The position numbers and the translations under genes were made by a program. The notes beneath the pieces are model-generated. The model searched no databases. It saw nothing but the letters and a program-made list of their open reading frames with translations, and was not told the origin of the DNA. Of a DNA stretch of 64,000 nucleotides, positions 1 to 64,000 are shown in pieces. Within the stretch, counting starts at the first letter, position 1, and every line of letters starts with the position of its first letter. Origin of the DNA: Natronoglycomyces albus (GTDB taxonomy: Bacteria; Actinomycetota; Actinomycetes; Mycobacteriales; Micromonosporaceae); contig NZ_CP070496.1 of assembly GCF_016925535.1 (NCBI RefSeq), positions 682,001 through 746,000 of the forward strand. Reading direction: 5' to 3'.

Positions 1-436
1 CGCGGGACCGCGCTACCCCCGAGTCCACCAGAGTGTCCAGAACTTGACGTTCCTGCTGCCGCAGTCGCGCTGTCACGGGGACGGCCTGGTGGGTAAAGAT
101 CAAGGTAGTGTCGCCGCAGCGGGCCCCCCAGGAAGCCAGCCGCCGGTAGCGGTACTGCAATTGCCCCGAGATTTGAATCCGGATATCCCGCGTGCCTTCG
201 CGGAAGCTGGAAATGCGGCCCTCTTCGGTTGCCGCCCGGTCGTTCTCCGTGGAGTCCGGAGGGTGGTCCGGTGCCGGTAGCGGACAGATGACGATCAGCT
301 CATCGGTGTCGGAACTGATTTCTGGAGGCCCCGTTAGCCAGCCCTCGGGCATCGCCCCGAAAACCCAAGCGGCGGCGTCGGAGGTGGAAGGAAGCGGCCC
401 CAGCTGCCAATTCGCCGTGGCATCTCCATTGTTCAT
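1..436 (-). CDS. Hypothetical protein, 3' end outside the window
   Basis: Reading on the minus strand from ATG at 434-436, the frame stays open to the window edge (145 codons, no stop). The protein starts MNNGDATANWQLGPLPS. A GAAGGGAG ribosome-binding site lies a few bases upstream of the ATG, which supports this start. The visible part has no signal peptide or membrane segment; it contains a proline-rich stretch (ICPLPAPDHPPD) and an arginine-rich tract (QLQYRYRRLASW). I do not recognise the family. It is the last visible gene of the minus-strand series 6501 to 1 and is separated from the lipoprotein gene by about 134 bp, so it may have its own promoter. The reading frame is supported; the function is unknown. 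Confidence 0.7.
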   Translation of the reverse strand, partial: MNNGDATANWQLGPLPSTSDAAAWVFGAMPEGWLTGPPEISSDTDELIVICPLPAPDHPPDSTENDRAATEEGRISSFREGTRDIRIQISGQLQYRYRRLASWGARCGDTTLIFTHQAVPVTARLRQQERQVLDTLVDSGVARSR

Positions 437-570
437 GGGGTCTCCCTTCTTCGTTAGGTCTTCACATATACCCGATGGCACAGCGATTGCGCCAACCGCG
501 CGTCGAAAGTGTGCGGTGTGACCGCCCTGCGCCCCAACAGGGTTGGGCACATTGTCTACACCAGGTGTGT

Positions 571-1566
571 CTACTGGTCGTCCTCATGGGCGTCGATGCG
601 CTCGCTAGCCGCGCTGATGAGAGCCGCCCACTGTCGCATTGTTGACTCGTTGGCGACCAGATAAGTGTCCACGGACTCCCACAGCGCTGTTTCGTGGATT
701 TCGCGCAAGCGCGTCTCGTCGGCACATTCGGCGTGATGGGTGGCCAACTCGATTTCGTCGGCCTTGCGAGCGGCGAAGTCCGCGTCGGTCAACTCTTCGG
801 TGTGATACCAAATGTCGGAGGCGGTGTTACGCGCGTCGATGGGCGCCTCTAGATCCCAACCGCGTTCCGACATGCATTCGCTCCATTCGTCCACGGCGCT
901 GAGGTATCCCTCATCGGCGTGAACCTCCTCGAACACGATCCCGAATAGCCGATCGCGAACGATGAACTTCGCTTCGATGAAATCCTCTAGATCTGAGCCG
1001 AAAACGATCTGGTCGCCTTCGGCCTGGCAACCGACGGTCGGATACTGCAAGCGGGTGCCGTCGGGCATCTGGACCACTTCGTGGTCGGGCAGCCGATCGG
1101 AGGAGACATCGGCGTCATTCGGATCGTAGCCGCGTAGCGCGATCCAGTAGGCGGACCGTTCTTCGGCGGGAAGCTGGGTGAAGTCGTTCGGCCCACTCGG
1201 CTCCACATCGTTGGGGGAGGCTCCGTAGCCATTCTCGCGCGCCTGGTCGGTCTCCGGGGCGGTGATGGTGGCGCTGGAGAGGACTGTTTCCCATGGTTCT
1301 TGCCGGTCGGATCGATTGATGAGGAGATCCTCGGCGTGGACGGTAAAACCGTCGGCTTCCAAACATGCCCGGTAAATCCGTTCGAGGCCCGCCAGCACGT
1401 GCTGGAACTGATCATCCACCTCGTGCCATTGGGAGATGGCCGCCGTCATCGCCTGCTCCTGGTCACCGTTGCCCTTCTCCGGTTCGGAGGCCGTACAGGC
1501 GGAGGCAACCACGACGGTGGCCGCGGTGGAGGCCAAGATGAGGGTGAAACGGCGAGATGGGCGCAC
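571..1566 (-). CDS. Secreted lipoprotein of unknown function
   Basis: The product is 331 aa when read from GTG at 1566. The longer frame upstream adds residues unlike a signal peptide. The N-terminus has positive charges (VRPSRR), a hydrophobic stretch and the lipobox VVASAC, so Cys24 is the predicted lipidated residue. The rest is hydrophilic and acidic with tryptophans and four spaced cysteines (CLEADGF, CQAEGD, CMSERGW, CADETR), which could form disulfides outside the cell. Similar acidic lipoproteins with paired cysteines are common and uncharacterised in actinobacteria. A weak GAAAGAG ribosome site precedes the GTG. It lies downstream of the FtsK-type cassette with a 340-bp gap, so co-transcription is uncertain. 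Lipoprotein assignment is good; function unknown. Confidence 0.75.
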   Translation of the reverse strand: MRPSRRFTLILASTAATVVVASACTASEPEKGNGDQEQAMTAAISQWHEVDDQFQHVLAGLERIYRACLEADGFTVHAEDLLINRSDRQEPWETVLSSATITAPETDQARENGYGASPNDVEPSGPNDFTQLPAEERSAYWIALRGYDPNDADVSSDRLPDHEVVQMPDGTRLQYPTVGCQAEGDQIVFGSDLEDFIEAKFIVRDRLFGIVFEEVHADEGYLSAVDEWSECMSERGWDLEAPIDARNTASDIWYHTEELTDADFAARKADEIELATHHAECADETRLREIHETALWESVDTYLVANESTMRQWAALISAASERIDAHEDDQ

Positions 1567-1906
1567 GCAAGACTCTTTCGCGTAACTCGATAGGTGCGGG
1601 CACGGTAACACGTGCCATTGACATAGTCGCGTCAGGCTGTAGCCCATGTGGAGGTGGCGAAATCACCTTCGTCGCCGCATTGCCTCCACCGCCTCGCCCC
1701 GTGAACGCCGAAAACGCCCGATGAGCACTCCGAACACTCATCACCCCAGCTTAGATCGTGTGCGGTAACCGTGTGGGCACTCAAGACTTAACGGTGCGGG
1801 GCGCGCCTAGATCTCATTCACGCGGCAATCGAGCCCGGGGCGAGCTCGCGCCCGGCCGGGCCACAGGGTGGCGCAACCATCTGCACGCGCATGGGCGGCA
1901 AGCAAC

Positions 1907-2587
1907 CTAAATGCCGCGCAAAAGTAGCACCGACATGACGCACATGAGGACCCCGGCCGCCACGACACTGGTCAGAATCTGCGGCGGGCGGGCTTTGACC
2001 CGATGTTGCCACGCCAACCAGGTTTGGAGAAAAGCCGGACCGACGATGAGCCCACCGAACATCGTGACAGTCGCCAGCGCCTGCTGACCCGTGCCCGCAT
2101 CCCCGTTGAGCAGTAGTTTCGCGCCAAGGACCGAAAGGAAGGCAGTGAATGCGCCAAAGGCGACCGCCATGGCGTAGGTGTGGCGCGGTGGCTCCAAAGG
2201 CAACTCTCCGTCGCGCGCTAGCTGTAGCAGCTGCTCACAGCGTCGGATGCGCTGGCGTACTTCATCGGCATCGGCATCGTGGGATTCAACCCGCACCGGC
2301 ACGGCGATGGAACCGGCCCGGCGCGGCCCCACCAGGTCGGCCAGTCGTCGCCATAGGACAACCACGGCCCTATCGGACTCGACCAGTAGTTCAGCCGCCT
2401 CCGCGGCCTGTCGGTCGGCGGTCTTGGCCCGGGCGATCGCCTCCTCGGCCTCGACCTCCAAAGCGTCGGCCTCGTCCCGGTAGGCCCTGGTAGCCGCGTC
2501 GACCTCAGCCTCGGCGGCCTGGCAGGTGTCGCGGAACTCGCGCAAGGAACGCGCGTAATCTGCGGCGGGACCTTGTTCACGTGCCAC
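1907..2587 (-). CDS. Coiled-coil membrane protein of the FtsK-type cassette
   Basis: The product is 226 aa from GTG at 2587, preceded by GAGAGGAG. The start overlaps the stop of the ATPase gene by 11 bp, so the two are translationally coupled. The first 120 residues are alanine-, glutamate- and arginine-rich and read as a long coiled coil (AEAEVDAATRAYRDEAD onwards). The C-terminal 85 residues hold three hydrophobic segments (around YAMAVAFGAFTAFL, ALATVTMFGGLIVGPAFL and ILTSVVAAGVLMCVMSVLLL). This suggests a membrane anchor exposing a cytoplasmic coiled coil. The overlap with an ATPase gene suggests a physical partner, by inference. I do not recognise a named family. Confidence 0.75.
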   Translation of the reverse strand: MAREQGPAADYARSLREFRDTCQAAEAEVDAATRAYRDEADALEVEAEEAIARAKTADRQAAEAAELLVESDRAVVVLWRRLADLVGPRRAGSIAVPVRVESHDADADEVRQRIRRCEQLLQLARDGELPLEPPRHTYAMAVAFGAFTAFLSVLGAKLLLNGDAGTGQQALATVTMFGGLIVGPAFLQTWLAWQHRVKARPPQILTSVVAAGVLMCVMSVLLLRGI

Positions 2588-5351
2588 CCAGGCTCCTCTC
2601 ACCGACGCTGTTCGCATCGCGCTGTTCGATGTTCTCGCCGCTGCCTTGCGGGCTGCGGGGGCTATTGAAGACCCCAAGCCCTTCGGAGCCGTGAGTGCCC
2701 ACCCCGCCGCCGCGCAGCGAACCGAGCACCCCGGCCAGATTCGGTAGCGACTCCTCAGTGCGATAGGGGATCAACACCTCCGGTTTGCGGTGGTGTGCCC
2801 GGTCAAAGAAGAGTCCCCGCCGCAAGCGGGGATACCAGGCGGGCCCGCCGGCCTGGGGAGACAGTGGAGCCAACTCGGGGCCCTGGACATCCAACGCCAA
2901 CCAGGCGTCGATGGCGTCAAAGCGAGCCTGGAACCCCCCGAGGTCCTCGCGCAGGCGCGGCACCGACCGCCACCAGCCAATGGTGTGCAGATGATGTTCG
3001 GGCCCCTCCAGCAACATTTGCCGCAGGTTATGCGACTGCGTCCGGTCTAGACGTGCCGAACCCGCGTCCACCGCGTACAGCACGCACAGGTGCAACTGCC
3101 CGGTCGCGTGTTCCTCCCATTGCGAGGTCACCTCCGCGAGCCGTTCGTGCCACGACACGGTCGCCCCCGCCTCCTCCAGCGCCATCGACAGCCTCCATGC
3201 CCCCGAGACCTGGTCAGGGTCGAGACAACACAGCGAGACCGACAAAGGTTGGCGGCGCGCCATCGACAACGCCGCCGAGGCCAGCACGTCGCAGGCCTCT
3301 TGTGACCGCGTGCCCAACACCGCCAAGTTGCGGCCAGGGGCCCGGTGCAAGCGCAACAGCGCCGGTTTCGCGGCCACGTCAATCGTCTGCCCCAACAGCG
3401 CGGTCTCCCGGGCGACCCCGGGCGCGCTCTCATCGGGCATGGCGGGAACGACATCACCATCGAACAGCAAAGGCGGCTCGTTGTCATCGCCACGGTTCTT
3501 CCACAGTTTCTCCTGCAACGGAGTCCACGCCTGCGCATGTCCGGCGTTGGGAATCGCGACCAACTCATTGGCCTCCACGGTGCCGCTTTCCGCGTTGACC
3601 ACGGCGTGAAAGCGTGGGATCGCGTCAGCCAGATGATTGTTGTCGGCCAGAATGCGCCGAGCTTTGGGCAGCGCGACGCGCAACGTGAACTGCGCGACCA
3701 GACCCGCCCGGCCCCACAACGCCTCAATCCCGGCCACATCCTGCGACGCGAGAACCAGGTGAATGCCCTGGCTGCGGCCCCGACGTGCCAAGTCCTCCAG
3801 CAATGTCACGGCCTCCTCGGTCACCGCGTCCCGGCCCTCCAACAGCGCCTGAAACTCGTCGATGACAGCCACCATGCGCGGCCACCGGCCTCCTGGGTCG
3901 GCCTCGCGCAGCTCCTCGAGCTTTGTAGCCTCGTGCCGCTTCGCGGCCTCGGCGCGGCGGCGCATCTCGTCCTTCAAATGGCGCAGGAGAGCCAAACCAA
4001 ACTCACGGTCGTCGTTGATGTTGACGCCCACGAGCCGCACATGTGGCAGCCACGTCGGGTCGCGCTGACCCGAAGCGAAGCGGGCAAAGGAGACGCCCTC
4101 CTTGAAGTCGAGCAGATACAGCTCCAGCTCATCAGGGGAATAGGTGGCAGTCAGCGCCCCGATGAACGCGTACAGCAGGTTGGTCTTGCCCGAACCGGAC
4201 GGGCCCCCAATCAAAGCGTGCGGCGGATTATCGCCCAGTGTGACCCGGGCAAGCTTCCCATCGGCGCGCTCACCGATGGGAACCGACAAGCCCGTGGCGG
4301 AGGAAGCCGTCCAGATGTCCGCCGGCAGCAGGTCGATCAGCTTGGCGGGCTCGCGCCCAGCGGTGTGAATATCGGCCAGTTTCTTCGCGGTGGCGGTAAT
4401 CAGTTCCGCCGGTGGGCACGGATCCAACTCGATGGCAAGCTCACCGGTGGCCCCGGTGGCATTCGCGGTAATCCAGGTCGTGTGAGGAGAATCGTCCTCC
4501 AACGCGGCCTTGGCATCAGCGGTACCAACCACGACCAGATGCACACCCGTGGCGATGCCGGTGCGACGCAGGCGAGCCAGCTGGGCGTACTCCTCCTTCG
4601 ACCAGTCAGCGATGGCCGAATTGAGCAACACGACCACCCGGGCCGGTTCAGGCCGCCGCCCCGAGACAGCGGCCAACCGCGCCAGCGACGAATGCTCCCC
4701 AGCCAACACCGTGGCATTGATACGACGGACATGCTCGACCAAATCATCCAGCATCCCGCGCAGACCGGAAGGACCCACGTATTGCACCAAAGCCGCCTGG
4801 GCCAGCGGGGCAAACGCGGCCAGCGAACCACCAAGTTGCTCCGGGTCGTACACATGCAACTGGACACCCCCGGCCGGAGTGGAACCAAGGGCGCGCAAAA
4901 GCAACCCCGGCAGGGCCTGAACAGCGTCATCGCCGATAGCCACGTGCGAGCGGTCGAGAAGACCCACCAACGCCGGCAGCTGAGGTCTATCGGCAATGGA
5001 GCCACAACGCAACAGCGGCGCCGGGTCACGACCCGCCGTGGCACCCAGGGCCCACTCATCCCACGAGGGAGCACCGGCCGCGCCGGGAGCGGCAGCCTCC
5101 GCTGCCGCCACCGCCGCCTCGACCGTGCGTTCGATCTCGCTTTGCGCACGCGCGTCGATGGTGGCCAGGACGCGCTCCTGAATCAAAGCCAGCGCCGCCT
5201 GGCGTTTCCGGGCCCGAGCCAGCGTCTGCCGCGTGCGCAACTGGGTGTCCTTGGCGTGCTTGGCGGCCTCGGCATCCAGCGCGCGGGCGGCACCGCGAGC
5301 CTGCGCCAGCTCGTGGCCAATGACGTCGCGGAGTCTCTTGCGCCAGTTCAT
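2577..5351 (-). CDS. FtsK/SpoIIIE-family ATPase
   Basis: The product is 924 aa. Residues 1-90 form an alanine/arginine-rich coiled coil. A central FtsK/SpoIIIE ATPase domain carries a Walker A motif (GPSGSGKTN, about 383-391) and a Walker B motif (VAVIDEF, about 494-500), followed by a sensor-like LASQD segment. The regions around 115-310 and from about 640 onward resemble degenerate nucleotide-binding folds without a P-loop, as in multi-domain EccC-type secretion ATPases. There are no membrane helices, unlike cell-division FtsK or EccC. The family moves DNA or protein substrates through pores using ATP. Neighbours are a small helical protein, a 266-aa unknown and a coiled-coil membrane protein, so it may power an ESX-like or other translocation machine. 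The ATPase call is firm; the role is inferred. Confidence 0.85.
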   Translation of the reverse strand: MNWRKRLRDVIGHELAQARGAARALDAEAAKHAKDTQLRTRQTLARARKRQAALALIQERVLATIDARAQSEIERTVEAAVAAAEAAAPGAAGAPSWDEWALGATAGRDPAPLLRCGSIADRPQLPALVGLLDRSHVAIGDDAVQALPGLLLRALGSTPAGGVQLHVYDPEQLGGSLAAFAPLAQAALVQYVGPSGLRGMLDDLVEHVRRINATVLAGEHSSLARLAAVSGRRPEPARVVVLLNSAIADWSKEEYAQLARLRRTGIATGVHLVVVGTADAKAALEDDSPHTTWITANATGATGELAIELDPCPPAELITATAKKLADIHTAGREPAKLIDLLPADIWTASSATGLSVPIGERADGKLARVTLGDNPPHALIGGPSGSGKTNLLYAFIGALTATYSPDELELYLLDFKEGVSFARFASGQRDPTWLPHVRLVGVNINDDREFGLALLRHLKDEMRRRAEAAKRHEATKLEELREADPGGRWPRMVAVIDEFQALLEGRDAVTEEAVTLLEDLARRGRSQGIHLVLASQDVAGIEALWGRAGLVAQFTLRVALPKARRILADNNHLADAIPRFHAVVNAESGTVEANELVAIPNAGHAQAWTPLQEKLWKNRGDDNEPPLLFDGDVVPAMPDESAPGVARETALLGQTIDVAAKPALLRLHRAPGRNLAVLGTRSQEACDVLASAALSMARRQPLSVSLCCLDPDQVSGAWRLSMALEEAGATVSWHERLAEVTSQWEEHATGQLHLCVLYAVDAGSARLDRTQSHNLRQMLLEGPEHHLHTIGWWRSVPRLREDLGGFQARFDAIDAWLALDVQGPELAPLSPQAGGPAWYPRLRRGLFFDRAHHRKPEVLIPYRTEESLPNLAGVLGSLRGGGVGTHGSEGLGVFNSPRSPQGSGENIEQRDANSVGERSLGGT

Positions 5352-5422
5352 CCTGACCGCCCTTCAAATCGACTGCTCATGGACACCGGGTCAAACACAC
5401 GCGGGCACAACACCCGGCCGCC

Positions 5423-6223
5423 TCAGTCACGTCGGCGATGCAACGCCGCGATCAAGACCGGGCCGAGCGCGGCAGCCTCCGCCGCCTTCACTCGCGCGCG
5501 CTGCTCCTCCGCTTCGGGGTCCGGCTTGGGTGACCGGGCCGCCAACGCGCACGCGGAGGCCAGATGCTCCTCGGCGCACTTCTCATCCAAACCCGGCAAG
5601 ATCGCGCGCACCGCGTCATTGGTGGCATCCCGCAAACGCGGCGGATCCGCCTTGGTGGGCGGACGCCCGAGCGTTTCAGTGGCGAGCCCGCGAATCATCG
5701 GCCACGACAGCCCAGGCAGGCGGACAGCCGTCTGCGGACCAATGTCAAGAAGCTTGCGGTGGTAGCCGGCCGCGTCGGAGCCATTGGCTAGCTTGGCCAG
5801 TTCCTCGAAAGCCTTAGTCGGCGAAACACCCGACGCGCTGGAATCCGGTTTACCCTCCCGTTGACACATCGCGTTCACCGCGTCGGTCCACCACTGTTGG
5901 CCATCGCCTTCTCGCGACTGGGGAATGGACGCGCTACCGGTGGCTACGGAGGAAGCCGCGGCGCTGGCACCGTCGGCCCCAATGGCAGACAGATACTCGT
6001 CCAACGCCTCGGCCGCGCAATCCAACTTCGACAGCGCCGCGTCCAACTTGTGGCGAGCCGTAGCTAGATGGACCAGCCCGACCGGTTCAACCGAATCCCG
6101 ACTGGCATCGGTCAGCGCCACGTGCCCGGTTTCCAAATGATGTACCGCTTGCCGCAATCCAGGGCGCGGCAGATCGGCGCAAATATGCCGAATCTGCGAG
6201 GCCAGCGTGGCTATATCGCTCAT
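5423..6223 (-). CDS. Hypothetical helical protein of the FtsK-type cassette
   Basis: The product is 266 aa (MSDIATLASQIRHIC...). Residues 1-80 are predicted helical, with regular hydrophobic spacing and a segment (ATARHKLDAALSKLDCAAEAL) resembling the helices of the neighbouring small protein. An Ala/Ser-rich linker follows (about 85-115), then a mixed C-terminal domain ending in a charged Glu/Arg-rich stretch. No catalytic motif, signal peptide or membrane segment is visible. The gene lies 71 bp upstream of the ATPase gene and 11 bp downstream of the small helical gene, so the group reads as one operon. It may be an adaptor or substrate of the ATPase, but that is inference from position only. 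Confidence 0.7.
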   Translation of the reverse strand: MSDIATLASQIRHICADLPRPGLRQAVHHLETGHVALTDASRDSVEPVGLVHLATARHKLDAALSKLDCAAEALDEYLSAIGADGASAAASSVATGSASIPQSREGDGQQWWTDAVNAMCQREGKPDSSASGVSPTKAFEELAKLANGSDAAGYHRKLLDIGPQTAVRLPGLSWPMIRGLATETLGRPPTKADPPRLRDATNDAVRAILPGLDEKCAEEHLASACALAARSPKPDPEAEEQRARVKAAEAAALGPVLIAALHRRRD

Positions 6224-6234
6224 AGATCGCGCGC

Positions 6235-6501
6235 CTACAGGGTTGCCGCATAGGATTCGGCCTGCTCGGAAGCGGCGAATGTGGCGGCTAGCGACTGTTC
6301 GAGTTCCGTGGCGGCCTGAGCTAGCGCGGCTTGAGCGGAGGCAACGGACTCATGTCCGCTGCCTTGGGTGATCGCCCCGAGCGTGCCCTGGGCGGTTTCG
6401 ACATGTTGGGAGGCGGCCGTGATGGCGGCCTGACCGTCCTTGACTTGTTGCAAGGCTGATTCGATGGCTGATTTAAGTTCAGCGACACTGACACTCGACA
6501 C
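6235..6501 (-). CDS. Small helical protein, WXG100-like in size
   Basis: The product is 88 aa from GTG at 6501 (VSSVSVAELKSAIES). An in-frame TTG start at 6546 would add a cysteine-rich leader that looks untranslated. Almost the whole protein is predicted to be two long helices (SAIESALQQVKDGQAAI and AQAALAQAATELEQSL), with no cysteines and no membrane segment. Its size, helical content and place in front of an FtsK/SpoIIIE-type ATPase recall WXG100/ESX substrates, but no Trp-x-Gly motif is present and the turn reads GTLGAITQGSG. It may instead belong to one of the short uncharacterised helical families of actinobacteria. It is the first gene of the cassette. No strong ribosome site is visible, so the start is uncertain. 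Confidence 0.65.
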   Translation of the reverse strand: MSSVSVAELKSAIESALQQVKDGQAAITAASQHVETAQGTLGAITQGSGHESVASAQAALAQAATELEQSLAATFAASEQAESYAATL

Positions 6502-6698
6502 GCCTAGTATTTTGTCGCACAATCGACCACAGCAGGTGGTGAACAAATAACTCGGCGTGTCCGAAAGGCGACAGCATGTCCGAATCCCCAGTCAGGGGCG
6601 GTTACGCAACGGTTCCCCGGCCCCAACAAGAGCATCGTTGTACGAACCTCGAGGCCGAACTCCACCGGCTACCAGCCTCGTCCGCCCGCACCGGTTGC

Positions 6699-7277
6699 TT
6701 AGGCCCCCACCGGCTCGCCTTGCAACTCCACACCTTCGTGTCGCATCTGGGCCAAGGCGCTGGCGATCGTGTCCGGGTTGACTCCGGCGGTGAGATTCAG
6801 CAGCACTGAGGTGGTGAAACCCTCCCGGGCCGCGTCGACGGCGGTGGCCCGCACGCAATGATCGGTGGCCAGCCCGACGACTTCGACCGTGTTGATGCCG
6901 TTTCCGCGCAGCCAGCTAGCCAGCTCCTCCTCGCCGCTGTGCCCCTCGAACCCCGAATAGGCCGCTTCGTAGGCGCCCTTGTCGAAGATCGCCGAGGCCA
7001 CCCGGGGGTCGAAGTTCGGATGGAACTGTGCTCCCTCGGTGCCCACCACACAGTGCGGAGGCCACGAGTCGACAAAGTCGGGGTTCTCCGAAAAATGCGA
7101 ACCTGGATCGATGTGGTAGTCGCGAGTGGCCACCACGTGGTCCCAGCGGCCCTCGTTCTCGGCGATGAACTCCTTGATCGCCAAGGCCACGTTGCCGCCT
7201 CCGGTGACCGCGAGCGATCCACCTTCGCAGAAGTCCTTCTGTACGTCAACAACTATCAATGCCCGGCCGTTGCTCAT
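6699..7277 (-). CDS. pncA: Nicotinamidase/pyrazinamidase
   Basis: The product is 192 aa, starting at MSNGRALIVVDVQ; the longer frame upstream is non-homologous. The isochorismatase-like fold carries the catalytic triad Asp11 (VVDVQKDF), Lys100 (FDKGAY) and Cys141 (TDHCVRATAVDA), and metal ligands Asp53, His55, His61 (RDYHIDPGSHF) and His75 (WPPHC). The enzyme hydrolyses nicotinamide to nicotinate in the cytoplasm for NAD salvage; pncB in this window (31423-32715) would take the next step. The gene follows the strong terminator of ctaD, so it has its own promoter in the 7278-7384 interval. Confidence 0.93.
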   Translation of the reverse strand: MSNGRALIVVDVQKDFCEGGSLAVTGGGNVALAIKEFIAENEGRWDHVVATRDYHIDPGSHFSENPDFVDSWPPHCVVGTEGAQFHPNFDPRVASAIFDKGAYEAAYSGFEGHSGEEELASWLRGNGINTVEVVGLATDHCVRATAVDAAREGFTTSVLLNLTAGVNPDTIASALAQMRHEGVELQGEPVGA

Positions 7278-7384
7278 ATCTTCAGCGTATCGGGTTAGGC
7301 GCGCTATTGCAGCCGCCGGGCGCATCGAAAAGCAAACGGGGAACACCCCGGCAAACCCCGCCATTGCCGCGAAAAAGCGCAAAA

Positions 7385-7421
7385 GGGTGGGGCCGAGACA
7401 CGTAGTGTCTCGGCCCCACCC
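7385..7421 (-). terminator. Intrinsic terminator of ctaD
   Basis: A perfect 17-bp stem with a 3-nt loop has arms at 7385-7401 and 7405-7421. On the minus strand it is followed by a T-rich tail (TTTTGCGCTTTTTC). It lies 46 bp after the ctaD stop and fits a Rho-independent terminator. Confidence 0.9.
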
Positions 7422-7466
7422 ACGCCGTCGGGATCGGCTGGTATTCAGTCAGTAGTGAATGCCGAC

Positions 7467-9194
7467 CTAGTCGATGTCGGGCCTAGGTGGCTTCTTTTCA
7501 TCAATCGCGGTCGTTTCGGTTCCCTTTCCGACCGATGACTCCTGCTGCTTGAGCAGGTGGCCCCACTTCTCATCGAATACCGGGCGCTCCGAGCGGATGC
7601 GCGGCAGACGGTCGAAGTTACGCAGCGGCGGTGGGCAGCTGGTGGCCCACTCCAGGGAACCTCCATAGCCCCACGGGTCATTCACCGTCACCTGACGGCC
7701 AGCCTTGTAGGACTTGAACATGTTCCAGATGAACGGCAGCGTCGATAGACCCAAGATGAACGCGCCGACAGTCGAAATCATGTTCAACGTCGTGAAGTTG
7801 TCCATCACCTGGTAGTCGGCGTAACGACGCGGCATGCCCTCGTTGCCCAGCCAGTGCTGGACCAGGAAGGTCGTGTGGAAACCGATCATCGTCAGCCAGA
7901 AGTGAACCTGCGCTAGACGCTCGTCGTACATGCGCCCGGTGACCTTGGGGAACCAGAAGTACGTTCCCGCGAACACCGCGAACACGATCGTTCCGAACAA
8001 CACGTAGTGGAAGTGCGCGACGACGAAGTAGGAGTCCGAGACGTGGAAGTCCAGTGGCGGGCTAGCCAGCAGCACACCCGAGAGACCACCGAGCAAGAAC
8101 GTCACCAGGAAGCCCAGCGAGAACAGCATCGGTGCCTCGAACGTCAACTGGCCTCGCCACATGGTGCCAATCCAGTTGAAGAACTTCACCCCTGTTGGCA
8201 CCGCGATCAAGAACGTCATCAGCGCGAAGAACGGCAGCAGCACCTTTCCAGTGGCGTACATGTGGTGAGCCCACACGGCCATGGACAAGGCGGCGATCGC
8301 CAGCGTCGCGAAGACCAGCGTCTTGTAACCGAAGATGGGCTTGCGGCTAAAGACCGGGAAGATTTCGGAGACGATGCCGAAGAATGGCAACGCGATGATG
8401 TACACCTCTGGGTGGCCAAAGAACCAGAAGAGGTGCTGCCACAAGATCGCGCCCCCGGTGTCGGGGTTGAACACTTGTGCGCCGAGATGGCGGTCGGCCA
8501 CGACGGCCAGCAGCGCGGCGGCCAGAATCGGGAAGGCCAGCAGAATCAGCAGCGAAGTGATCAGGATGTTCCACGTGAAGATGGGCATCCGGAACATCAG
8601 CATGCCGGGCGCGCGCATCGTCACGATCGTGGTGATCATGTTGACCGCGCCGAGGATGGTGCCCAGACCAGAAATGGTCAGACCCACAAACCACATGTCG
8701 GCACCGACTCCGGGGGAGTGAACGGCGTTCGACAGCGGCTGATAGGCGAACCACCCGAAGGAGGCCGCGCCGTCAGGCGTGAAGAATCCGGCTACCACCA
8801 TCGAAGAGCCGAAGAGGTAGAGCCAATAGGCAAAAGCGTTGAGTCGCGGGAACGCGACATCGGGAGCTCCGATTTGCAGCGGAACCAGATAGTTACCAAA
8901 CGCGAAGACGATCGGCGTCGCAAACATGAGCAACATGATCGTGCCGTGCATGGTGAACAGCTGGTTGAACTGTTCGACGGAGAGATACTGCAGACCTGGC
9001 TGGGCCAGTTCGGCGCGCATGACCAGCGCCATCACGCCGCCGATGCCGAAGAAGGCAAACGACGTAATGAAGTACAGAATCCCGATGTGTTTGGCGTCAG
9101 TAGTACGCAGCGTCCGAGCAAGCCATGAACCTTTGGGCGCGCGGCGTACCGGCCAGGGACGCGCGACAATCGGCTTCGGCGAAACCGTAGTCAC
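7467..9194 (-). CDS. ctaD: Cytochrome c oxidase subunit I (aa3 type)
   Basis: The product is 575 aa and full length. It is the catalytic haem-copper subunit of the respiratory oxidase, oxidising cytochrome c and pumping protons. Visible features include the low-spin haem ligand region ([13 protein letters not shown]), the copper-ligand motif [10 protein letters not shown], the HH pair (WAHHMYATG), and [11 protein letters not shown] with the haem a/a3 histidines. Twelve hydrophobic segments are evident. Subunits II and III are not adjacent, as is usual for actinobacterial ctaD, which stands apart from ctaC-ctaE-qcr. A strong terminator follows. The C-terminal acidic tail ends in KKPPRPDID. Confidence 0.97.
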
Positions 9195-9643
9195 CTGTGG
9201 GCCTCCAGTGTCTCTGTTCGAGTAGCAACCGTGCCACCAAATTGGGGGCAGCCAGGCATGCCGATAGTCCTGATGTCACAACCTGGCCTCCGCAGAATAG
9301 CCGTTAGCGGCGGCGATTTTGCGGAGGGGTAATGACCAAGGCGAGAACCAACGGGCGCTACGTGTGGTTGGGAGTATGTCACCACGGGTAGGCGCGCCGT
9401 GGTGGACGTTGAGGGAGTTGCTGGTAGTCGCGGTGGCCCAGGGGGCGTTAGCCGTAGCCAGGAGGCGCGGAAGTCAACCCGAGAGTCACCGATGGAACGC
9501 GACAGTGACGGCACGTGCGACAAACCGTGAGCAATATCGCTGTCGTCCGCAGACAGTGTGAGGCCACGACGTCAGCCGGGCCCACGTTGGCGAAAACGCG
9601 GGGAGGGGTTCGCCTAAACGTGGGCCTCGCGGCTGAGACGATG
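9195..9643. other. Intergenic region upstream of ctaD
   Basis: No convincing gene is seen in this 449-bp stretch. It should hold the ctaD promoter near 9195-9330 and contains the roadblock-gene terminator at 9579-9626. Short frames here have no recognisable composition. Confidence 0.6.
9579..9626 (-). terminator. Probable terminator of the roadblock gene
   Basis: Ten-base arms GGCCCACGTT and AACGTGGGCC (9579-9588, 9617-9626) enclose a second paired segment, GGCGAA/TTCGCC (9589-9594, 9609-9614). The hairpin lies just after the stop of the gene ending at 9644. No long T-tract follows, which is common in high-GC actinobacteria. Confidence 0.6.
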
Positions 9644-10051
9644 CTAGTCGCGCGCGGCGGGCTCGATCGCGGCGTAGACGCGCTTGACTAGCACGGCCGT
9701 CTCGAAACCAACCTGGCCCAGATCGCACCCTGACTCGGCCAGCACCAGCACCTGAGCGCGGTCGCCCACCGACATCAGAAGCAGCACCCCGTCGTCCATG
9801 TCCACGACTGACTGGCGAATGCGACCCGCGTTGAGTACCTTCGCCGCGCCAGTAGTCAGACTGGCCAAACCCGAGGTGATGGCCGCCAGCTGGTCGGCGC
9901 GGTCATTGGCCAAGCCACGCGAGGCGGCCAGGGCCAGCCCATCGGCCGACACGGTCAGGGCGTGCGTGACGTCCGGGACCTTGTCCACAAACGAGGTCAG
10001 GAGCCAATCGAGCTCGCCAACCGCCTCTGAGGTAGATGCGGATGATTCCAT
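9644..10051 (-). CDS. Roadblock/LC7-domain protein
   Basis: The product is 135 aa, and ATG at 10051 has a GAAGGGA ribosome site. The roadblock fold is visible in LDWLLTSFVDKVPDVTHALTV, a Ser/Ala-rich central part and the C-terminal helix VGFETAVLVKRVYAAI. In actinobacterial conservons such proteins pair with a nitrate-sensor histidine kinase, a DUF742 protein and a Ras-like GTPase, forming a membrane-associated G-protein-like switch. Here the kinase lies upstream on the same strand (stop at 10476), but no DUF742 or GTPase gene follows. MglB-like roadblock proteins act on small GTPases, so a partner may lie elsewhere. Cytoplasmic, with no signal peptide. Confidence 0.88.
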   Translation of the reverse strand: MESSASTSEAVGELDWLLTSFVDKVPDVTHALTVSADGLALAASRGLANDRADQLAAITSGLASLTTGAAKVLNAGRIRQSVVDMDDGVLLLMSVGDRAQVLVLAESGCDLGQVGFETAVLVKRVYAAIEPAARD

Positions 10052-10475
10052 TTTTCATTCCCTTCTGGGGGGAGGGGGAACGCTGCCGTTCCTAGTGCCT
10101 GGTGTGGTGCTCACCACCTTCGCGGTGTGCACCCGGTGTGGACTCCCAGTGTGCGAGGAGCCCGCGTCGGTGATCCCGCGCCGGGCCTCGCCTGTGAGAC
10201 TCCGAATCAAGCGTCGTGCGCGGGTACCGTGTGATCTGCGTACTGGTCGGTCTGGAGACCGAACCGTCTTATCTGAGGTGTCCTCCCAGCGTGCCACTGA
10301 AGTGCCACCGTCCGCTGGTGCGCCTCGAGTCGTCGCCTCCATCGCAGTTGATGTGGGTGAACCCCGCGCCGCAAGCGTGTGATTGTGGCGCGAAGGCAAC
10401 GCGAAAATGTGTCCTCACCGAGGGGTCGCTACTGCTCATTGATGGCCCACCGCAGTGAAACAGATAGTAATGGTG
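10052..10475. other. Gap inside the kinase/roadblock pair
   Basis: The 424 bp between kinase and roadblock genes hold no credible gene. A 114-aa minus-strand frame (10055-10399) is rich in Arg, Ser, Thr and Pro, with no hydrophobic core, and reads as noise. The region probably holds a separate promoter for the roadblock gene. Confidence 0.5.
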
Positions 10476-12899
10476 TTACTCGTGGTGCTCAGCGGCGGCG
10501 ATGCCGGAGGCGAACCCGGAGAGTCTGTCTCGGACTTCCTCTGGGTCAAGGTCAACGGACGATTCCTCGCGTTGGGCGGGCACGGAGCCGGGCACGAGCA
10601 GGGTGCCTGGGTCGCGTCGAGGGAGCCCGCCGGGGCGGTCAGTGCGGTGACCGCTGTTCAGAGTTCTATCCACCTTTTTGAAAGTAACATCTACTGAGCT
10701 GGAAACAACCCCACCGGCACCGCCATTGCCGCGTGCGCGGCCAACTTCGGGTTGCGATGTGGCGTGTGAAACGGGCGCGGTCGGTGTGGTCACCGGGCGA
10801 GGCTGGTCGGGCACGATCGGGTCGATCGCGCCAGGGGCCTCCACCTCCTGGCCAGTCCCGACCACCGGCAGGTTGGCCGCATGAGCTGACAGCGCCAAGC
10901 GCGTTGGGGCGGGAGTCTGCGTGCGACGCAGAATCTCCGAGTGCGTCCGGGAAGGAAGCAACGTGTTGGGGACTCGGACCATCGCCAAGGTTCCCTTTCC
11001 AGACGTCGAATGAAGTTGTACGTGCATCCCGTGCAGGGCGGCCAGCCGCCCGACCACGAGCAGACCCATTGTCGCGGTCAGTTCCGAGGTCAATTGTTCG
11101 GGCTCTTCGAGTCGCCGGTTAATGTCGGCTAGTTGGTCGGGGGTCAGACCGATGCCGTCGTCGGAGACAGTGACGATGGTGTCGTTGGAGGTGTGCCGCA
11201 TCGCGACTCGCACCGACTGTTTGGGCGGGGAGAAGCTAGCGGCGTTGTCGAGCAGTTCCGACAAGATGCGCACCAGGTCACCGGCGGGTTTGGCCTGGAG
11301 ATAGACCTCCGAGGACCCATCGATGGTGACACGAGAGGCGTCTTCGATCGCGTCGGCGGCATCGGAGACGACCGTGCGCAGGTCCACGGCCTCGTGATAG
11401 CGGCTACCCGGTTGGCCACCGGCCATCAGCAGCAGGTTCTCCTCGTTGCGGCGCATGCGAGAGAGCAGGTGATAAATCTGGCGCCAGTCGGAAATGTCCT
11501 GGGTCGCGCCGTACTTGTCCACATAGGCTTCGATGACGTCTTGCTGGCGTCGGACCAGGCCCTGCCCACGCCGGGCCAGCGTCTTCATCATCGCCTGCAC
11601 ATCGAGTCGTAGCAGCGCCTGGTTGGCGGTCTGCTTGAGAGCTTGCTGTTGGGCGGCGGTGAACGCCTCAGACAGGGAATCGATCTCGTCAACGCGGCGT
11701 GGAGGCAGCGGAGCGACATCCGCGCCCTTGGCTTCGGAGAGAAGTTTGTCGACTTGCTCGGCGCTAGTGGCACTGGAGAAGGAGTCCACATATTTGGGGA
11801 GGACTTCGTAGGCCCCAGTTAGCGCCTCTTCACGCAGAATCTCGACTCGGCGAGCGATCCGGCGCGCCAACGTCGTAGCCGCGAAGATCGACGTCGCGGC
11901 CAAGATGGTGATGAGAGCGACGGTGATGACCGCCGAACGGACCGCCGAGGAGTGCATGTCGTCAACTCGGGCGTCCAGCTGTTCAGAGGCATGGTCTTCG
12001 ACATCGTGCAAGGTGGTGATGAGGTTGGCCTGGAGAGATTCCCATTCGCCAGGGTTCATGACGGGCAGATGCCCGGACAGATATACCCCGATGGCCTCTT
12101 GAGCTTGGGAGACTTCCGGACTATCGACGAAATGGTCGGAAAAGTAGTTCAAGGATTCGGGGGTAGCCAGCTGGTTGAACGAGTCCAACTGCTGGTCGAA
12201 CTTACCGGCCAGCACAGCGAACCCAGCCAGACGCTCAGGGTCGACCTCTGCCAGACCCTGCTCTGCCAGTTCCAAGTCCGAACCGAGCCGGAAACGCATT
12301 TCACCGGCGGAGCGGGCGGATTCGGAGATGAGCGAGAGCGCTTCCAAGGAGTTGGCGACATCGACGTTATCGCTTTGTCCGTGGAGAGCGTTACCGACGT
12401 GGACCATTGAGTCGGCCACCGTGCGGTAGGTGGTGAACGCCTCCTGCACCTCGGGGTCGATGGGTTCGGACTCTCCGGCGGCATAGACCCGGAACGTTTC
12501 GCGGGCCTGCGGCAGCTCCAACAGGGAACGCTGGGCGCGTTCGACGCGGTCGGTAAGAGCGGGGAAGCGTTCCAGCGCGTTCGGGGCGATCTCGTCGAGG
12601 TATTCCCCGGCCGCGTCAGTCACCTCCCACAACTCTTCGAGCACGACGTCAAGCTCTCGGTTGCGCATGGAGATCGCGTTGGTGATCTCGGCTTGTCCAC
12701 TGCGCAGCACGAGGTTGGTGGCTTGGGCAAGCTCAGACAGCGCTCGGGCGTCATTGGCCGCTTGATAGTCACGCCAAGAGTGAGCAGTGTGAATCACACC
12801 CAGCACCAGCAAGCCGATGAGCGCCACAGTAATGGGCAGCAACAACTGTGTACGCACCGGCAGGTGAGTGGAACGGGGGCGTGCCTCGCGCGGGGACAT
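10476..12899 (-). CDS. Nitrate/nitrite-sensor-domain histidine kinase (conservon type)
   Basis: The product is 807 aa. The order is cytoplasmic N-terminus, TM1 (about 18-38), a large extracytoplasmic helical NIT-type sensor region (about 45-310), TM2 (about 315-340) with a HAMP-like segment, a dimerisation region, a GHKL ATPase domain and a long disordered C-terminus. The ATPase shows the N box (SELLDNAASFSPP), G1 (DDGIGL) and G2 (MGLLVVGRLAALHG). The dimerisation helix reads LVRRQQDVIEAY, where relatives I recall have LVHRQL, so one histidine is replaced by Arg; another His remains in IYHLLSRMRR. It may sense small molecules or redox state and signal through the downstream roadblock protein. 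The tail from about 690 is proline/arginine-rich. Confidence 0.88.
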   Translation of the reverse strand: MSPREARPRSTHLPVRTQLLLPITVALIGLLVLGVIHTAHSWRDYQAANDARALSELAQATNLVLRSGQAEITNAISMRNRELDVVLEELWEVTDAAGEYLDEIAPNALERFPALTDRVERAQRSLLELPQARETFRVYAAGESEPIDPEVQEAFTTYRTVADSMVHVGNALHGQSDNVDVANSLEALSLISESARSAGEMRFRLGSDLELAEQGLAEVDPERLAGFAVLAGKFDQQLDSFNQLATPESLNYFSDHFVDSPEVSQAQEAIGVYLSGHLPVMNPGEWESLQANLITTLHDVEDHASEQLDARVDDMHSSAVRSAVITVALITILAATSIFAATTLARRIARRVEILREEALTGAYEVLPKYVDSFSSATSAEQVDKLLSEAKGADVAPLPPRRVDEIDSLSEAFTAAQQQALKQTANQALLRLDVQAMMKTLARRGQGLVRRQQDVIEAYVDKYGATQDISDWRQIYHLLSRMRRNEENLLLMAGGQPGSRYHEAVDLRTVVSDAADAIEDASRVTIDGSSEVYLQAKPAGDLVRILSELLDNAASFSPPKQSVRVAMRHTSNDTIVTVSDDGIGLTPDQLADINRRLEEPEQLTSELTATMGLLVVGRLAALHGMHVQLHSTSGKGTLAMVRVPNTLLPSRTHSEILRRTQTPAPTRLALSAHAANLPVVGTGQEVEAPGAIDPIVPDQPRPVTTPTAPVSHATSQPEVGRARGNGGAGGVVSSSVDVTFKKVDRTLNSGHRTDRPGGLPRRDPGTLLVPGSVPAQREESSVDLDPEEVRDRLSGFASGIAAAEHHE

Positions 12900-13270
12900 C
12901 GGGGGGAAGTCCTTCCTTTCGACCGGGGCTGTCGAGTCAATCTTCGCTTGTCGGCCTCGTTAGCCGCTACGCGGGGGGACGACCGTACAGCGACACTGGA
13001 CCAATTATGCACTCTCTGGCCTGTGGCGATACCGGTGGTAGCTATCAATTTGAACTATTAGCGCGCATTGGAAGTTGACGGTATCGGCCGACCGGCCAGC
13101 AGTTGGCAAGCGATATCGACCCACGTGTGGGTCAGTCTCCGTTTTAGAGGCGATACGGCGGCGAAGGGCTTTAGGCCCTCGCCGCCGTATTCGTCGTCAA
13201 TTCAGTTCTTCGCCGGTGCCATGGACAGCGGCAGACCCCAGAGTCGTTCGCGACGGTGGCCGCTGACCGA
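12900..13270. other. Intergenic region between ahcY and the kinase gene
   Basis: No gene is seen in these 371 bp. They contain the ahcY terminator hairpin (13153-13190) and, towards 12900-13060, presumably the kinase promoter. AGGAAGGAC just upstream of 12899 is a suitable ribosome site. Confidence 0.55.
13153..13190 (-). terminator. Terminator of ahcY
   Basis: Long arms (13153-13169 and 13175-13190) pair over 16 bases with one bulged A, around a short ttta-containing loop. On the minus strand the hairpin is followed by CGCCTCTAAAAC. It lies 80 bp past the ahcY stop. Confidence 0.75.
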
Positions 13271-14731
13271 TCAGTAACGGTAGTGATCGCTCTTGTAGGG
13301 CCCGTTGACGTCGACGCCGATGTACTCGGCCTGTTCCTTCGTCATCGTCGTCAAGTTCACGCCCAGCGCGTCGAGGTGTAGACGCGCGACTTCCTCGTCG
13401 AGATGCTTGGGCAGAACATACACGCCAATGGGGTACTCCGCGGGCTTGGTGTGCAACTCGATCTGGGCCAGCACCTGGTTGGTGAAGCTGTTGCTCATCA
13501 CGAAGCTCGGGTGACCAGTCGCGTTGCCCAGGTTGAACAGACGCCCTTCGCTCAGCACGATCACCGAGTGGCCGTCGCGGGCGGCCGAGCCGGGGAAGCG
13601 CCACTCGTGCACTTGTGGCTTGATCTCTAGCTTCTCGATACCCTCGATTTTGGCCAGCCCGGCCATGTCGATCTCATTGTCGAAGTGGCCGATGTTGCCC
13701 ACGATCGCTTGGTGCTTCATCTGCTTCATGTGCTCGGCGGTGATGATGTCGCGCGAGCCTGTCGCGGTGATGAAGATGTCGGCCTCGGCCACAACATCCT
13801 CAATCGTGGCGACCTGGAAGCCGTCCATCGCCGCTTGCAAAGCGCAGATCGGGTCGATCTCGGTGACAATGACGCGAGCGCCTTGGCCCCGCAGCGACTC
13901 GGCGCAACCCTTGCCGACATCGCCGTAACCGCAGATCACAGCGACCTTGCCTCCGATGAGTACGTCGGTAGCGCGCATGATGCCGTCGGTCAGCGAGTGG
14001 CGGCAGCCGTACTTGTTGTCGAACTTGCTCTTGGTCACCGAGTCGTTGACGTTGATCGCCGGGAACAACAGGGTCCCGTTGCGCTGCATGTCATATAGGC
14101 GCAGCACCCCGGTGGTGGTCTCCTCGGTGACACCCTTGATCGCCTGCGACATGCGGGTGAAACGCTGGTTGTCTTCGGCAACCGAGGCGGCGAGCAGCTT
14201 GAGGACTTCCGCGTGCTCTTCGCTTTCGGCGGTATCCACGCCCGGCACGGAGCCAGCCTTTTCATATTCGGCGCCCTTGATGACCAGCATGGTGGCGTCG
14301 CCGCCGTCATCGAGGATCATGTTGGGTTCTTCCGAACCCCAGTCCAGGGCGCGGGAGGTGCACCACCAATATTCTTCGAGCGTCTCGCCCTTCCACGCGA
14401 AAACGGGGACGCCCTGCGGGTCCTCGGGCGTGCCCTTGCCCACGACGACGGCCGCGGCAGCATGGTCTTGGGTGGAGAAGATGTTGCAGGAGGCCCACCG
14501 CACCTGCGCGCCCAAGGCGGTGAGGGTTTCGATGAGGACGGCCGTCTGCACGGTCATGTGCAGAGAACCGGTGATACGAGCGCCCGCCAGGGGCTGTGTG
14601 GCCGCGTACTGCTGGCGCAGCGACATGAGGCCGGGCATCTCGTGTTCGGCCAGACGCATCTCGTGTCGACCGAACTCGGCCAGGGAGAGATCGGCGACCT
14701 TGAAATCGTCGGTGCTTAGCGTTTTCGTCAT
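13271..14731 (-). CDS. ahcY: S-adenosylhomocysteinase
   Basis: The product is 486 aa when started at [16 protein letters not shown] (ATG at 14731); 24 upstream in-frame residues are unlike the family. The enzyme reversibly splits S-adenosylhomocysteine into adenosine and homocysteine, removing the product of methyl transfers, and binds NAD. Family signatures are plain: [18 protein letters not shown], the [13 protein letters not shown] substrate segment, [20 protein letters not shown], the NAD motif [13 protein letters not shown], and the C-terminal KSDHYRY. It includes the roughly 40-residue insertion typical of actinobacterial enzymes. It stands alone with its own terminator; no metH or metK is adjacent. 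Confidence 0.97.
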
Positions 14732-15147
14732 AGTGCCGATCCTACGCGGGCAGGTGGGAGATCGCGGCAATCGCCGCCACAGTTGCCGCGTGTGCGTGGT
14801 CATGTCTGGGCGGCCTTCGTTGCCTGGTCATCGTCCTGGACCAGGTTCGGCCCGCAGGTGCCGCGCGGAACGTGAGTGGACGGGGAAGCCGGTTCGTATC
14901 TCAGTCGCAGATGGGGAAACGACGGCGTGTGAGGTTGATGCCCACGGTGATCTTGTGGCACGGTCGGAAAGAAGCGGGGCCACGGCGCGGCCCGCGCGGG
15001 CGATGAACATGGGTATCACCCGGGAAAACATAGTTCCCACGCCTCTTCCAACCGAACGTCTTCGTTAAAGGAGACCGGTGTCTCCCCTGTGAAATCCCAG
15101 CGTATGGGGGTACATCAAAATTTTCTAGCCCATAATGGCGATTTAGC

Positions 15148-15181
15148 TTGACACTAGGCTTGCCTTGAGTAAGTATATAAG
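15148..15181 (+). promoter_or_regulatory. Putative promoter of the structured RNA
   Basis: A consensus -35 hexamer TTGACA (15148-15153) is followed by AAGTAT at a 17-bp spacing (15171-15176) and an overlapping TATAAG. The -10 match is imperfect. It lies just upstream of three stacked hairpins and a terminator on the same strand. Confidence 0.45.
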
Positions 15182-15184
15182 TAC

Positions 15185-15357
15185 GCAGCGTTACCGCAGC
15201 GGCTCGGTCCGATCCGAGAGCAGCGGAGACGCGCGGGGGAACCAAACCGGGGGGAGTGCCGGGAGGTCTGGGGTGGCCTCCCGGCACATTAATGTGCCGG
15301 GTCTGAACAAGACCCCGGCACGTAACGCCAGACGACCTACATCGTCTGGCGTTTTTT
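15185..15357 (+). ncRNA. Putative structured small RNA ending in a strong terminator
   Basis: Downstream of a TTGACA promoter-like site lie three hairpins in a row with no open frame. Hairpin A pairs GTGCCGGGAGG (15256-15266) with CCTCCCGGCAC (15277-15287). Hairpin B pairs GTGCCGGGTCT (from 15293) with AGACCCCGGCAC (to 15321), with one unpaired base. Hairpin C (15324-15353) has 12 perfect pairs, a 6-nt loop and a T6 tail, and is a textbook terminator. The arms of A and B share GTGCCGG, so they could exchange partners, as in a switch. A GCGGGGGAACCA segment (from 15232) recalls part of c-di-AMP (ydaO) leaders, but the other conserved blocks are missing and no gene follows. It may be a free sRNA or a leader whose gene was lost. 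Confidence 0.45.
15324..15357 (+). terminator. Intrinsic terminator with T6 tail
   Basis: Perfect 12-bp arms AACGCCAGACGA and TCGTCTGGCGTT (15324-15335, 15342-15353) flank the loop CCTACA, followed by a run of six T. It is one of the clearest plus-strand terminators in the window, although no plus-strand protein gene ends there. Confidence 0.85.
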
Positions 15358-15475
15358 CATGCCTTGCCTGCGCTGGGCGCGCTGGGGCTACTGCCACAAA
15401 CGCCGAAAGTACCTGCCGCCTTCTGGCGCAAGTTTGCCAGTTGCTGCCCTGATTCCTCCCTCTTGCGCCATCCTC

Positions 15476-15503
15476 CATGTGTAAGACATTTGTTATACAC
15501 ATG
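15476..15503 (+). promoter_or_regulatory. Operator/promoter of the toxin-antitoxin locus
   Basis: A perfect 8-bp inverted repeat, CATGTGTA (15476-15483) and TACACATG (15496-15503), overlaps the -10-like TTATAC and ends 5 bp before the antitoxin ATG at 15508. This is the usual place for autoregulation by a ribbon-helix-helix antitoxin. The short leader suggests leaderless or near-leaderless translation. Confidence 0.6.
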
Positions 15504-15507
15504 AGTG

Positions 15508-15772
15508 ATGACTATTGGATTCCGTCCTAACGCAGTGGACCAATGAGGCTTATGCAAAAGACGTTTTCGGCGTTCTCGTCGGCTCGTTTACCTGCGTAAA
15601 CTTCGCCTCCTGCGGCCTTGAAACCGCACCTTTGCATAAGCCTCAAACGGTTATCGAAGGCTACCGGCGCAAAGGCGAGAGCATTGCGGACGTTCTGCGT
15701 CGCGGGTTGCGCAGTTTGGAGCGTCTGGAATGGGAACACGGCGATGGAAGACATGGCTCGTCTGGCCGATGA
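15508..15772 (+). pseudogene. RHH-type antitoxin gene interrupted by a family A repeat
   Basis: From ATG 15508 the frame reads MTIGFRPNAVDQ and then stops (TGA 15544) at the left edge of the repeat. Past the repeat, another frame resumes with TVIEGYRRKGESIADVLRR and continues to a stop at 15770-15772. Removing the repeat plus a 3-bp duplication (103 bp) joins the two parts in frame into a 53-aa protein: a beta-strand-like start, then the helix-turn-helix of a ribbon-helix-helix antitoxin. A perfect operator palindrome precedes it and a MazF-like toxin gene overlaps its end. A TTG at 15515 opens an 85-aa frame through the repeat into the C-terminal half, so a fusion containing the toxin-binding part could still be made. 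Confidence 0.7.
15544..15644 (+). repeat. Family A inverted-repeat element, copy A1 (inside antitoxin gene)
   Basis: Perfect 14-bp terminal inverted repeats (GAGGCTTATGCAAA at 15545-15558 and its complement at 15631-15644) enclose a core with two small hairpins (GTTTAC..GTAAAC and GCC..GGC). Flanking AAT/AAA are consistent with a 3-bp target duplication. It has no coding capacity for a transposase. Confidence 0.85.
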
Positions 15773-16250
15773 GGACTCCTCGGGGGAGCCGGATGTTTGG
15801 GAGTACGACGACTACGGCAACGTTAGGTTGTTAGGTGGTGCGGTGAAGAGAGTCCCAGCCGAAAGTGATGGAACTGAGAAGTCCCCAGCTGAGGAGCTCG
15901 CGCGCCTCCGGTCCGTTATTCGCGATCGAACGTTAATGATTAGGGGAGCGGTATATCCCATTGACGTGGGCGATGCGAAGCAGCGAGGGAAGCTCCTAGG
16001 TCTGGTGCTTAGCCTGCAGCGTGACGGTTGGAGCACCGTAACAGTGCTGCCAACGTCGACACGAGCGCGCGAATCCATCTTTCGTCCCGCCCTTGAGGTA
16101 GCGGGACAGCAAACGGTGGTGATGATCGACCAGATTCGCACCATCGACACCCGATTCGTCGTCGGCGAGATGGTCGACTTCATCGTGGGAGGCGACCGGG
16201 AGCGCGTTGAATACGCACTCGCGCGGTACCTGGGCCTTCCCCTGCTTTAA
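15744..16250 (+). CDS. MazF/PemK-like toxin with acidic N-terminal extension
   Basis: The product is 168 aa from ATG 15744. Residues 65-168 match the MazF/PemK endoribonuclease fold: an N-terminal strand (MIRGAVYPIDVG), RGKLLGLVLS, the VLPTSTRAR strand and the MIDQIRTID motif that ends the RNA-binding surface. Family members cut mRNA at short sequences and are held inactive by an antitoxin. Residues 1-64 are acidic (ADEDSSGEPDVWEYDDYG) and unusual for MazF; they look like an antitoxin tail. If translation starts at Met65 (15936), the product has a normal MazF length of 104 aa. The gene overlaps the end of the broken antitoxin frame by about 29 bp. The fold is well supported; the true start is open. 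Confidence 0.75.
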   Translation: MEDMARLADEDSSGEPDVWEYDDYGNVRLLGGAVKRVPAESDGTEKSPAEELARLRSVIRDRTLMIRGAVYPIDVGDAKQRGKLLGLVLSLQRDGWSTVTVLPTSTRARESIFRPALEVAGQQTVVMIDQIRTIDTRFVVGEMVDFIVGGDRERVEYALARYLGLPLL

Positions 16251-16297
16251 CCATTAGGGCACCACGAAACGGGCCCGGCGCGGGGTGAGCCGGAGGG

Positions 16298-16693
16298 CTA
16301 GTCAAGAAACTTCGCCAGCACCTCGCGGTGGCTGGGCTTGGCCTCCTCATGCTTGGCGCGGCCCTCGTCGGTCAGCTTCAGCATCGCCGCACGGCGGTCG
16401 GTCGTGTTTATGTCACGGATGACGAGACCGTCGTTTGTCAACCGGGAGACGGTGCGCGACAGGGCGCTTTGGCTCAAGTGCATGCGCGACTCCAGAGTCT
16501 TGAGGGCGCACTCGTCGGAACCTCGCTCGCATTCGGCCTCGTAGCGCCGCAGCCGTTCCAGGACCTCGAACTCGCTGAGCCCGAGGCCATGTAGCTCTTG
16601 CAAGGTGGACTCCAGCGCACACGACAACTCGTGATACAGCGTCAGTGTTTTATGCCACTTGTCTAGCAGCACGCTTTCCATTGCTGAGTCCAT
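16298..16693 (-). CDS. MarR-family transcriptional regulator
   Basis: The product is 131 aa and full length for a compact MarR protein. The winged helix is visible: LSEFEVLERL, then recognition helix LSQSALSRTVSRLTNDGLV, then the wing VIRDINTTDRRAAMLKLTDEG. Family members bind palindromes as dimers and release DNA on binding small phenolic or drug ligands. It is divergent from the MFS exporter gene, with 86 bp between start codons, and the shared region holds ATGTCA-N10-TGACAT. It therefore probably represses both itself and the pump. Four acidic residues and one cysteine (SDECAL) lie in the central part. Confidence 0.9.
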   Translation of the reverse strand: MDSAMESVLLDKWHKTLTLYHELSCALESTLQELHGLGLSEFEVLERLRRYEAECERGSDECALKTLESRMHLSQSALSRTVSRLTNDGLVIRDINTTDRRAAMLKLTDEGRAKHEEAKPSHREVLAKFLD

Positions 16694-16728
16694 GAACTGG
16701 AGTTTAACACCCGCCCAGTTTAAATGCT

Positions 16729-16770
16729 ATGTCATTATATGATTTGACATTGAATGTACATGCATATAAC
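16729..16770 (+). promoter_or_regulatory. Shared operator and promoter of the MarR/MFS pair
   Basis: A perfect inverted repeat ATGTCA (16729-16734) and TGACAT (16745-16750) overlaps the -35 box TTGACA (16744-16749) of the MFS gene. A -10-like TATAAC sits at 16765-16770, ten bases before GTG 16780, which points to a leaderless mRNA. The opposite strand shows TATAAT at 16735-16740 for the MarR gene. AGTTTAA is repeated at 16701 and 16718. Confidence 0.6.
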
Positions 16771-16779
16771 TTCGCGCTT

Positions 16780-18267
16780 GTGACAGACATCGAAACCACA
16801 CCAATACGCCCCACCACGACCGCACCCAACCCACCCAGGCAGGCCGACAAAACTCCACCCAAATGGTCCGCCCGGCTATGGAGCATCCTGCTCGTGGCCT
16901 GCTTCGCCCTCTTTCTGGACGGGCTAGACGTGTCCATGGTCGGCGTCGCCTTGCCCTCGATCGGCGCCGACCTCGGCCTGTCCACCACCGCCTTGCAATG
17001 GATCATCAGCGGCTACGTACTCGGATTCGGAGGCCTCCTGCTGCTGGGCGGCCGCGCCGGCGACCTCCTCGGGCGGCGCCAGGTCTTCCTGGTCGCCCTC
17101 GCCGTATTCGCCGCCGCCTCACTCATGGGCGCGATCGTCGACAGCGGAACCCTTCTCATCGTCTCCCGCGTCATCAAAGGCGTCGCCGCCGCCTTCACCG
17201 CGCCCACGGCGATGTCCATCATCACCACCACCTTCAAACAAGGCAAAGACCGCAACCGGGCGCTAGCGATCTTCAGCGTCTTCGGCGCATCCGGTTACTC
17301 CTGCGGGTTGATCTTCTCCGGATTCCTCACCGAGCTGGGCTGGCGCTGGACCTTCATCGCGCCCGTCCCGCTGGCTCTGGGCGCACTACTGGTTGGATAC
17401 TTCGTCATCCCACGCAGCAAGCCCACCGCGACCGGCGGCGTCGACCTACTCGGCGCGCTGACACTCTCCAGCGGCATGCTGCTGGCCGTCTACAGCCTCG
17501 TGGCCCTGCCCGAGGTGGGAGCCGACAACCTTCTGCCGCTCATCACGCTCATCGCCGCCGCCGCGTTGCTGGCTGCGTTCTTCGTGGTGGAAAACCGAGT
17601 TCGCTACCCGCTCGTCCGACTAGGCATCCTGCGCAACGGTCCCGTGGCCCGCGCCAACTTGTGCATAATCGGCCTGTTTGGCACGTTCCTCAGTTTCCAA
17701 TTCCTCATGTCGATCTACCTGCAATCAGTGCTCGGATGGTCACCGCTCCAAATGGCACTAGCCCTGGCACCGGCCGGCATCCTCGTGGTTATCATTTCCC
17801 CGATCACGGGGCGACTGATCACCCGCTACGGTTCCCCCCGGCTCATCATGGTCGCGTTGGCGTCCCTGAGCGCCGGATACGTTCTCTTCTTGTTCAACGG
17901 CAGTTCCCCAGAGCCCAATTACCTCACCGATGTCCTGCCCAGCATTTTGCTACTCGGCGGCGGCTTTGCCTTCGGATTCTCCTCGATCATGGCGCAGGGA
18001 ACCGACGGCATCGAGGACTCCGAACAGGGCCTGGCCTCCGGACTCGTCCAAACCTCCGGACAAATCGGCGGGGCTGTAGTCCTGGCTGGCGTGACGATCC
18101 TGGTCACCTCCGGGTCGCACGCCACGACCGGAATCGACGTCGGATGGAGCCAATTCCAACCCGGCCTGATTCTCATCACGGCCGTGGCATTGGCGGCGCT
18201 GGCGGTGGCGACGGCGCCGCTGTGGCAGCGCAACGGCAAGGCGGGACAACACCGGCTTCGCAGCTAG
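16780..18267 (+). CDS. MFS drug-efflux transporter (DHA2, 14-TM type)
   Basis: The product is 495 aa from GTG 16780, chosen because a -10-like box ends 9 bp upstream. Residues 1-30 are a Thr/Pro-rich cytoplasmic tail; the rest is hydrophobic with about 14 predicted membrane helices. Family motifs include LDGLDVSMVGVALPSIG in TM1 (motif D-like), LLLGGRAGDLLGRRQVFL (motif A) and a motif C-like glycine-rich helix (IFSVFGASGYSCGLIFSGFL). DHA2 proteins export hydrophobic drugs or dyes by proton antiport. The divergent MarR gene is the likely controller. Confidence 0.93.
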   Translation: MTDIETTPIRPTTTAPNPPRQADKTPPKWSARLWSILLVACFALFLDGLDVSMVGVALPSIGADLGLSTTALQWIISGYVLGFGGLLLLGGRAGDLLGRRQVFLVALAVFAAASLMGAIVDSGTLLIVSRVIKGVAAAFTAPTAMSIITTTFKQGKDRNRALAIFSVFGASGYSCGLIFSGFLTELGWRWTFIAPVPLALGALLVGYFVIPRSKPTATGGVDLLGALTLSSGMLLAVYSLVALPEVGADNLLPLITLIAAAALLAAFFVVENRVRYPLVRLGILRNGPVARANLCIIGLFGTFLSFQFLMSIYLQSVLGWSPLQMALALAPAGILVVIISPITGRLITRYGSPRLIMVALASLSAGYVLFLFNGSSPEPNYLTDVLPSILLLGGGFAFGFSSIMAQGTDGIEDSEQGLASGLVQTSGQIGGAVVLAGVTILVTSGSHATTGIDVGWSQFQPGLILITAVALAALAVATAPLWQRNGKAGQHRLRS

Positions 18268-18284
18268 CGACCTAACCTATCCCG

Positions 18285-18323
18285 AGGGGAGATCCACTGC
18301 ACTGGCCGCAGAGGGTCTCCCCT
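18285..18323. terminator. Possible bidirectional terminator between MFS gene and manA
   Basis: Arms AGGGGAGA (18285-18292) and TCTCCCCT (18316-18323) pair perfectly with a 23-nt loop between two convergent genes. There is no T-tract, so the call is tentative. Confidence 0.4.
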
Positions 18324-18337
18324 CCGCCGCAGGCGTG

Positions 18338-19531
18338 CTACTGCGAAATGAGGAAGACCTCACCGTCGCCAAACGCCGTTATGGTGCCACCCGCCGGGCC
18401 CGAAAAGGCCGCCTGTCCGGGACTAAGTTGAGCTGAACCCTCCGCGTCGGAAACCGTGACCTGGCCCTTGACACACAACACGATGCGTGGCCCTGTGGGA
18501 GAGAACGATTCCTCGACACCAGTGGTTTGGTCGCGCTCACCGGAGTGCAGACGGGCCTGGACGACTCGGAATTCATCGGTTTCCACCGGCCAATGTCGTA
18601 CGCTAGCCGAACTGTTTGAGCCGGAGGGGGCCCGGCGAGGATCACCGATCGGCGTAAATTTCACCACCCGCAATAGCTCCGGCACGTCCACGTGCTTATT
18701 GGTCAAGCCCCCACGCAAGACATTGTCGCTCGCGGCCATGATCTCCACACCCATGCCAGACAGATAGGCATGCATGTGACCAGTCGGCATGAACAGGCCC
18801 TCGCCCGGCTGCAGCACCACGTGCTCCAGCAGCAAAGCGACAAATACCCCCGGATCGTCCGGATAATACTGCGACAACTGCCGCAAAACGGCATGTGCGT
18901 CAGCGAACATGTGGCCGTCCCCGGCGTGTTCCACCGCTTTCAACGCCTGTTCGATGTACACCGCGCAGTCGGACCGGTCCAGGTCCAACAGCTGGGTGAC
19001 AGCCGAGGCCAGCGCCTCTTCGGCCACCGGGCCATTGAGCTCCTCCACCAGCCACGTCAGCTGTGGCACCTGCAAGGACGCAATCGCCTGGGCAGCCAGG
19101 GCGGGCTTTCGAAACCCGCACAGGGCCGAGAACTCGGTCAGAGCCACCAGCATCTCGGGCTTGGGATTGGGGTCAACGTAGTTGCGACGCGACAGCTCCT
19201 GCGCTAGGGCAGCCCCAGCCACCCCGGCGATGACCGGGGCGGAGGCGGTGAGTTCGGATTCGCGATCAAAACCTTCGCGGGCTCGCTCGGCGTCCGGATG
19301 GGCCTGGAGCGACAGCGGCTGGGCCGCCGCCAAAATCTTTACCAGGAACGGAAGCTGATGTTCTTCGTCTAGGCCGCGTCCATCGGGTAGGGGAGAAGGC
19401 GCGGTGGGATGCGAGCCGAACCACAGCTCAGCCTCGGGTTCCTCCGATGGAACAAGCCGACCTTGCAACCGCGCGATGGCCTCGCGCGATCCCCAGTCGT
19501 AGTTGCGGAAGACTCCACCAATGGCGCGCAT
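18338..19531 (-). CDS. manA: Mannose-6-phosphate isomerase, class I
   Basis: The product is 397 aa from ATG 19531, with GAAGGGAG upstream; an in-frame extension of 40 residues is low complexity and rejected. The enzyme interconverts fructose-6-P and mannose-6-P using zinc, feeding GDP-mannose synthesis. Motifs include NYDWGSREAIARL at the N-terminus, AELWFGSHPTAPS, the zinc-site SLQAHPDAE, and GLFMPTGHMHAYLSGMGVEIMAASDNVLRGGLT (read in pieces), typical of class I. It is the last gene of the mannose-activation group on the minus strand, separated from the isomerase-like gene by 388 bp. The same neighbour order is known in mycobacteria (Rv3255c). Confidence 0.95.
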   Translation of the reverse strand: MRAIGGVFRNYDWGSREAIARLQGRLVPSEEPEAELWFGSHPTAPSPLPDGRGLDEEHQLPFLVKILAAAQPLSLQAHPDAERAREGFDRESELTASAPVIAGVAGAALAQELSRRNYVDPNPKPEMLVALTEFSALCGFRKPALAAQAIASLQVPQLTWLVEELNGPVAEEALASAVTQLLDLDRSDCAVYIEQALKAVEHAGDGHMFADAHAVLRQLSQYYPDDPGVFVALLLEHVVLQPGEGLFMPTGHMHAYLSGMGVEIMAASDNVLRGGLTNKHVDVPELLRVVKFTPIGDPRRAPSGSNSSASVRHWPVETDEFRVVQARLHSGERDQTTGVEESFSPTGPRIVLCVKGQVTVSDAEGSAQLSPGQAAFSGPAGGTITAFGDGEVFLISQ

Positions 19532-19919
19532 CCGGCTCCCTTCACCGTTGTGCTTGTGTGCCTGTGACGAGCGCTGCCGTGGTGCTTGGCCGCCAGCTGG
19601 CGCGGCAGAACACCGGCGAGGCCGGTTCTCGGCTGCGGATTTGGTGCCCATCTCTCAGGCGGACCGATCGCCGTCGCCGACGGTGAGCCCCGTGTGTCGC
19701 AGCAGGCGTAGGCAGGTCGTAGACCAGCTCTCACCCAGCCCCTGGTCTGCGCACCCAAGCTTGAACGAAGAAGCTTAGCCGATCGGGCGTGATTTTGAGA
19801 AACCAGTGGTGGGGAAACGTCTCGGGGGAGACCGATCATCAGTGGATCGGCCGCCCCCGGTCACTGGAGAGTCGGCACAATGACGCCAGGTACCCATTGG
19901 CGCGACCGCGAAGGTCTCG
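19532..19919. other. Intergenic region upstream of manA
   Basis: No gene is seen in these 388 bp. They hold a terminator-like hairpin for the upstream isomerase gene (19823-19859) and presumably the manA promoter. An AAGCTT..AAGCTT repeat lies at about 19757-19776. Confidence 0.5.
19823..19859 (-). terminator. Probable terminator of the PGI-like gene
   Basis: An outer stem of CGGGGG with CCCCCG and an inner CCGATC/GATCGG stem are separated by a 3+3 internal loop. It lies 60 bp after the stop at 19920. Confidence 0.55.
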
Positions 19920-21128
19920 TTACTGGCGCGAGCCGGAGTGGATGTGATCTTTCATGTCAGATACGGCGGGGACCGACATCGGGTCCAAGTTGTGGGCCAG
20001 CGCCAAATACACCGACGTGAAGTCGGGGAACGCGATTAGTGAAGCGAGCCGCTCCAGCGAACAGCCGCCTTCGGCCTTAAACACGTCGCAGTGGATGCCG
20101 CGCTCTTCGGCCAGTTTCTCCACCGCGTCAGCCCGCCGTGAGTCCGGCAGAGGAACGGAGTCGTCACCCTCTAGACCATCGTCACGGAACAGCACGATTC
20201 GCAGCCGGGTGGGTTGCTCGTCGCCTTCGAGCGGATCGGCGAAGATGTCGTTGCTCTGGCGGGTCAGCGAGCCGAACACGCCATCGAGCAATCCGACGCG
20301 GCCACGGCCAGCCTCGCCCAGCTCCCCGGCGATGACCGGGTAGCGAGAGTTCGCGGCGAGCATGTCGCCGAAGCGTCGGGCCGCGACTCCAGCCAGCGGG
20401 GAGCCGCCCCAGACGACCGGGATTGTGCCGGCCAGATTCATGGCCAGTTCCTTGGCTGGGTTGACAAACGAGTCCGCCTCCCCTCGGCAGCGTTCGGCGT
20501 CTTCGTCCAGCCGGCGAGCCGTCTCGGCGATATCGGCCTCGGCCAGTCTCACCAGGCCCAGTTCGCGGGCGGCCAACAGCACCGGAACCGTCAGGCCCCA
20601 CAGGCTCATTCGGGCCGGAGCCGTGCGCGGAACCGGCACGAACACCGCCCGCGCCCGTTCGGCCAGAGACTGCAAGGGGGAGTCCGGTGCTCCAATGGCG
20701 ACCAGTCGTGCCCCGCGCCGTGCCGCCGCCTCCGCAGCGGCCAACGCCTCGGGGCTGCGCCCGGAAGCAGATACGGCCAGCACGACGTCGGCCGCGCCCA
20801 CCCAGCCGGGAATTCCCGCCGAGCGGTGGGCCATGACCGGCACCGGACAGCGTGGTCCGGCCACGGTTTGCAAAATGTCGCCGGTGCGCGCGGCGGTTCC
20901 CACCCCGGCGACGACGACGGCGCGAGGGCGGCCCTCTTGCGCCAACACGCCCAGCCCCGCTTCCGCGGCGAAATGCGCGACCTCGCGTAGCTGCGGACCG
21001 GCTGCGGCCAGAGCCCACAGCGCGCCGCCGGGGCGGTTCGACGCCTCTTGCGGCCCGTCGAGGCGCTCGGGGTCTGCGTGGCGATCACCCGTGACTCCGG
21101 CGAGACCTGCTTCTTCGGAATGCGGCAT
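19920..21128 (-). CDS. SIS-domain sugar isomerase (phosphoglucose/phosphomannose isomerase-like)
   Basis: The product is 402 aa. Two SIS (sugar-isomerase) halves are visible: the first around AVVVAGVGTAARTGD and VVLAVSASGRSPEAL, the second around TIPVVWGGSPLAGVAARRFGDML. The C-terminal half matches the bifunctional PGI/PMI family (ANSRYPVIAGELGEAGRGRVGLLDG is split here only for description). In mycobacteria the equivalent gene (Rv3256c) lies between manA and manB, as here. The start ATG directly follows the Trm112 stop (TAA-ATG), so the genes are translationally coupled. Whether it isomerises sugar phosphates or has lost activity cannot be told from sequence. No membrane segments are visible. 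Confidence 0.82.
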   Translation of the reverse strand: MPHSEEAGLAGVTGDRHADPERLDGPQEASNRPGGALWALAAAGPQLREVAHFAAEAGLGVLAQEGRPRAVVVAGVGTAARTGDILQTVAGPRCPVPVMAHRSAGIPGWVGAADVVLAVSASGRSPEALAAAEAAARRGARLVAIGAPDSPLQSLAERARAVFVPVPRTAPARMSLWGLTVPVLLAARELGLVRLAEADIAETARRLDEDAERCRGEADSFVNPAKELAMNLAGTIPVVWGGSPLAGVAARRFGDMLAANSRYPVIAGELGEAGRGRVGLLDGVFGSLTRQSNDIFADPLEGDEQPTRLRIVLFRDDGLEGDDSVPLPDSRRADAVEKLAEERGIHCDVFKAEGGCSLERLASLIAFPDFTSVYLALAHNLDPMSVPAVSDMKDHIHSGSRQ

Positions 21129-21410
21129 TTACCTCTCCAGCTCTTCGTCGACCAGCATCACGGGGATGCCGTCTTCCACTCGGAACACCTCGCCACATTC
21201 AGAACAGGTGAGATGGCCTTCGTTGCGGTCATAGGACAGCGGGGCGTGGTGGGGCTTGGGGCAGCGCAAAAGTTCCAGCAGGACCGAAGAGAGTTCGGCC
21301 TCCAACTGGGTGGGGTCGGCAAGTGATTCGGATAGTTCAGTTTCGGGGGCCGAGTCGTGATCCGAGCCGTTGCCGTGGGGAGAGCGGGAGGACGGAGTTG
21401 TGGCGTTCAC
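21129..21410 (-). CDS. Trm112-family protein
   Basis: The product is 93 aa from GTG 21410, with GGAG upstream. The C-terminal 50 residues carry the Trm112 zinc-ribbon-like fold: LLELLRCPKPHHAPLSYD, a CSECGE pair and the closing RVEDGIPVML. The first 40 residues are Ser/Glu-rich and probably disordered, an extension not found in the 60-aa minimal forms. In eukaryotes Trm112 activates methyltransferases; the bacterial role is not settled. It sits between phosphomannomutase (24 bp away) and the SIS gene (direct junction) in an apparent operon. Confidence 0.88.
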   Translation of the reverse strand: MNATTPSSRSPHGNGSDHDSAPETELSESLADPTQLEAELSSVLLELLRCPKPHHAPLSYDRNEGHLTCSECGEVFRVEDGIPVMLVDEELER

Positions 21411-21434
21411 GGTGAGTGCTCCAAATACATGCGG

Positions 21435-22823
21435 TTAGCTGCGCACGATCGACAGGATGTCGTCGCGCAGTCGGATCATGGAGGCCTCGGTGGCCCCTTC
21501 GACGTTGAGCCGCAAGAGCGGCTCGGTGTTGGAGGCACGCAGGTTCGCCCACGAGCCGTCCTTGAAAGTAATGGTGAGGCCGTCGAGTTCTTCGAGGGTG
21601 ACATCGCATTTGGTGCCGTAGATGGCCTTGATGTCGGCGATTTTTCCCGCTTGGTCCTCCACTGTCGAGTTGATCTCGCCGGAGGAAGGATAGCGATCGT
21701 AGTCGGCCACGAGGTCGGCCAAGCTGGTCTCGCAGTTGCCTAGCTTGCGCAGGACGTGCATCGCGGCGAGCATGCCGGTGTCGGCAAACCAAAAGTCGCG
21801 GAAGTAATAGTGGGCGGAGTGTTCGCCGCCGAAGATAGCGTCATGGTCGGCCATCGCCGCCTTGATATAGGAGTGGCCCACGCGGGTGCGATGTGGTTTG
21901 CCGCCTTGTTCGGTGACGACCTCGGGTACCGCCTGAGAGCAAATGAGGTTATAGATGACCGTCGCGCCAGGGGATTTCGCTAGCTCGGCTTCCGCGACCA
22001 TGCAGGTGATCGCCGAGGGGGATACCGGGTCGCCGGCGGCGTCGACGACGAAGACGCGGTCGGCGTCGCCGTCGAAGGCCAGGCCGATGTCGGCTCCCAC
22101 CTCGCGCACTTTCGCCTGCAGGTCAACCAGATTGGCCGGCTCCAATGGATTGGCCTCGTGGTTGGGGAAGGTGCCGTCGAGTTCAAAGTACAGGGGAACG
22201 ATTTCCAGCGGCAGCCCTTCCAACAGCTGGTCGCCCAACACGGCGGGGACCGTGTGCCCGGCCATGCCGTTGCCAGCGTCCACCGCCACCTTGAGGGGGC
22301 GAATGCCCGACAGGTCGACCAGGCCACGCAAGTGCGCCGCGTAGTCGGCGAGGAAGTCTCGCTGAGTGACCGTTCCTTGCGCGGTATTGGAGTTGTCGCG
22401 CGAGTCAGGGTCGGCCAGGATTTCAGCGGCTCGGTCGCGGATACGTGCCAAGCCGGTGTCCAGGCTGATTGGTTTGGCTTCGGGAAGGCATAGCTTCATG
22501 CCGTTGTACTGCGCCGGATTGTGGCTCGCGGTCAGCATCACCCCGGCCACATTGTGTTTTCCGGATATGAAGTACATCATGTCGGTCGAGCACAGGCCGG
22601 CGGCGATAACGTCCGCGCCCGCCTTCGTGGCGGCCTGAGTGAAGGCCTCTGCTAGGCCGGGACCCGAGTCACGCATGTCGTGGCCGACGACCCACGTGCG
22701 AACGCCGGTGACCTCCACGGCGGCTGTGCCTATCGCCGAAGCGATGCGCTCGTTGAGCTGCTCAGGGACGGTACCGCGAATGTCATACGCCTTGACGATG
22801 GCCTGTAGCTGCTCGTCCACCAT
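21435..22823 (-). CDS. manB: Phosphomannomutase/phosphoglucomutase
   Basis: The product is 462 aa and full length. It interconverts sugar 6- and 1-phosphates, here most likely mannose-6-P to mannose-1-P for GDP-mannose. Four-domain alpha-phosphohexomutase signatures are seen: N-terminal VKAYDIRGTVPEQL, the phosphoserine loop MLTASHNPAQYNGMK (Ser in TASHNP), the metal loop AFDGDADRVFVVD, and GGEHSAHYYFRDFWFADTG (sugar-binding GEHS). The C-terminal phosphate-binding loop reads RASNTEPLLRLNVE. It is the first gene of the manB-Trm112-PGI group, just downstream of DUF3499. Confidence 0.96.
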   Translation of the reverse strand: MVDEQLQAIVKAYDIRGTVPEQLNERIASAIGTAAVEVTGVRTWVVGHDMRDSGPGLAEAFTQAATKAGADVIAAGLCSTDMMYFISGKHNVAGVMLTASHNPAQYNGMKLCLPEAKPISLDTGLARIRDRAAEILADPDSRDNSNTAQGTVTQRDFLADYAAHLRGLVDLSGIRPLKVAVDAGNGMAGHTVPAVLGDQLLEGLPLEIVPLYFELDGTFPNHEANPLEPANLVDLQAKVREVGADIGLAFDGDADRVFVVDAAGDPVSPSAITCMVAEAELAKSPGATVIYNLICSQAVPEVVTEQGGKPHRTRVGHSYIKAAMADHDAIFGGEHSAHYYFRDFWFADTGMLAAMHVLRKLGNCETSLADLVADYDRYPSSGEINSTVEDQAGKIADIKAIYGTKCDVTLEELDGLTITFKDGSWANLRASNTEPLLRLNVEGATEASMIRLRDDILSIVRS

Positions 22824-22859
22824 GTACGCCTTTCCCTAGCCGATACGTTCTGTTCGAGC

Positions 22860-23318
22860 TTATCTGGGGGCGTCGTCTTCGGACTGAACCACCCGCAGGT
22901 GCCGACGCGACGACGAATGCGCGCTGGTGGGCGAGGATTGCTGCGGGGACGTGGCGGCCGATCGCTGGGCTCCGGGGCGACTCGGGCTCGTGGTGGCGAT
23001 GGGACTGGCCTCCGGTGGCGCAGCCGGGTTGTCTTCTTCGGGGCGGCTCCCGGCGGCTTCGCGAACGGCGTTGGCCAGCGCGACGAGATCATCGTCGGTG
23101 GGCATCGGTTCGGAGTAATCGCCTTGATGACGCACCAATTCCCATCCACGCGGTGCCGTCAAACGGCGCGCGTGGGTATCGCACAGGTCATAGCTGTGCG
23201 GCTCCCTTGCCGTGGCCAACGGGCCCACCACGGCAGTGGAATCGGAGTAAATATATGTCAATGTGGCCACCGCCGGTTGGCGGCAGCCGTTTCTGGAACA
23301 ACGGCGATCCGACCTCAC
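22860..23318 (-). CDS. DUF3499 family protein
   Basis: The product is 152 aa from GTG 23318. The conserved N-terminal region has cysteines CSRNGC and CDTHARRLTAPRGWELV, plus the strand ATLTYIYSDSTAVVGPL, as in the actinobacterial DUF3499 family (mycobacterial Rv3258c type). The paired cysteines and histidine may bind zinc. The last 60 residues are a Ser/Pro/Arg-rich variable tail. It lies 36 bp upstream of manB and divergent from the zincin-like gene, exactly as in mycobacteria. The function of the family is unknown; conserved linkage with manB suggests a link to cell-envelope mannose metabolism or its control. Confidence 0.9.
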   Translation of the reverse strand: MRSDRRCSRNGCRQPAVATLTYIYSDSTAVVGPLATAREPHSYDLCDTHARRLTAPRGWELVRHQGDYSEPMPTDDDLVALANAVREAAGSRPEEDNPAAPPEASPIATTSPSRPGAQRSAATSPQQSSPTSAHSSSRRHLRVVQSEDDAPR

Positions 23319-23909
23319 GAGACGACGCTACCGCTTTCTGTTTTCGCTTGGTAGTCCATATTGGCTCCGACACGCTGAAATCCGTACTGCTAAGCCAAGC
23401 TGCGAGGCTGGGCGCTGGGACGCGACCGGCTGCGCGGCACTTCGATAACAGTACGTCCTCAACCGAGTTGCCGGTATGAACGACTTGTCAGTGTTCTCTC
23501 GACTGCGCTGTAGGACCACATGTGCGACCTTGTACTCCGGGCCGTCTTTTCCGCATTGGGTCGCGTAGTCCGTGGTAGCGGACCCGTTCGTGGTGCGGTG
23601 ATGGCCGCGGTGGGCCGTGTGGGCCTATCTGGCAAGTGCGGGCTTGATTTCCCCACCTTTAGGTTACCTGGAGCAATACGGGCCGGGCAGGCCGTCGACG
23701 TTTGACACAGACATCGACGTCGATGAGTTCCTTAGGTGGGCCTGTGGATTCGGGTCGCCTTGGCGTGTCGCCCGGTCACTTTGTTCCCAGGAGTTGAGGT
23801 GAGGGCAGCTGCGGTTTCGGCCCGATCTGGGCGAAAATTCTGTGACGGAAGCTAAATTACCTCTTCGGGTAACCCCCACTTGGTTGTTCGTTGACCTAAT
23901 CTTAGGTTT
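23319..23909. other. Divergent intergenic region between DUF3499 and zincin-like genes
   Basis: These 591 bp carry no recognisable gene. They must hold promoters for both flanking genes. TTGACC (23891) and TTAGGTTTATG next to ATG 23910 suggest a near-leaderless start on the plus strand. A short frame at 23520-23705 has no supporting features. Confidence 0.45.
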
Positions 23910-24350
23910 ATGCGACACCGAGACCGCCGGGGCCGCGGCATGCGGGGACGCTTGGCACCCAGCACATTGCCGATGTCGCGCACGTCCACACAACGATTCG
24001 ACCGCAAAGTCACCGAGTTGATCAATGCGATCGAACGGCACCTTGCGTCTTCTTTGGGAGGCGAACAGGGCAGCTTGCGCCATGTGGAGTTCGCCGTCGA
24101 TGATGTGCCTCCTCCCGCCCAGCACTATGACGCCGATGTGGTGGAGGACCACGGGGTCGCACTGTCGCGTTTGTATCCGGCGCAGCCGGGCACTCTCGCG
24201 GCCGCTCCGCGAATCGTGCTGTACCGCCGGCCCTTGGAACTGCGGGCCGATTCCCCCTCCGAACTGACGATTCTGGTGCGTAGTGTGCTGGTGGAACAGA
24301 TCTCGGCCCTGTTGGGAATCCCGGTCGAAGCGGTCGATCCTAGTCTGTAG
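23910..24350 (+). CDS. Zincin-like metallopeptidase-family protein lacking HExxH
   Basis: The product is 146 aa from ATG 23910; later in-frame starts at Met11 and Met22 are possible because the fold begins near RFDRKVTELINAI. The family (minimal MMP-like/zincin-1, mycobacterial Rv3259 type) is recognised by VEFAVDDVPPP, RIVLYRRPLEL and the C-terminal helix. Where peptidases of this fold have HExxH, this protein reads LVEQISALLGI, so zinc catalysis is unlikely. It is divergent from DUF3499 and convergent with whiB, the order conserved in mycobacteria. It is probably a non-enzymatic scaffold or regulator, by inference. Confidence 0.82.
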   Translation: MRHRDRRGRGMRGRLAPSTLPMSRTSTQRFDRKVTELINAIERHLASSLGGEQGSLRHVEFAVDDVPPPAQHYDADVVEDHGVALSRLYPAQPGTLAAAPRIVLYRRPLELRADSPSELTILVRSVLVEQISALLGIPVEAVDPSL

Positions 24351-24423
24351 CGTGCCTCGATTGGCGCGTGTGGCCGTATCTGGTCCGACTCTTGCGTTCA
24401 GGTGGCCCGACTCTGGATATGAA

Positions 24424-24471
24424 ACGGTGGCCTTTGACTCTCCACGTCCGTGGAGAGTCAAAGGCCACCGT
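24424..24471 (+). terminator. Perfect long hairpin after the zincin-like gene
   Basis: Perfect 23-bp arms (24424-24446 and 24449-24471) with a 2-nt loop lie 74 bp past the stop. There is no T-tract, but the length and position between convergent genes suit a bidirectional terminator. Confidence 0.7.
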
Positions 24472-24685
24472 GGGATAGCGGTGCGACATTGTTTTGGCCG
24501 TTGCCAAAGGCGATCGAGCAACTGAATCGACCCGATCGGCGCGGCACCATGGTCGGTACTCGGCGACCGAGTCGAATCCTCGTTGAGGTGTCCTCGTGGA
24601 GAGGTCCGCTCGATGTTGTCGTGACCTTGCGTATGGCCTTGTACTTTCGGTCCATGTCGACACACCGTTGCCTGGCCTCACGAGT

Positions 24686-24785
24686 GAGGCTTATCCGACA
24701 GGCACTTCCGGCGTTCTCGTCAGCTCGTCTACCTGCGTAAACTTTGCCTCCTGCGGCCGTGAACCTGCGCGTTTGCACAAGCCTC
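24686..24785 (+). repeat. Family A inverted-repeat element, copy A2
   Basis: It starts GAGGCTTAT and ends CAAGCCTC, with the conserved core CGGCGTTCTCGTC and inner hairpin CTAC..GTAA. Terminal repeats are partly decayed. Flanks AGT/CGT match at two of three bases. Confidence 0.8.
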
Positions 24786-25068
24786 CGTGATCCCGGTGGA
24801 ATTCTTCGCTGCTTGAGGCCGCGGCGTGTGTGTATGGAACGTTGTGATCTGCCAATCGCAGGGAACATAAATTCCCGGCCATATTGGTCCAGCCCCGTCT
24901 CCATTGACGAAAGGCCATGTGGCCCGCGCTGAATCTCAGGGTTGTGGAATGGTTCTCATTGTTCTGGCGCTGTGTTTTTCTCCAAAGCTGACGCCGCCGA
25001 GGCTTTCGCAAGCCACCGGCAAACCCTTTGGCCTTTGCGCGGGCCTGGCTGTACAGCAGTGGCATCCT

Positions 25069-25599
25069 TCAAGCGAGTGCTGGCACTTTCTGTGGCTCTT
25101 GGGCCGCTTCGCGCAGCTCCTCGAGCGCCTCGGTGGTCGCCCCAGCTGCCGCAGCCGCTAGAGCGTCGATGGGTTGTGGGTCCAGATTTTCGCGTGATGT
25201 TGGTTGAGTTGGCACGGTGACGACATAGGTTTCGGCGGTGCTCGCGTTCGACATGAGCCCCGGCGATCCAGTCAGTTCCATCTCACGACAGGTACGGGCC
25301 ACCACCACTGGCAGCATGTGCTCGCCACGTCGCTGGGCAATTTCGCGGGCCTGTCGTTTGATCTTGCGACGCTCTCGTTCCGAGAGCCCTCCCCAGATTC
25401 CGAACCGTTCGTCATTTTCGAGTGCAAACAGTAGACACTCGCTTTTCACATCGCAACGTCCGCAGATTCGCTTTGCGTCGCGGGTCGAACCCCCTTTTTC
25501 TGGGAAGAACGCCTCCGGGTCGGTCTGCGCGCACAAAGCGCGCGCCTGCCACTCGGGGACGTTTCCCAACAGGTCGGCCAGGTAATCACGGCCGTCCAT
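25069..25599 (-). CDS. whiB2: WhiB-family Fe-S regulator (WhiB2/WhmD-like)
   Basis: The product is 176 aa from ATG 25599; a TTG 18 bp upstream lies within the ribosome site GAGGAGG and is rejected. The WhiB core has four cysteines (ALCAQTDPEAFFPEKG, ICGRCDVKSEC) for a 4Fe-4S cluster, the turn GIWGGLSERERR and a basic helix (RKIKRQAREIAQRRG). WhiB2-class proteins control septation and sporulation with sigma A. The position beside DUF3499, the zincin-like gene and manB matches whiB2 in mycobacteria. An 80-residue Ala/Thr/Glu-rich C-terminal extension is unusual for the class. Firm as WhiB; the class is inferred from locus. Confidence 0.92.
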   Translation of the reverse strand: MDGRDYLADLLGNVPEWQARALCAQTDPEAFFPEKGGSTRDAKRICGRCDVKSECLLFALENDERFGIWGGLSERERRKIKRQAREIAQRRGEHMLPVVVARTCREMELTGSPGLMSNASTAETYVVTVPTQPTSRENLDPQPIDALAAAAAGATTEALEELREAAQEPQKVPALA

Positions 25600-26164
25600 A
25601 TACGTCCGCCTCCTCAATCGCGCACCGGGCAGTCCGATGCTTCCCCCTTGTTGCCTTGACGGGGCCGCCTTTCGCGGTCGCCGATGATGCGATGCCTCCC
25701 CAACCGCGCATCATTGACGTCGCCACTTCGCTTTTTGCAAGCCGCCGTCGCGCGCCCTCGCGGCGAGGGCGCGTATTTCGCTGTGGTGTTGTGACATCGG
25801 TTTGTCACGTCGAACCGAAACCGACGAGACCCTTGTCGTTTCCTTCCGGCCCCACTGGGCGTTCCCTCTGCGACTGGGTCGTTTCAGGTCGCGTTGTCAG
25901 AGCCGGTGACGTTTGGGATTGTGTCCCTCACGGCCCCACTGATCTGGACTCTGACCTGGTTGGCTCCCCGTTCTTGGGAGCTCTCCCATCGGGGTTGCTG
26001 CCCCTTCGATGCGTTGAGCCCCTGCTAACTCGTGCCTCGGACGATGTTGCGCCCGTAGCGATCGCCTCGCCTCGGTTCGTACCGTGGTCGGTTAGCCCGA
26101 GCAGCCTCGGAAGTCCGTGTCGTTGCGGATGAAACAGAGCCATCGTCGATGGCGTTTCCACCCG

Positions 26165-26263
26165 GAGGCTTATGTAAAAGGCACTTTCGGCGTTCTCGTC
26201 GGCTCGTCTACCGGTGTAAACTTCGCCCCCTGCGGCCTTGAATGTGCGCGTTCGCATAAGCCA
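26165..26263 (+). repeat. Family A inverted-repeat element, copy A3
   Basis: GAGGCTTATGTAAA opens and TTCGCATAAGCCAC closes the element; the core TTTCGGCGTTCTCGTCGG and hairpin CTACCGGTGTAA are retained. Flanks CCG/CCT match at two of three bases. Confidence 0.83.
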
Positions 26264-26679
26264 CCCTGAATCTGAGGCATTCGACTTTGACTCTCCGCGA
26301 TCGTGCGTTATGCGCGATTGGACGAGTGTTGGGTCAACCAGATTCAGTTCCACAGCGGAGTTACCGCTCGTTTCATGCCTGCGTATACCTGCCCTCGTCG
26401 AGCCAGACTGATCGGCGACGACTTCCCCCTGCGGGCTATGCCGTGTCGTGTTGTCGCGCGACCCATGTCGCGCCTCGCACTTAATCTGCATAACCCTTGC
26501 TGTGTCTTCGCACGTGTCTGCCTCTTCGCGAGCTGGAACATGAAACGAGTTCGTCCTTGCGAGCCAATGACGGGCTCTCGTGAGTAACGAGATATTCGCT
26601 CAACAGTTGCGGTTTTTTCTCATAAGAACCGAAATCTTGCATCTGGTGCGAACGTGTACGTGAATGTCACTCACATGAC

Positions 26680-26706
26680 GTTTGGTAACGTTTCGATACC
26701 AAACGA
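26680..26706. promoter_or_regulatory. Inverted repeat CGTTTGGTA-N9-TACCAAACG
   Basis: Perfect 9-bp arms are separated by 9 bp, about 220 bp past the stop of the membrane-protein gene at 26928. It could be an operator or a weak terminator; no T-tract follows. Confidence 0.35.
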
Positions 26707-26927
26707 TAGCGCACGGTAAGCAGGCGTGGCAATGGTTTTGATGAGATTTTCTGCGGACTATGTGCACATATGTGAGCTTCTGACTGGATAGCCCAGCTGG
26801 CCGTCCGCACTGGCGGGAACCGGGTGTCGGCGCTGCTCAGATGCCCTTGATATACACCCGGCCGTCGAAGTTGCGCTATGGGGCGGCTCGCCATGGTCAC
26901 CGCCGCTACGGGCGCAGAGTGAAAGCT

Positions 26928-27611
26928 TTAGGAAGTCGCTGTCGAAGGCGAATCCGATGCTCTGTGCGGGCGTGCCTTGCGCGTCCACACCAGCGCCAAC
27001 ACCACAGCCGTTAGCCAAGCGACATCGTGCACGGCACGTTCGACGACATCCCGCTGCGTAACCCAGACGGCCCCGAGGCTCTCCTGTTGGTTGGCCAAGT
27101 CCCACCCATATGCCGCCGCCGCTGCGGCCAGAAAGCAGCCCACCGCCAAGGTGATCGCATACAAGATAATCGCGAACTGGCGAATCGTCACCCGGGGCGA
27201 TACCCACACCGCCAACAGCGGCAACGCGAGAGGCAGAGCGCTGAACAGAGTCTGACGGGCAGTGTCGGTGAAACCGATTCCCGCAGCGCGGGAACCAAGG
27301 CTGTCCCGGGGGTCAGTTCCCGTGCCGACGAGCCACTGAGAGAGGGCTACGGCAACCAGGACGGTCGAAATGAGCAGCAGGAGCCCCGCAGTCCGCGTGC
27401 GCAGGGGAGGGCTGACCGTGTCGCGCCAGGGTGAGGCGAATGCTTGAGGTGCCACCGGAGTCCGAAGGTGTGACGTGGCTTGGGCGGATGTGGTCGGTTT
27501 GGACGCGGCTTGATCCTCGCCGCCCACCTCTGGGGCCGCTTCACCAATGTCATTGGGATCGGATTCGGGTGTGCTCACACTGTTATCCACAGACTTCTCC
27601 ACAGGGGCCAT
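26928..27611 (-). CDS. Membrane protein of unknown function, four TM segments
   Basis: The product is 227 aa if started at 27611 (MAPVEKSVDNSVSTPE); GTG starts at about 27596 or 27575 are also possible. The first 70 residues are acidic and polar (cytoplasmic), followed by four hydrophobic helices around TAGLLLLISTVLVAVALSQW, LFSALPLALPLLAVWVS, FAIILYAITLAVGCFLAAA and VAWLTAVVLALVW, then a short basic tail. No family motif is recognised. It lies 105 bp downstream of the GDP-mannose synthesis gene on the same strand and may be co-transcribed; a link to envelope glycan metabolism would be a guess. Confidence 0.72.
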   Translation of the reverse strand: MAPVEKSVDNSVSTPESDPNDIGEAAPEVGGEDQAASKPTTSAQATSHLRTPVAPQAFASPWRDTVSPPLRTRTAGLLLLISTVLVAVALSQWLVGTGTDPRDSLGSRAAGIGFTDTARQTLFSALPLALPLLAVWVSPRVTIRQFAIILYAITLAVGCFLAAAAAAYGWDLANQQESLGAVWVTQRDVVERAVHDVAWLTAVVLALVWTRKARPHRASDSPSTATS

Positions 27612-27716
27612 GCACGTTATTACACCAGTCTGGCTACCCGCTATGGCGGCAAACCCGGCAGGAGCGAACAGGAGAGTGACCGGGTCTGCTCCTGCCGCCG
27701 CCAGATGACATCGCGC

Positions 27717-28802
27717 CTAGACCAGGTCGGTGCGCCCAGTCTCTTTGAGCTGGTCGACGATTTGCTTAACCTCCTGCGCCCGGTCGCGAGTGGCCACGAG
27801 AACGGCCTCGTCGGTGTCAACGACGATCATGTCGTCGCAACCGAGGGTCGCGATCAGCCTGCCCGAGGCCGGGACCAGCACATTGCGCTTAGATTCGACC
27901 GTCAACACAGGACGGTCCTCCGAGGAGACGATGACGTTGCCGAATTGGTCGGCCGGACGCAAAACTGAGCCGAGCGTATCGAAGTCGCCGATGTCGTTCC
28001 AGCCAAAGTTGCCCGGCACGACTCCCACCTTGCCCGCGGCGGCGGCCGGTTCCATGACCGCGTAGTCAACCGAGATCCGTTCGAGCGCTGGCCACAATTG
28101 GTCAAGCAAAGTGGCCCGCTCGGGGGCTTCCCAGGCTGCCGCGAGGCGGCGGACCGTGTCATGCAGGGCTGGCCGCTGGGCCGCGAGCTCGGCGAGGAAC
28201 ACGTCGACTCGCCACACGAACATGCCCGCGTTCCACAGATAGTTGCCCGAGGAGACGTATTCGACCGCCGAGACCTGGTCGGGCTTCTCCTTGAATTCCG
28301 CGAGTTGAAAACCGGGGCCGCGCGGTTGGCCCAAACGCAAGTACCCATACCCGGTTTCGGGGCCCGACGGGGTGATGCCGATGGTCATGAGAAGGCCGTC
28401 TTCGGCCAGTTCCATGGCCCGCGAGACCGTGTCGGCAAACTGCTCGTCATCGGCGATCAGATGATCGGCGTGAAAAGCGCCCATGACGGCGTTCTCATCG
28501 CGTTCGGCGATGACGGCGGCGGCCAGGGCGATGGCAGCGGCTGAATCCCGCGGTGAGGGTTCGACGAGGATATTGCTTTCGGGACAGCTGGGCAACTGGC
28601 GTGCCACAGCGACAGCGTGGGCCGAACCAGTCACCACATACATGTGGTCGTCAGCCGATAGCAGCCGTAGACGGTCGACGGTCGCCTGTAGTAGGGAACG
28701 ATCGGTTCCCGTTAGGGTGTGAAGAAACTTCGGGTTCTGGGCGCGCGACAGTGGCCACAAACGTGTCCCGGAGCCACCCGCTGGTACCACGGCATGCAAC
28801 AT
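27717..28802 (-). CDS. manC: Mannose-1-phosphate guanylyltransferase
   Basis: The product is 361 aa from ATG 28802, with GAGAGAC upstream; 28 in-frame residues before it are not homologous. It forms GDP-mannose from mannose-1-P and GTP, the donor for mannosyl glycans. Motifs: the nucleotide-binding signature VVPAGGSGTRLWPLSR, NPKFLHTL, AFHADHLI, the product-binding FKEKPD, GNYLWNAGMFVW, and GNFGWNDIGDFDTLG at the end of the catalytic domain. It lacks the C-terminal cupin isomerase of bifunctional enzymes; manA supplies that step in the same region. The mycobacterial counterpart (Rv3264c) sits in the same order after whiB2 and fbiAB. Confidence 0.95.
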   Translation of the reverse strand: MLHAVVPAGGSGTRLWPLSRAQNPKFLHTLTGTDRSLLQATVDRLRLLSADDHMYVVTGSAHAVAVARQLPSCPESNILVEPSPRDSAAAIALAAAVIAERDENAVMGAFHADHLIADDEQFADTVSRAMELAEDGLLMTIGITPSGPETGYGYLRLGQPRGPGFQLAEFKEKPDQVSAVEYVSSGNYLWNAGMFVWRVDVFLAELAAQRPALHDTVRRLAAAWEAPERATLLDQLWPALERISVDYAVMEPAAAAGKVGVVPGNFGWNDIGDFDTLGSVLRPADQFGNVIVSSEDRPVLTVESKRNVLVPASGRLIATLGCDDMIVVDTDEAVLVATRDRAQEVKQIVDQLKETGRTDLV

Positions 28803-29061
28803 GTCTCTCAGTCTGACATCCTCACGCCCCGACCACGGAGCCACATGCCCAGGAACGGCCGGGGCAATCCGGGACGATTTACTCATGAAAACGTCATTTG
28901 TCGCCTATGTCCGGCGCATGGCAAGGGTGAACCCAGAGAGGTTTGATGCGCGAAGAGTGCGCGAAGCTGCTTAGAGTAGCGCGGGGCAGGCGCCCCCTCA
29001 CCCTCTGCGGCGCCAAGCCCGCGCCGCTCCATTGGACAGTGGCCGCGCCGGGCCGACTGCC

Positions 29062-29727
29062 TCAGAACAGGGTCGGCTGCGACTCGTCGACGATGCCGCG
29101 CATGTCGTCATAGTCGAGCACCACACAGCGAATACCACGATCCTCGGCAAGCACCCGGGCCTGCGGCTTAATGGCCTGGGCGGCGAATACGCCCCGCACG
29201 GGCGACAACAGTGGATCGCGGTTGAGCAGTTCCAAGTATCGGGTCAGTTGCTCCACGCCGTCGATTTCGCCGCGTCGCTTCACTTCCACGGCGATATGAG
29301 AGCCCGCCGCATCGCGACACATGAGGTCCACCGGGCCGATCGCGGTGGGAAATTCGCGCCTGACGAGCGAATAGCCTTCCCCTAGCCGGGTGGCGTCGGC
29401 GGCGAGCAGCTCTTGCAGATGAGCTTCGACACCGTCTTTTTGGAGCCCGGGGTCAACGCCCAGATCATGGTCGGAGTCGTGCAGGATCTCTTCGATGGTG
29501 ATGCGCAGGGTGTCAGTGGCCTTCTTATTGGTGACCGTCCAGATGTCGCCGTCCTCCTTGAGGGTGCAAGGGGCGCTCATCCAGTTGAGTGGCTTGTAGG
29601 AGCCGCCATCGGAATGAATGAGGACACTAGTGTCGCCCTTGACCATGATGAGGCGGGTCGCCATCGGCAAGTGGGCGGAGAGGCGGCCGGAGTAATCCAC
29701 AGAACAGCGAGCAATGACTAGGCGCAT
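29062..29727 (-). CDS. nucS: Mismatch endonuclease NucS/EndoMS
   Basis: The product is 221 aa, starting at [14 protein letters not shown]; four upstream in-frame residues are dropped. The N-terminal beta-sandwich DNA-binding domain contains [23 protein letters not shown] and the dimer interface. The C-terminal PD-(D/E)xK nuclease has GPVDLMCRD and [15 protein letters not shown] (Asp, Glu and Lys of the active site). The C-terminal tail QPTLF resembles the short peptide by which NucS meets the sliding clamp. NucS cuts both strands at G-T, G-G and T-T mismatches and replaces MutSL in actinobacteria. It stands alone here, with no obvious operon. Confidence 0.96.
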
Positions 29728-29840
29728 GCCGGGGAGCATATAGGGCGGGACTGATCAACGCTCATCCGCTCACGGAACCTGTTGCCAAGCCAGCTGAATT
29801 CTGCAACCTAGGTGGCAGGGGCTAGCGCTGAGCGGGGCGC

Positions 29841-30377
29841 TCAACAATCTTCGTTGTCCACCGGGTTTTTTCGCAGATTGCTCAATTTTGGGGCTGAGGA
29901 ATCGGATTCCACCGCGTCCAGGATGGCCTGCGCCACTTGGGCCAAGGCTTCAATCTTTTCGTCGGGTATTTGGTCGAACACCAGGTGCCGCACCGCCTCG
30001 ACATGGCCGGGCACTGCGGCTTTGAGCTTGCTCCACCCCTGTTCGGTGAGCGTGGCGAAGGTGGAGCGCTTGTCACTGGAATTGGTGTGCCGCTCGATGA
30101 GGCGATTTCTCTCCATCCGGCGCGCCACATGCGACAGCCGCGATTGGGATCCGTTGGTCAATGTCGCCAATTCGCTCATGCGCAGGGTTTGTTCGGGGGC
30201 TTCTGACAGGGTCACGAGCACGGCGAATTCGAAATGCGTGAGGCCAGCATCGCGCTGTAGCTGCGAATCCAAGGCGGCGGGCAGTTTCATGGCCATGCCT
30301 ATGAGGCTTCGCCACGCGCGCATCTCTTGCGAATTTAGCCAGCGCGGCTGGTCTTCTTCATCATTGTCGGCACACAC
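29841..30377 (-). CDS. MarR-family regulator next to LigB dioxygenase gene
   Basis: The product is 178 aa. A winged helix is visible from FEFAVLVTLSEAPEQTLRM through the recognition helix NGSQSRLSHVARRMERN and the wing RHTNSSDKRSTFATLTEQG. The protein is longer than minimal MarR, with a polar N-terminus (MCADNDEEDQPRW) and a C-terminal helix pair. It is divergent from the LigB-type dioxygenase gene with 96 bp between starts. The palindrome TTGAAGCTTCAA in that gap is the likely operator, so it probably senses a catechol or quinone and derepresses the dioxygenase. The pairing is well known; the ligand is inferred. Confidence 0.9.
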   Translation of the reverse strand: MCADNDEEDQPRWLNSQEMRAWRSLIGMAMKLPAALDSQLQRDAGLTHFEFAVLVTLSEAPEQTLRMSELATLTNGSQSRLSHVARRMERNRLIERHTNSSDKRSTFATLTEQGWSKLKAAVPGHVEAVRHLVFDQIPDEKIEALAQVAQAILDAVESDSSAPKLSNLRKNPVDNEDC

Positions 30378-30445
30378 AGCTTCAGTTTACGTGCGGGCTG
30401 GCGCTTCACTCGCTGGATATTGAGCCGCAGGGAGGAGTATATTAG

Positions 30446-30457
30446 TTGAAGCTTCAA
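30446..30457. promoter_or_regulatory. Palindromic operator TTGAAGCTTCAA
   Basis: A perfect 12-bp palindrome lies between the divergent MarR and LigB genes, 16 bp before the dioxygenase GTG and close to its AGGGGA ribosome site. It fits MarR-type repression. Confidence 0.65.
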
Positions 30458-30473
30458 GTATTAGGGGATTCTC

Positions 30474-31340
30474 GTGCTCACGACCGCGCAACCGATCAAG
30501 GCCTATGCGGATTTCCTGCCTGCCGCGCGTACGGCCTCGGCCTCCACCGAAGAATGGACTGAGACCGACCCAGCACTGCCGTCGGTCTATCTCAGTCACG
30601 GGGCCCCGCCGCTACTGACCGAAGCCGACTGGATCGCCCAGCTATTCGCGCTGGCCCAAAGCATGCCCAAGCCCCGTGGCATCGTCATCATCAGCGCGCA
30701 CTGGGAAGCCGCGCCAGTGGCGCTCACCGCCTCCGGCGGCGACTTGGTCTATGACTTCTCGGGTTTTCACCCGGTCTACCGCGAACTCACCTACGCCACC
30801 CCCGACTCAACCAGACTGGCTCAGCGGGTGGCCGCGGCCATGCCCGATGGAGAACCGGTCCACCAGCACGTCTCCCGTGGCCTCGACCATGGGGCCTGGG
30901 TGCCCCTGATGGCCATGTACCCCAACGCGGACGTGCCGGTCGTGCAGATGAGCATCCCCACCCATGACCCGCATCAACTGCTGGATTTGGGTCGGCGTCT
31001 GGGTCACTTGCGGGATGAAGGCGTCTTGGTGATTGGCTCCGGGTTTATGACCCACGGCCTGCCATTTCTCGACCGCGACGCCATCGCTGGAATCCAGGTT
31101 CCAAGTTGGTCTCGCGAGTTCGATGCCTGGGCCGCCGAAGCGCTCTCCACAGGTGACATCGAGGCACTGGCGAACTACCGCGCGATCGCGCCCGGTGTGT
31201 CCTATGCGCATCCGACGGTTGACCACTTCGTCCCACTCTTTGTCACCTTTGGCGCGGCCACAAAAATCGAGCAACCCGCGCAGACGGCCATTGATGGCTT
31301 TTGGATGGGGCTGTCGAAGCGCACCTTCGTCTTGAAGTGA
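30474..31340 (+). CDS. LigB-family extradiol dioxygenase (DODA type)
   Basis: The product is 288 aa from GTG 30474 with AGGGGA six to eight bases upstream. The class III extradiol dioxygenase fold is recognised by SVYLSHGAPPLLTEADW, GIVIISAHWEAAPV, HQHVSRGLDHGAWVPL and VIGSGFMTHGLPFL, which hold the histidines expected to bind the metal. Relatives open catechol rings such as 4,5-DOPA or detoxify quinone-forming phenols. The first 35 residues are a short polar extension. Control by the adjacent MarR protein is likely. Substrate cannot be read from sequence. Confidence 0.92.
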   Translation: MLTTAQPIKAYADFLPAARTASASTEEWTETDPALPSVYLSHGAPPLLTEADWIAQLFALAQSMPKPRGIVIISAHWEAAPVALTASGGDLVYDFSGFHPVYRELTYATPDSTRLAQRVAAAMPDGEPVHQHVSRGLDHGAWVPLMAMYPNADVPVVQMSIPTHDPHQLLDLGRRLGHLRDEGVLVIGSGFMTHGLPFLDRDAIAGIQVPSWSREFDAWAAEALSTGDIEALANYRAIAPGVSYAHPTVDHFVPLFVTFGAATKIEQPAQTAIDGFWMGLSKRTFVLK

Positions 31341-31422
31341 GGGCTCAGGGCAGTCAGCCCTCGAAACGCGACTGCGCGCCGGTTGACCTAAGTGGATGAC
31401 TTTGGGATGCCACTCGCGGGGG

Positions 31423-32715
31423 TTAGCGGATGATGACCGGGATCGCCGGGTCGCCAGGCGACAGCTTCAAACCCTCCCAAGGGATCGAGATCAGTCGCTG
31501 CCGCAGGAACTCGCGTGAGCGACTCAGGCTGGGCAGCTCCATTGGCTTTCCGCCGCGGAACAGAGGCACCTGGAGGTCTTGGTCCCCAGGCTGTCGGTCG
31601 GGACGGCCTTGCGCGACCACCACTTCCTCGATCGCGGTACCGGTTGGTTTATGGCGTCGTATCGCCGTCTTCGCCCCGCCCACGGTCACTTTGGACTCGG
31701 AGCGCTTGGCCACGGGACGTCCCTCGACTTCGACGAGCTTGTAGACAAAACCCGCCGTGGGAACACCCGACCCGGTGACGACGGCGGTGCCAGCCCCGTA
31801 TGTGTCCACTGGGGCGCCGGAGAGCGCCGCGATCGCGTACTCGTCCAAGTCCCCAGACACGATGATCTTGGTGTCTTTGGCGCCCAGAGAATCCAGTAGT
31901 TCGCGTGATTGCATTGCCATCTCGCTCAAGTCGCCCGAGTCAATGCGGATGGAGCGCAGGCGTGGGCCAGCAACCTCGATGGCGTTGCGAATGCCCTGCG
32001 TGATGTCGTAGGTGTCGACCAGCAAGGTGGTGTCGGTGCCGTACTGGGCGATCTGGGCTCGGAAGGCTTCCTTTTCATCGCCGTGCAGTAGCGTGAAAGC
32101 GTGAGCGCTGGTGCCGCCGGTGGGCACTCCCCAACGAGCTCCGGCGGCCAGGTTGGACGAGGCGGAGAAGCCAGCCAAATAGGATGCCCGAGCGGCCGCG
32201 ACTGCGGCCGATTCGTGGGTGCGGCGACCGCCCATCTCCAAGATGGGGCGTCCGCGTGCGGCCGTGACCATGCGGGCGGCCGCCGAGGCGACCGCGCTGT
32301 CATGGTTCAAAATCGACAGCGTGAGGGTCTCCAGCAGGATGCATTCGGCGAACGTTCCCCGCACCGTGGCTATGGGGGATCCGGGGAAGTACAGATCTCC
32401 CTCGCGGTATACGTCAATGTCTCCAGAGAAGCGATAGTCTCGCAGCCAGTCGATTGTGGAGCGGGCAACCACGTTGTCGCGCCTGAGGAAATCGAGGGTT
32501 TCCTCAGAGAACCGGAATGTCTCGATGGCCTCGGCCAGCCGCGCGATCCCCGCGACCACGCCATAGCGGCGCCCCGACGACAGTCGACGCGAGAAAACCT
32601 CAAACACGCACTGCTTGTCACCATTGTGGCCCGCCAGCGCGGCCTCCAGCATGGTGAACTCGTAGTGGTCGGTCCGCAATGGAGTGGGCGTGTGTACAGA
32701 GTCGCCGATGGTCAT
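31423..32715 (-). CDS. pncB: Nicotinate phosphoribosyltransferase
   Basis: The product is 430 aa, starting at MTIGDSVHTPTPLRTDHYEF (ATG 32715). It converts nicotinate and PRPP to nicotinate mononucleotide with ATP, the second step after PncA in NAD salvage. Motifs: LRTDHYEFTML, the phospho-histidine region EMGGRRTHESAAVAAARAS, GTSAHAFTLLHG, and DTYDITQGIRNAI with RIDSGDLSEM for PRPP binding. The minus-strand gene diverges from the mec-cysO-cysM operon, the same order as mycobacterial pncB1-mec-cysO-cysM, though clpS and two further genes are absent. Confidence 0.95.
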   Translation of the reverse strand: MTIGDSVHTPTPLRTDHYEFTMLEAALAGHNGDKQCVFEVFSRRLSSGRRYGVVAGIARLAEAIETFRFSEETLDFLRRDNVVARSTIDWLRDYRFSGDIDVYREGDLYFPGSPIATVRGTFAECILLETLTLSILNHDSAVASAAARMVTAARGRPILEMGGRRTHESAAVAAARASYLAGFSASSNLAAGARWGVPTGGTSAHAFTLLHGDEKEAFRAQIAQYGTDTTLLVDTYDITQGIRNAIEVAGPRLRSIRIDSGDLSEMAMQSRELLDSLGAKDTKIIVSGDLDEYAIAALSGAPVDTYGAGTAVVTGSGVPTAGFVYKLVEVEGRPVAKRSESKVTVGGAKTAIRRHKPTGTAIEEVVVAQGRPDRQPGDQDLQVPLFRGGKPMELPSLSRSREFLRQRLISIPWEGLKLSPGDPAIPVIIR

Positions 32716-33010
32716 GACTGTGAGCCTAGCTCTCGTCCGCTCGGAAGTCACCGCTTCGGTCATGAGCGTCAGCCACGTCCCACTGTCGCGCACGACTCAC
32801 CGCTTTGGGGTCAGCATGTGCCATCGAGGCCCAGCACGCGGGTCGAAGTCGCCCGCGACAGATGCCCACAGCGGCCCGAAATCACCCATTTTGACCACCC
32901 CGCTGGGCCCGTCGCACCCCCTGTGACATGCATAACCACCCACGTCTCACTCTGTGAACACCGCTAGTTGAAGGTGGGCCGCGCACCCTGAAACGTGTAC
33001 GCTTGGTCGC
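32716..33010. other. Divergent promoter region pncB/mec
   Basis: No gene is seen. TACGCT eight bases before GTG 33011 suggests a leaderless mec transcript. Nothing else stands out in these 295 bp. Confidence 0.45.
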
Positions 33011-33484
33011 GTGTTGCGGATATCGCATGACCTCATTGAAGCGATGATCGCCCACGCCCGCGCCGACCATCCGGACGAGGCTTGTGGCATCATCGCCGGC
33101 CCCGCCGTGTCCGGCGAGCCTCAGCGCCACATCCCCATGACCAATGCCGCTCGGTCCACCACCTTCTATGAGTTCGATTCGACCGAATGGCTGCAGGTCT
33201 ACAACGGGATGGAAGACGCCGACGAGATTCCCACTGTGATCTACCACTCCCACACGGCCACCGAGGCATATCCGTCGCGCACCGACGCGTCCATCGCGGC
33301 CATTCCGGAAGCCCACTACGTCCTCATCGCCACCCGCGATCCCGACGTAGCTCAGGTGCGCTCTTTTCGCATCATTGACGGGCAGATCACCGAAGAGGCC
33401 ATCTGTGTCACGGGCGCGCCCGACGACGTGCAGTCGTATAAATTCGCCCACACTCCCGACGCCGTCATCTACGACTGTCGTTGA
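33011..33484 (+). CDS. mec: Mec, JAMM metalloprotease of the CysO pathway
   Basis: The product is 157 aa from GTG 33011. The JAMM/MPN+ zinc motif is complete: Glu in DEACGIIAG, then HSH-x10-D in YHSHTATEAYPSRTD. In mycobacteria Mec cuts cysteine from the C-terminus of the carrier CysO after CysM has formed the CysO-cysteine adduct. Here it is the first gene of mec-cysO-cysM and may also have to trim the C-terminal extension seen on this CysO. Cytoplasmic, with no signal. The gap to cysO is 95 bp, the gap from cysO to cysM only 10 bp. Confidence 0.94.
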   Translation: MLRISHDLIEAMIAHARADHPDEACGIIAGPAVSGEPQRHIPMTNAARSTTFYEFDSTEWLQVYNGMEDADEIPTVIYHSHTATEAYPSRTDASIAAIPEAHYVLIATRDPDVAQVRSFRIIDGQITEEAICVTGAPDDVQSYKFAHTPDAVIYDCR

Positions 33485-33579
33485 TTTTCCGAAGAGGCGA
33501 TGCCTCTTCGGTTCACACGCATCTGTGCCACACGCGAGTGTGCGCCGCAACAACCCGTCCGACCATTAAGGAACTCACC

Positions 33580-34831
<1,252 letters not shown>

Positions 34832-35170
34832 TCAGCTGTAGCCGGTTACAGGTGGGGCTCGGCCCGGGGCGCGATGTCTGGGTGCGGGCCCCTTTGTCAT
34901 GGGCGGGAACGTCTCCCATCATCGGTGAGGCCAGTTGTATGGGCCACAGAGCCCGACGGCGAGGCCCCGCCTCTAGGGTCTTCTTCGCGGCGACCGCGCT
35001 TCGTGTGACTGCGAACCCGCACTTTCGCATACGTCTCAATGAACCCCGTTGAACCCGCTGACCTCCCTGAATGACAATCGCACCAATGCTTCGCCCTGGG
35101 GCGTAACCCATTGGTGATACAGCGGGCTGGCACAACGGAACACTCATTGGAGCCTGCTACCTTTATCCAG
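34832..35170. other. Intergenic region with remnant of family A
   Basis: No gene is seen in these 339 bp. A 26-base stretch (35013-35038) matches the right end of family A. The gene that holds this place in mycobacteria (rhomboid, Rv1337) is not found; a different membrane-protein gene follows. Confidence 0.45.
35013..35038 (+). repeat. Decayed right end of a family A element
   Basis: GAACCCGCACTTTCGCATAC and the following GTCTCA match copy A1 (GAAACCGCACCTTTGCATAA..GCCTCA) at 21 of 26 positions by eye. The left half is not recognisable. Confidence 0.4.
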
Positions 35171-35845
35171 ATGAGCACCACCGACCGCGCAACAGACGCG
35201 AGCCACGATTCCATTCCGGCTTCGCGCCAGGGTGAGGACCTGGCCGCTGGTAACTCAACCGCAACCGCCATCTCCGATCGGGACACGGACACTTTTGCCG
35301 ATTCTGGTCCCACAGCGAGTTTCTCCGAGGCGGGATTCCCCACACTTGGCACTATGAGCTCTTCTCAGATGCACGTGCCGCACTCCTCGGTTACCTCCGA
35401 GCCGACCTCCGCCGAGGAGCCCGCGCGGGGCGAGTCTCCGCTGGACAAGATCATCGCTCGCGCGAAAGTGGCCAATCCCGTCTTGCGCCGCCAGCGCAAG
35501 GCCGACCGCGCGCGTCACGACGCCGATTTCCCGCTCCCAGGCACGGGCCCCTCCGCCCCGCGCGTGGATACACCGCAGTTGCGGCTGCGCCGTCTAGCCG
35601 GGGTGGCGGTATGGGCGTTGACGCTGGTCTTGGCCGGGGTTGGCACTGCGATCGTCGCGCTGGTCCAGATCTTCAGCGGAGCTCCGGCCTGGTTCCAGCC
35701 GGTGTTTACCGGTACGGGCGTGGTGGGAATGTTGCTGGCCATGAGCGCGTTTGCCTCAGTGCGATTTCGGGGTATTCCCTGGCTGCTTCTGGCGGCCTCG
35801 ACGATGACTCTGGCTGTGGCACTGGCGCTGATTGCCCTCATGTAG
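35171..35845 (+). CDS. Membrane protein with long polar N-terminus
   Basis: The product is 224 aa from ATG 35171 (MSTTDRATDASHDS); a start at 35355 (MSSSQMHVP) is also possible. The first 120 residues are Ser/Thr/Ala/Glu-rich and probably disordered and cytoplasmic. A basic patch (VLRRQRKADRARHDADF) precedes three hydrophobic helices (WALTLVLAGVGTAIVALV, FTGTGVVGMLLAMSAFA, LLLAASTMTLAVALALIALM). No family is recognised. It lies between cysM and murI where mycobacteria have a rhomboid protease gene, but the helices show no Ser-His rhomboid motif. There is no good ribosome site; a TACCTT box 8 bp upstream hints at a leaderless start. Confidence 0.7.
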   Translation: MSTTDRATDASHDSIPASRQGEDLAAGNSTATAISDRDTDTFADSGPTASFSEAGFPTLGTMSSSQMHVPHSSVTSEPTSAEEPARGESPLDKIIARAKVANPVLRRQRKADRARHDADFPLPGTGPSAPRVDTPQLRLRRLAGVAVWALTLVLAGVGTAIVALVQIFSGAPAWFQPVFTGTGVVGMLLAMSAFASVRFRGIPWLLLAASTMTLAVALALIALM

Positions 35846-36256
35846 TGGGCGCCGTTGGCCTTTGAGCCTTCATGTGCCGAGGTCAGGGTCACTATTTTGG
35901 TGTGTTTTCGCTCAAGTTCGGCCGTTCAGTCGCGGTGAGGGTGCGATGACTCAGGGCAAGTGGAGGATTCCGTGTCGGCCGTCGCAGCGAGACTCAGTCG
36001 ATCTCTGAAAGTGAGTTCGGGGGCCTTTGTGGCCTTCGATCCGGCTCACTCGAGTACTCTGCGGCCCCCATTTCCGTGTTTTCGCTGGTGTCCACAGGGG
36101 TACCATGATCGGAAGCACGTCACTGGGCGTGTGTGACTGAAGGGCATAGAGTGAAAAATGGGGTGTAAGTGTGATAACCGACACCTGTCAGGTTGACGAC
36201 ATAAGCCCCTCGCCGCATGATGGCCCCATGCGTTGCCGACGTAGGCTTGCACCCTT
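35846..36256. other. Intergenic region upstream of murI
   Basis: These 411 bp show no convincing gene. The murI promoter is probably near 36220-36250, since TAGGCT lies 10 bp before the ATG. Confidence 0.45.
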
Positions 36257-37072
36257 ATGTTGAACGCGCCGATCGGGATCTTCGACTCCGGCGTCGGCGG
36301 CCTGACCGTAGCCCGAGCGGTCCTTGACCAGTTGCCGCACGAGCGCCTTGTGTACGTGGGCGACACTGCCCGCGTTCCATATGGCCCACGGCCGATAGCC
36401 GAGGTGCGTAAATACAGTCTGGAAATATGCGACCACCTGGTAGAACAGGGGGTCAAAGCGCTCGTTGTGGCATGTAATTCCGCCTCGGCGGCCAGCCTTG
36501 CCGACATTCGTCAACGCTATGACATTCCAGTCGTCGAAGTGATTCGACCGGCTGTGCGAAGGGCCGTCGCCACCTCGAAAACCGGCCATATTGGGGTGGT
36601 CGGTACCCCTTCCACCATTGCCTCGGGAGCCTACCCGGACGCCTTCAATGTTGTGCCCGGTCTGAGGGTGTCGACAGTCGCCGCTCCCGCCTTCGTCGAT
36701 TTCGTGGAACGGGGAGTGACAACCGGGCGACAGCTGCTAGGGCTGGCGCAAGGTTACCTTGAGCCGCTAAAGCAGTCCGGAGTTGACACAGTCGTCCTGG
36801 GTTGCACACATTACCCACTGCTGTCCGGGTTGATCGGCCTGGTGATGGGAGAAGACGTGACTTTGGTGTCCAGTGCCGAGGAATGCGCCAACGAGCTCTA
36901 CCGGCTGCTGACGGAGCGGGAACTGCTGGCCCCCGCTGACGAGACGAGCCTGCCGGTGGAGGCGCATCAAATCTTGGTGACTGGAGACCCCGATGCGTTC
37001 ACCCGGACCGCACGACGAATCCTCGGAGGCCAGTTCCCCAACCTGGCTTGCGAAAAATTGGATGGGGCGTGA
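36257..37072 (+). CDS. murI: Glutamate racemase
   Basis: The product is 271 aa from ATG 36257, which has no ribosome site but a TAGGCT box 10 bp upstream, so it is probably leaderless. It makes D-glutamate for peptidoglycan by a two-cysteine mechanism. Motifs: [27 protein letters not shown], the first catalytic Cys in [11 protein letters not shown] and the second in [11 protein letters not shown]. The phosphodiesterase-like gene follows after 7 bp, as in mycobacteria (Rv1338-Rv1339). Confidence 0.96.
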
Positions 37073-37079
37073 TTGAACA

Positions 37080-37838
37080 ATGAAACTCACCGTTATCGGC
37101 TGTGCCGGGTCTTTCCCGGCACCCGACTCACCGTGCTCGGCCTATTTGGTGGAGGCCGAGGGCTTCAAGCTGCTCATCGACTTCGGTTCGGGCTCGCTGG
37201 GGAACCTGCAAAATGTCATCGACCCACACGACCTCGACGCCGTGATTCTCACTCACCTGCACGCTGACCACTTCTTTGACGCCTGCCCGTACGCGGTCAT
37301 GCGTCGCTACGCCCCGACTGGTCCGTATCCGCCGCTGAGGATCTATGGGCCTGAGAACACCCATCAGCGGCTCGTGGCGGCCTATGGCGGCGAGGGCGAG
37401 CGCCACTGTTCGTCCCTGACCGATGTTTATGACGTCCACACACTTAAGCCGAGCACATTCGAGCTCGGGCCGTTTTCGGTCACCGTCGACCGGGTCACCC
37501 ATCCGGTGGAGACGTACGGAGTGAGACTGGAATACCGGGGTCGGTCGCTGACCTATTCCTCTGATACCGGCCAATGTGAGGCGTTGGATCGACTGGCCAC
37601 TCACTGCGATGTGTTGTTGGCCGAGGCGGCCTATACCGAGGAACGTGAAAATCCCAAGGGCGTCCACCTGACCGGGAAGGAAGCCGGAGAGTGCGCGACC
37701 AAGGCTGGTGCGGGCCGACTCTTGCTGACTCACCTGGTCTATCCCTGGGGCTCGGCAGAGACGGCTCTGTCCGAGGCTCGCCAAGCGTATACGGGGCCGG
37801 TGGAAGTCGTCCGGCCCGGTTCGGTCTACGAACTATAG
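37080..37838 (+). CDS. Metallo-beta-lactamase-fold phosphodiesterase (Rv1339-like)
   Basis: The product is 252 aa, with ATG 37080 seven bases after the murI stop. The metallo-beta-lactamase fold carries the metal motif THLHADHFFD, a downstream His in RVTHPVETYGVRLEY, the Asp in LTYSSDTGQCEAL, and the final HLV histidine in LLLTHLVYPW. The mycobacterial homologue Rv1339 is an atypical cyclic-nucleotide phosphodiesterase that lowers cAMP. Linkage to murI is conserved. The gene normally followed by rphA is followed here by non-coding DNA and a DUF3352 gene. Fold firm; substrate by homology. Confidence 0.9.
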   Translation: MKLTVIGCAGSFPAPDSPCSAYLVEAEGFKLLIDFGSGSLGNLQNVIDPHDLDAVILTHLHADHFFDACPYAVMRRYAPTGPYPPLRIYGPENTHQRLVAAYGGEGERHCSSLTDVYDVHTLKPSTFELGPFSVTVDRVTHPVETYGVRLEYRGRSLTYSSDTGQCEALDRLATHCDVLLAEAAYTEERENPKGVHLTGKEAGECATKAGAGRLLLTHLVYPWGSAETALSEARQAYTGPVEVVRPGSVYEL

Positions 37839-38267
37839 GTGCGGAGATTCTCAAGGGTCGACCGTTTCACAAGCGTTGAGACACCAATTGATAATCGCTT
37901 ATGGACTGTCCATGGAGCCAGTTAAGTACTTTATGGACAGTCTAATCAGTACCTTTCAGTATTGTGGTCGGCGATTATGTCACTTGCCTTTATATGCCCT
38001 GCTGTGCCACCGGTGAGCAAAGCGAGCCAAATGCTCCCATAACCACCTTTTTTCGGTTTTATACCAAAGAGCGAATTGCCTCCCCAGCTGTGACGCTACT
38101 CCACATAAGCTGCCGAGCGTGATCAACCTGCCGACTAAAAGTTATGAATAGCTGAGATAATGAGGGCTGGGCCGCAAGTGGCATGAACAGGGGAGTCAGC
38201 TCATGCGCATTCTCAGTACTGTGGCTTTTAACTTCCTATCCAAAGCCGGAATTCATAGGTGAGAATC
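37839..38267. other. AT-rich intergenic region
   Basis: These 429 bp are visibly richer in A and T than their surroundings and hold no gene. An inverted repeat (37904-37942) lies near the left end; the promoter of the DUF3352 gene should be towards the right end. Confidence 0.5.
37904..37942. promoter_or_regulatory. Inverted repeat GACTGTCCAT-N19-ATGGACAGTC
   Basis: Perfect 10-bp arms (37904-37913, 37933-37942) occur in AT-rich DNA 65 bp past the phosphodiesterase stop. The left arm is itself part of the palindrome ATGGACTGTCCAT. It could be a regulator site or a weak terminator. Confidence 0.4.
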
Positions 38268-40118
38268 ATGAGCCACATGCCCCCTAGCGGTGGACAACCA
38301 CCGCACTTCGATCCAAACCAGCCACCACCGCCCGCCTCGCCCACGCAACCGCAGCCGACCCAGCCGCAATACCCGCCACCGGGAATGCAGCAGCCAACGC
38401 AGCCCTATATGACAGCGCCCGCAGGAGGACAACCTCCGATGGGCCCGCCCCCAATGGGAATGGGATACGGGCCGATGGGCCCGCCGCCGAAGAAAGGCAA
38501 CGGCGGCAAGATCGCCATCGCCTCCGTACTAGCTTTGGTTCTCGTCCTCGGCGTTGGCGGATTTTTCCTGTTCACCAACGTGCTCAAAGGCGGCCCCGAC
38601 CCGGCCGAAACGCTTCCGGCCTCAGCGGGCTTCTACATGGAAGTCAACCTGGACCCCAGCTTTGACCAGACACCGAAGCTGTTGCGCCTCATGAACAAGT
38701 TCGACGAAGTCGACATTGCCGAAGATCGCGACCAAGCGATCATCGACCTGTTCAACGAACACGCCGAGGTCGACTTCGATCCCGACGCCGACCTCGTCTC
38801 CTGGCTTGGAAATCGCGGAGCAATGGCCATCTGGTCCGATGGCGATGACCCATACGTGGTCTTCTCCCTGTCCAGCACCGACGACAGCGCGGCCGAAGCT
38901 GGCATGAAGCGCATCGTCGAAACCTCCGACATTGAGCCGGGCGAACTGGCCTACGAGGTCTCAGACGGCTCGGTCCTCATTGTGGCCGGTGACGACAACG
39001 CCGAGGCAGCCCTGTCGAAGGTACAAACCGAATCCGCCTCCGCGCCCATGTCGGATAGCGCTGGCTACAACGAGGCCAAAGGCTGGCTAAGTGGAGACCA
39101 GCTCATCACTTTCTGGGCTGACCTCGATGAGCTTCAAGAATCCGGTTACGCCGAAATCTTCGGCGGCGAAGACTTCGCCGAGCTCACCAACGATGACGAC
39201 TTCACCGGATCCATCATCATGGGCTTCCGTGCCTTCGATGATGGCTTCGAAACCCAATACCGTGTCTACTCCGACGACGAGGCCATGCTGCCCGGCGACT
39301 CCGACCTGCTCAACCGCATGGGCGAGCTGCCCGCCGCCCCGCTGGCGGCCAGCCTGACCCTGCCCGAGGACCTGCCACAGCAGACCGAAGACTTCATTGG
39401 CCTGTTCGAGGAACTCGCCATGGGCCCCGGTGACTCGATGGACGACTGGGACACCGGCTGGGACGACTACGACCGCGAAGGCGCCCTGACCGACGCCGAA
39501 TGGGACGAGCTGCAAGAGCTGCAACTCATGTGGGATGAAGACATCATGAGCCTCAGCAACGAAGAATTCGATCGCTATCTCGAACTCGACACCCGCTACA
39601 TCCTCTATGGCCTGGAAAGCGACAACCCAGGCGGTGCCGGAGACCCGATTGGCGCCGGTGGCCCCGACTTCCAGGAACTGATGGAAATCCTGGCTGGTTC
39701 GAACGTGACTGTCGCTGTAGGCGGCAATGCCGATGCCGACGAGTTCGCGATTGAACTGGCGGCCAACCTGAAGTCAGGCCAAGGCGATGCTCTTGACCAG
39801 TGGCTCCACAGCGCAGGGCTCGCCACCGGGCCCGACGCGGGCAGCCTCGACGGGGACCGATACACCCTCAGCGAAGGCAACCTGAACTACGATTCGCTGG
39901 CAAACGACTCGCGGTTCACCAGCTTCGCCGCCGATGCCCCTGGCAACGCGGCACTGGCACTGTGGATTGACATCGCGGAGTTCGAGAACTCGTTGATTCC
40001 TTCCGACCCATGGTCGGACTCGGAGAGCTCCGATGTGGCTCCGCTGACGGTCTTCGCTTGGGCACACGGTGCCGAAGACGGTGACGACGTCGGTCTGGTC
40101 CGGATGTACCTGGAGTAG
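38268..40118 (+). CDS. DUF3352-family membrane-anchored protein
   Basis: The product is 616 aa from ATG 38268, with AGGTGAG six bases upstream; a GTG three codons earlier is less likely. Residues 1-80 are Pro/Gln/Met-rich (PPPMGMGYGPMGPPPKK) and cytoplasmic. One membrane helix follows (IAIASVLALVLVLGVGGFFLF). The rest is a large acidic extracellular region opening with ETLPASAGFYMEVNLDPSF, the DUF3352 signature. It is rich in Asp and Glu and has no catalytic motif I know. DUF3352 proteins are common, uncharacterised surface proteins of actinobacteria and cyanobacteria. It stands alone with a strong hairpin terminator 138 bp downstream. Confidence 0.88.
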   Translation: MSHMPPSGGQPPHFDPNQPPPPASPTQPQPTQPQYPPPGMQQPTQPYMTAPAGGQPPMGPPPMGMGYGPMGPPPKKGNGGKIAIASVLALVLVLGVGGFFLFTNVLKGGPDPAETLPASAGFYMEVNLDPSFDQTPKLLRLMNKFDEVDIAEDRDQAIIDLFNEHAEVDFDPDADLVSWLGNRGAMAIWSDGDDPYVVFSLSSTDDSAAEAGMKRIVETSDIEPGELAYEVSDGSVLIVAGDDNAEAALSKVQTESASAPMSDSAGYNEAKGWLSGDQLITFWADLDELQESGYAEIFGGEDFAELTNDDDFTGSIIMGFRAFDDGFETQYRVYSDDEAMLPGDSDLLNRMGELPAAPLAASLTLPEDLPQQTEDFIGLFEELAMGPGDSMDDWDTGWDDYDREGALTDAEWDELQELQLMWDEDIMSLSNEEFDRYLELDTRYILYGLESDNPGGAGDPIGAGGPDFQELMEILAGSNVTVAVGGNADADEFAIELAANLKSGQGDALDQWLHSAGLATGPDAGSLDGDRYTLSEGNLNYDSLANDSRFTSFAADAPGNAALALWIDIAEFENSLIPSDPWSDSESSDVAPLTVFAWAHGAEDGDDVGLVRMYLE

Positions 40119-40255
40119 AAGCCAGCCAACCAACACCGCGAAGTGAATATTGCCGCTTGTGCGTCAGCACGGTAGCGAAACCATCGGACGGGAAATGAAA
40201 CGCCCGCGTACGAACCGGTGAGACTCCGCACCGCATGAGCATCACTGAATTCCGC

Positions 40256-40288
40256 ACCCGGCCACGCACTCCAAGTGCGTGGCCGGGT
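40256..40288 (+). terminator. Terminator hairpin of the DUF3352 gene
   Basis: Perfect 15-bp arms ACCCGGCCACGCACT and AGTGCGTGGCCGGGT with loop CCA, followed by TGGTTGG. It lies 138 bp after the stop. Confidence 0.7.
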
Positions 40289-40386
40289 TGGTTGGGGCCT
40301 AGCCGCAGCGGTGGTTGTCCGTTTGACACCTTAAGTTTGGAAACAAAGAGTGGAGCCTCCCCATTACTGCCGGTAGGCTCGGGCAT

Positions 40387-41613
40387 ATGAATGACCCTGC
40401 TGAAGACCGCTACGTCTTGGAAGGGTCGGGCCCTTCCGCCGCGACGCGCTCGCCGTTTCAACGTGACCGGGCTCGAGTCCTCCACTCGGCCGGATTCCGT
40501 CGCCTTGCCACCAAGACCCAGGTCCACACCGCCGGTACCGACGATTTCTTGCGCACACGGCTGACGCATTCCCTCGAAGTCGCGCAGATTGCCCGCGAGC
40601 TGGGTACACGGCTGGGATGCGATCCCGATGTGGTCGATGTGGCTGGATTGGCCCACGACCTGGGGCACCCACCTTTCGGGCATAACGGCGAATCAGCCCT
40701 CAACATCGTCGCCCAGCCATGCGGAGGATTTGAGGGTAATGCCCAGACGTTGCGGCTGCTGTCGCGCCTGGAAATGAAGGTGCTCGATGCCGATGGCAAT
40801 AGCGCGGGACTCAACCTCACCCGCGCGTCGCTGGATGCCGCGTGCAAATATCCCTGGCAGCGGCGAGAAGGCACCCGAAAGTTTGGCGTCTACGCCGACG
40901 ACCAGCCGGTCTTCACCTGGTTCCGCCAGGGTGCGCGACCGGGAAGGCCATGCATGGAAGCTCAAGTCATGGACTGGTCGGACGATGTGGCCTACTCGGT
41001 CCACGACGTGGAGGACGCTTTGTTCACCGGCTTCGTCACCGACCAAATCGAGATGCTGTTCGCCACCGAGAGCGAGCGGCGTGCCCTGTGCGAGGACGCT
41101 GCCAGAATCTATTCACCGCTGTCGGCCACCGAACTGGAAGCCGAGCTTGACTCACTCTTGCGGTTCCCGGCCATGAAGCATATTCGTTCCTACGACGGTA
41201 GCGTGGGCGCGCAGGTGGCGCTGAAGTCATTTACCTCGGCGATGGTGGGACGTCTAGTCGATGCTGCAGTAGAGGCCACCCGCGATCGCTACGGGCAACA
41301 GCCGCTACGCGGTTATAGCGCGAATCTCGTCGTCCCCGAGCGCGAGCGGGCCTGGTGCGCCTTGCTCAAGGGGGTCGCCTGGCGTTATGTCATGCGTAAA
41401 CGTTCCGAGGACCAGCAGTATGCCCGCCAGCGTCAGATCCTGGTGGAACTAGTCGAATTCTTGTTTGAGCACGCTCCCACCCACTTGGATCCACCGTTTG
41501 CCGCTTGGTGGAAAGAAGCCGAGGACGACGCGACCCGGTTGCGGGTGGTGGTTGACCAAGTGGCATCCCTGACCGACCCCGGGGTTGTCCTTTGGCATGA
41601 GGGGCTGGTCTGA
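40387..41613 (+). CDS. dgt: dGTP triphosphohydrolase-like protein (HD domain)
   Basis: The product is 408 aa. The HD-domain metal motifs are plain: TRLTHSLEVAQIAREL and VAGLAHDLGHPPFGHNGESALN (His-Asp), with a later Asp in MDWSDDVAYSVHDVEDAL. The family splits dNTPs, mainly dGTP, to nucleoside and triphosphate, controlling nucleotide pools; in actinobacteria the gene often precedes dnaG. Here no dnaG follows; the next genes are convergent secreted proteases. No ribosome site is strong before ATG 40387, but the start MNDPAEDRYVLEG fits the family. Confidence 0.92.
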   Translation: MNDPAEDRYVLEGSGPSAATRSPFQRDRARVLHSAGFRRLATKTQVHTAGTDDFLRTRLTHSLEVAQIARELGTRLGCDPDVVDVAGLAHDLGHPPFGHNGESALNIVAQPCGGFEGNAQTLRLLSRLEMKVLDADGNSAGLNLTRASLDAACKYPWQRREGTRKFGVYADDQPVFTWFRQGARPGRPCMEAQVMDWSDDVAYSVHDVEDALFTGFVTDQIEMLFATESERRALCEDAARIYSPLSATELEAELDSLLRFPAMKHIRSYDGSVGAQVALKSFTSAMVGRLVDAAVEATRDRYGQQPLRGYSANLVVPERERAWCALLKGVAWRYVMRKRSEDQQYARQRQILVELVEFLFEHAPTHLDPPFAAWWKEAEDDATRLRVVVDQVASLTDPGVVLWHEGLV

Positions 41614-41739
41614 GAAGGGCCAGGTATTTGGGGCCCAACAAGTGATGCCACTGGCCCGAAGCGAGGCCATTGGCAAAGGCACACTGCCGGCACAGGCTGC
41701 GAGATGGTGCCAGTGAGGGGGCGAAAAGGGCACGTAAAA

Positions 41740-41766
41740 GGGGCCGACTGCGCCGAGTCGACCCCT
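41740..41766 (-). terminator. Terminator of protease A
   Basis: An 11-bp stem (one mismatch) with a 5-6 nt loop lies 59 bp past the protease A stop; on the minus strand it is followed by TTTTACG. It is nearly identical to the terminator of protease B (43483-43510). Confidence 0.75.
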
Positions 41767-41824
41767 AGAGAAGAGGATGTGTGAGCTAGAGTACTAGATT
41801 CTCACTCACTTTGCCACTTCGGTC

Positions 41825-42982
41825 TTAGTTGATCGTCCGCGTGACCAGCGTCAGGTTCCAGCTGTTCAACATCGGGAGAATCGGCTGGTAGAACGTCGTT
41901 CCACCGGTCCGGCAGTTGCCGGAGCCGCCGGAGGTGACGCCTTGGGCGCTGCTTCCGGAGATGAACGATCCACCCGAGTCACCAGGTTCGGCACAAGCGG
42001 AAGTACGCGTCAGTCCGCGCACTTGACCCTGCGGGTAGGACACGGTTTGGTTTTTGGCTTGGATGGAGCCGCAGCGCCATCCGGTGGTGATGCCCGAGCG
42101 GCAGATGCTGGCGCCGATGGGGGCTTCGGTGGCGTTGTTGACTTGGGTCCAGCTGCTGCTGGTGCGGACTAGTGGGTAGAGGGTCTTGTTGGAGGCGACT
42201 TCGACGAATGCGGCGTCTGCGCCGGGGAAGACCGAGTTGCGGTAGATGCCCGGGGCGGGGTTGCCTCGGGTTACTTGGGCGCCGACGCGGCCGCAGTGGC
42301 CGGCGGTGACGAAGCCCTTGGTGTTGCCGCGGAGGACGGCGAAGCCGACCGAGCAGCTGGAAGTGTTGGTTCCCTGCAGGATTCCACCAGCCACATAGAA
42401 GGTGTCCGGTGCTTCCACAGCGGTGTCAATGACAACGGCGGAGCTGTCGACGCCCGCCAGGGAGGCGAACTCCTTGGCTCCGTCGGTGGTGGCCGCTTCG
42501 AGGACCACCGAGTTGTTCACGACGTCCACGTACCAGCCGTAGACCCCATAGTCGAGCGGGTCGACAGACACCGACGCGAATTCCGCGGTGGCGCTTTCGA
42601 GTTCGGCCAGCGAGTACTTCGCGTCGACCGAGGTGATCTCGGAGGCGGTCACGGAGACGCCGGAGGTTGAGGCGACGATGATGTCTTCGCCGTTTTCGGC
42701 GATCCATAGTCCGGCGAATCCGGCCTCAGAGGCTAGGTCGGCTTCGAGGGTGGTGGCGACGCTTTCGAGGGCGAGGCGGTCGTATGCTTCGTTGACGCTG
42801 ATGTCGAAGTGTTCGGTCATCGCCTCCAGCATGTTGGTGTCGACATTGCCGACTAGGTCAGCACGAGCATCGTTGATCTCAGCTTCCAAAGTGTGGGCGG
42901 AAGCCGAGGTATTCAGGGCAAGAACGCCGGACACAGCCAGGGTAGCGGCTGCGCCTCCGGCAATTACTCGTCTTACTTTCAT
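41825..42982 (-). CDS. Secreted serine protease A (S1, alpha-lytic/streptogrisin type)
   Basis: The product is 385 aa from ATG 42982; 13 upstream in-frame residues are dropped because the signal peptide starts MKVRRVIAGGAAATLAVS, with cleavage near ASA-HTL (29/30). Residues 30-195 are an acidic pro-region like the folding chaperone of alpha-lytic protease. The mature chymotrypsin-fold enzyme starts near YVAGG (196). The catalytic triad is His229 (FVTAGHC), Asp256 (PGADAAF) and Ser336 (EPGDSGGSF). Six cysteines (210/230, 294/304, 330/357) suit three disulfides. It acts outside the cell. It is the first of five tandem paralogues; large blocks are identical to protease B. A shared ATTCA-N-TGAAT motif lies 113-149 bp upstream. 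Confidence 0.95.
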   Translation of the reverse strand: MKVRRVIAGGAAATLAVSGVLALNTSASAHTLEAEINDARADLVGNVDTNMLEAMTEHFDISVNEAYDRLALESVATTLEADLASEAGFAGLWIAENGEDIIVASTSGVSVTASEITSVDAKYSLAELESATAEFASVSVDPLDYGVYGWYVDVVNNSVVLEAATTDGAKEFASLAGVDSSAVVIDTAVEAPDTFYVAGGILQGTNTSSCSVGFAVLRGNTKGFVTAGHCGRVGAQVTRGNPAPGIYRNSVFPGADAAFVEVASNKTLYPLVRTSSSWTQVNNATEAPIGASICRSGITTGWRCGSIQAKNQTVSYPQGQVRGLTRTSACAEPGDSGGSFISGSSAQGVTSGGSGNCRTGGTTFYQPILPMLNSWNLTLVTRTIN

Positions 42983-43094
42983 TGTGTTGCCTTTCAGGGT
43001 GAGGCACGAAACAACATCCACAAGGGAAAGGGCGATTCACATCCGGGTAACCGGGGTAGGCGTACCACGGATGCTGAGTTCAGCGTAGAACAGC

Positions 43095-43131
43095 ATTCAG
43101 TGAATTTAAAGATGTCAATAATTCACTGAAT
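43095..43131 (-). promoter_or_regulatory. Double palindromic operator and -35 box of protease A
   Basis: ATTCAGTGAAT (43095-43105) and ATTCACTGAAT (43121-43131) flank a minus-strand TTGACA (43113-43118). Centres are 26 bp apart, so a dimeric regulator could bind both sides of the -35 box. Confidence 0.65.
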
Positions 43132-43482
43132 ATCAGGTAATGGTCCAGTTGTGGACATCTTCCAAACAAACCTTTGTTTAGGGATAAGTATGCCTTCTTT
43201 AGTGGTGGGAACAAATGTCAGCGGTGGTTATCGCCTTCGCTCCGGGATTTGTGTAAAAGCAGCTAAGGCGGCATGGGGGAATAATTTGTTGGGTATGGCC
43301 AATAGGAGTGTGACTGGGGGTGGCGGGTGGGGATATTGATAATGGTCCATGCGTAGTTGTCATTCTCGAATGGGGGAGCGGAGTGATCTCGTCAGTCGAC
43401 CTAGTCGTTTGCTTACTTATGTCAAGATCACTAATGAGAGAGTCGGGCCTGTCTGAGGCGTCCCTGGGGAAGGGCACGTAAA

Positions 43483-43510
43483 AGGGGCCGACTGCAATGA
43501 GTCGGCCCCT
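43483..43510 (-). terminator. Terminator of protease B
   Basis: A perfect 11-bp stem (AGGGGCCGACT/AGTCGGCCCCT) with a 6-nt loop, followed on the minus strand by TTTTACG. It lies 179 bp past the stop because repeat A4 separates gene and terminator. Confidence 0.8.
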
Positions 43511-43542
43511 AGAGAAGGGGATATCTGAGCTAGAGGGCCTAG

Positions 43543-43640
43543 GAGGCTTATGTAAATGGGGCTTTCGGCGTTCTGGTGGGCTGGCTATCTGTGTGAACTG
43601 CGCCTCCTGCGGCCTTGAGCTTGCACTCTTACATAAGTCC
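43543..43640 (+). repeat. Family A inverted-repeat element, copy A4
   Basis: GAGGCTTATGTAAA opens and CTTACATAAGTCCC closes the element; the core TTTCGGCGTTCT is kept. It lies between the protease B stop and its terminator, inside the 3' untranslated region. Flanks TAG/TGG. Confidence 0.82.
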
Positions 43641-43688
43641 CTGGGTCTTGGCTCATCAAACCACTGCGGTGTTAACGGTTGGGTTCGG

Positions 43689-44849
43689 CTAGTTGACTTG
43701 CTGGGTGACCAGCGTCAGGTTCCAGCTGTTGAGCATTGGCCAGATCGGCTGGAAAACCGACCAGGTGTTGCCACCTCCGCAGCCGAGGAGTCCGCCGGAG
43801 GTGACGCCTTGGGCGCTGCTTCCGGAGATGAACGATCCACCCGAGTCACCGCTGTTGACACAGGCGGAGGTTCGGGTCATGCCGTGGACGGCGCCCTGGG
43901 AATAGTTGACGGTTTGGTTTTTGGCTTGGATGGAGCCGCAGCGCCATCCGGTGGTGATGCCCGAGCGGCAGATGCTGGCGCCGATGGGGGCTTCGGTGGC
44001 GTTGTTGACTTGGGTCCAGCTGCTGCTGGTGCGGACTAGTGGGTAGAGGGTCTTGTTGGAGGCGACTTCGACGAATGCGGCGTCTGCGCCGGGGAAGACC
44101 GAGTTGCGGTAGATGCCCGGGGCGGGGTTGCCTCGGGTTACTTGGGCGCCGACGCGGCCGCAGTGGCCGGCGGTGACGAAGCCCTTGGTGTTGCCGCGGA
44201 GGACGGCGAAGCCGACCGAGCAGCTGGAAGTGTTGGTTCCCTGCAGAATCCCACCAGCGACGTAGGCCGTCTGGGGAGCTTCGCTGGAGATATCGATAAC
44301 GATATTCGAGCTGTCCACACCCGCCAGGGAGGCGAACTCTTTGGCTCCGTCGGTGGTGGCCGCTTCGAGGACCACCGAGTTGTCCATGACGTCCACGTAC
44401 CAGCCGTGAATTCCGTAGTCGCTTGCCGCTTCCGCGACCGGGTTGAACTGTGAGGAGGTGTACTCCAGTTCATCGAGGGTGTACTTCGCCTCGATGACGG
44501 TGACTTCGTTCGCGGTTATGGAGACGCCGGAGGTTGAGGCGACGATGATGTCTTCGCCGTTTTCGGCGATCCATAGTCCGGCGAATCCGGCCTCAGAGGC
44601 TAGGTCGGCTTCGAGGGTGGTGGCGACGCTTTCGAGGGCGAGGCGGTCGTATGCTTCGTTGACGCTGATGTCGAAGTGTTCGGTCATCGCCTCCAGCATG
44701 TTGGTGTCGACATTGCCGACTAGGTCAGCACGAGCATCGTTGATCTCAGCTTCCAAAGTGTGGGCGGAAGCCGAGGTATTCAGGGCAAGAACGCCTGCTG
44801 AGGCAACGATTGCGGCGGCGCTTGCGGCCACTATTCGTTTTGTTTTCAT
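43689..44849 (-). CDS. Secreted serine protease B (S1, alpha-lytic/streptogrisin type)
   Basis: The product is 386 aa from ATG 44849; the 25 upstream in-frame residues are not a signal peptide. The signal peptide MKTKRIVAASAAAIVASAGV is cleaved near ASA-HTL. The pro-region spans about 30-195, with mature start near YVAGG. The triad is His229, Asp256 and Ser336 (NSGDSGGSF), and the six cysteines align with protease A. Residues 22-109 and the block around 203-315 are identical to protease A, while 110-200 and 316-386 differ, a mosaic typical of gene conversion. The C-terminal loop (GLLGCGGGNTWSVFQP) is distinct, which may change the substrate pocket. Secreted enzyme, with its own promoter and terminator. 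Confidence 0.95.
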   Translation of the reverse strand: MKTKRIVAASAAAIVASAGVLALNTSASAHTLEAEINDARADLVGNVDTNMLEAMTEHFDISVNEAYDRLALESVATTLEADLASEAGFAGLWIAENGEDIIVASTSGVSITANEVTVIEAKYTLDELEYTSSQFNPVAEAASDYGIHGWYVDVMDNSVVLEAATTDGAKEFASLAGVDSSNIVIDISSEAPQTAYVAGGILQGTNTSSCSVGFAVLRGNTKGFVTAGHCGRVGAQVTRGNPAPGIYRNSVFPGADAAFVEVASNKTLYPLVRTSSSWTQVNNATEAPIGASICRSGITTGWRCGSIQAKNQTVNYSQGAVHGMTRTSACVNSGDSGGSFISGSSAQGVTSGGLLGCGGGNTWSVFQPIWPMLNSWNLTLVTQQVN

Positions 44850-44962
44850 GGTGTGCCTTTCGAGGGGTAAGGCATAGAGCAACATCCCGTTAGGGAAAAG
44901 GGCGATTCGCGTCCGGAGCTCCAAGGTGGCGACTTCGGATGCTGATCTTAGATTAGGGCAGC

Positions 44963-44999
44963 GTTCCAGGAATTCAAAGATGTCAATAATTCACTGAAT
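44963..44999 (-). promoter_or_regulatory. Double palindromic operator and -35 box of protease B
   Basis: GTTCCAGGAAT (44963-44973, degenerate) and ATTCACTGAAT (44989-44999) flank a minus-strand TTGACA, with the same 26-bp centre spacing and the same distance to the start codon as in protease A. Confidence 0.62.
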
Positions 45000-45121
45000 A
45001 TCAACCCTTGAGTAGGTTGTGAGTGCCCCGCAATTAAACTATTGATTCACTGACGCAAGCGCTGGGTGGGCATGAATAAGAATGTTTGCACCTTCCTATG
45101 CCTTTGTTTCCGGCAACGAGA

Positions 45122-45150
45122 ATGACCCACCCGCTGCGCGGGTGGGTCAT
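45122..45150 (-). terminator. Terminator of protease C
   Basis: Perfect 13-bp arms ATGACCCACCCGC and GCGGGTGGGTCAT with loop TGC, 200 bp past the stop at 45352; the minus-strand tail is TCTCGTT. Confidence 0.6.
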
Positions 45151-45198
45151 ATATCTTGCCGGTAAAGATCAACCGTTCCAGCCGGTGTTACGTGTGAG

Positions 45199-45220
45199 GA
45201 TATTGATAAAAATCAATATC
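45199..45220. promoter_or_regulatory. AT-rich inverted repeat GATATTGAT-AAAA-ATCAATATC
   Basis: Perfect 9-bp arms around AAAA, in an AT-rich island, followed by GATCGATCG. The left arm recurs at 43332. It could be a regulator site or a second termination hairpin for protease C. Confidence 0.4.
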
Positions 45221-45351
45221 GATCGATCGTATTCAACACCTGTCGATTTTTAGTGTCGATGCTTTTTGCGGTGAGGCTGGTCGGTAATGAATGACGAGAA
45301 TGTCCGCTCACTACCGACCGGCGTCAATGTCGAGAAGTGAAACAGAACCCT

Positions 45352-46518
45352 TTAGGACGTCACCAAAGACAGGTTCCACTGGTTCAGCACCGGGTTCAGC
45401 GGGTAGAACAAGGCGTCACCAACACCGTTGTTACACGCGCCAGAGCTTCCGGAGTGAATTCCCTGGGCACTGTTGCCACTGATGTGCGCTCCTCCAGAGT
45501 CGCCACCTGAGGAACAAGCGGTGGTGCGGGTCATGTTGTAGACCGGACCCTGCGAGTAGTTGACCGTGAGGCCCTTGGCCTGAATCGTTCCACACCGCCA
45601 ACCAGTGGTCTGGCCCGAGCGACAGATGCTAGCGCCCACGGCGGCCTCGTTCGAGTTGTGGACCACGCGGCTGTAACCGTTGTGCATGGTCACGTGAGGG
45701 AACAGAGTCTTGCCCGCGCTGACGCTGACAAATGCGGCATCTTGCCTGGGGAAGATCGAATTCACAAACGTGCCAGGTGCGGCGTTGCCGCTGGTCACGC
45801 TCGTGCCAGCCGAGGCGCAGTGGCCGGCGGTCACGAAACCGGGCGTGTTGCCCTGGCGGACCGAGAAGCCGACTGAGCAGATGTTTCCACCCGCCACATA
45901 GCGTTCACCGCCACGGACGTGCTCGGGTTCGAATGCCTCGGTCTCGGTGTCGATCAGCACGGCCTCGGGGTCCACCCCGGCGGAGGAGATGAACTCGGTG
46001 GCCGCCTGCTGGGAATCGGCGCTGACAACGACCGCGTTAGCAGTCACGTCGACGAACCAGCCGAACGTTTCATCGGCGTCCGCCAGGTCGGCGTGTGCGT
46101 TGAGCTGGTCGATGATTTCGTCCAGATCCGCAAGCGACCGGTCGACGTACCTCGTGCTCAACTCGCTATCGATGTCGGCAACGCGGTCGATGTCCCCAGC
46201 GAGGGCGACGTGAATGTCGGTGCCGTCTTCGCTGATCCACAGCCCCGCGAAATCCGAGTTGGTGGAAAGTTCACTTTCGAGTTCGGAGGCGACCGCTTCT
46301 AGCGCGAGTCGGTCATAGGCGGCTTCGGTGGAGATACCGAAGGTGTCTGACATGGCCGCGACCAGTCCGGCGTCCACGGTGTCGACCAAGTCGACGCGGG
46401 CCTGGGCTATCTCAGCGGCTAGACCGTTGGCATTGGCTGCGGAGGTGGAGAAGGTAAAGATACCGACGGTTGCGATCGCTGCCGCAGAGGCGCCAGCGAG
46501 GATGCGTTTCGTTTTCAT
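45352..46518 (-). CDS. Secreted serine protease C (S1, alpha-lytic/streptogrisin type)
   Basis: The product is 388 aa. The signal peptide MKTKRILAGASAAAIATVGI is cleaved near ANA-NGL. The pro-region reaches about 205 and ends in FEPEHVRGGERYVAGG. The triad is His233 (FVTAGHC), Asp260 (PRQDAAF) and Ser341 (SGGDSGGAH); six cysteines are conserved, the last pair lying in ACSSGG and GACNNG. It is more divergent than A and B, with a substituted pocket loop (SGSSGACNNGVGDAL). The upstream region lacks a close ATTCANTGAAT copy; related strings lie about 450 bp away. Independent transcription is likely. Confidence 0.95.
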   Translation of the reverse strand: MKTKRILAGASAAAIATVGIFTFSTSAANANGLAAEIAQARVDLVDTVDAGLVAAMSDTFGISTEAAYDRLALEAVASELESELSTNSDFAGLWISEDGTDIHVALAGDIDRVADIDSELSTRYVDRSLADLDEIIDQLNAHADLADADETFGWFVDVTANAVVVSADSQQAATEFISSAGVDPEAVLIDTETEAFEPEHVRGGERYVAGGNICSVGFSVRQGNTPGFVTAGHCASAGTSVTSGNAAPGTFVNSIFPRQDAAFVSVSAGKTLFPHVTMHNGYSRVVHNSNEAAVGASICRSGQTTGWRCGTIQAKGLTVNYSQGPVYNMTRTTACSSGGDSGGAHISGNSAQGIHSGSSGACNNGVGDALFYPLNPVLNQWNLSLVTS

Positions 46519-47378
46519 TTGTTCCTACCGGGGTATATAGGGGATTGCCAAGCAGGCAATGGGATTGGGATATGTGGGCGCAGGTGAGTCCATACCAGGA
46601 GGTGGCTTCCGCATCTGCGAAGTGGAGGACTTCTCAGTGCCGAACCAAGGCCGCGAGGAGGGCGGCCGGTTCCTCTTTCGACTCTGATCGATACGAAGGC
46701 GACCAGAGCGAAGTCCGGGAAAGGGGCATCTTCCATGCCATATCTTTAGTCCTCGACCGGGTATGGACTTTCTGTACCGTTGGGGCGTATTCAGTTATGT
46801 CTGACAACCGCGGTCGGGTAGCGCCGAGCGTGATGCGCCTACCCTTCTCGTCGGTCTTCAGAGGGGAGAGCCTGGCTCTGGGGGTAATCAGAACCAGCCT
46901 TCGCCCAATGGCTCCGCGCCGAGTGTGAATGGGTTGCCCATGGCCCTCGGTCACATCGCCATTGATTCTTATGAATATGAATAACATTCCATGAAGTGTC
47001 GGGCGTCACCAGGGTCAGGTTTCACTCGCTGCGCGCATGAAGGGCCTGCCGCGACCGGTGATCGCGTTCGTTCGTGTCGATAGCGACGTTTCCCCAGGTG
47101 TTGAAGCTACCGCCCTTGAGGCTTGGTCCACGGCCGTCCTGGAAATCCTTATGTCCATGAGGTGATCCACCGATGGGAAAACTCAGTGAACGTGATCGTG
47201 CGGCCAGGAGAGAAGAAGTGGACGGTACTGCGGCTGTGAGTCTCGGATTCACGTGCCGTTGTAGTACCGTCCACCGCTCTTCTTATGTGGTTAGGGATTG
47301 GCGATGAGGTTTACGGTCTTGGTCTAGGAAGGAGTCCAGGCTCAACTACGCGTCCACATCGGCAGTCCTCGGTCCTGA
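46519..47378. other. Intergenic region upstream of protease C
   Basis: These 860 bp hold no convincing gene. Frames of 73-152 codons overlap on both strands and none has a recognisable family or ribosome site. Seen: ATTC-TTAT-GAAT (46965-46976), ATTCCATGAAG (46986-46996) and the hairpin 47218-47274 after protease D. Confidence 0.5.
47218..47274 (-). terminator. Hairpin after protease D
   Basis: Perfect 12-bp arms GTGGACGGTACT and AGTACCGTCCAC enclose a smaller stem (CGGC..GCCG, GTGA..TCAC). It lies 105 bp beyond the protease D stop, and the minus-strand tail is TTCTTCTCTCC. It is larger than the other terminators of the array. Confidence 0.6.
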
Positions 47379-48527
47379 TTAGGCGGTGGCCAGGGTCAGG
47401 TTCCAGGCGTTCAGCATCGGCAGGATCGGCTGGTAGTACGTGGTACCGCCCCACGAGCAGTTGCCGGAGCCGCCGGAGGTGACGCCCTGGGCGCTGTTAC
47501 CGGTGATGTAGGCTCCGCCGGAGTCGCCCGGCTCGGCGCAGACGCTGGTTTGCGTCATGCCGTGCACGGTGCCCTGCGGGTAGGAAACAGACTGGTTCTT
47601 AGCCTGAATGGTTCCACAGTGCCAACCGGTGGTCTGGCCGGAGCGGCAGATCGAAGCACCGATGGCGGCCTCGTTGGCGTTGTGGACAGCGCGGGTGCCC
47701 CAGTATGTGTTGACGGTACCGGTCACGTTCTTACCAGCGGAAACGGAGACCCAGGCGGCGTCGTTGCCGGGGAAGACCGACTGCTGGAAGGTACCGGGGG
47801 CGGCGTTGCCACGGGTAACAGCGGCACCCTGGCTGCCACAGTGACCGGCGGTCACGAAGCCCGGAGTGCTGCCGTGGTAGACGCCGAACCCGACCGAGCA
47901 GGTTCCCACGTTGGTGCTGTAGGAGTCGCCACCACGGACGATGAAGGTTTCGGGAGCCTCCACGTCGGTGTTGTAGCTGACGAGGTCGGTGTTGACGCCA
48001 GCGGCCTCGGCGAATGCCTCGCCGGCTTCGGTCGATGCGGCCTCGACGACGACTTCGTTGTTCATGACGTCGACATACCAGCCGTAGACGCCTTCTTCAC
48101 CTTTGACGCCAGCGTGGTCATCGAGCACGCCAATGACCCGGTCCAGGGTGGCCAGGTCGTACTTGACGGGAACCTCGTTGACTCCCGGGGTGGACAGCTC
48201 GCTTCCTTCGGTGGTCGCGACGTTGATTTCGGTTCCGTCCGCGTTGACCCACAGGCCAGCGAAGCCAGCCTCGGCGGACAGTTCGCTGGTGAGGTCGGAG
48301 GCGACACTTTCGAGAGCCAGGCGGTCCAGGGCGGCCCCTTCGGAGATTCCGAAGTGTTCGGTCATGGCACCGAGAAGTTCGGTGTCTACGTTTCCGACCA
48401 GGTCGGCTCGCGCATCCGCAATGTCGGCGTCCAGGGTCTGGGCCGAGGCTGAGGTGTTAAAAGCGAAGGCGCCAGCGACAGCAAGGGTAGCTGCTGCACC
48501 ACCAGCGAGAATTCGACTTTTTCGCAT
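47379..48527 (-). CDS. Secreted serine protease D (S1, alpha-lytic/streptogrisin type)
   Basis: The product is 382 aa. The signal peptide MRKSRILAGGAAATLAVAGA is cleaved near ASA-QTL. The pro-region runs to about 198 (APETFIVRGGDSYS). The triad is His229, Asp256 (PGNDAAW) and Ser336 (EPGDSGGAY); cysteines at 210/230, 294/304 and 330/357 pair as in A. The pocket loop SGGSGNCSWGGTTYYQP is close to that of A and E. A single ATTCACTGAAT (48680-48690) lies about 155 bp upstream, with GAACGTTC beside it. The C-terminus NLTLATA is shorter. Secreted, with its own hairpin terminator. Confidence 0.95.
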   Translation of the reverse strand: MRKSRILAGGAAATLAVAGAFAFNTSASAQTLDADIADARADLVGNVDTELLGAMTEHFGISEGAALDRLALESVASDLTSELSAEAGFAGLWVNADGTEINVATTEGSELSTPGVNEVPVKYDLATLDRVIGVLDDHAGVKGEEGVYGWYVDVMNNEVVVEAASTEAGEAFAEAAGVNTDLVSYNTDVEAPETFIVRGGDSYSTNVGTCSVGFGVYHGSTPGFVTAGHCGSQGAAVTRGNAAPGTFQQSVFPGNDAAWVSVSAGKNVTGTVNTYWGTRAVHNANEAAIGASICRSGQTTGWHCGTIQAKNQSVSYPQGTVHGMTQTSVCAEPGDSGGAYITGNSAQGVTSGGSGNCSWGGTTYYQPILPMLNAWNLTLATA

Positions 48528-48679
48528 CGTTATGCCTTTCGGGTGAGGGCACCGGCAACAACCGGAGACTAAAGGGCGGGTGAGGGTGCCACGAGGAGTA
48601 ACCTGCGTTACACCTCTGAGGCTGATTCCCAGGCTAGGTCACAAAGTGATGCAGATCGATATGTATGAACGTTCCAATA

Positions 48680-48690
48680 ATTCACTGAAT
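48680..48690 (-). promoter_or_regulatory. Palindromic operator of protease D
   Basis: ATTCACTGAAT within the same AATAATTCACTGAAT string as in proteases A and B, 153 bp upstream of the start, next to the palindrome GAACGTTC (48669-48676). Confidence 0.58.
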
Positions 48691-49084
48691 GACAGGGCCT
48701 TTTTTAGTTGGGTACCCGAAGCAAACTAAATGGATCTACTGCGCAGTGATGCCAAATGATGGTGAAGTCCTACGGGCAAATTGTTGGTTGTGGCCTCTGA
48801 TTGTGACTACGGAGAGTATTCGAATGATGGAATTGGATTGTGGATTTAATGGACATTCCATTCAATGAATAGAAAACTACGGTTGATTCGGTTGCTATCT
48901 GTGAGCAAGCGGCACGCGAAATGAGGATGAAATTTCGTCAGGGGACGCCATCACGCCGCGCCATATGGCGATCGTTTGTGGCGGGGAGGCCGCCGCGTGT
49001 CCCTGTGGAGAGCTGGACGTGTAACCAGAGAGCGGCAGTGGGGGCGGTGTTACTTGGATTCGAAGGTACGGCCGATGAACCAGA

Positions 49085-49143
49085 CAACTTATGGGTTTTC
49101 TCTGGCCTGACCACCAGTGTGAATTTCTCATCCTGTGGGCCTA
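49085..49143 (+). repeat. Decayed family A element
   Basis: ACTTATGGGTTTTCTCTGG and GTGTGAATTTCTCATCCTGT with GGGCCTAAG keep the order of family A blocks (CTTATG, core, GTGTAAACTTC, CCTGCGGCCT). The right terminal repeat is replaced by the start of family B copy B1. Confidence 0.45.
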
Positions 49144-49307
49144 AGAGCTCCTATCAGGTTTCTCTTCCTACTGCGGTGGAGTGATGTCGCGCCTGGCCGC
49201 GTTGTCGGCCCTTGCCCATACCCGCTGGGTATGAACAAGGGCCTCCGCCTCCCCACGCACTGACAGCACACCATCCTCGCCACGGAAACAAACCTGATAG
49301 GAGCTCT
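49144..49307. repeat. Family B inverted-repeat element, copy B1
   Basis: Perfect 17-bp terminal inverted repeats (AGAGCTCCTATCAGGTT and its complement) bound a 164-bp element. An internal hairpin pairs CATACCCG with GGGTATG. It has no coding capacity. It resembles copy B2 over its whole length. Confidence 0.85.
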
Positions 49308-49455
49308 AAGCTCGCGCGATCGCACTAGTCTCGGTGAGCGCGTGGGGCCGTTCATATTCGCCACCGGGCAGTAACCGAGGATGCTTGTCGTAGATGGATA
49401 CGACGGCAGATTTCGTGCCACCTGAGGGCCCGGGCGGGAATCGAATCGTGAAAAC

Positions 49456-49494
49456 AGACGGGGTGTCACTCGAAATACGAGTGACACCCCGTCT
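49456..49494 (-). terminator. Terminator of protease E
   Basis: Perfect 17-bp arms (49456-49472, 49478-49494) with loop AAATA; the minus-strand tail is GTTTTCACG. It lies 108 bp past the stop. Confidence 0.85.
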
Positions 49495-49602
49495 GCCGGC
49501 GGTGAATACGGCCTTATGTCAGTCGATGGGGAGCCGACACTATATATAGTCCCGGTTCCCCGGCCTCGGCCTACCAATTCGATACTGCCCAGGCCCTACC
49601 TA

Positions 49603-50751
49603 TTAGCTGGTGACCAGCTGTAGCCCGAAGTCGTTCAGCGTCGGGTTGAGCGGGTAGAAGTAGGTGGTTCCACCAGTGGAGCAGTTACCCGATCCACCCG
49701 AGGTCATGCCCTGGGCGCTGGTGCCCGCGATGAACGCTCCACCGGAGTCACCGCCCTGCGCGCAGGCGCTAGTCCGCGTCATGCCGTGAACGGTGCCCTG
49801 CGCGTAGGAAACCGACTGGTTGAAGGCCTGAACAGTTCCGCACCGCCAGCCAGTGGTGGCGCCGGAACGGCAGACATTCGAACCGATGGGGGCCACGCTG
49901 GAATCCGTCACCGCGACCGTGCCTGAGCTGGTGAGAACTTGGGCGCGCAGGTCGGTTGTCTGAGTCGAGACCCAAGCATTGTCCTTACCCGGGAAAATCG
50001 AGTCGACGAACCGGCCAGGGGCCGCGTTGCCACCCTGCAAAGAAGTGCCCACACTTCCACAGTGCCCGGCAGTGGTAAAGCCGGGCTTACCGTTTTTGGT
50101 AGCCGCGAAACCGACCGAACACCAGCTGTTCATGGGCAGGTCGTAGCGGTCGCCTCCCGTCACGTGGAAGAGCTGCGGCTCCTCGACGTCCGCATCGATG
50201 GTGACCATGTCGGCGTCGATACCCGCCATATCGACAAAGGCGCGCCCATCGGCCTGGGTGGCGGCTTCGACGACAATGTCGTTGGAGGTGACGTCGATGT
50301 ACCACCCGTAGACGTTGTCCTCGTAGGCGTTCTCGCCCAGAGACTCCAGCTCATCGGTGATCGCGGTCAGGTCCGAGAGCGCGTGCTCGACGGTCACGTG
50401 CGTGACCCCCGCGGCCGTCACCGCCCCACCGGTGGTGGCAACGAAGATCTCAGAGGAGTCCTCGTTGAGCCACAGCCCGGCGAAGTCGGAGCGGGAGTCC
50501 AGGTCGGACTGGATGTTTGAGGCGACCGACTCCATTGCCAGGCGCTGCTTGGCTTCGTCGGCGCTGATTCCCAACTCCTCGGTCAGTGCCTCGAGCATTT
50601 GCGGGTCGAGATGCTGCTCCATGGCCTGGAGTGCGTTGTCGATCTCGGCGGAGAGTGGCTCTGCCGAGGCCGAGTTGACGCTGAGAGCGAAAGCGCTGGC
50701 CGCGGCCAACGCTGTCACCGATCCAGCGGCAACAATGCGTCGTGTATTCAT
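49603..50751 (-). CDS. Secreted serine protease E (S1, alpha-lytic/streptogrisin type)
   Basis: The product is 382 aa from ATG 50751; 19 in-frame residues upstream are not signal-like. The signal peptide MNTRRIVAAGSVTALAAASA is cleaved near ASA-EPL. The pro-region reaches about 199 (VEEPQLFHVTGGDRYD). The triad is His230 (FTTAGHC), Asp257 (PGKDNAW) and Ser336 (QGGDSGGAF). Six cysteines are conserved. The pocket loop SGGSGNCSTGGTTYFYP resembles A and D, but the pro-region is the most divergent of the five. The upstream motif is weak (ATTCACTTAAT, about 280 bp away). A strong terminator follows. Confidence 0.95.
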   Translation of the reverse strand: MNTRRIVAAGSVTALAAASAFALSVNSASAEPLSAEIDNALQAMEQHLDPQMLEALTEELGISADEAKQRLAMESVASNIQSDLDSRSDFAGLWLNEDSSEIFVATTGGAVTAAGVTHVTVEHALSDLTAITDELESLGENAYEDNVYGWYIDVTSNDIVVEAATQADGRAFVDMAGIDADMVTIDADVEEPQLFHVTGGDRYDLPMNSWCSVGFAATKNGKPGFTTAGHCGSVGTSLQGGNAAPGRFVDSIFPGKDNAWVSTQTTDLRAQVLTSSGTVAVTDSSVAPIGSNVCRSGATTGWRCGTVQAFNQSVSYAQGTVHGMTRTSACAQGGDSGGAFIAGTSAQGMTSGGSGNCSTGGTTYFYPLNPTLNDFGLQLVTS

Positions 50752-51155
50752 GTGTTCTGCCTTTCGGGGTGAGAAGCGACAGCCGTCACGAGCCACACCT
50801 AGAGACATGCGGACGTTAGTGCATCGGCCTCGGGTGTCACTCCGAGGCGGAGGTAAGCCGCGCCATCTGCGGGGTTTGCCCTCGACTACGGCGCGGGGGT
50901 CGGTCAGCCTCAGGTGACCGCAGCGCCGCCGTCGAGCGCGGGTGATGGCTCGTTGTCACTCTTCGAGTGACTGCTATCGCTTGCCGATGAGACTAGAACA
51001 CATATGTACAGATGGGAAGAAGGGAATAATTCACTTAATAGGGTTACCCATCAAAACATGCCTGGTTAAAGGCGCGTTGGTGGAGAAAAATGGCCGCGTA
51101 GCCGCCAGGTGGGCCACCCGTGGTACCCCAGAGCCGCGGATTGGGCTCCCCGCCG
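50752..51155. other. Intergenic region between protease E and trmB
   Basis: No gene is seen in these 404 bp. A degenerate operator ATTCACTTAAT lies at 51029-51039. The protease E promoter should lie between that site and 50752. Confidence 0.5.
51029..51039 (-). promoter_or_regulatory. Degenerate operator upstream of protease E
   Basis: ATTCACTTAAT, preceded by GGAATA, shares the AATAATTCACT string with proteases A, B and D but breaks the palindrome at one base and lies about 280 bp upstream. Confidence 0.4.
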
Positions 51156-52001
51156 TTATCGACGTTGGAAGATCAGGTCGAAGATTTCATGCCCAGCGTC
51201 GATTCCACGCCGCTCGAACTTCGTCATGGGCCGAAAATCGGGGCGAGGGGTGAAACCGGCGGAGGTGTTTTCGAGCCGTTCCTCCGCCTGGAGGACCCGC
51301 AACATGTGGTGTGCGTATTCGGCCCAGTCGGTGGCCGCGTGCAAGGTGCCGCCGGGCTCCAATAGTTCAGCCATGCGGGCGACGTGATCGGGTTGAATGA
51401 TGCGGCGCTTGTGGTGACGCTTCTTGGGCCACGGGTCGGGGAAGTAGACCCGCACCCCCGCTAGCGATCCAGGGCCGAAGGCGTGATGCATCAGCGGTAT
51501 GGCGTCGCCTTGGTAGATGCGAATGTTGTCAAGTCCTCGCTCTTGGGCATCCAGCATGAGATTCGCGATACCTTGGGGGTATATCTCCACGGCGAGGATG
51601 TCGCGCTCGGGTTCGGCCTCGGCTAGAGCAGCGGTGGCCTCACCGTTTCCGGAGCCGATCTCGAGAATAAGTGGCGCCTTGCGGCCATAGAGGGATTCCA
51701 CATCGAGCCGGGAGACCCCATCCCAGCCGATCTCGTAGCGCGGCAGCAGCTGTTCTAGAGCGTCCATGTGCTTGGGGCGACTGCGTCCGGCTCGGGCGTT
51801 AAACGTCAGAATATGGCGGCGAGGTGGGTCAGAGGTGGGCTTTGGTCGCAGCTCAGACTGTGGCGAGCCACCGGCGGCCAACGAAGCTTGGTCGGATGTG
51901 TCCCGCTGCGTGCTCTGCTTATGCGAACGCTGTTGCTGTGAGCGTTGTTGGGCTGAACTGTGCATGTCTGATGAACTCTCCGGCTGCTCTGAACTGGGCA
52001 T
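51156..52001 (-). CDS. trmB: tRNA (guanine-N7-)-methyltransferase
   Basis: The product is 281 aa. It methylates G46 of tRNA using S-adenosylmethionine. The SAM motif LILEIGSGNGEATAAL, acidic ILAVEIYPQG, substrate motif VYFPDPWPKKRHHKRR and C-terminal RPMTKFERRG are all present. The first 70 residues are Ser/Gln-rich and probably disordered, longer than in E. coli; an internal start near MDALEQLLPRY would remove them, but the frame has no better ribosome site there. The gene runs alongside the SepX/GlpR-like gene on the same strand with a 96-bp gap. Confidence 0.94.
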   Translation of the reverse strand: MPSSEQPESSSDMHSSAQQRSQQQRSHKQSTQRDTSDQASLAAGGSPQSELRPKPTSDPPRRHILTFNARAGRSRPKHMDALEQLLPRYEIGWDGVSRLDVESLYGRKAPLILEIGSGNGEATAALAEAEPERDILAVEIYPQGIANLMLDAQERGLDNIRIYQGDAIPLMHHAFGPGSLAGVRVYFPDPWPKKRHHKRRIIQPDHVARMAELLEPGGTLHAATDWAEYAHHMLRVLQAEERLENTSAGFTPRPDFRPMTKFERRGIDAGHEIFDLIFQRR

Positions 52002-52097
52002 AACTGTCCTAGCATAACCGGCGTGGCGGGTCCAAGAGCGAAGCGAGAGCGCCGGTGAGACCTGGCCGGTATCCGCACCCGGACGTTTTGGGCAACG

Positions 52098-53216
52098 CTA
52101 GTGGCCGGAGGCTGGCGACTCGTAGGAACGACCGCGGATGGCTCCCGAATGACGGCGGTCCGGCGGTGCGGAAACGCTGTCGGTCTCTCCGTCGTCACCG
52201 AACAACAACGAACCGGTTGGCCGCAGCTGCCGTACCTGCGGTTCTGGCTCGTCGTATTCGTCCTCGTATTCGCCCTCGGGTAGTTCGGTTTCGTCCGCTA
52301 GATCCTCGGGCGAGGCCGCGTGGTCATCGATCTCGGAGTGGGCCTGTGCCTCGTCGAGATCGTGAGCGGTCTCTTGTGCCGGAACATAGGTGGGACGCTG
52401 TGAACTCAGCCCACGACTGGGGTGGGCAGCCCGGGAACGTTGCCGTGCCAGGACCTTTGCGCGCAGCAGCGCCACGTAACAGCCCAACAGGATCGCGGAG
52501 ACGACGACACCAACCCAGAATCCGGGCCCCACGATGATGACGCCGATCAATTCGATGAAGAGCAGCGCTAGCAGGACATACAGGACTTTGCGGTGGCGAG
52601 CGCGCCACCACTGAGCTCGCTGAGCTCGTAGCCTGGCCTGGTTGCGCATATCAGTGTGGTCCTCAGCCGTTGCTGGTTGGTCTGTTTCCAACCGTACTGA
52701 TTGTCCGCTGCGACATCCGCGCCGTTCCCACCCGCGCGGGCGGCCGGTGGATGCTGCGTCGTTCAGTCTATTCCGCTTGTCCAGCTCGTGGTGGGTGGGT
52801 GCATCTGCTTGGGCCACAAGCGAATCACCGCCGCCCTCGGTGGGGCGAAAGGCTTCCTGCGCCGTCTCATACTCAAAGGAGTCGCTGAAAGTCGGCCTCT
52901 GGTCGTCCCATGGGGAAGGTGGCCACGACAAGGATGATCCCTCATCGGACCTGCCCGCGTCTTCTGCCAGTTCAGCGTGGGTAGCGGCTGGCACCGTGCT
53001 GCGGCCCACGGCGTTGCGAGTGGCGGGGGTGGGCGGGTTGATGGGGCCTTGTCGAGGCATATTCGAGGTTGATGGCGTACGTTCTAGCAGCCGGGCGCCG
53101 GAATTGGCGCGATCGGCCATGAGCCGTTCGTCGGCGTCGTAACGCCGCACGAGGGCGGGGGCCAGTAGCAGCAAGCCGGTGGCGGCCAGTACGGCCAAGA
53201 GAATGGATGCTGGCAC
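52098..53216 (-). CDS. Divisome membrane protein, SepX/GlpR-like
   Basis: The product is 372 aa. An N-terminal helix (ASILLAVLAATGLLLLAPAL) is followed by a basic stretch and a short RLLERTP segment, then a long disordered linker (about 50-195). A basic motif (RLRAQRAQWWRARHRK) comes next, then two helices (VLYVLLALLFIELIGVIIV, WVGVVVSAILLGCYVALL) and an acidic tail. This layout matches the actinobacterial SepX/GlpR family, which helps FtsZ and DivIVA-associated division and polar growth. The start codon at 53216 is followed by a consistent membrane segment. The call rests on layout and short motifs rather than a full alignment. Confidence 0.65.
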   Translation of the reverse strand: MPASILLAVLAATGLLLLAPALVRRYDADERLMADRANSGARLLERTPSTSNMPRQGPINPPTPATRNAVGRSTVPAATHAELAEDAGRSDEGSSLSWPPSPWDDQRPTFSDSFEYETAQEAFRPTEGGGDSLVAQADAPTHHELDKRNRLNDAASTGRPRGWERRGCRSGQSVRLETDQPATAEDHTDMRNQARLRAQRAQWWRARHRKVLYVLLALLFIELIGVIIVGPGFWVGVVVSAILLGCYVALLRAKVLARQRSRAAHPSRGLSSQRPTYVPAQETAHDLDEAQAHSEIDDHAASPEDLADETELPEGEYEDEYDEPEPQVRQLRPTGSLLFGDDGETDSVSAPPDRRHSGAIRGRSYESPASGH

Positions 53217-53917
53217 GGTCCCCTCCGAATCTCGCGTCGCGGCTACGTACTTCTAGTGATACGGCGCGTCTGTGATGTAGTTCTCGCTCCTAAAGCAAGT
53301 ATTGACCGGCTTCAGGTCGTGTCCGCAGGGCCTGACGATCGGGCGTTGAAAGCATCGCCAGATGGTCGCGACCAGGTCCGAACTGGTACTTACATGATCC
53401 CTGCATTGGTTATGAGTTCGGCATGGATCACACAGTACGCACAATAGTGTCAAATTTCTGACACTTTGCGGTACGCAGGGTACGAGCAAGCCCGAGAACG
53501 AGACAGTACAAAAACGGCATTAAGCGCAACCTACAACCACCACCCCACCCGTGTCAGATATCTGGCCAAAATCGCTGCGTGTGTCATCTGTACGCCAGGC
53601 GTCACTTCGCATACTCTCAGCTAGCAACCACCGCCAAGATCATTCGTTGTTCAACATGTGGAGGCCTCACGCCCTCACTCATGCAGCCGACTGCTTGGCC
53701 TCAACGCCCGGCAGCGGCCGGGCCATGTTTCATCCATGAACACCAACTACATACAACGACCAGAATCCTCACGGCGAGACAAGATCACGGCAGCCACAAA
53801 CTCCGGGCCGCCTGACGCACAGACCCACTTGGGTCTACATACTGACAAGGCAGCGGCAACCCGCACCCCGTCAGTTACACCTCAGCCCCGAACCAAGAAG
53901 GGAGCACCGGCCCTCCA
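53217..53917. other. Divergent intergenic region between SepX-like and sigma-factor genes
   Basis: These 701 bp show no gene. They contain GTGTCA-N6-TGACAC (53447-53464). Frames of 62-129 codons on the plus strand read into the sigma-factor start but lack family features. Confidence 0.5.
53447..53464. promoter_or_regulatory. Inverted repeat GTGTCA-N6-TGACAC
   Basis: A perfect 6-bp inverted repeat with AT-rich centre lies between the divergent SepX-like and sigma-factor genes, flanked by two GTACGC direct repeats. It suits a dimeric regulator. Confidence 0.45.
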
Positions 53918-56839
53918 ATGCCTGATGTCTCTTCTCCCGCGTCCACCGGAACCTCTGACCCGGAGCTCATCGCCGCGACCCGCGCAGGGGACACCACCGC
54001 CTACGCCGCCCTCTACGAGCGCCATGTCCACGCCGCTCGGCGCCTAGCCCGTGCCCTCACCCCCGACGCGGCCTTGGCCGACGACCTCGTCAGCGAGACC
54101 TTCGCCAAGCTACTCACCGTCCTACGCGACGGAAAAGGCCCCGACCTAGGCTTTCGTCCCTATCTTCTGCGCAGCCTGCGCAACACCTTCTACGACCGCA
54201 TTCGTCGCGACAAACGCATCGAATACACCGACGACCTCTCCGCCCACGAGGTGGGCCAACCACAACCAGACCCCGCCATCGAGGGACAAGATCGCCGCTA
54301 TGCCGCCTCGGCGTACTCCAAACTGCCCGAGCGCTGGCAAATGGTCCTGTGGCACACCGAAGTCGAAGAAGACAGCCCCGCTGACGTCGCCTCTCTGCTG
54401 GGTATGACCGCCAACGGTGTATCCGCGCTGGCCTACCGAGCCCGCGAGAGGCTACGCCAGCTATACCTCCAAGAACACATCGCCGACGCCCCCAGCCCAC
54501 AATGCGGCTGGACGGTCGACCGGCTGGGCGCCCGCGTCCGCGGCAGCCTCGCCGCGCGCGATGTCAGCAAGGTCGACCACCACCTAGACGACTGCGCCGC
54601 CTGCAAGGTTCTGTTCATGGAACTGACCGAAGTCAACTCCGGACTACGCGGAGTTCTGGCACCGGTCATTCTCGGCGCGGCCGCCCCGGCCTACCTGGCG
54701 GGAGCCTCCGCCAAAACCGCCGGGATCGCCTTCGCGGGGTTCTTCGCCGCGATATGGGAGCCGTTCCGCGTCGTGGCCAATTGGGTTCGCCGGATCTTCC
54801 AACGACTGGGGACGCGCAACTCCGTGGCCACCGGCGGCGCGACCGCTGCTGTGGTCGCTGGCCTCATCGCGCTGGCACTAGTGTCCAATGACGCGCCACC
54901 GCCACCCACCGAATCCGCCCTGCCTCCGGCTGAGGAAGAAGCCGCACCCCCTTCCGAGGAGGAACCCGAGGAGGAACCCGACCCGGCGGCGGACCCGGTT
55001 CCGGATCCGGAACCGGAACCGGACGAACCGATCGAGGAGCCCACGGAGGAACCGGTCGAGGAGCCTCCGGCCGAAGAACAGCCTCCGGCGGAGGACCCAC
55101 CCGCCGAGCAACCCCCGGCCGAGGAACCACCAGTCGAGGAGGCACCTCCGGCCAACTACGACGTTCACTACGACCTCGCCGGTGCCAACCTGGTCGCGGG
55201 GCAAGGCAATACCCTTCCCTTGGAACTGCGAGAGAGCGACGACGGAGGCAACGGTGGCGGCCGCATCGCGCCGACCGAGCGCGGAACGCTCCCGCCCGAC
55301 GCCGCAGACCTCTCCGAGGAACTATGGACGCACGAACCCGTCGCCAGCGAGGGGAATTCATTCCCTCCCGGCCCGACCACGACCGAGTCTCAAGGCCCCT
55401 TGAGTCCGCTCATGGAACCAATAACGCTCTCCGACACCACCGGAATCAACGCGGTGCGGGCGGCCGAGCTGCTCAACGTCGGCACCTCAAAAGACCTATT
55501 CCTCCCCGACCCGCGTCCCGGGGACTTCATCGGACCTTGGGTCGACCCCGACCGTGGCAGCGACCTTCCGCCGAGCGAGGAAGACCCCGACACCATCGAG
55601 GACCGGCCCGAACCGGAACCGGACAGACCGTATGAGGAGACCGAACCCGAACCAGGCGAGCGCAACAAACTACGCCTGACTCTCGAGGTCCCCACCGGCT
55701 TCACACTTACTGGCTCCGATGCCTCCGACGGCTGGGAATGCGACGCCGACGGCGCGCTCATCAGCTGTGTTCGCGACTCCCTCGAACCCGGGCAAGGCAC
55801 GACGGCGCAGGTGCCGATCGGAATCGAGCCACAAGTCAGCGGCTACCAGACCGTCACGATTTCGATCCGGGGCGCGGGCGAGTCCCAGGCAACCCTGCGA
55901 GTTCCCGTCGCCCCGCCTGGCTCGGCGGTTGGCTATGCCTCGCTAGAGGCCACCGGCGTAGCCATGGCGGGCAACACCCTACTGAATTGCCTCTCGTTCG
56001 CCTGCCAAGAACAAGCCCTCCTGGGATGGAATGATGACTTCCCCATGGGGCCCTACGTGCCCGGTCACGGCGACCCACGGCCGCCCGCAGGTCGTTCGAA
56101 ACACGCCGCCTCCGGAGCCCACCTAGCGATCCCCGATGGGGCTCGCGTCGAATGGGCGGGCCTATATTGGGCTGGCTCCGATAACTCACTGCCAGACAGC
56201 GTCTCCTTCGCCGGCCCCAGCGGCAGTTGGTTGGACCTCGGTTCACACCATGTGCGCAACGCCGGCCCCTTCGGCCAAGCCTTCGTTGACGTGACGGCTC
56301 AGGTCAGCGGCGGAGGCGAGTACTGGGTGGCGGCCGACCCGGATCAGCTTCCCGGCTGCCAGAACGTCAAGGGAAACGGCCATCTGCTTGACTGGAGCGA
56401 CTGGAACCAAAGCTCATCATCCACATGCCAGGGACACTCGGCGGGTTGGGGCCTGACGGTCGTCTATAGCCAGCCGGGCTCGCCACAGCGTGAGATCGCC
56501 GTCTACGACGCTCCTCAATATCTCAGCGGCCATGGACTCGACATATACCTGCGCGGCGGCGGACCTGTCGATGTTGGCTATCTGTTGTGGGGCGGTTCCC
56601 GCGCCAAGACCAAAGACTATATGGACATCGGCGGGATTCCGGTCGGCCAACCCGGAAACGTGGCCTACTCACGGTCGGCCTCGGCGCTCAACCACAGCAA
56701 CTGGTGGTACACCTTCGGCGTTGACGCCGATCACCACACCATCGTCGCGCCACCGGGCCCGCAGGACCTCACCGTGCATCCGGGTAACGACGAGTTCGCA
56801 CTGGGCGTGATCGCGTTGGCGACGCCGCCAGAGGATTAA
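53918..56839 (+). CDS. ECF sigma factor fused to zinc-binding anti-sigma-like and extracellular regions
   Basis: The product is 973 aa. Residues 15-100 are sigma region 2 (DDLVSETFAKLL, RDKRIEYTD); 135-190 are region 4 (LPERWQMVLWHTEVEED, MTANGVSALAYRARERL). An anti-sigma-like zinc motif HxxxCxxC (His222, Cys226, Cys229) follows. Hydrophobic segments lie near 243-283 and 304-323, then an acidic Pro/Glu linker (about 327-412) and a 560-residue extracellular part. That part includes a beta-sandwich-like repeat (LRLTLEVPTGFTL) and a conserved WAGLYWAGS domain. A sigma factor tied to the membrane through its own inhibitor-like module implies a one-protein signal path; release or cleavage would be needed to act. 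The AGGGAG ribosome site is 13 bp from ATG 53918. Confidence 0.88.
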   Translation: MPDVSSPASTGTSDPELIAATRAGDTTAYAALYERHVHAARRLARALTPDAALADDLVSETFAKLLTVLRDGKGPDLGFRPYLLRSLRNTFYDRIRRDKRIEYTDDLSAHEVGQPQPDPAIEGQDRRYAASAYSKLPERWQMVLWHTEVEEDSPADVASLLGMTANGVSALAYRARERLRQLYLQEHIADAPSPQCGWTVDRLGARVRGSLAARDVSKVDHHLDDCAACKVLFMELTEVNSGLRGVLAPVILGAAAPAYLAGASAKTAGIAFAGFFAAIWEPFRVVANWVRRIFQRLGTRNSVATGGATAAVVAGLIALALVSNDAPPPPTESALPPAEEEAAPPSEEEPEEEPDPAADPVPDPEPEPDEPIEEPTEEPVEEPPAEEQPPAEDPPAEQPPAEEPPVEEAPPANYDVHYDLAGANLVAGQGNTLPLELRESDDGGNGGGRIAPTERGTLPPDAADLSEELWTHEPVASEGNSFPPGPTTTESQGPLSPLMEPITLSDTTGINAVRAAELLNVGTSKDLFLPDPRPGDFIGPWVDPDRGSDLPPSEEDPDTIEDRPEPEPDRPYEETEPEPGERNKLRLTLEVPTGFTLTGSDASDGWECDADGALISCVRDSLEPGQGTTAQVPIGIEPQVSGYQTVTISIRGAGESQATLRVPVAPPGSAVGYASLEATGVAMAGNTLLNCLSFACQEQALLGWNDDFPMGPYVPGHGDPRPPAGRSKHAASGAHLAIPDGARVEWAGLYWAGSDNSLPDSVSFAGPSGSWLDLGSHHVRNAGPFGQAFVDVTAQVSGGGEYWVAADPDQLPGCQNVKGNGHLLDWSDWNQSSSSTCQGHSAGWGLTVVYSQPGSPQREIAVYDAPQYLSGHGLDIYLRGGGPVDVGYLLWGGSRAKTKDYMDIGGIPVGQPGNVAYSRSASALNHSNWWYTFGVDADHHTIVAPPGPQDLTVHPGNDEFALGVIALATPPED

Positions 56840-57627
56840 GAGGGCAGCGGGGTCGGCCTAGTGCGGGCCCCGTTCCATTGAGAGCTCCTATCGGGTTTCT
56901 CTTCCTGCTGCGGTGGTGTTCCCTCGCGCCTGGCCACGTTGTCGGCCCTTGTCCATGTCAGCTGGGTAGGAACAAGCGCCTCCGACTCCCCAGGCACCGA
57001 TGGCACACCATCCTCGCTACGAGGTATACCCGATAGGAGCTCTAAGTTTAGGTCTTGACCGACCGCCGCGACGTATGTGTCACTAGTTGTCGAGTTCACC
57101 CTTCGTCACTTATCGTGGGCTTCTTGGGCGACGGTGGGCCAGGGGGCAATCCGGCCCCTCTCCGTTCGCTCTACTATGTACACATTGCTGAGGTCCAGTG
57201 CCCTGGCATTCTGGTCCCATTAGCCCGATAAGTAGTACTTCGATGGCTGCGGTTTTAGGCCGGATGTGACAATCTTTTGTGACGTTGGCTATAAGATCCA
57301 TTGGCGAGTTCGTGTATTCACCGCCAACTTCCACAGTCCTTAGTTGAGAATGAGTTGATCCGCAGTCACTCGCGAATTGGCCGCGGTCATGCACGCTGAG
57401 ACCGATTCCAGAGTCCGGCAGTTGGCGTTCTGCGAGTTCAGGGCAGGCATAAGGAGATATCGACCCTCGCCGATGGATGCTCTCGCCTCCGAGGCACCAG
57501 GCTGGGTCGAGGTTTCAAACTCACTGGCGGCGGCTGGGCTAACACGGGAGAATAGGGATCAGTGTCCAAATTAAGGAATTAGTGGAGGAACCTCGATCTT
57601 GTACGCCCAAGGTATCGTTTTCTGAGT
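56840..57627. other. Intergenic region with family B copy
   Basis: These 788 bp contain repeat B2 (56881-57043). The remainder (57044-57627) shows no recognisable gene; a 94-aa minus frame at 57110-57394 has no family features. The GtrA promoter should be near the right end. Confidence 0.5.
56881..57043. repeat. Family B inverted-repeat element, copy B2
   Basis: Perfect 16-bp terminal inverted repeats AGAGCTCCTATCGGGT and its complement bound a 163-bp element. The arms differ from B1 at one base pair changed on both sides (A:T to G:C), so pairing is kept. It lies 41 bp past the sigma-factor stop. Confidence 0.85.
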
Positions 57628-58299
57628 ATGGTTGGCACTGGCACAGACATGACTTCGCAGCGCAGCGACTCCGAGGCTAACCCGAGGACTGCATCGGCTC
57701 AGGCGTCAGGTTCGCAGAACCCGCCGCAGCGATCAGGCCCCGGGAAGAAGACCTCCACCAAACGTAAACGTCCTGGGTTGTATAGACGTGTGCGGGCAAA
57801 TATAGGTGAAATAACCAAATTTGCCGGAGTTGGCGGAACCGCCTATATTCTCGACGTCATTCTCTTCAATATCTTCTGGATTCTTCTCGGCTGGCCCTCG
57901 TGGCTGGCCAAGACAGTGTCGACGACTATTGCGACCACTGGATCGTTCTTCGGCAACCGTCACTGGACCTGGAACGACCGCATCAGTGACCGGGTCGGCA
58001 AGCAATACTTTCTGTTCTTCGTGATGAATGGCATCGGGTTGGTCATCACCCTGGCCTGCATCTGGATCAACCACCTATTGGGCCTGGCGTGGCCGGGGAT
58101 CTTCGACAACCCGCTGGCGGTCAATATCGCCGCCAACGTCGTCGGTATCGGGGTGGCGACAGGCTTCCGTTTCTACGCTTACCGCACGTGGGTGTTCCCG
58201 CCTCTGGGCAGCAAGGCTCCCAGCAAAGGTGGCAGTGGGAAACGGCCCCCGCGACAGGATGCCGACCAAGATTCCGCCACCACCGAGCCCAGTTCCTAA
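57628..58299 (+). CDS. GtrA-family membrane protein
   Basis: The product is 223 aa from ATG 57628; Met8 (57649) is an alternative. Residues 1-55 are polar and basic. The GtrA domain begins with EITKFAGVGGTAYILDVILF and has four membrane helices, with the loop NRHWTWNDR and the closing RFYAYRTWVFP. Family members are thought to move or anchor polyprenyl-linked sugars for wall glycan or teichoic-type polymers. The gene is convergent with the PH-domain gene, matching the mycobacterial Rv3277-Rv3278c order. The C-terminal 35 residues are basic then acidic and polar. Confidence 0.92.
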   Translation: MVGTGTDMTSQRSDSEANPRTASAQASGSQNPPQRSGPGKKTSTKRKRPGLYRRVRANIGEITKFAGVGGTAYILDVILFNIFWILLGWPSWLAKTVSTTIATTGSFFGNRHWTWNDRISDRVGKQYFLFFVMNGIGLVITLACIWINHLLGLAWPGIFDNPLAVNIAANVVGIGVATGFRFYAYRTWVFPPLGSKAPSKGGSGKRPPRQDADQDSATTEPSS

Positions 58300-58386
58300 C
58301 AGGTAGCCCAAACCAGGTCGAACGACGCGCTGGGCTTGATCGCCACGCCCCGCCTAGTCAATCCAAAACCGGCCGATGAGGCTAAC

Positions 58387-58429
58387 CATGAGGGGAGGGC
58401 CCGCGCTTCGCGCGGGCCCTCCCCTCATG
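58387..58429. terminator. Bidirectional terminator hairpin
   Basis: Perfect 20-bp arms (58387-58406, 58410-58429) with loop TTC lie between the convergent GtrA and PH-domain genes. No T-tract is present, but the stem is exceptionally stable. Confidence 0.8.
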
Positions 58430-58595
58430 AGCCATGTGGCCAGTTGTATGAGCGAGCGTCTGGCCTTGGTGGTCAGTGAATCCGAAGGCACCACCACCCA
58501 GGAACGAGACCAGGTCGTAGAGTCGCCGATGCCGATGAGGCGTTCGCCCACTCCACTCCAGCGGCCGTGCCGCGTTATAGCTAGGGAAGCGCGAG

Positions 58596-59129
58596 TTAGA
58601 TTCCCTCGTCAACGCCCTGGTTGGCAGTGCGTTGGTGCGTACGGTCGTCCTCGGCCAGCTGGTAGATCATGGCCTTCACGCTGTCGACCTTGGGGACATC
58701 GATCAGCTCGATGACGCCTTCGTTGGAGGCCGACTCGATCTTCAACGTTCCAAAGCCCAAGAGACGTTCGACAATGTTTTGTTCGAATGACACCGTGTTG
58801 ACTCGCGAGAGCGGGATGGCAGTTGAGTTGCGCCTGACGATGCCGGTGCGCCACATGATGCGCCGGTTGGTCAACACGTAGTGCGTTGTTTGCCAGTTGA
58901 TGTATGGAATGACCGACAGCCACACGATGATGGCGGTGAAGACGAGCCCAATGCCCATCTGCAGCCATAGCGAGACTTCCCAGTCGTTCGGCACCAGGTA
59001 GATCAGGATGGCTGCGACGAGAATGAAGACGACGAACCAAATGACTGGAAGGAAAACTTCCTTCCAGTGTGGGTGCGTATGCAGCTTGACGTCTTCTTCA
59101 CGGGTCAGCATGTTGTCTGGGTAACCCAC
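58596..59129 (-). CDS. PH-domain (DUF304) membrane protein
   Basis: The product is 177 aa from GTG 59129, with AGGAGG ten bases upstream. Two adjacent membrane helices (FLPVIWFVVFILVAAILIYL and QMGIGLVFTAIIVWLSV) follow a short N-terminus. They are followed by a bacterial PH-like beta domain: HYVLTNRRIMWRTGIVRR, RVNTVSFEQNIVERLLGFG, TLKIESASNEG. The counterpart in mycobacteria (Rv3278c) sits beside birA and accD5, as here, apart from the LuxR-type gene inserted between them. Function of the family is not established; membrane binding or stress signalling has been suggested. Confidence 0.9.
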   Translation of the reverse strand: MGYPDNMLTREEDVKLHTHPHWKEVFLPVIWFVVFILVAAILIYLVPNDWEVSLWLQMGIGLVFTAIIVWLSVIPYINWQTTHYVLTNRRIMWRTGIVRRNSTAIPLSRVNTVSFEQNIVERLLGFGTLKIESASNEGVIELIDVPKVDSVKAMIYQLAEDDRTHQRTANQGVDEGI

Positions 59130-59344
59130 GGTTGCGAGACCTCCTGGTCAGTTCAGTGCCTTGGGCAAGCATTTGTCACGTTTTAATTGCACCGTAGCTT
59201 ATCGTGGCAAGCGGCATAACCTCTCGGCGCTGCCCGAAGTGTCGGATGTTGTTCCAGGTCAACTATGGGCGGCTACCACCGGTGTGGTGGAACGAGGCCA
59301 AGCTGGGCCGAGCCCTTACGTGTTGGGGTTGAATGGGTCGGGCC

Positions 59345-60397
59345 TTAAGACCGGGGATCGGGGATGACCCAGTTGCGTCGCGCGGCCTGCCACCCCAACT
59401 GAATGCGCGTGTCGACTTCCGCCAAGTTCATCAGTTCTCGCACTCGTCGCTGAACGGTCCGCAGGCCGATTCCCAGCCGCGTTGCTATTGCCTGATCAGT
59501 CAGGCCCGCGATGAGGAGCGACAACAGTAGCCTGTCTTCTTCGCTGGGGGCGTGACGATCACGTGGAAGTCCATCGTCGTGGGGGGCGGGAACCGAACTC
59601 ATCCACAGCTGTTCGAACAGCGCCACCGCCAATGCCACGATCGGAGGATGCGAGGTGATGAGTACTCGGGGCTGTCCCGTTGGCGGCTCGGGCATGGCGA
59701 GAATGCGGTCGTCGAAGAGAACTAGTTTAACGGGCAGCTGCGCGGCGAAGCGCACTTCGTCGCCACCTTCGAGGCACTGGTGTAGGTAGTCCATGTGTGG
59801 ATCGTCGTCGAGGTCGTTGAGTATTCCTCGCTCATAAAGGATCTGTTGGTGAGCGCCTTGGTTGGGGCGCGGCTCGGGGTGGCGACTGTTGATGGGCCCC
59901 TCCAACACGATGGGGCTTTTGACGAAGTTGCGCACGAGCCGTTCGGCGCTTGATTCCAATTTCCACAGTCGGGTTTGGATGGCGGCTTGCCCGGTGACGC
60001 TTTCCCAGCGGGTGGAGCCACTGCCCGCGTGGTTGCCGTCTCGGTAGATCTCCAACAGTTCTTGGAGGACGCCGTACCCGCTGCGTACCGCGTCCAGTTG
60101 CCGACCGATCTGAGCGCCGAGGGCGACTTCGGGGGCTTGGGCGCGATAGTGAGAGTCGGTGATGAGCGTGGCCATGCCTAGCCGCACGAGGTTTTCGAGT
60201 TGATGTTGCGCGGTGGTCACAGGGATGGCGGCCTCGGCGGCCAACTGACCAGCGGTGGCTTCGGTTCGGCTAAGGAGCAATCGGTATAGGTGCTGGGTGG
60301 CGGGGTCGAGCGGGTTTGTTTCCAAGGAGGGATTCGGCGTGGATTCGGTGTCAGCGCGTGGGGCTCGCTCGGTTTCCCCAGACTCTGAATGCGTCAC
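59345..60397 (-). CDS. TrmB/LuxR-type transcriptional regulator
   Basis: The product is 350 aa from GTG 60397 with AAAGGTGG upstream. An N-terminal helix-turn-helix-like region (LYRLLLSRTEATAGQLAAEAAIPVTTAQHQLENLVRLGMATLI, read in pieces) resembles the TrmB-type winged helix. A central sensor domain of about 150 residues follows. The C-terminal LuxR-type HTH reads LLSLLIAGLTDQAIATRLGIG with recognition helix LRTVQRRVRELM. This layout is frequent in actinobacterial regulators next to biosynthetic or metabolic genes. It lies between the PH-domain gene and birA, where mycobacteria have no such gene, so it is an insertion. Target genes are unknown. Confidence 0.87.
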   Translation of the reverse strand: MTHSESGETERAPRADTESTPNPSLETNPLDPATQHLYRLLLSRTEATAGQLAAEAAIPVTTAQHQLENLVRLGMATLITDSHYRAQAPEVALGAQIGRQLDAVRSGYGVLQELLEIYRDGNHAGSGSTRWESVTGQAAIQTRLWKLESSAERLVRNFVKSPIVLEGPINSRHPEPRPNQGAHQQILYERGILNDLDDDPHMDYLHQCLEGGDEVRFAAQLPVKLVLFDDRILAMPEPPTGQPRVLITSHPPIVALAVALFEQLWMSSVPAPHDDGLPRDRHAPSEEDRLLLSLLIAGLTDQAIATRLGIGLRTVQRRVRELMNLAEVDTRIQLGWQAARRNWVIPDPRS

Positions 60398-60518
60398 TGA
60401 CGCCCACCTTTCTAGCCCTGAGACCTGATTGAGGCGTGCATTGGTCGCACATCCGCAGTGATGACGATGAGCGCGGATCTCCCCACTGGCACTCGATTCT
60501 CACAGCAGTGAACTCGTC

Positions 60519-61373
60519 TCACTGTCGCGACCGGAGGTGGTGTATGTCCCCGGCCGAAACATTCACTAGTTCCGAATCATATTTCAAAACCAGCTGTCCG
60601 TCTCGGTTCACGTCCTCAGCCCTGCCAACTATGTGGGAACCATCGGGATACGAAACGGAAACTTCGCGACCCAGGGTGTCGGAGTCGCGACGCCAAGCCT
60701 CGAGTACGCCGCTGGCTTCGGCGTCGCCGTGGTGTCGCATCCAGGCCAGGTAGTGGTGTTCGAACCGGCGCAGGAACGCGATGAGGAGGGCTTCGCGGTC
60801 GGTGTTGCCACCGCACAGCAGTAGCGATGTGGCGTTGTCATGGGGGAGTTCTTCGGCGGTGAGGGTGACATTGAGGCCGACTCCGATGACGACGGCTCCG
60901 GGGCTTCCCGTGGCCAGGATGCCAGCGCATTTGCGCAACGGGTTTTGCGCATTGCCTGCTGGGGGTGGGTGTCGTGGGTTGTCTAGGGGGCCGATGAGGA
61001 CGTCATTGGGCCATTTCAGGCCGACGCGGACACCGCCGTCCTCGCGTAGGGCCTCAGCGAGGGCGACTCCAGAGAGGAGGCTGAGCAGGCCCCACGTGCT
61101 GGCGGGGGTCTCGGGCCGCAAGAGGGCCGAGACGGCGAGTCCGGCGCTAGGTGGCGATTGCCATTGGCGCATCAGGCGGCCGCGGCCGGCGCTTTGCTCT
61201 TCGGCGCAGAGGACGACCCCGCCGGGTTCTCCACTCTTGGCTCGCCGCGCCAGATCCTCGTTCGTGGAGCCAGTGATGTTGACCACATCAATATGTTTCC
61301 AGAGGGCGGAAGTAGGGAGAAGTGTGTCATTTAGTGCCCGACTCGACAGTGGCACACGCGGTGTCTTCCTCAC
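60519..61373 (-). CDS. birA: Biotin-[acetyl-CoA-carboxylase] ligase
   Basis: The product is 284 aa from GTG 61373. It activates biotin to biotinyl-AMP and attaches it to the carboxylase carrier protein. Motifs: ITGSTNEDLARRA, the biotinyl-AMP loop SAGRGRLMRQWQSPP, KWPNDVLIGPL and GVGLNVTL, with the C-terminal SH3-like domain (REVSVSYPDGSHIVGRAEDV). It lacks the N-terminal DNA-binding domain of E. coli BirA, so it is a ligase only. It is divergent from accD, with 41 bp between starts, matching the mycobacterial birA-accD5 pair. A short insert (PLDNPRHPPPAGNAQNP) sits after the lysine-containing loop. Confidence 0.95.
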   Translation of the reverse strand: MRKTPRVPLSSRALNDTLLPTSALWKHIDVVNITGSTNEDLARRAKSGEPGGVVLCAEEQSAGRGRLMRQWQSPPSAGLAVSALLRPETPASTWGLLSLLSGVALAEALREDGGVRVGLKWPNDVLIGPLDNPRHPPPAGNAQNPLRKCAGILATGSPGAVVIGVGLNVTLTAEELPHDNATSLLLCGGNTDREALLIAFLRRFEHHYLAWMRHHGDAEASGVLEAWRRDSDTLGREVSVSYPDGSHIVGRAEDVNRDGQLVLKYDSELVNVSAGDIHHLRSRQ

Positions 61374-61414
61374 ACACTTAGCCTAGCCACCGGTCGGGCG
61401 TATACCATCCGAGC

Positions 61415-62983
61415 GTGACCGACATCGACAAACACACCACTGCCGGAAAGTTGGCCGAGCTGGCCGAACGCCGCAAAGAAGCGGAGACCGGCAACCCCCG
61501 AGCTATCGAAAAGCAGCACGACCGGGGCAAGAAGACCGCCCGTGAGCGCATTGAATCCCTCCTGGACGAGGGCTCGTTCGTGGAACTCGACGGTCTGGCC
61601 CGCCACCGATCCTCCAACTTCGGAATCGACGCCAACCGCCCCTACGGCGACGGCGTGGTGACCGGATACGGCACCGTCGAGGGCCGCGAAGTGTGCATCT
61701 TCGCGCAGGACTTCACGGCGTTTGGTGGCTCCCTAGGTCAGGTGCACGGCGAGAAGATCTGCAAGCTGCAGGACTTGGCCATGAAAACGGGCCGTCCGTT
61801 GATCGGTATATCCGACTCCGGCGGGGCCCGCATCCAAGAGGGCGTGGCGTCCCTGGGTGCCTATGGCGACATCTTCTTTCGCAACGTGCGCGCCTCCGGC
61901 GTGATCCCACAGATCTCGCTGATTATGGGCCCGTGTGCCGGTGGGGCCGTGTATTCCCCAGCCGTCACCGACTTTACGATCATGGTCGACCAGACCTCCC
62001 ACATGTTCATTACCGGTCCTGACGTCATTCGCGCCGTCACCGGCGAGGACGTCGGCATGGAGGAGCTAGGCGGCGGGCGGAGCCACAACTCCGTCTCCGG
62101 AAACGCGCACTACCTGGCCTCCGACGAAGACGACGCGCTCGAATACGTCAAGCAGTTGCTGAGCTACCTGCCCAGCAACAACCTCGATGAGGCTCCCACC
62201 TATGAGCCTGACGAGGAATTGGAGATTTCCGGCGACGACGACGCGCTCGATACTCTTGTGCCCGACTCGGCTAACCAGCCCTACGACATGCACAAGGTCA
62301 TCGAAAGCGTTCTCGATGACGATTTCTTCGAGGTTCAGCCGCTCTTCGCGCAGAACATGATCATTGGTTTCGGCCGTCTTGATGGCCGCTCGGTCGGCGT
62401 TGTGGCCAACCAGCCGATGCAGTTCGCCGGTTGCCTCAACATCGACGCCTCGGAGAAAGCCGCGCGGTTTATCCGTTTCTGCGATGCCTTCAACATTCCG
62501 GTGATCAGCTTTGTCGACGTGCCGGGCTTCCTGCCTGGCACCGACCAGGAGCACGATGGCATTATCCGGCGCGGAGCCAAGCTGATTTACGCCTACTCCG
62601 AGGCCACGGTGCCCAAACTGACCGTCGTCACCCGCAAGTCCTATGGTGGCGCCTACTGCGTCATGGGCTCCAAGCATGTCGGAGCGGATCTCAACCTGGC
62701 GTGGCCGACCGCCGAGATCGCGGTCATGGGTTCGCAGGGCGCGGTCAACATTCTCTACCGCCGGGAAATCGCCGAGGCCGACGATGAGCAGTCGCGGCGC
62801 GCCGATCTGATGGGCGAGTACGAGGACACGCTGTGCAACCCGTATGTGGCCGCTGAGTTGGGCTATATCGACGAGGTCATCCATCCTCGAGAGACGCGCG
62901 TGCGACTTATCAAGGGGCTGCGCATGATGGCGTCGAAGCGCGACAGCCTGCCTCCCAAGAAACACGGCAATATCCCGCTGTAA
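61415..62983 (+). CDS. accD: Acyl-CoA carboxylase beta subunit (AccD5/PccB-like)
   Basis: The product is 522 aa from GTG 61415. It is the carboxyltransferase subunit that moves CO2 from biotin to propionyl- or acetyl-CoA. Signatures: [21 protein letters not shown], the first oxyanion-hole region [36 protein letters not shown], and in the second domain [24 protein letters not shown] and [19 protein letters not shown]. The C-terminus ends KKHGNIPL, typical of PccB. It is divergent from birA as in mycobacteria; the usual small epsilon-subunit gene and maf are not found downstream. A family A-type hairpin directly follows. Confidence 0.96.
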
Positions 62984-62990
62984 TCGCGGA

Positions 62991-63081
62991 TCGCTCAGGC
63001 GCACACCTGCTGCGTTCTCGTCGGGTCGTTTGCGGTCGGCAAACTTCCCCTTCGGGGTCTGGCAGGTGCACGCCTGAGCGA
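62991..63081 (+). repeat. Family A-related element, copy A5 (diverged arms)
   Basis: Arms of about 20 bp (TCGCTCAGGCGCACACCTGC and the near complement ending 63081) pair at about 18 of 20 positions. They differ in sequence from A1-A4, but the core TGCGTTCTCGTCGG and the inner hairpins GTTTGC..GCAAAC and CCCC..GGGG keep the same layout. It starts 8 bp after the accD stop, so it may serve as its terminator. Confidence 0.65.
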
Positions 63082-63185
63082 CCCTCTTGTGGGAATTCCA
63101 AACATTGACAATGCGGCGGTGTCGACCAGTTCCTTGGTCGGCACCGCTTTCGTGAATGCGAACCACATTTAAGGCATGCATTAAC

Positions 63186-63285
63186 GAGGCTCATGCGAAC
63201 GTGTGAATTCAAGGCGGCATCAGGTGAAGTTTGCTCAGGTAAATGAGCCGAGGAAAACGCCGAAAGTGTCTTTTGCATAAGCCTC
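63186..63285 (-). repeat. Family A inverted-repeat element, copy A6 (opposite orientation)
   Basis: On the minus strand it opens GAGGCTTATGCAAA and closes TTCGCATGAGCCTC. The core ACTTTCGGCGTTTTC is retained. Flanking AAC/AAC is an exact 3-bp direct repeat, the best target duplication in the set. Confidence 0.83.
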
Positions 63286-63396
63286 AACATCCCGTTCTCG
63301 CCCACGACGCAACCACTGCCTGGCTTGCTCCGGTACGGTTTGAAGAACCAAAAGGGCTGCGCGCTGTGGCCCCCTACTTACGCAATGGAGTGAGTT

Positions 63397-64000
63397 ATGT
63401 CACGGAGAGAATTGGGCAGTCCGGGCGCTTCGTCCCGGAGATACGCGATGTTGATCGATGTTGGCTACCTGTACGCAGCCGGGGCGGAGGTGCTTCTCGA
63501 CGCCACCTCTCGCCGCGACTACCGGGTTGATGCGGAGAACCTGATCGCTGGCCTCATTGCCGCCGGGCAGGACAAGCTGCCCGACGGAGAACTCTTGCGC
63601 CTGTACTGGTTTGACGCCGCCCGAGATCGCGTCCCGACCGTCGATCAGCGGGTCATCGCCCAAATGGAATTTGTCAAAGTGCGGCTGGGCAACCTCAACG
63701 CCCGCGGCCAACAAAAGGGAGTGGATGCCATGATCCGCTCTGACTTGGAACAACTCGCCCGCCACCACGCTGTTAATGAAGCCATCTTGCTCGCTGGTGA
63801 CGAAGATATGGTCCCTGCTGTCGAAATCGCCCAAGCCTATGGCGTCCGCGTCCACCTCTGGGGCGTCGAGCCACCCTATGGAACTAACCAGGCCGAACGT
63901 CTCGTGTGGGAAGCCGACACCGTCAGAATCCTTTCCCGCGACGAGCTGAAACCGTACTTTTCGAAGGCCAACACCGCCGCCTCGGCGACCGCGCAGATCG
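63397..64000 (+). CDS. NYN-domain (LabA/DUF88-like) protein, 3' end outside the window
   Basis: The frame opens at ATG 63397 (MSRRELGSPGASS), with GGAG six bases upstream, and runs to the window edge (201 codons) without a stop. The NYN fold is recognised by the first acidic strand YAMLIDVGYLYAAGAEVL, a central RLYWFDAARD, the metal-site GVDAMIRSDLEQLA, and the final acidic pair ILLAGDEDMVPAVEIAQAYG. NYN domains are PIN-like ribonucleases. The start could also be Met18 (63448). The C-terminal region after about residue 190 is beyond view. Role unknown; possibly RNA turnover. Confidence 0.88.
   Translation, partial: MSRRELGSPGASSRRYAMLIDVGYLYAAGAEVLLDATSRRDYRVDAENLIAGLIAAGQDKLPDGELLRLYWFDAARDRVPTVDQRVIAQMEFVKVRLGNLNARGQQKGVDAMIRSDLEQLARHHAVNEAILLAGDEDMVPAVEIAQAYGVRVHLWGVEPPYGTNQAERLVWEADTVRILSRDELKPYFSKANTAASATAQI

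Follow-up and report, generated by a model that had tools for sequence, protein, structure and literature searches.

The question raised by this locus of Natronoglycomyces albus is whether an ECF sigma factor, a zinc anti-sigma-like domain and a large outer domain form one protein, and how such a protein might carry a signal from outside the cell to transcription. The locus was studied in a window of 64,000 nucleotides, which is the whole stretch of DNA analysed (contig NZ_CP070496.1, positions 682,001 to 746,000). The gene and its parts are the following.

53918 to 56839, plus strand: whole gene, an uninterrupted open reading frame (stop codon included) for a 973-aa fusion of ECF sigma factor, zinc anti-sigma-like domain, membrane part and outer head.
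54011 to 54217, plus strand: sigma region 2 (aa 32-100; Pfam Sigma70_r2, E 3.8e-12).
54314 to 54454, plus strand: sigma region 4 (aa 133-179; Pfam Sigma70_r4_2, E 7.8e-5).
54503 to 54604, plus strand: zinc anti-sigma-like motif C196...H222xxxC226xxC229 (aa 196-229; zf-HC2, E 9.8e-6, over its cut-off).
54650 to 54757, plus strand: first hydrophobic stretch, a possible membrane hairpin by hydropathy (aa 245-280), weak in the window protein.
54824 to 54880, plus strand: last membrane helix (aa 303-321; hydropathy 2.03).
54896 to 55156, plus strand: acidic Pro/Glu stalk (aa 327-413; 36% Pro, 37% Asp+Glu, without Lys or Arg).
55157 to 55231, plus strand: first strand of an Ig-like (DUF11-like) domain (aa 414-438), with LxAGxxxxLPI kept in most of 14 relatives.
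55232 to 55663, plus strand: acidic low-complexity insertion in the Ig-like domain (aa 439-582), from composition and alignment.
55664 to 55921, plus strand: remaining Ig-like domain (aa 583-668), from the AlphaFold model, with conserved cysteines 608 and 617.
55922 to 56836, plus strand: beta-rich head (aa 669-973) with the motifs AGNT, WAGLYW, DVT, AGW and FGVD, distant kin of DUF3344.

The fused anatomy is genuine. The same fusion of sigma and outer parts was found in 35 distinct proteins, the window's counted, so a frameshift is ruled out. A single frame bias runs through the whole gene: third-position G+C was 0.71-0.82 across ten successive blocks of the frame 53918-56839, and 200 mononucleotide shuffles of this region gave open frames of at most 389 aa, as against 973 aa in the real sequence. 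The original prediction, in which sigma factor, anti-sigma-like part, membrane anchor and outer domain are fused into one protein, therefore holds, and the reservation attached to it, that a sequencing frameshift might have joined separate sigma and outer-protein genes, is removed by the recurrence of the fusion in many genomes. A GGAG-like ribosome site lies at about 53900-53904 and has a comparable position in Glycomyces relatives. By eye, no shared promoter motif could be named upstream of the sigma gene in an alignment of the window and nine relatives, and no sigma-70-type promoter or terminator pattern was found in 56700-57700. The length of 973 aa is ordinary for the family (793 to 983 aa in 14 relatives, measured as stop-to-stop frames). 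In a plasmid search, 24 of 72,556 records matched and none covered 80% of the query; the best match, in an 11.85 Mb record of Nonomuraea gerenzanensis, had 63% coverage and 35.7% identity.

The N-terminal part is an ECF sigma factor, having regions 2 and 4 without region 3. TIGR02937 (sigma70-ECF) spans aa 28-181 with E 9.3e-20 and 70.9 bits against a cut-off of 42.9; the Sigma70_r4_2 match is 22.7 bits, under its Pfam cut-off of 25.7. Residues 12-103 match region 2 of E. coli sigmaE in structure (Z 13.9, rmsd 2.2, 89 residues), and the sigma residues are kept in two alignments, one of 15 rows and one of 40, both of which include the window's. Behind the sigma part, C196, H222, C226 and C229 form the HxxxCxxC motif with its upstream ligand as in ZAS anti-sigma factors, just as had been predicted. 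The three cysteines are present in 15/15 aligned sequences (the window and 14 full-length relatives), and the family profile matches 3hug_B, an entry of the anti-sigma factor RslA, with E 0.0047. The N-terminal model of the window protein has a pTM of 0.40 and does not fix the packing of sigma and zinc parts.

Hydropathy places membrane segments near aa 245-263 and 303-321; several relatives show a clear additional segment between the two, which is weak in the window protein. For aa 245-280 the prediction of long helices has low to middling confidence, and the weakness of this first hydrophobic stretch leaves the helix count uncertain. Five K/R occur within the 25 residues preceding the last helix, and the 25 that follow it contain no K/R and five D/E. 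K/R were more numerous before than after this helix in 32 of the 35 proteins, with three ties and none reversed. Relatives of the head sit in proteins whose starts, read by eye, are signal-peptide-like. By these sequence rules, charge bias and secreted-looking head relatives, an outer location of the C-terminal part is supported, and a placement inside the cell, which would have contradicted the prediction, fails.

The outer region is larger than first thought. It had been described as about 560 residues with a WAGLYWAGS domain; the region itself stands, but aa 322-973 make about 650 residues, and the motif, which is present, is actually the middle of a 300-residue beta-rich head that follows a split Ig-like domain. 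The acidic Pro/Glu stalk is as had been described. In the Pfam scan, no match over cut-off fell on the outer part of the window protein. The Ig-like domain matches an integrin Ig-like structure (Z 7.9, rmsd 2.3, 83 residues), its cysteines 608 and 617 are found in 15/15 aligned sequences, and its insertion is 144 residues long versus 8-101 in 14 relatives. Jelly-roll matches were weak: the best, to xylanase J, had Z 8.4 (rmsd 3.0, 94 residues) against a background best of Z 7 to 8, followed by BcsB, a CBM35 and CBM6 entries, and the best rows of Foldseek itself had TM-scores of at most 0.28.

By profile comparison the head is distantly related to the DUF3344-type domains of giant DUF11-repeat surface proteins, a relationship that is new here. 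The stronger matches of the outer-domain profile to head-bearing surface proteins had E 3e-26 to 2e-39 (best 1.9e-39), and by eye the head motifs of these proteins are the same as those of the window head. DUF3344 (PF11824, cut-off 27.2 bits) itself gave no match in the Pfam scan of the window protein, and four of ten related proteins matched it at E 0.01 or better (26.1, 24.5, 20.7 and 18.9 bits). The kinship to DUF3344 is thus indirect, because it is the related proteins that match PF11824, below its cut-off. Unlike the window protein, these surface proteins have their own signal-peptide-like starts and lack a sigma part, and their head precedes the DUF11 repeats whereas the window head comes after the Ig-like domain. 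The function of DUF3344-like domains is called ambiguous in an extract of PMC9210967. A second, unfused head protein was not found in the N. albus genome among the scored part of the first-look candidates, which leaves the idea that the sigma head was copied from an adhesin of the same cell without support. Our search of the open-access literature turned up no paper in which a sigma factor is joined to DUF3344 or to an adhesin-like head.

This kinship invites the reading that the protein serves chiefly for adhesion at the surface or for binding the envelope, with the sigma part carried along as a passenger or giving weak feedback on the protein's own insertion. In its favour, the sigma region of the relative L101, from a distant genome, is degenerate and gives no Sigma70_r2 match, and the zinc motif and the head are kept. 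Against it, conservation is higher in the sigma/zinc/membrane part, which in the same 14 relatives is 50-67% identical to that of the window, than in the outer part, with 28-44%; between lineages it is the outer part that varies, on a constant sigma part. We regard the adhesin reading as very improbable. The lineage-specific outer parts on one constant sigma/zinc/membrane chassis are themselves new here.

We consider it fairly probable that the protein combines sigma factor and transmembrane signalling in one piece: silenced in cis, the sigma part would be released by proteolysis once the head contacts a ligand or a surface. The ECF sigma part would be held inactive inside the cell by the fused zinc anti-sigma-like domain, tethered to the membrane, and outside, the acidic stalk and the Ig-like domain would carry a beta-rich head of the kind with which giant adhesin-like surface proteins begin. 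Contact of the head with its ligand, which may be a glycan, the envelope or a surface, would lead to cutting or pulling of the outer part. A site-2 protease would then cut in the membrane, the zinc domain would be removed, and the freed sigma would switch on its genes. In this scheme, silencing by the fused domain and cleavage are inferences, as are the nature of the ligand and the choice of target genes. The N. albus genome contains two M50 protease genes, and a Rip1/RseP-like protease of 419 aa is encoded between dxr-like and ispG-like genes (names by eye). Release by proteolysis has been proposed for ECF52 sigma factors in an extract of PMC5826349, and the precedents are truncated SCO4117 (same extract) and IutY freed by RseP (extract of PMC8999054). 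Proteolytic release of the window sigma part is plausible.

Since the proteolytic steps are postulated, the sigma part may instead never be released: an outer signal would alter the fit between zinc and sigma parts, and RNA polymerase would be recruited at the membrane. Conformational change is indeed the alternative in Pinto and Mascher's ECF52 proposal, as cited in an extract of PMC5826349. Against this, IutY, said in the extract of PMC8999054 to be the sole fused sigma factor with characterised activation, is cut, and a Rip1/RseP-like protease is encoded in the genome. We think recruitment at the membrane unlikely.

The neighbourhood of the sigma gene offers one further candidate.

57628 to 58299, plus strand: gtrA-like gene (predicted lipid-linked sugar flippase), the sole GtrA match in the N. 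albus genome.

GtrA proteins are predicted to serve cell-surface polysaccharides, according to an extract of PMC7775120. In 78 of 120 loci (76 of 100 in an earlier count), gtrA is next to the sigma gene and has the same orientation; the set includes some genomes twice, and one of 121 loci (L065), without a sigma match, was dropped from it. Of these 78 entries, 25 were tagged upstream with negative distances, which reflect overlapping stop-to-stop frames; tblastn coordinates put gtrA downstream. The gap is at most 200 bp in 45 of the 54 loci where it was measurable. This arrangement would suit a conventional envelope-stress sigma factor of the ECF48/52/53 type, with gtrA as its target and a head that detects when the cell's own wall polymer is broken down or in short supply. 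However, the gap is 788 bp in the window, gtrA is beside the sigma gene in 0/20 loci from elsewhere in the class, and a gtrA-PH-birA-accD block is kept in 10/10 same-family genomes apparently without the sigma gene. These ten were taken from the 18 of 37 same-family genomes without a strong sigma match, and with at most 14 candidates scored per genome the absence is likely only. As a functional partner gtrA looked strong at first and was weakened by this block; the link may be positional rather than functional, and we hold the envelope-stress reading to be quite unlikely. The suggestion that the protease array of the window is a partner was not borne out as a conserved link: a homologue of its nearest protease, the S1 protease at 49603-50808 and the only one followed, was found near the sigma gene in 1/100 loci, though 91 of the 98 loci measured hold at least 6 kb upstream of the sigma frame.

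Fused membrane anti-sigma sigma factors are known mostly through domain surveys and few studied genes. The family described here couples such a sigma factor to an adhesin-like head, with a sensor that differs by lineage and a switch that is constant. It is possible, and we put this forward tentatively, that actinobacteria have a family of adhesin-tipped sigma receptors, in which one chassis, in one order and at one chromosomal place, bears exchanged heads (DUF3344-like, double Ig-like, NPCBM, cadherin-like), and that the DUF3344-like version turns surface or glycan attachment or state into transcription in a single polypeptide. In this family the ligand of a DUF3344-type head could be read out as transcription, which would give a direct test of its binding target. 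Should the signal be contact or binding to a surface, the route from outside touch to RNA polymerase would be very short.

The general design is already known as the actinobacterial ECF48/52/53 layout described in an extract of PMC8999054, and the window protein is an unusual form of it. The outer region, once called unusual in size and nature, is thus not unusual as such in design or size. SCO4117 of Streptomyces coelicolor is the studied ECF52. Like the window protein, ECF52 proteins are actinobacterial and have sigma regions 2 and 4, a fused zinc finger, a membrane region, a Pro-rich extension and an outer domain; in the window protein the zinc finger, the membrane region and the extension follow the sigma domain as in ECF52. 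However, ECF52 has an NPCBM or carbohydrate-binding module, and the window protein has instead a DUF3344-like head on an Ig-like domain. NPCBM (smart00776 in SCO4117) was found in 7/7 Streptomyces-like relatives scanned (E <1e-26) and is absent from both the window protein and its genome, which were searched; an NPCBM head for the window protein is thereby ruled out. In a quick sigma tree (SH-aLRT only, with long branches adjoining the NPCBM clade), six NPCBM rows form one clade (100*) with the window outside, placed among head-bearing rows in a starred set of six. From their NPCBM and a TetR neighbour, we infer that the NPCBM rows are SCO4117 orthologues; ECF52 lies beside a TetR gene, the window gene on a trmB/gtrA side. 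The window protein is not filed as ECF52 because it lacks NPCBM and falls outside that clade.

In layout, the actinobacterial ECF48 and ECF53 proteins share with the window protein a fused zinc domain, one to two membrane helices and a C-terminal extension, and proteolysis is proposed for them in the extract of PMC8999054. Their published extensions reach up to 400 residues, whereas in the window protein about 740 residues follow the zinc motif. In Pseudomonas putida, IutY (ECF243) likewise has its sigma part fused to a membrane anti-sigma part and belongs to another sigma group. We know of no adhesin-like head in IutY. According to the extract of PMC8999054, it is released by Prc and RseP and signals the siderophore aerobactin. 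The SigI/RsgI systems of Clostridium thermocellum resemble the window family in having a common membrane chassis with varied outer sensor domains. Their sigma and anti-sigma factors, however, are made as two proteins, and sigmaI does not belong to the ECF factors. A periplasmic domain that cleaves itself plays a central part in those systems, for which an extract of PMC12203970 describes one membrane chassis, divergent outer sensors and cleavage by RseP.

The 973-aa window protein is the product of one gene, and the single-chain anatomy given in the original prediction was borne out. G+C at third positions is uniform at 0.71-0.82 throughout the gene (ten blocks), the longest open frame in shuffles of the gene stretch was 389 aa (200 trials) against the 973 codons observed, and a GGAG-like ribosome site lies ahead of the start codon, at a similar position in the window and in Glycomyces relatives. 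The features are as follows:

53918-56839, + strand: fused sigma-factor gene, a single 973-codon gene
55232-55663, + strand: acidic insertion splitting the Ig-like domain, 144 residues here versus 8-101 in 14 relatives

The inner half was matched by TIGR02937, an ECF sigma factor model, in the NCBIfam scan (E 9.3e-20) and, in Pfam, by Sigma70_r2 (E 3.8e-12), by sigma region 4 below the cut-off (E 7.8e-5) and by zf-HC2, a zinc finger of anti-sigma type (E 9.8e-6). Past residue 229 there was no Pfam or NCBIfam match above cut-off. In structure comparison residues 12-190 group with ECF sigma factors, the best match being region 2 of E. coli sigmaE (Z 13.9, rmsd 2.2, 89 residues). The zinc ligand pattern is C196...H222xxxC226xxC229, and all three cysteines are present in 15/15 aligned sequences (the window and 14 full-length relatives). 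A profile of 40 sigma-zinc-membrane segments matched 3hug_B across its zinc region at E 0.0047; in the structure-comparison listing, 3hug is RslA, an anti-sigma factor, together with sigL. For residues 1-325, the AlphaFold model (mean pLDDT 81, pTM 0.40) does not give the packing of the zinc domain on the sigma part. The window protein is of the ECF48/52/53 kind: an ECF sigma factor to which a zinc anti-sigma-like domain is fused.

Residues 303-321 stand out in hydropathy as the last segment; those at 245-280 form a weaker one, more pronounced in several relatives. In 35 distinct head-bearing proteins including the window protein, Lys/Arg averages 3.6 in the 25-residue stretch that precedes the last segment and 0.8 in the 25-residue stretch that follows; the count is higher before in 32/35, with three ties and none reversed. 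Relatives of the head, the beta-rich C-terminal domain (residues 669-973), occur in proteins that by eye have signal-peptide-like starts. These sequence rules, charge bias and secreted-looking relatives, most probably place the 650 C-terminal residues outside the cell, in the orientation originally proposed.

The stalk at the start of the outer half is acidic (Asp+Glu 37%, Pro 36%, Lys/Arg absent); a DUF11-type Ig-like domain and then the head of about 300 residues follow. The 144-residue insertion might, speculatively, be a protease-sensitive loop. An AlphaFold model of residues 583-973, built on 19 sequences, was graded good (pLDDT 85.9, pTM 0.88). Integrin Ig-like domains match its first 84 residues (Z 7.9, rmsd 2.3, 83 residues); its last 115 tentatively resemble, among other folds, jelly-roll carbohydrate-binding modules, with Z no higher than 8.4, near the tool's stated background of 7-8. 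The cysteine pairs 608/617 and 691/696 are kept in 15/15 and 14/15 rows, respectively (the window and 14 relatives).

The outer-domain profile matched in 25/396 genomes across the phylum, own genome counted, some matches covering the Ig-like part only. Apart from those in the own genome, the stronger matches fall in open frames of 393-5239 aa, and the long head proteins read have the head at the start and DUF11 repeats after it. Among the returned loci L076-L104, whose flanks of about 1.5 kb leave long frames incomplete, only L101 has a sigma-zinc profile match too. In this distant genome, L101:103-2646 encodes a zinc motif, a membrane segment and the same head, with a degenerate sigma region that has no Sigma70_r2 match. 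L081 and L083-L086, from Streptomyces-like genomes, are frames of 393-424 aa that are mostly head; those read (L081, L083 and L084) have signal-peptide-like starts. In the window's own genome and its relatives the profile matched in 47/121 genomes, both in frames of sigma-fusion size and in frames of 1359-3766 aa. Pfam DUF3344 reached E <=0.01 in 4/10 related proteins (26.1, 24.5, 20.7 and 18.9 bits, all under the cut-off of 27.2) and did not match the window protein. PMC9210967 lists DUF3344 as one of the domain clusters in predicted fibrillar adhesins and calls its function ambiguous. Since these matches are below cut-off and the function of DUF3344 is ambiguous, "adhesin-like head" is a statement of kinship, and adhesion itself is putative.

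The same sigma-zinc-membrane chassis carries several outer parts. The loci were the best 80 of 583 candidates from a profile scan of genome contigs, plus further loci. They gave 148 protein rows, with certain organisms twice and certain rows incomplete at locus ends: the head is present in 43 and a double Ig-like part followed by a Pro-rich tail in another 43; the other 62 have a different outer part, none or an incomplete end. Among the best 80 candidates, the head is found in 9/9 Glycomycetaceae and 8/8 Micromonosporaceae loci and the double Ig-like part in 42/49 Pseudonocardiaceae loci, four of the remaining seven being incomplete. The head is also present in rows of other families, Nocardiopsis among them, and one protein, by sequence that of Nocardioides, has cadherin-like or Big-type repeats. 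NPCBM was found in 7/7 relatives scanned that we infer to be Streptomyces-like. The word "unusual" in the original prediction fits the kind of head, but neither the design nor the length.

In a 71-row tree (231 columns, quick method, SH-aLRT only, long branches flagged by the tool), the window protein is one of six head-bearing rows that form a starred set, the NPCBM rows form a single clade, and the outer-part labels require 11 changes versus 37 in shuffles. The head may be either old and later replaced, or gained more than once. The long form is patchy even within the window's own family, because a strong sigma module (E <1e-50, whole-protein query) was found in 19/37 genomes and in six of those 19 the best match is a short frame of 244-373 aa. 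These six (G006, G008, G017, G027, G029 and G036) have a family-like sigma-zinc part but no long outer part and may be a reduced form.

The neighbouring genes include:

41825-50808, - strand: five protease genes in a row with alpha-lytic protease prodomains, an expanded array (41825-43021, 43689-44924, 45352-46518, 47379-48527, 49603-50808)
52098-53216, - strand: divergent gene without any Pfam match

The protease array had been proposed as a partner. This was not upheld: the nearest alpha-lytic-type protease gene is found near the sigma gene in only 1/100 loci, though the sequence reached at least 6 kb upstream in 91/98 loci measured. The divergent gene adjoins the sigma gene in Glycomyces-type loci (13/100). 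The gtrA gene is beside the sigma gene in 78/120 loci, with a gap of <=200 bp in 45/54 measured, and no second GtrA match was found in the own genome. The link may be one of position only, because gtrA stays in a gtrA-PH-birA-accD block in 10/10 of the same-family genomes examined among the 18 that gave no strong sigma match, and is beside the sigma gene in 0/20 loci from the rest of the class. In ten same-family genomes looked at (L269-L278), all ten have two adjacent gtrA matches where the window has one.

By analogy with SCO4117, IutY and RsgI, the zinc domain would silence the sigma part in cis, and an outer event would lead to cutting both outside and in the membrane. As precedents, the respective papers give truncation data for SCO4117 (PMC5826349), release of IutY by RseP (PMC8999054) and divergent outer sensors of RsgI anti-sigma factors (PMC12203970). 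In the same genome a Rip1/RseP-like gene is flanked by dxr-like and ispG-like genes (gene names by eye). The window protein was not assigned to ECF52, the group of SCO4117, because it has no carbohydrate-binding module and its sigma part does not fall within the NPCBM clade. At the Streptomyces-like NPCBM loci a TetR regulator adjoins the sigma gene in 5/5, and the sixth protein scanned, one gene farther out, is an oxidoreductase. These loci resemble that of SCO4117, which atrA adjoins (PMC5826349). The window protein carries the head in place of the ECF52 module.
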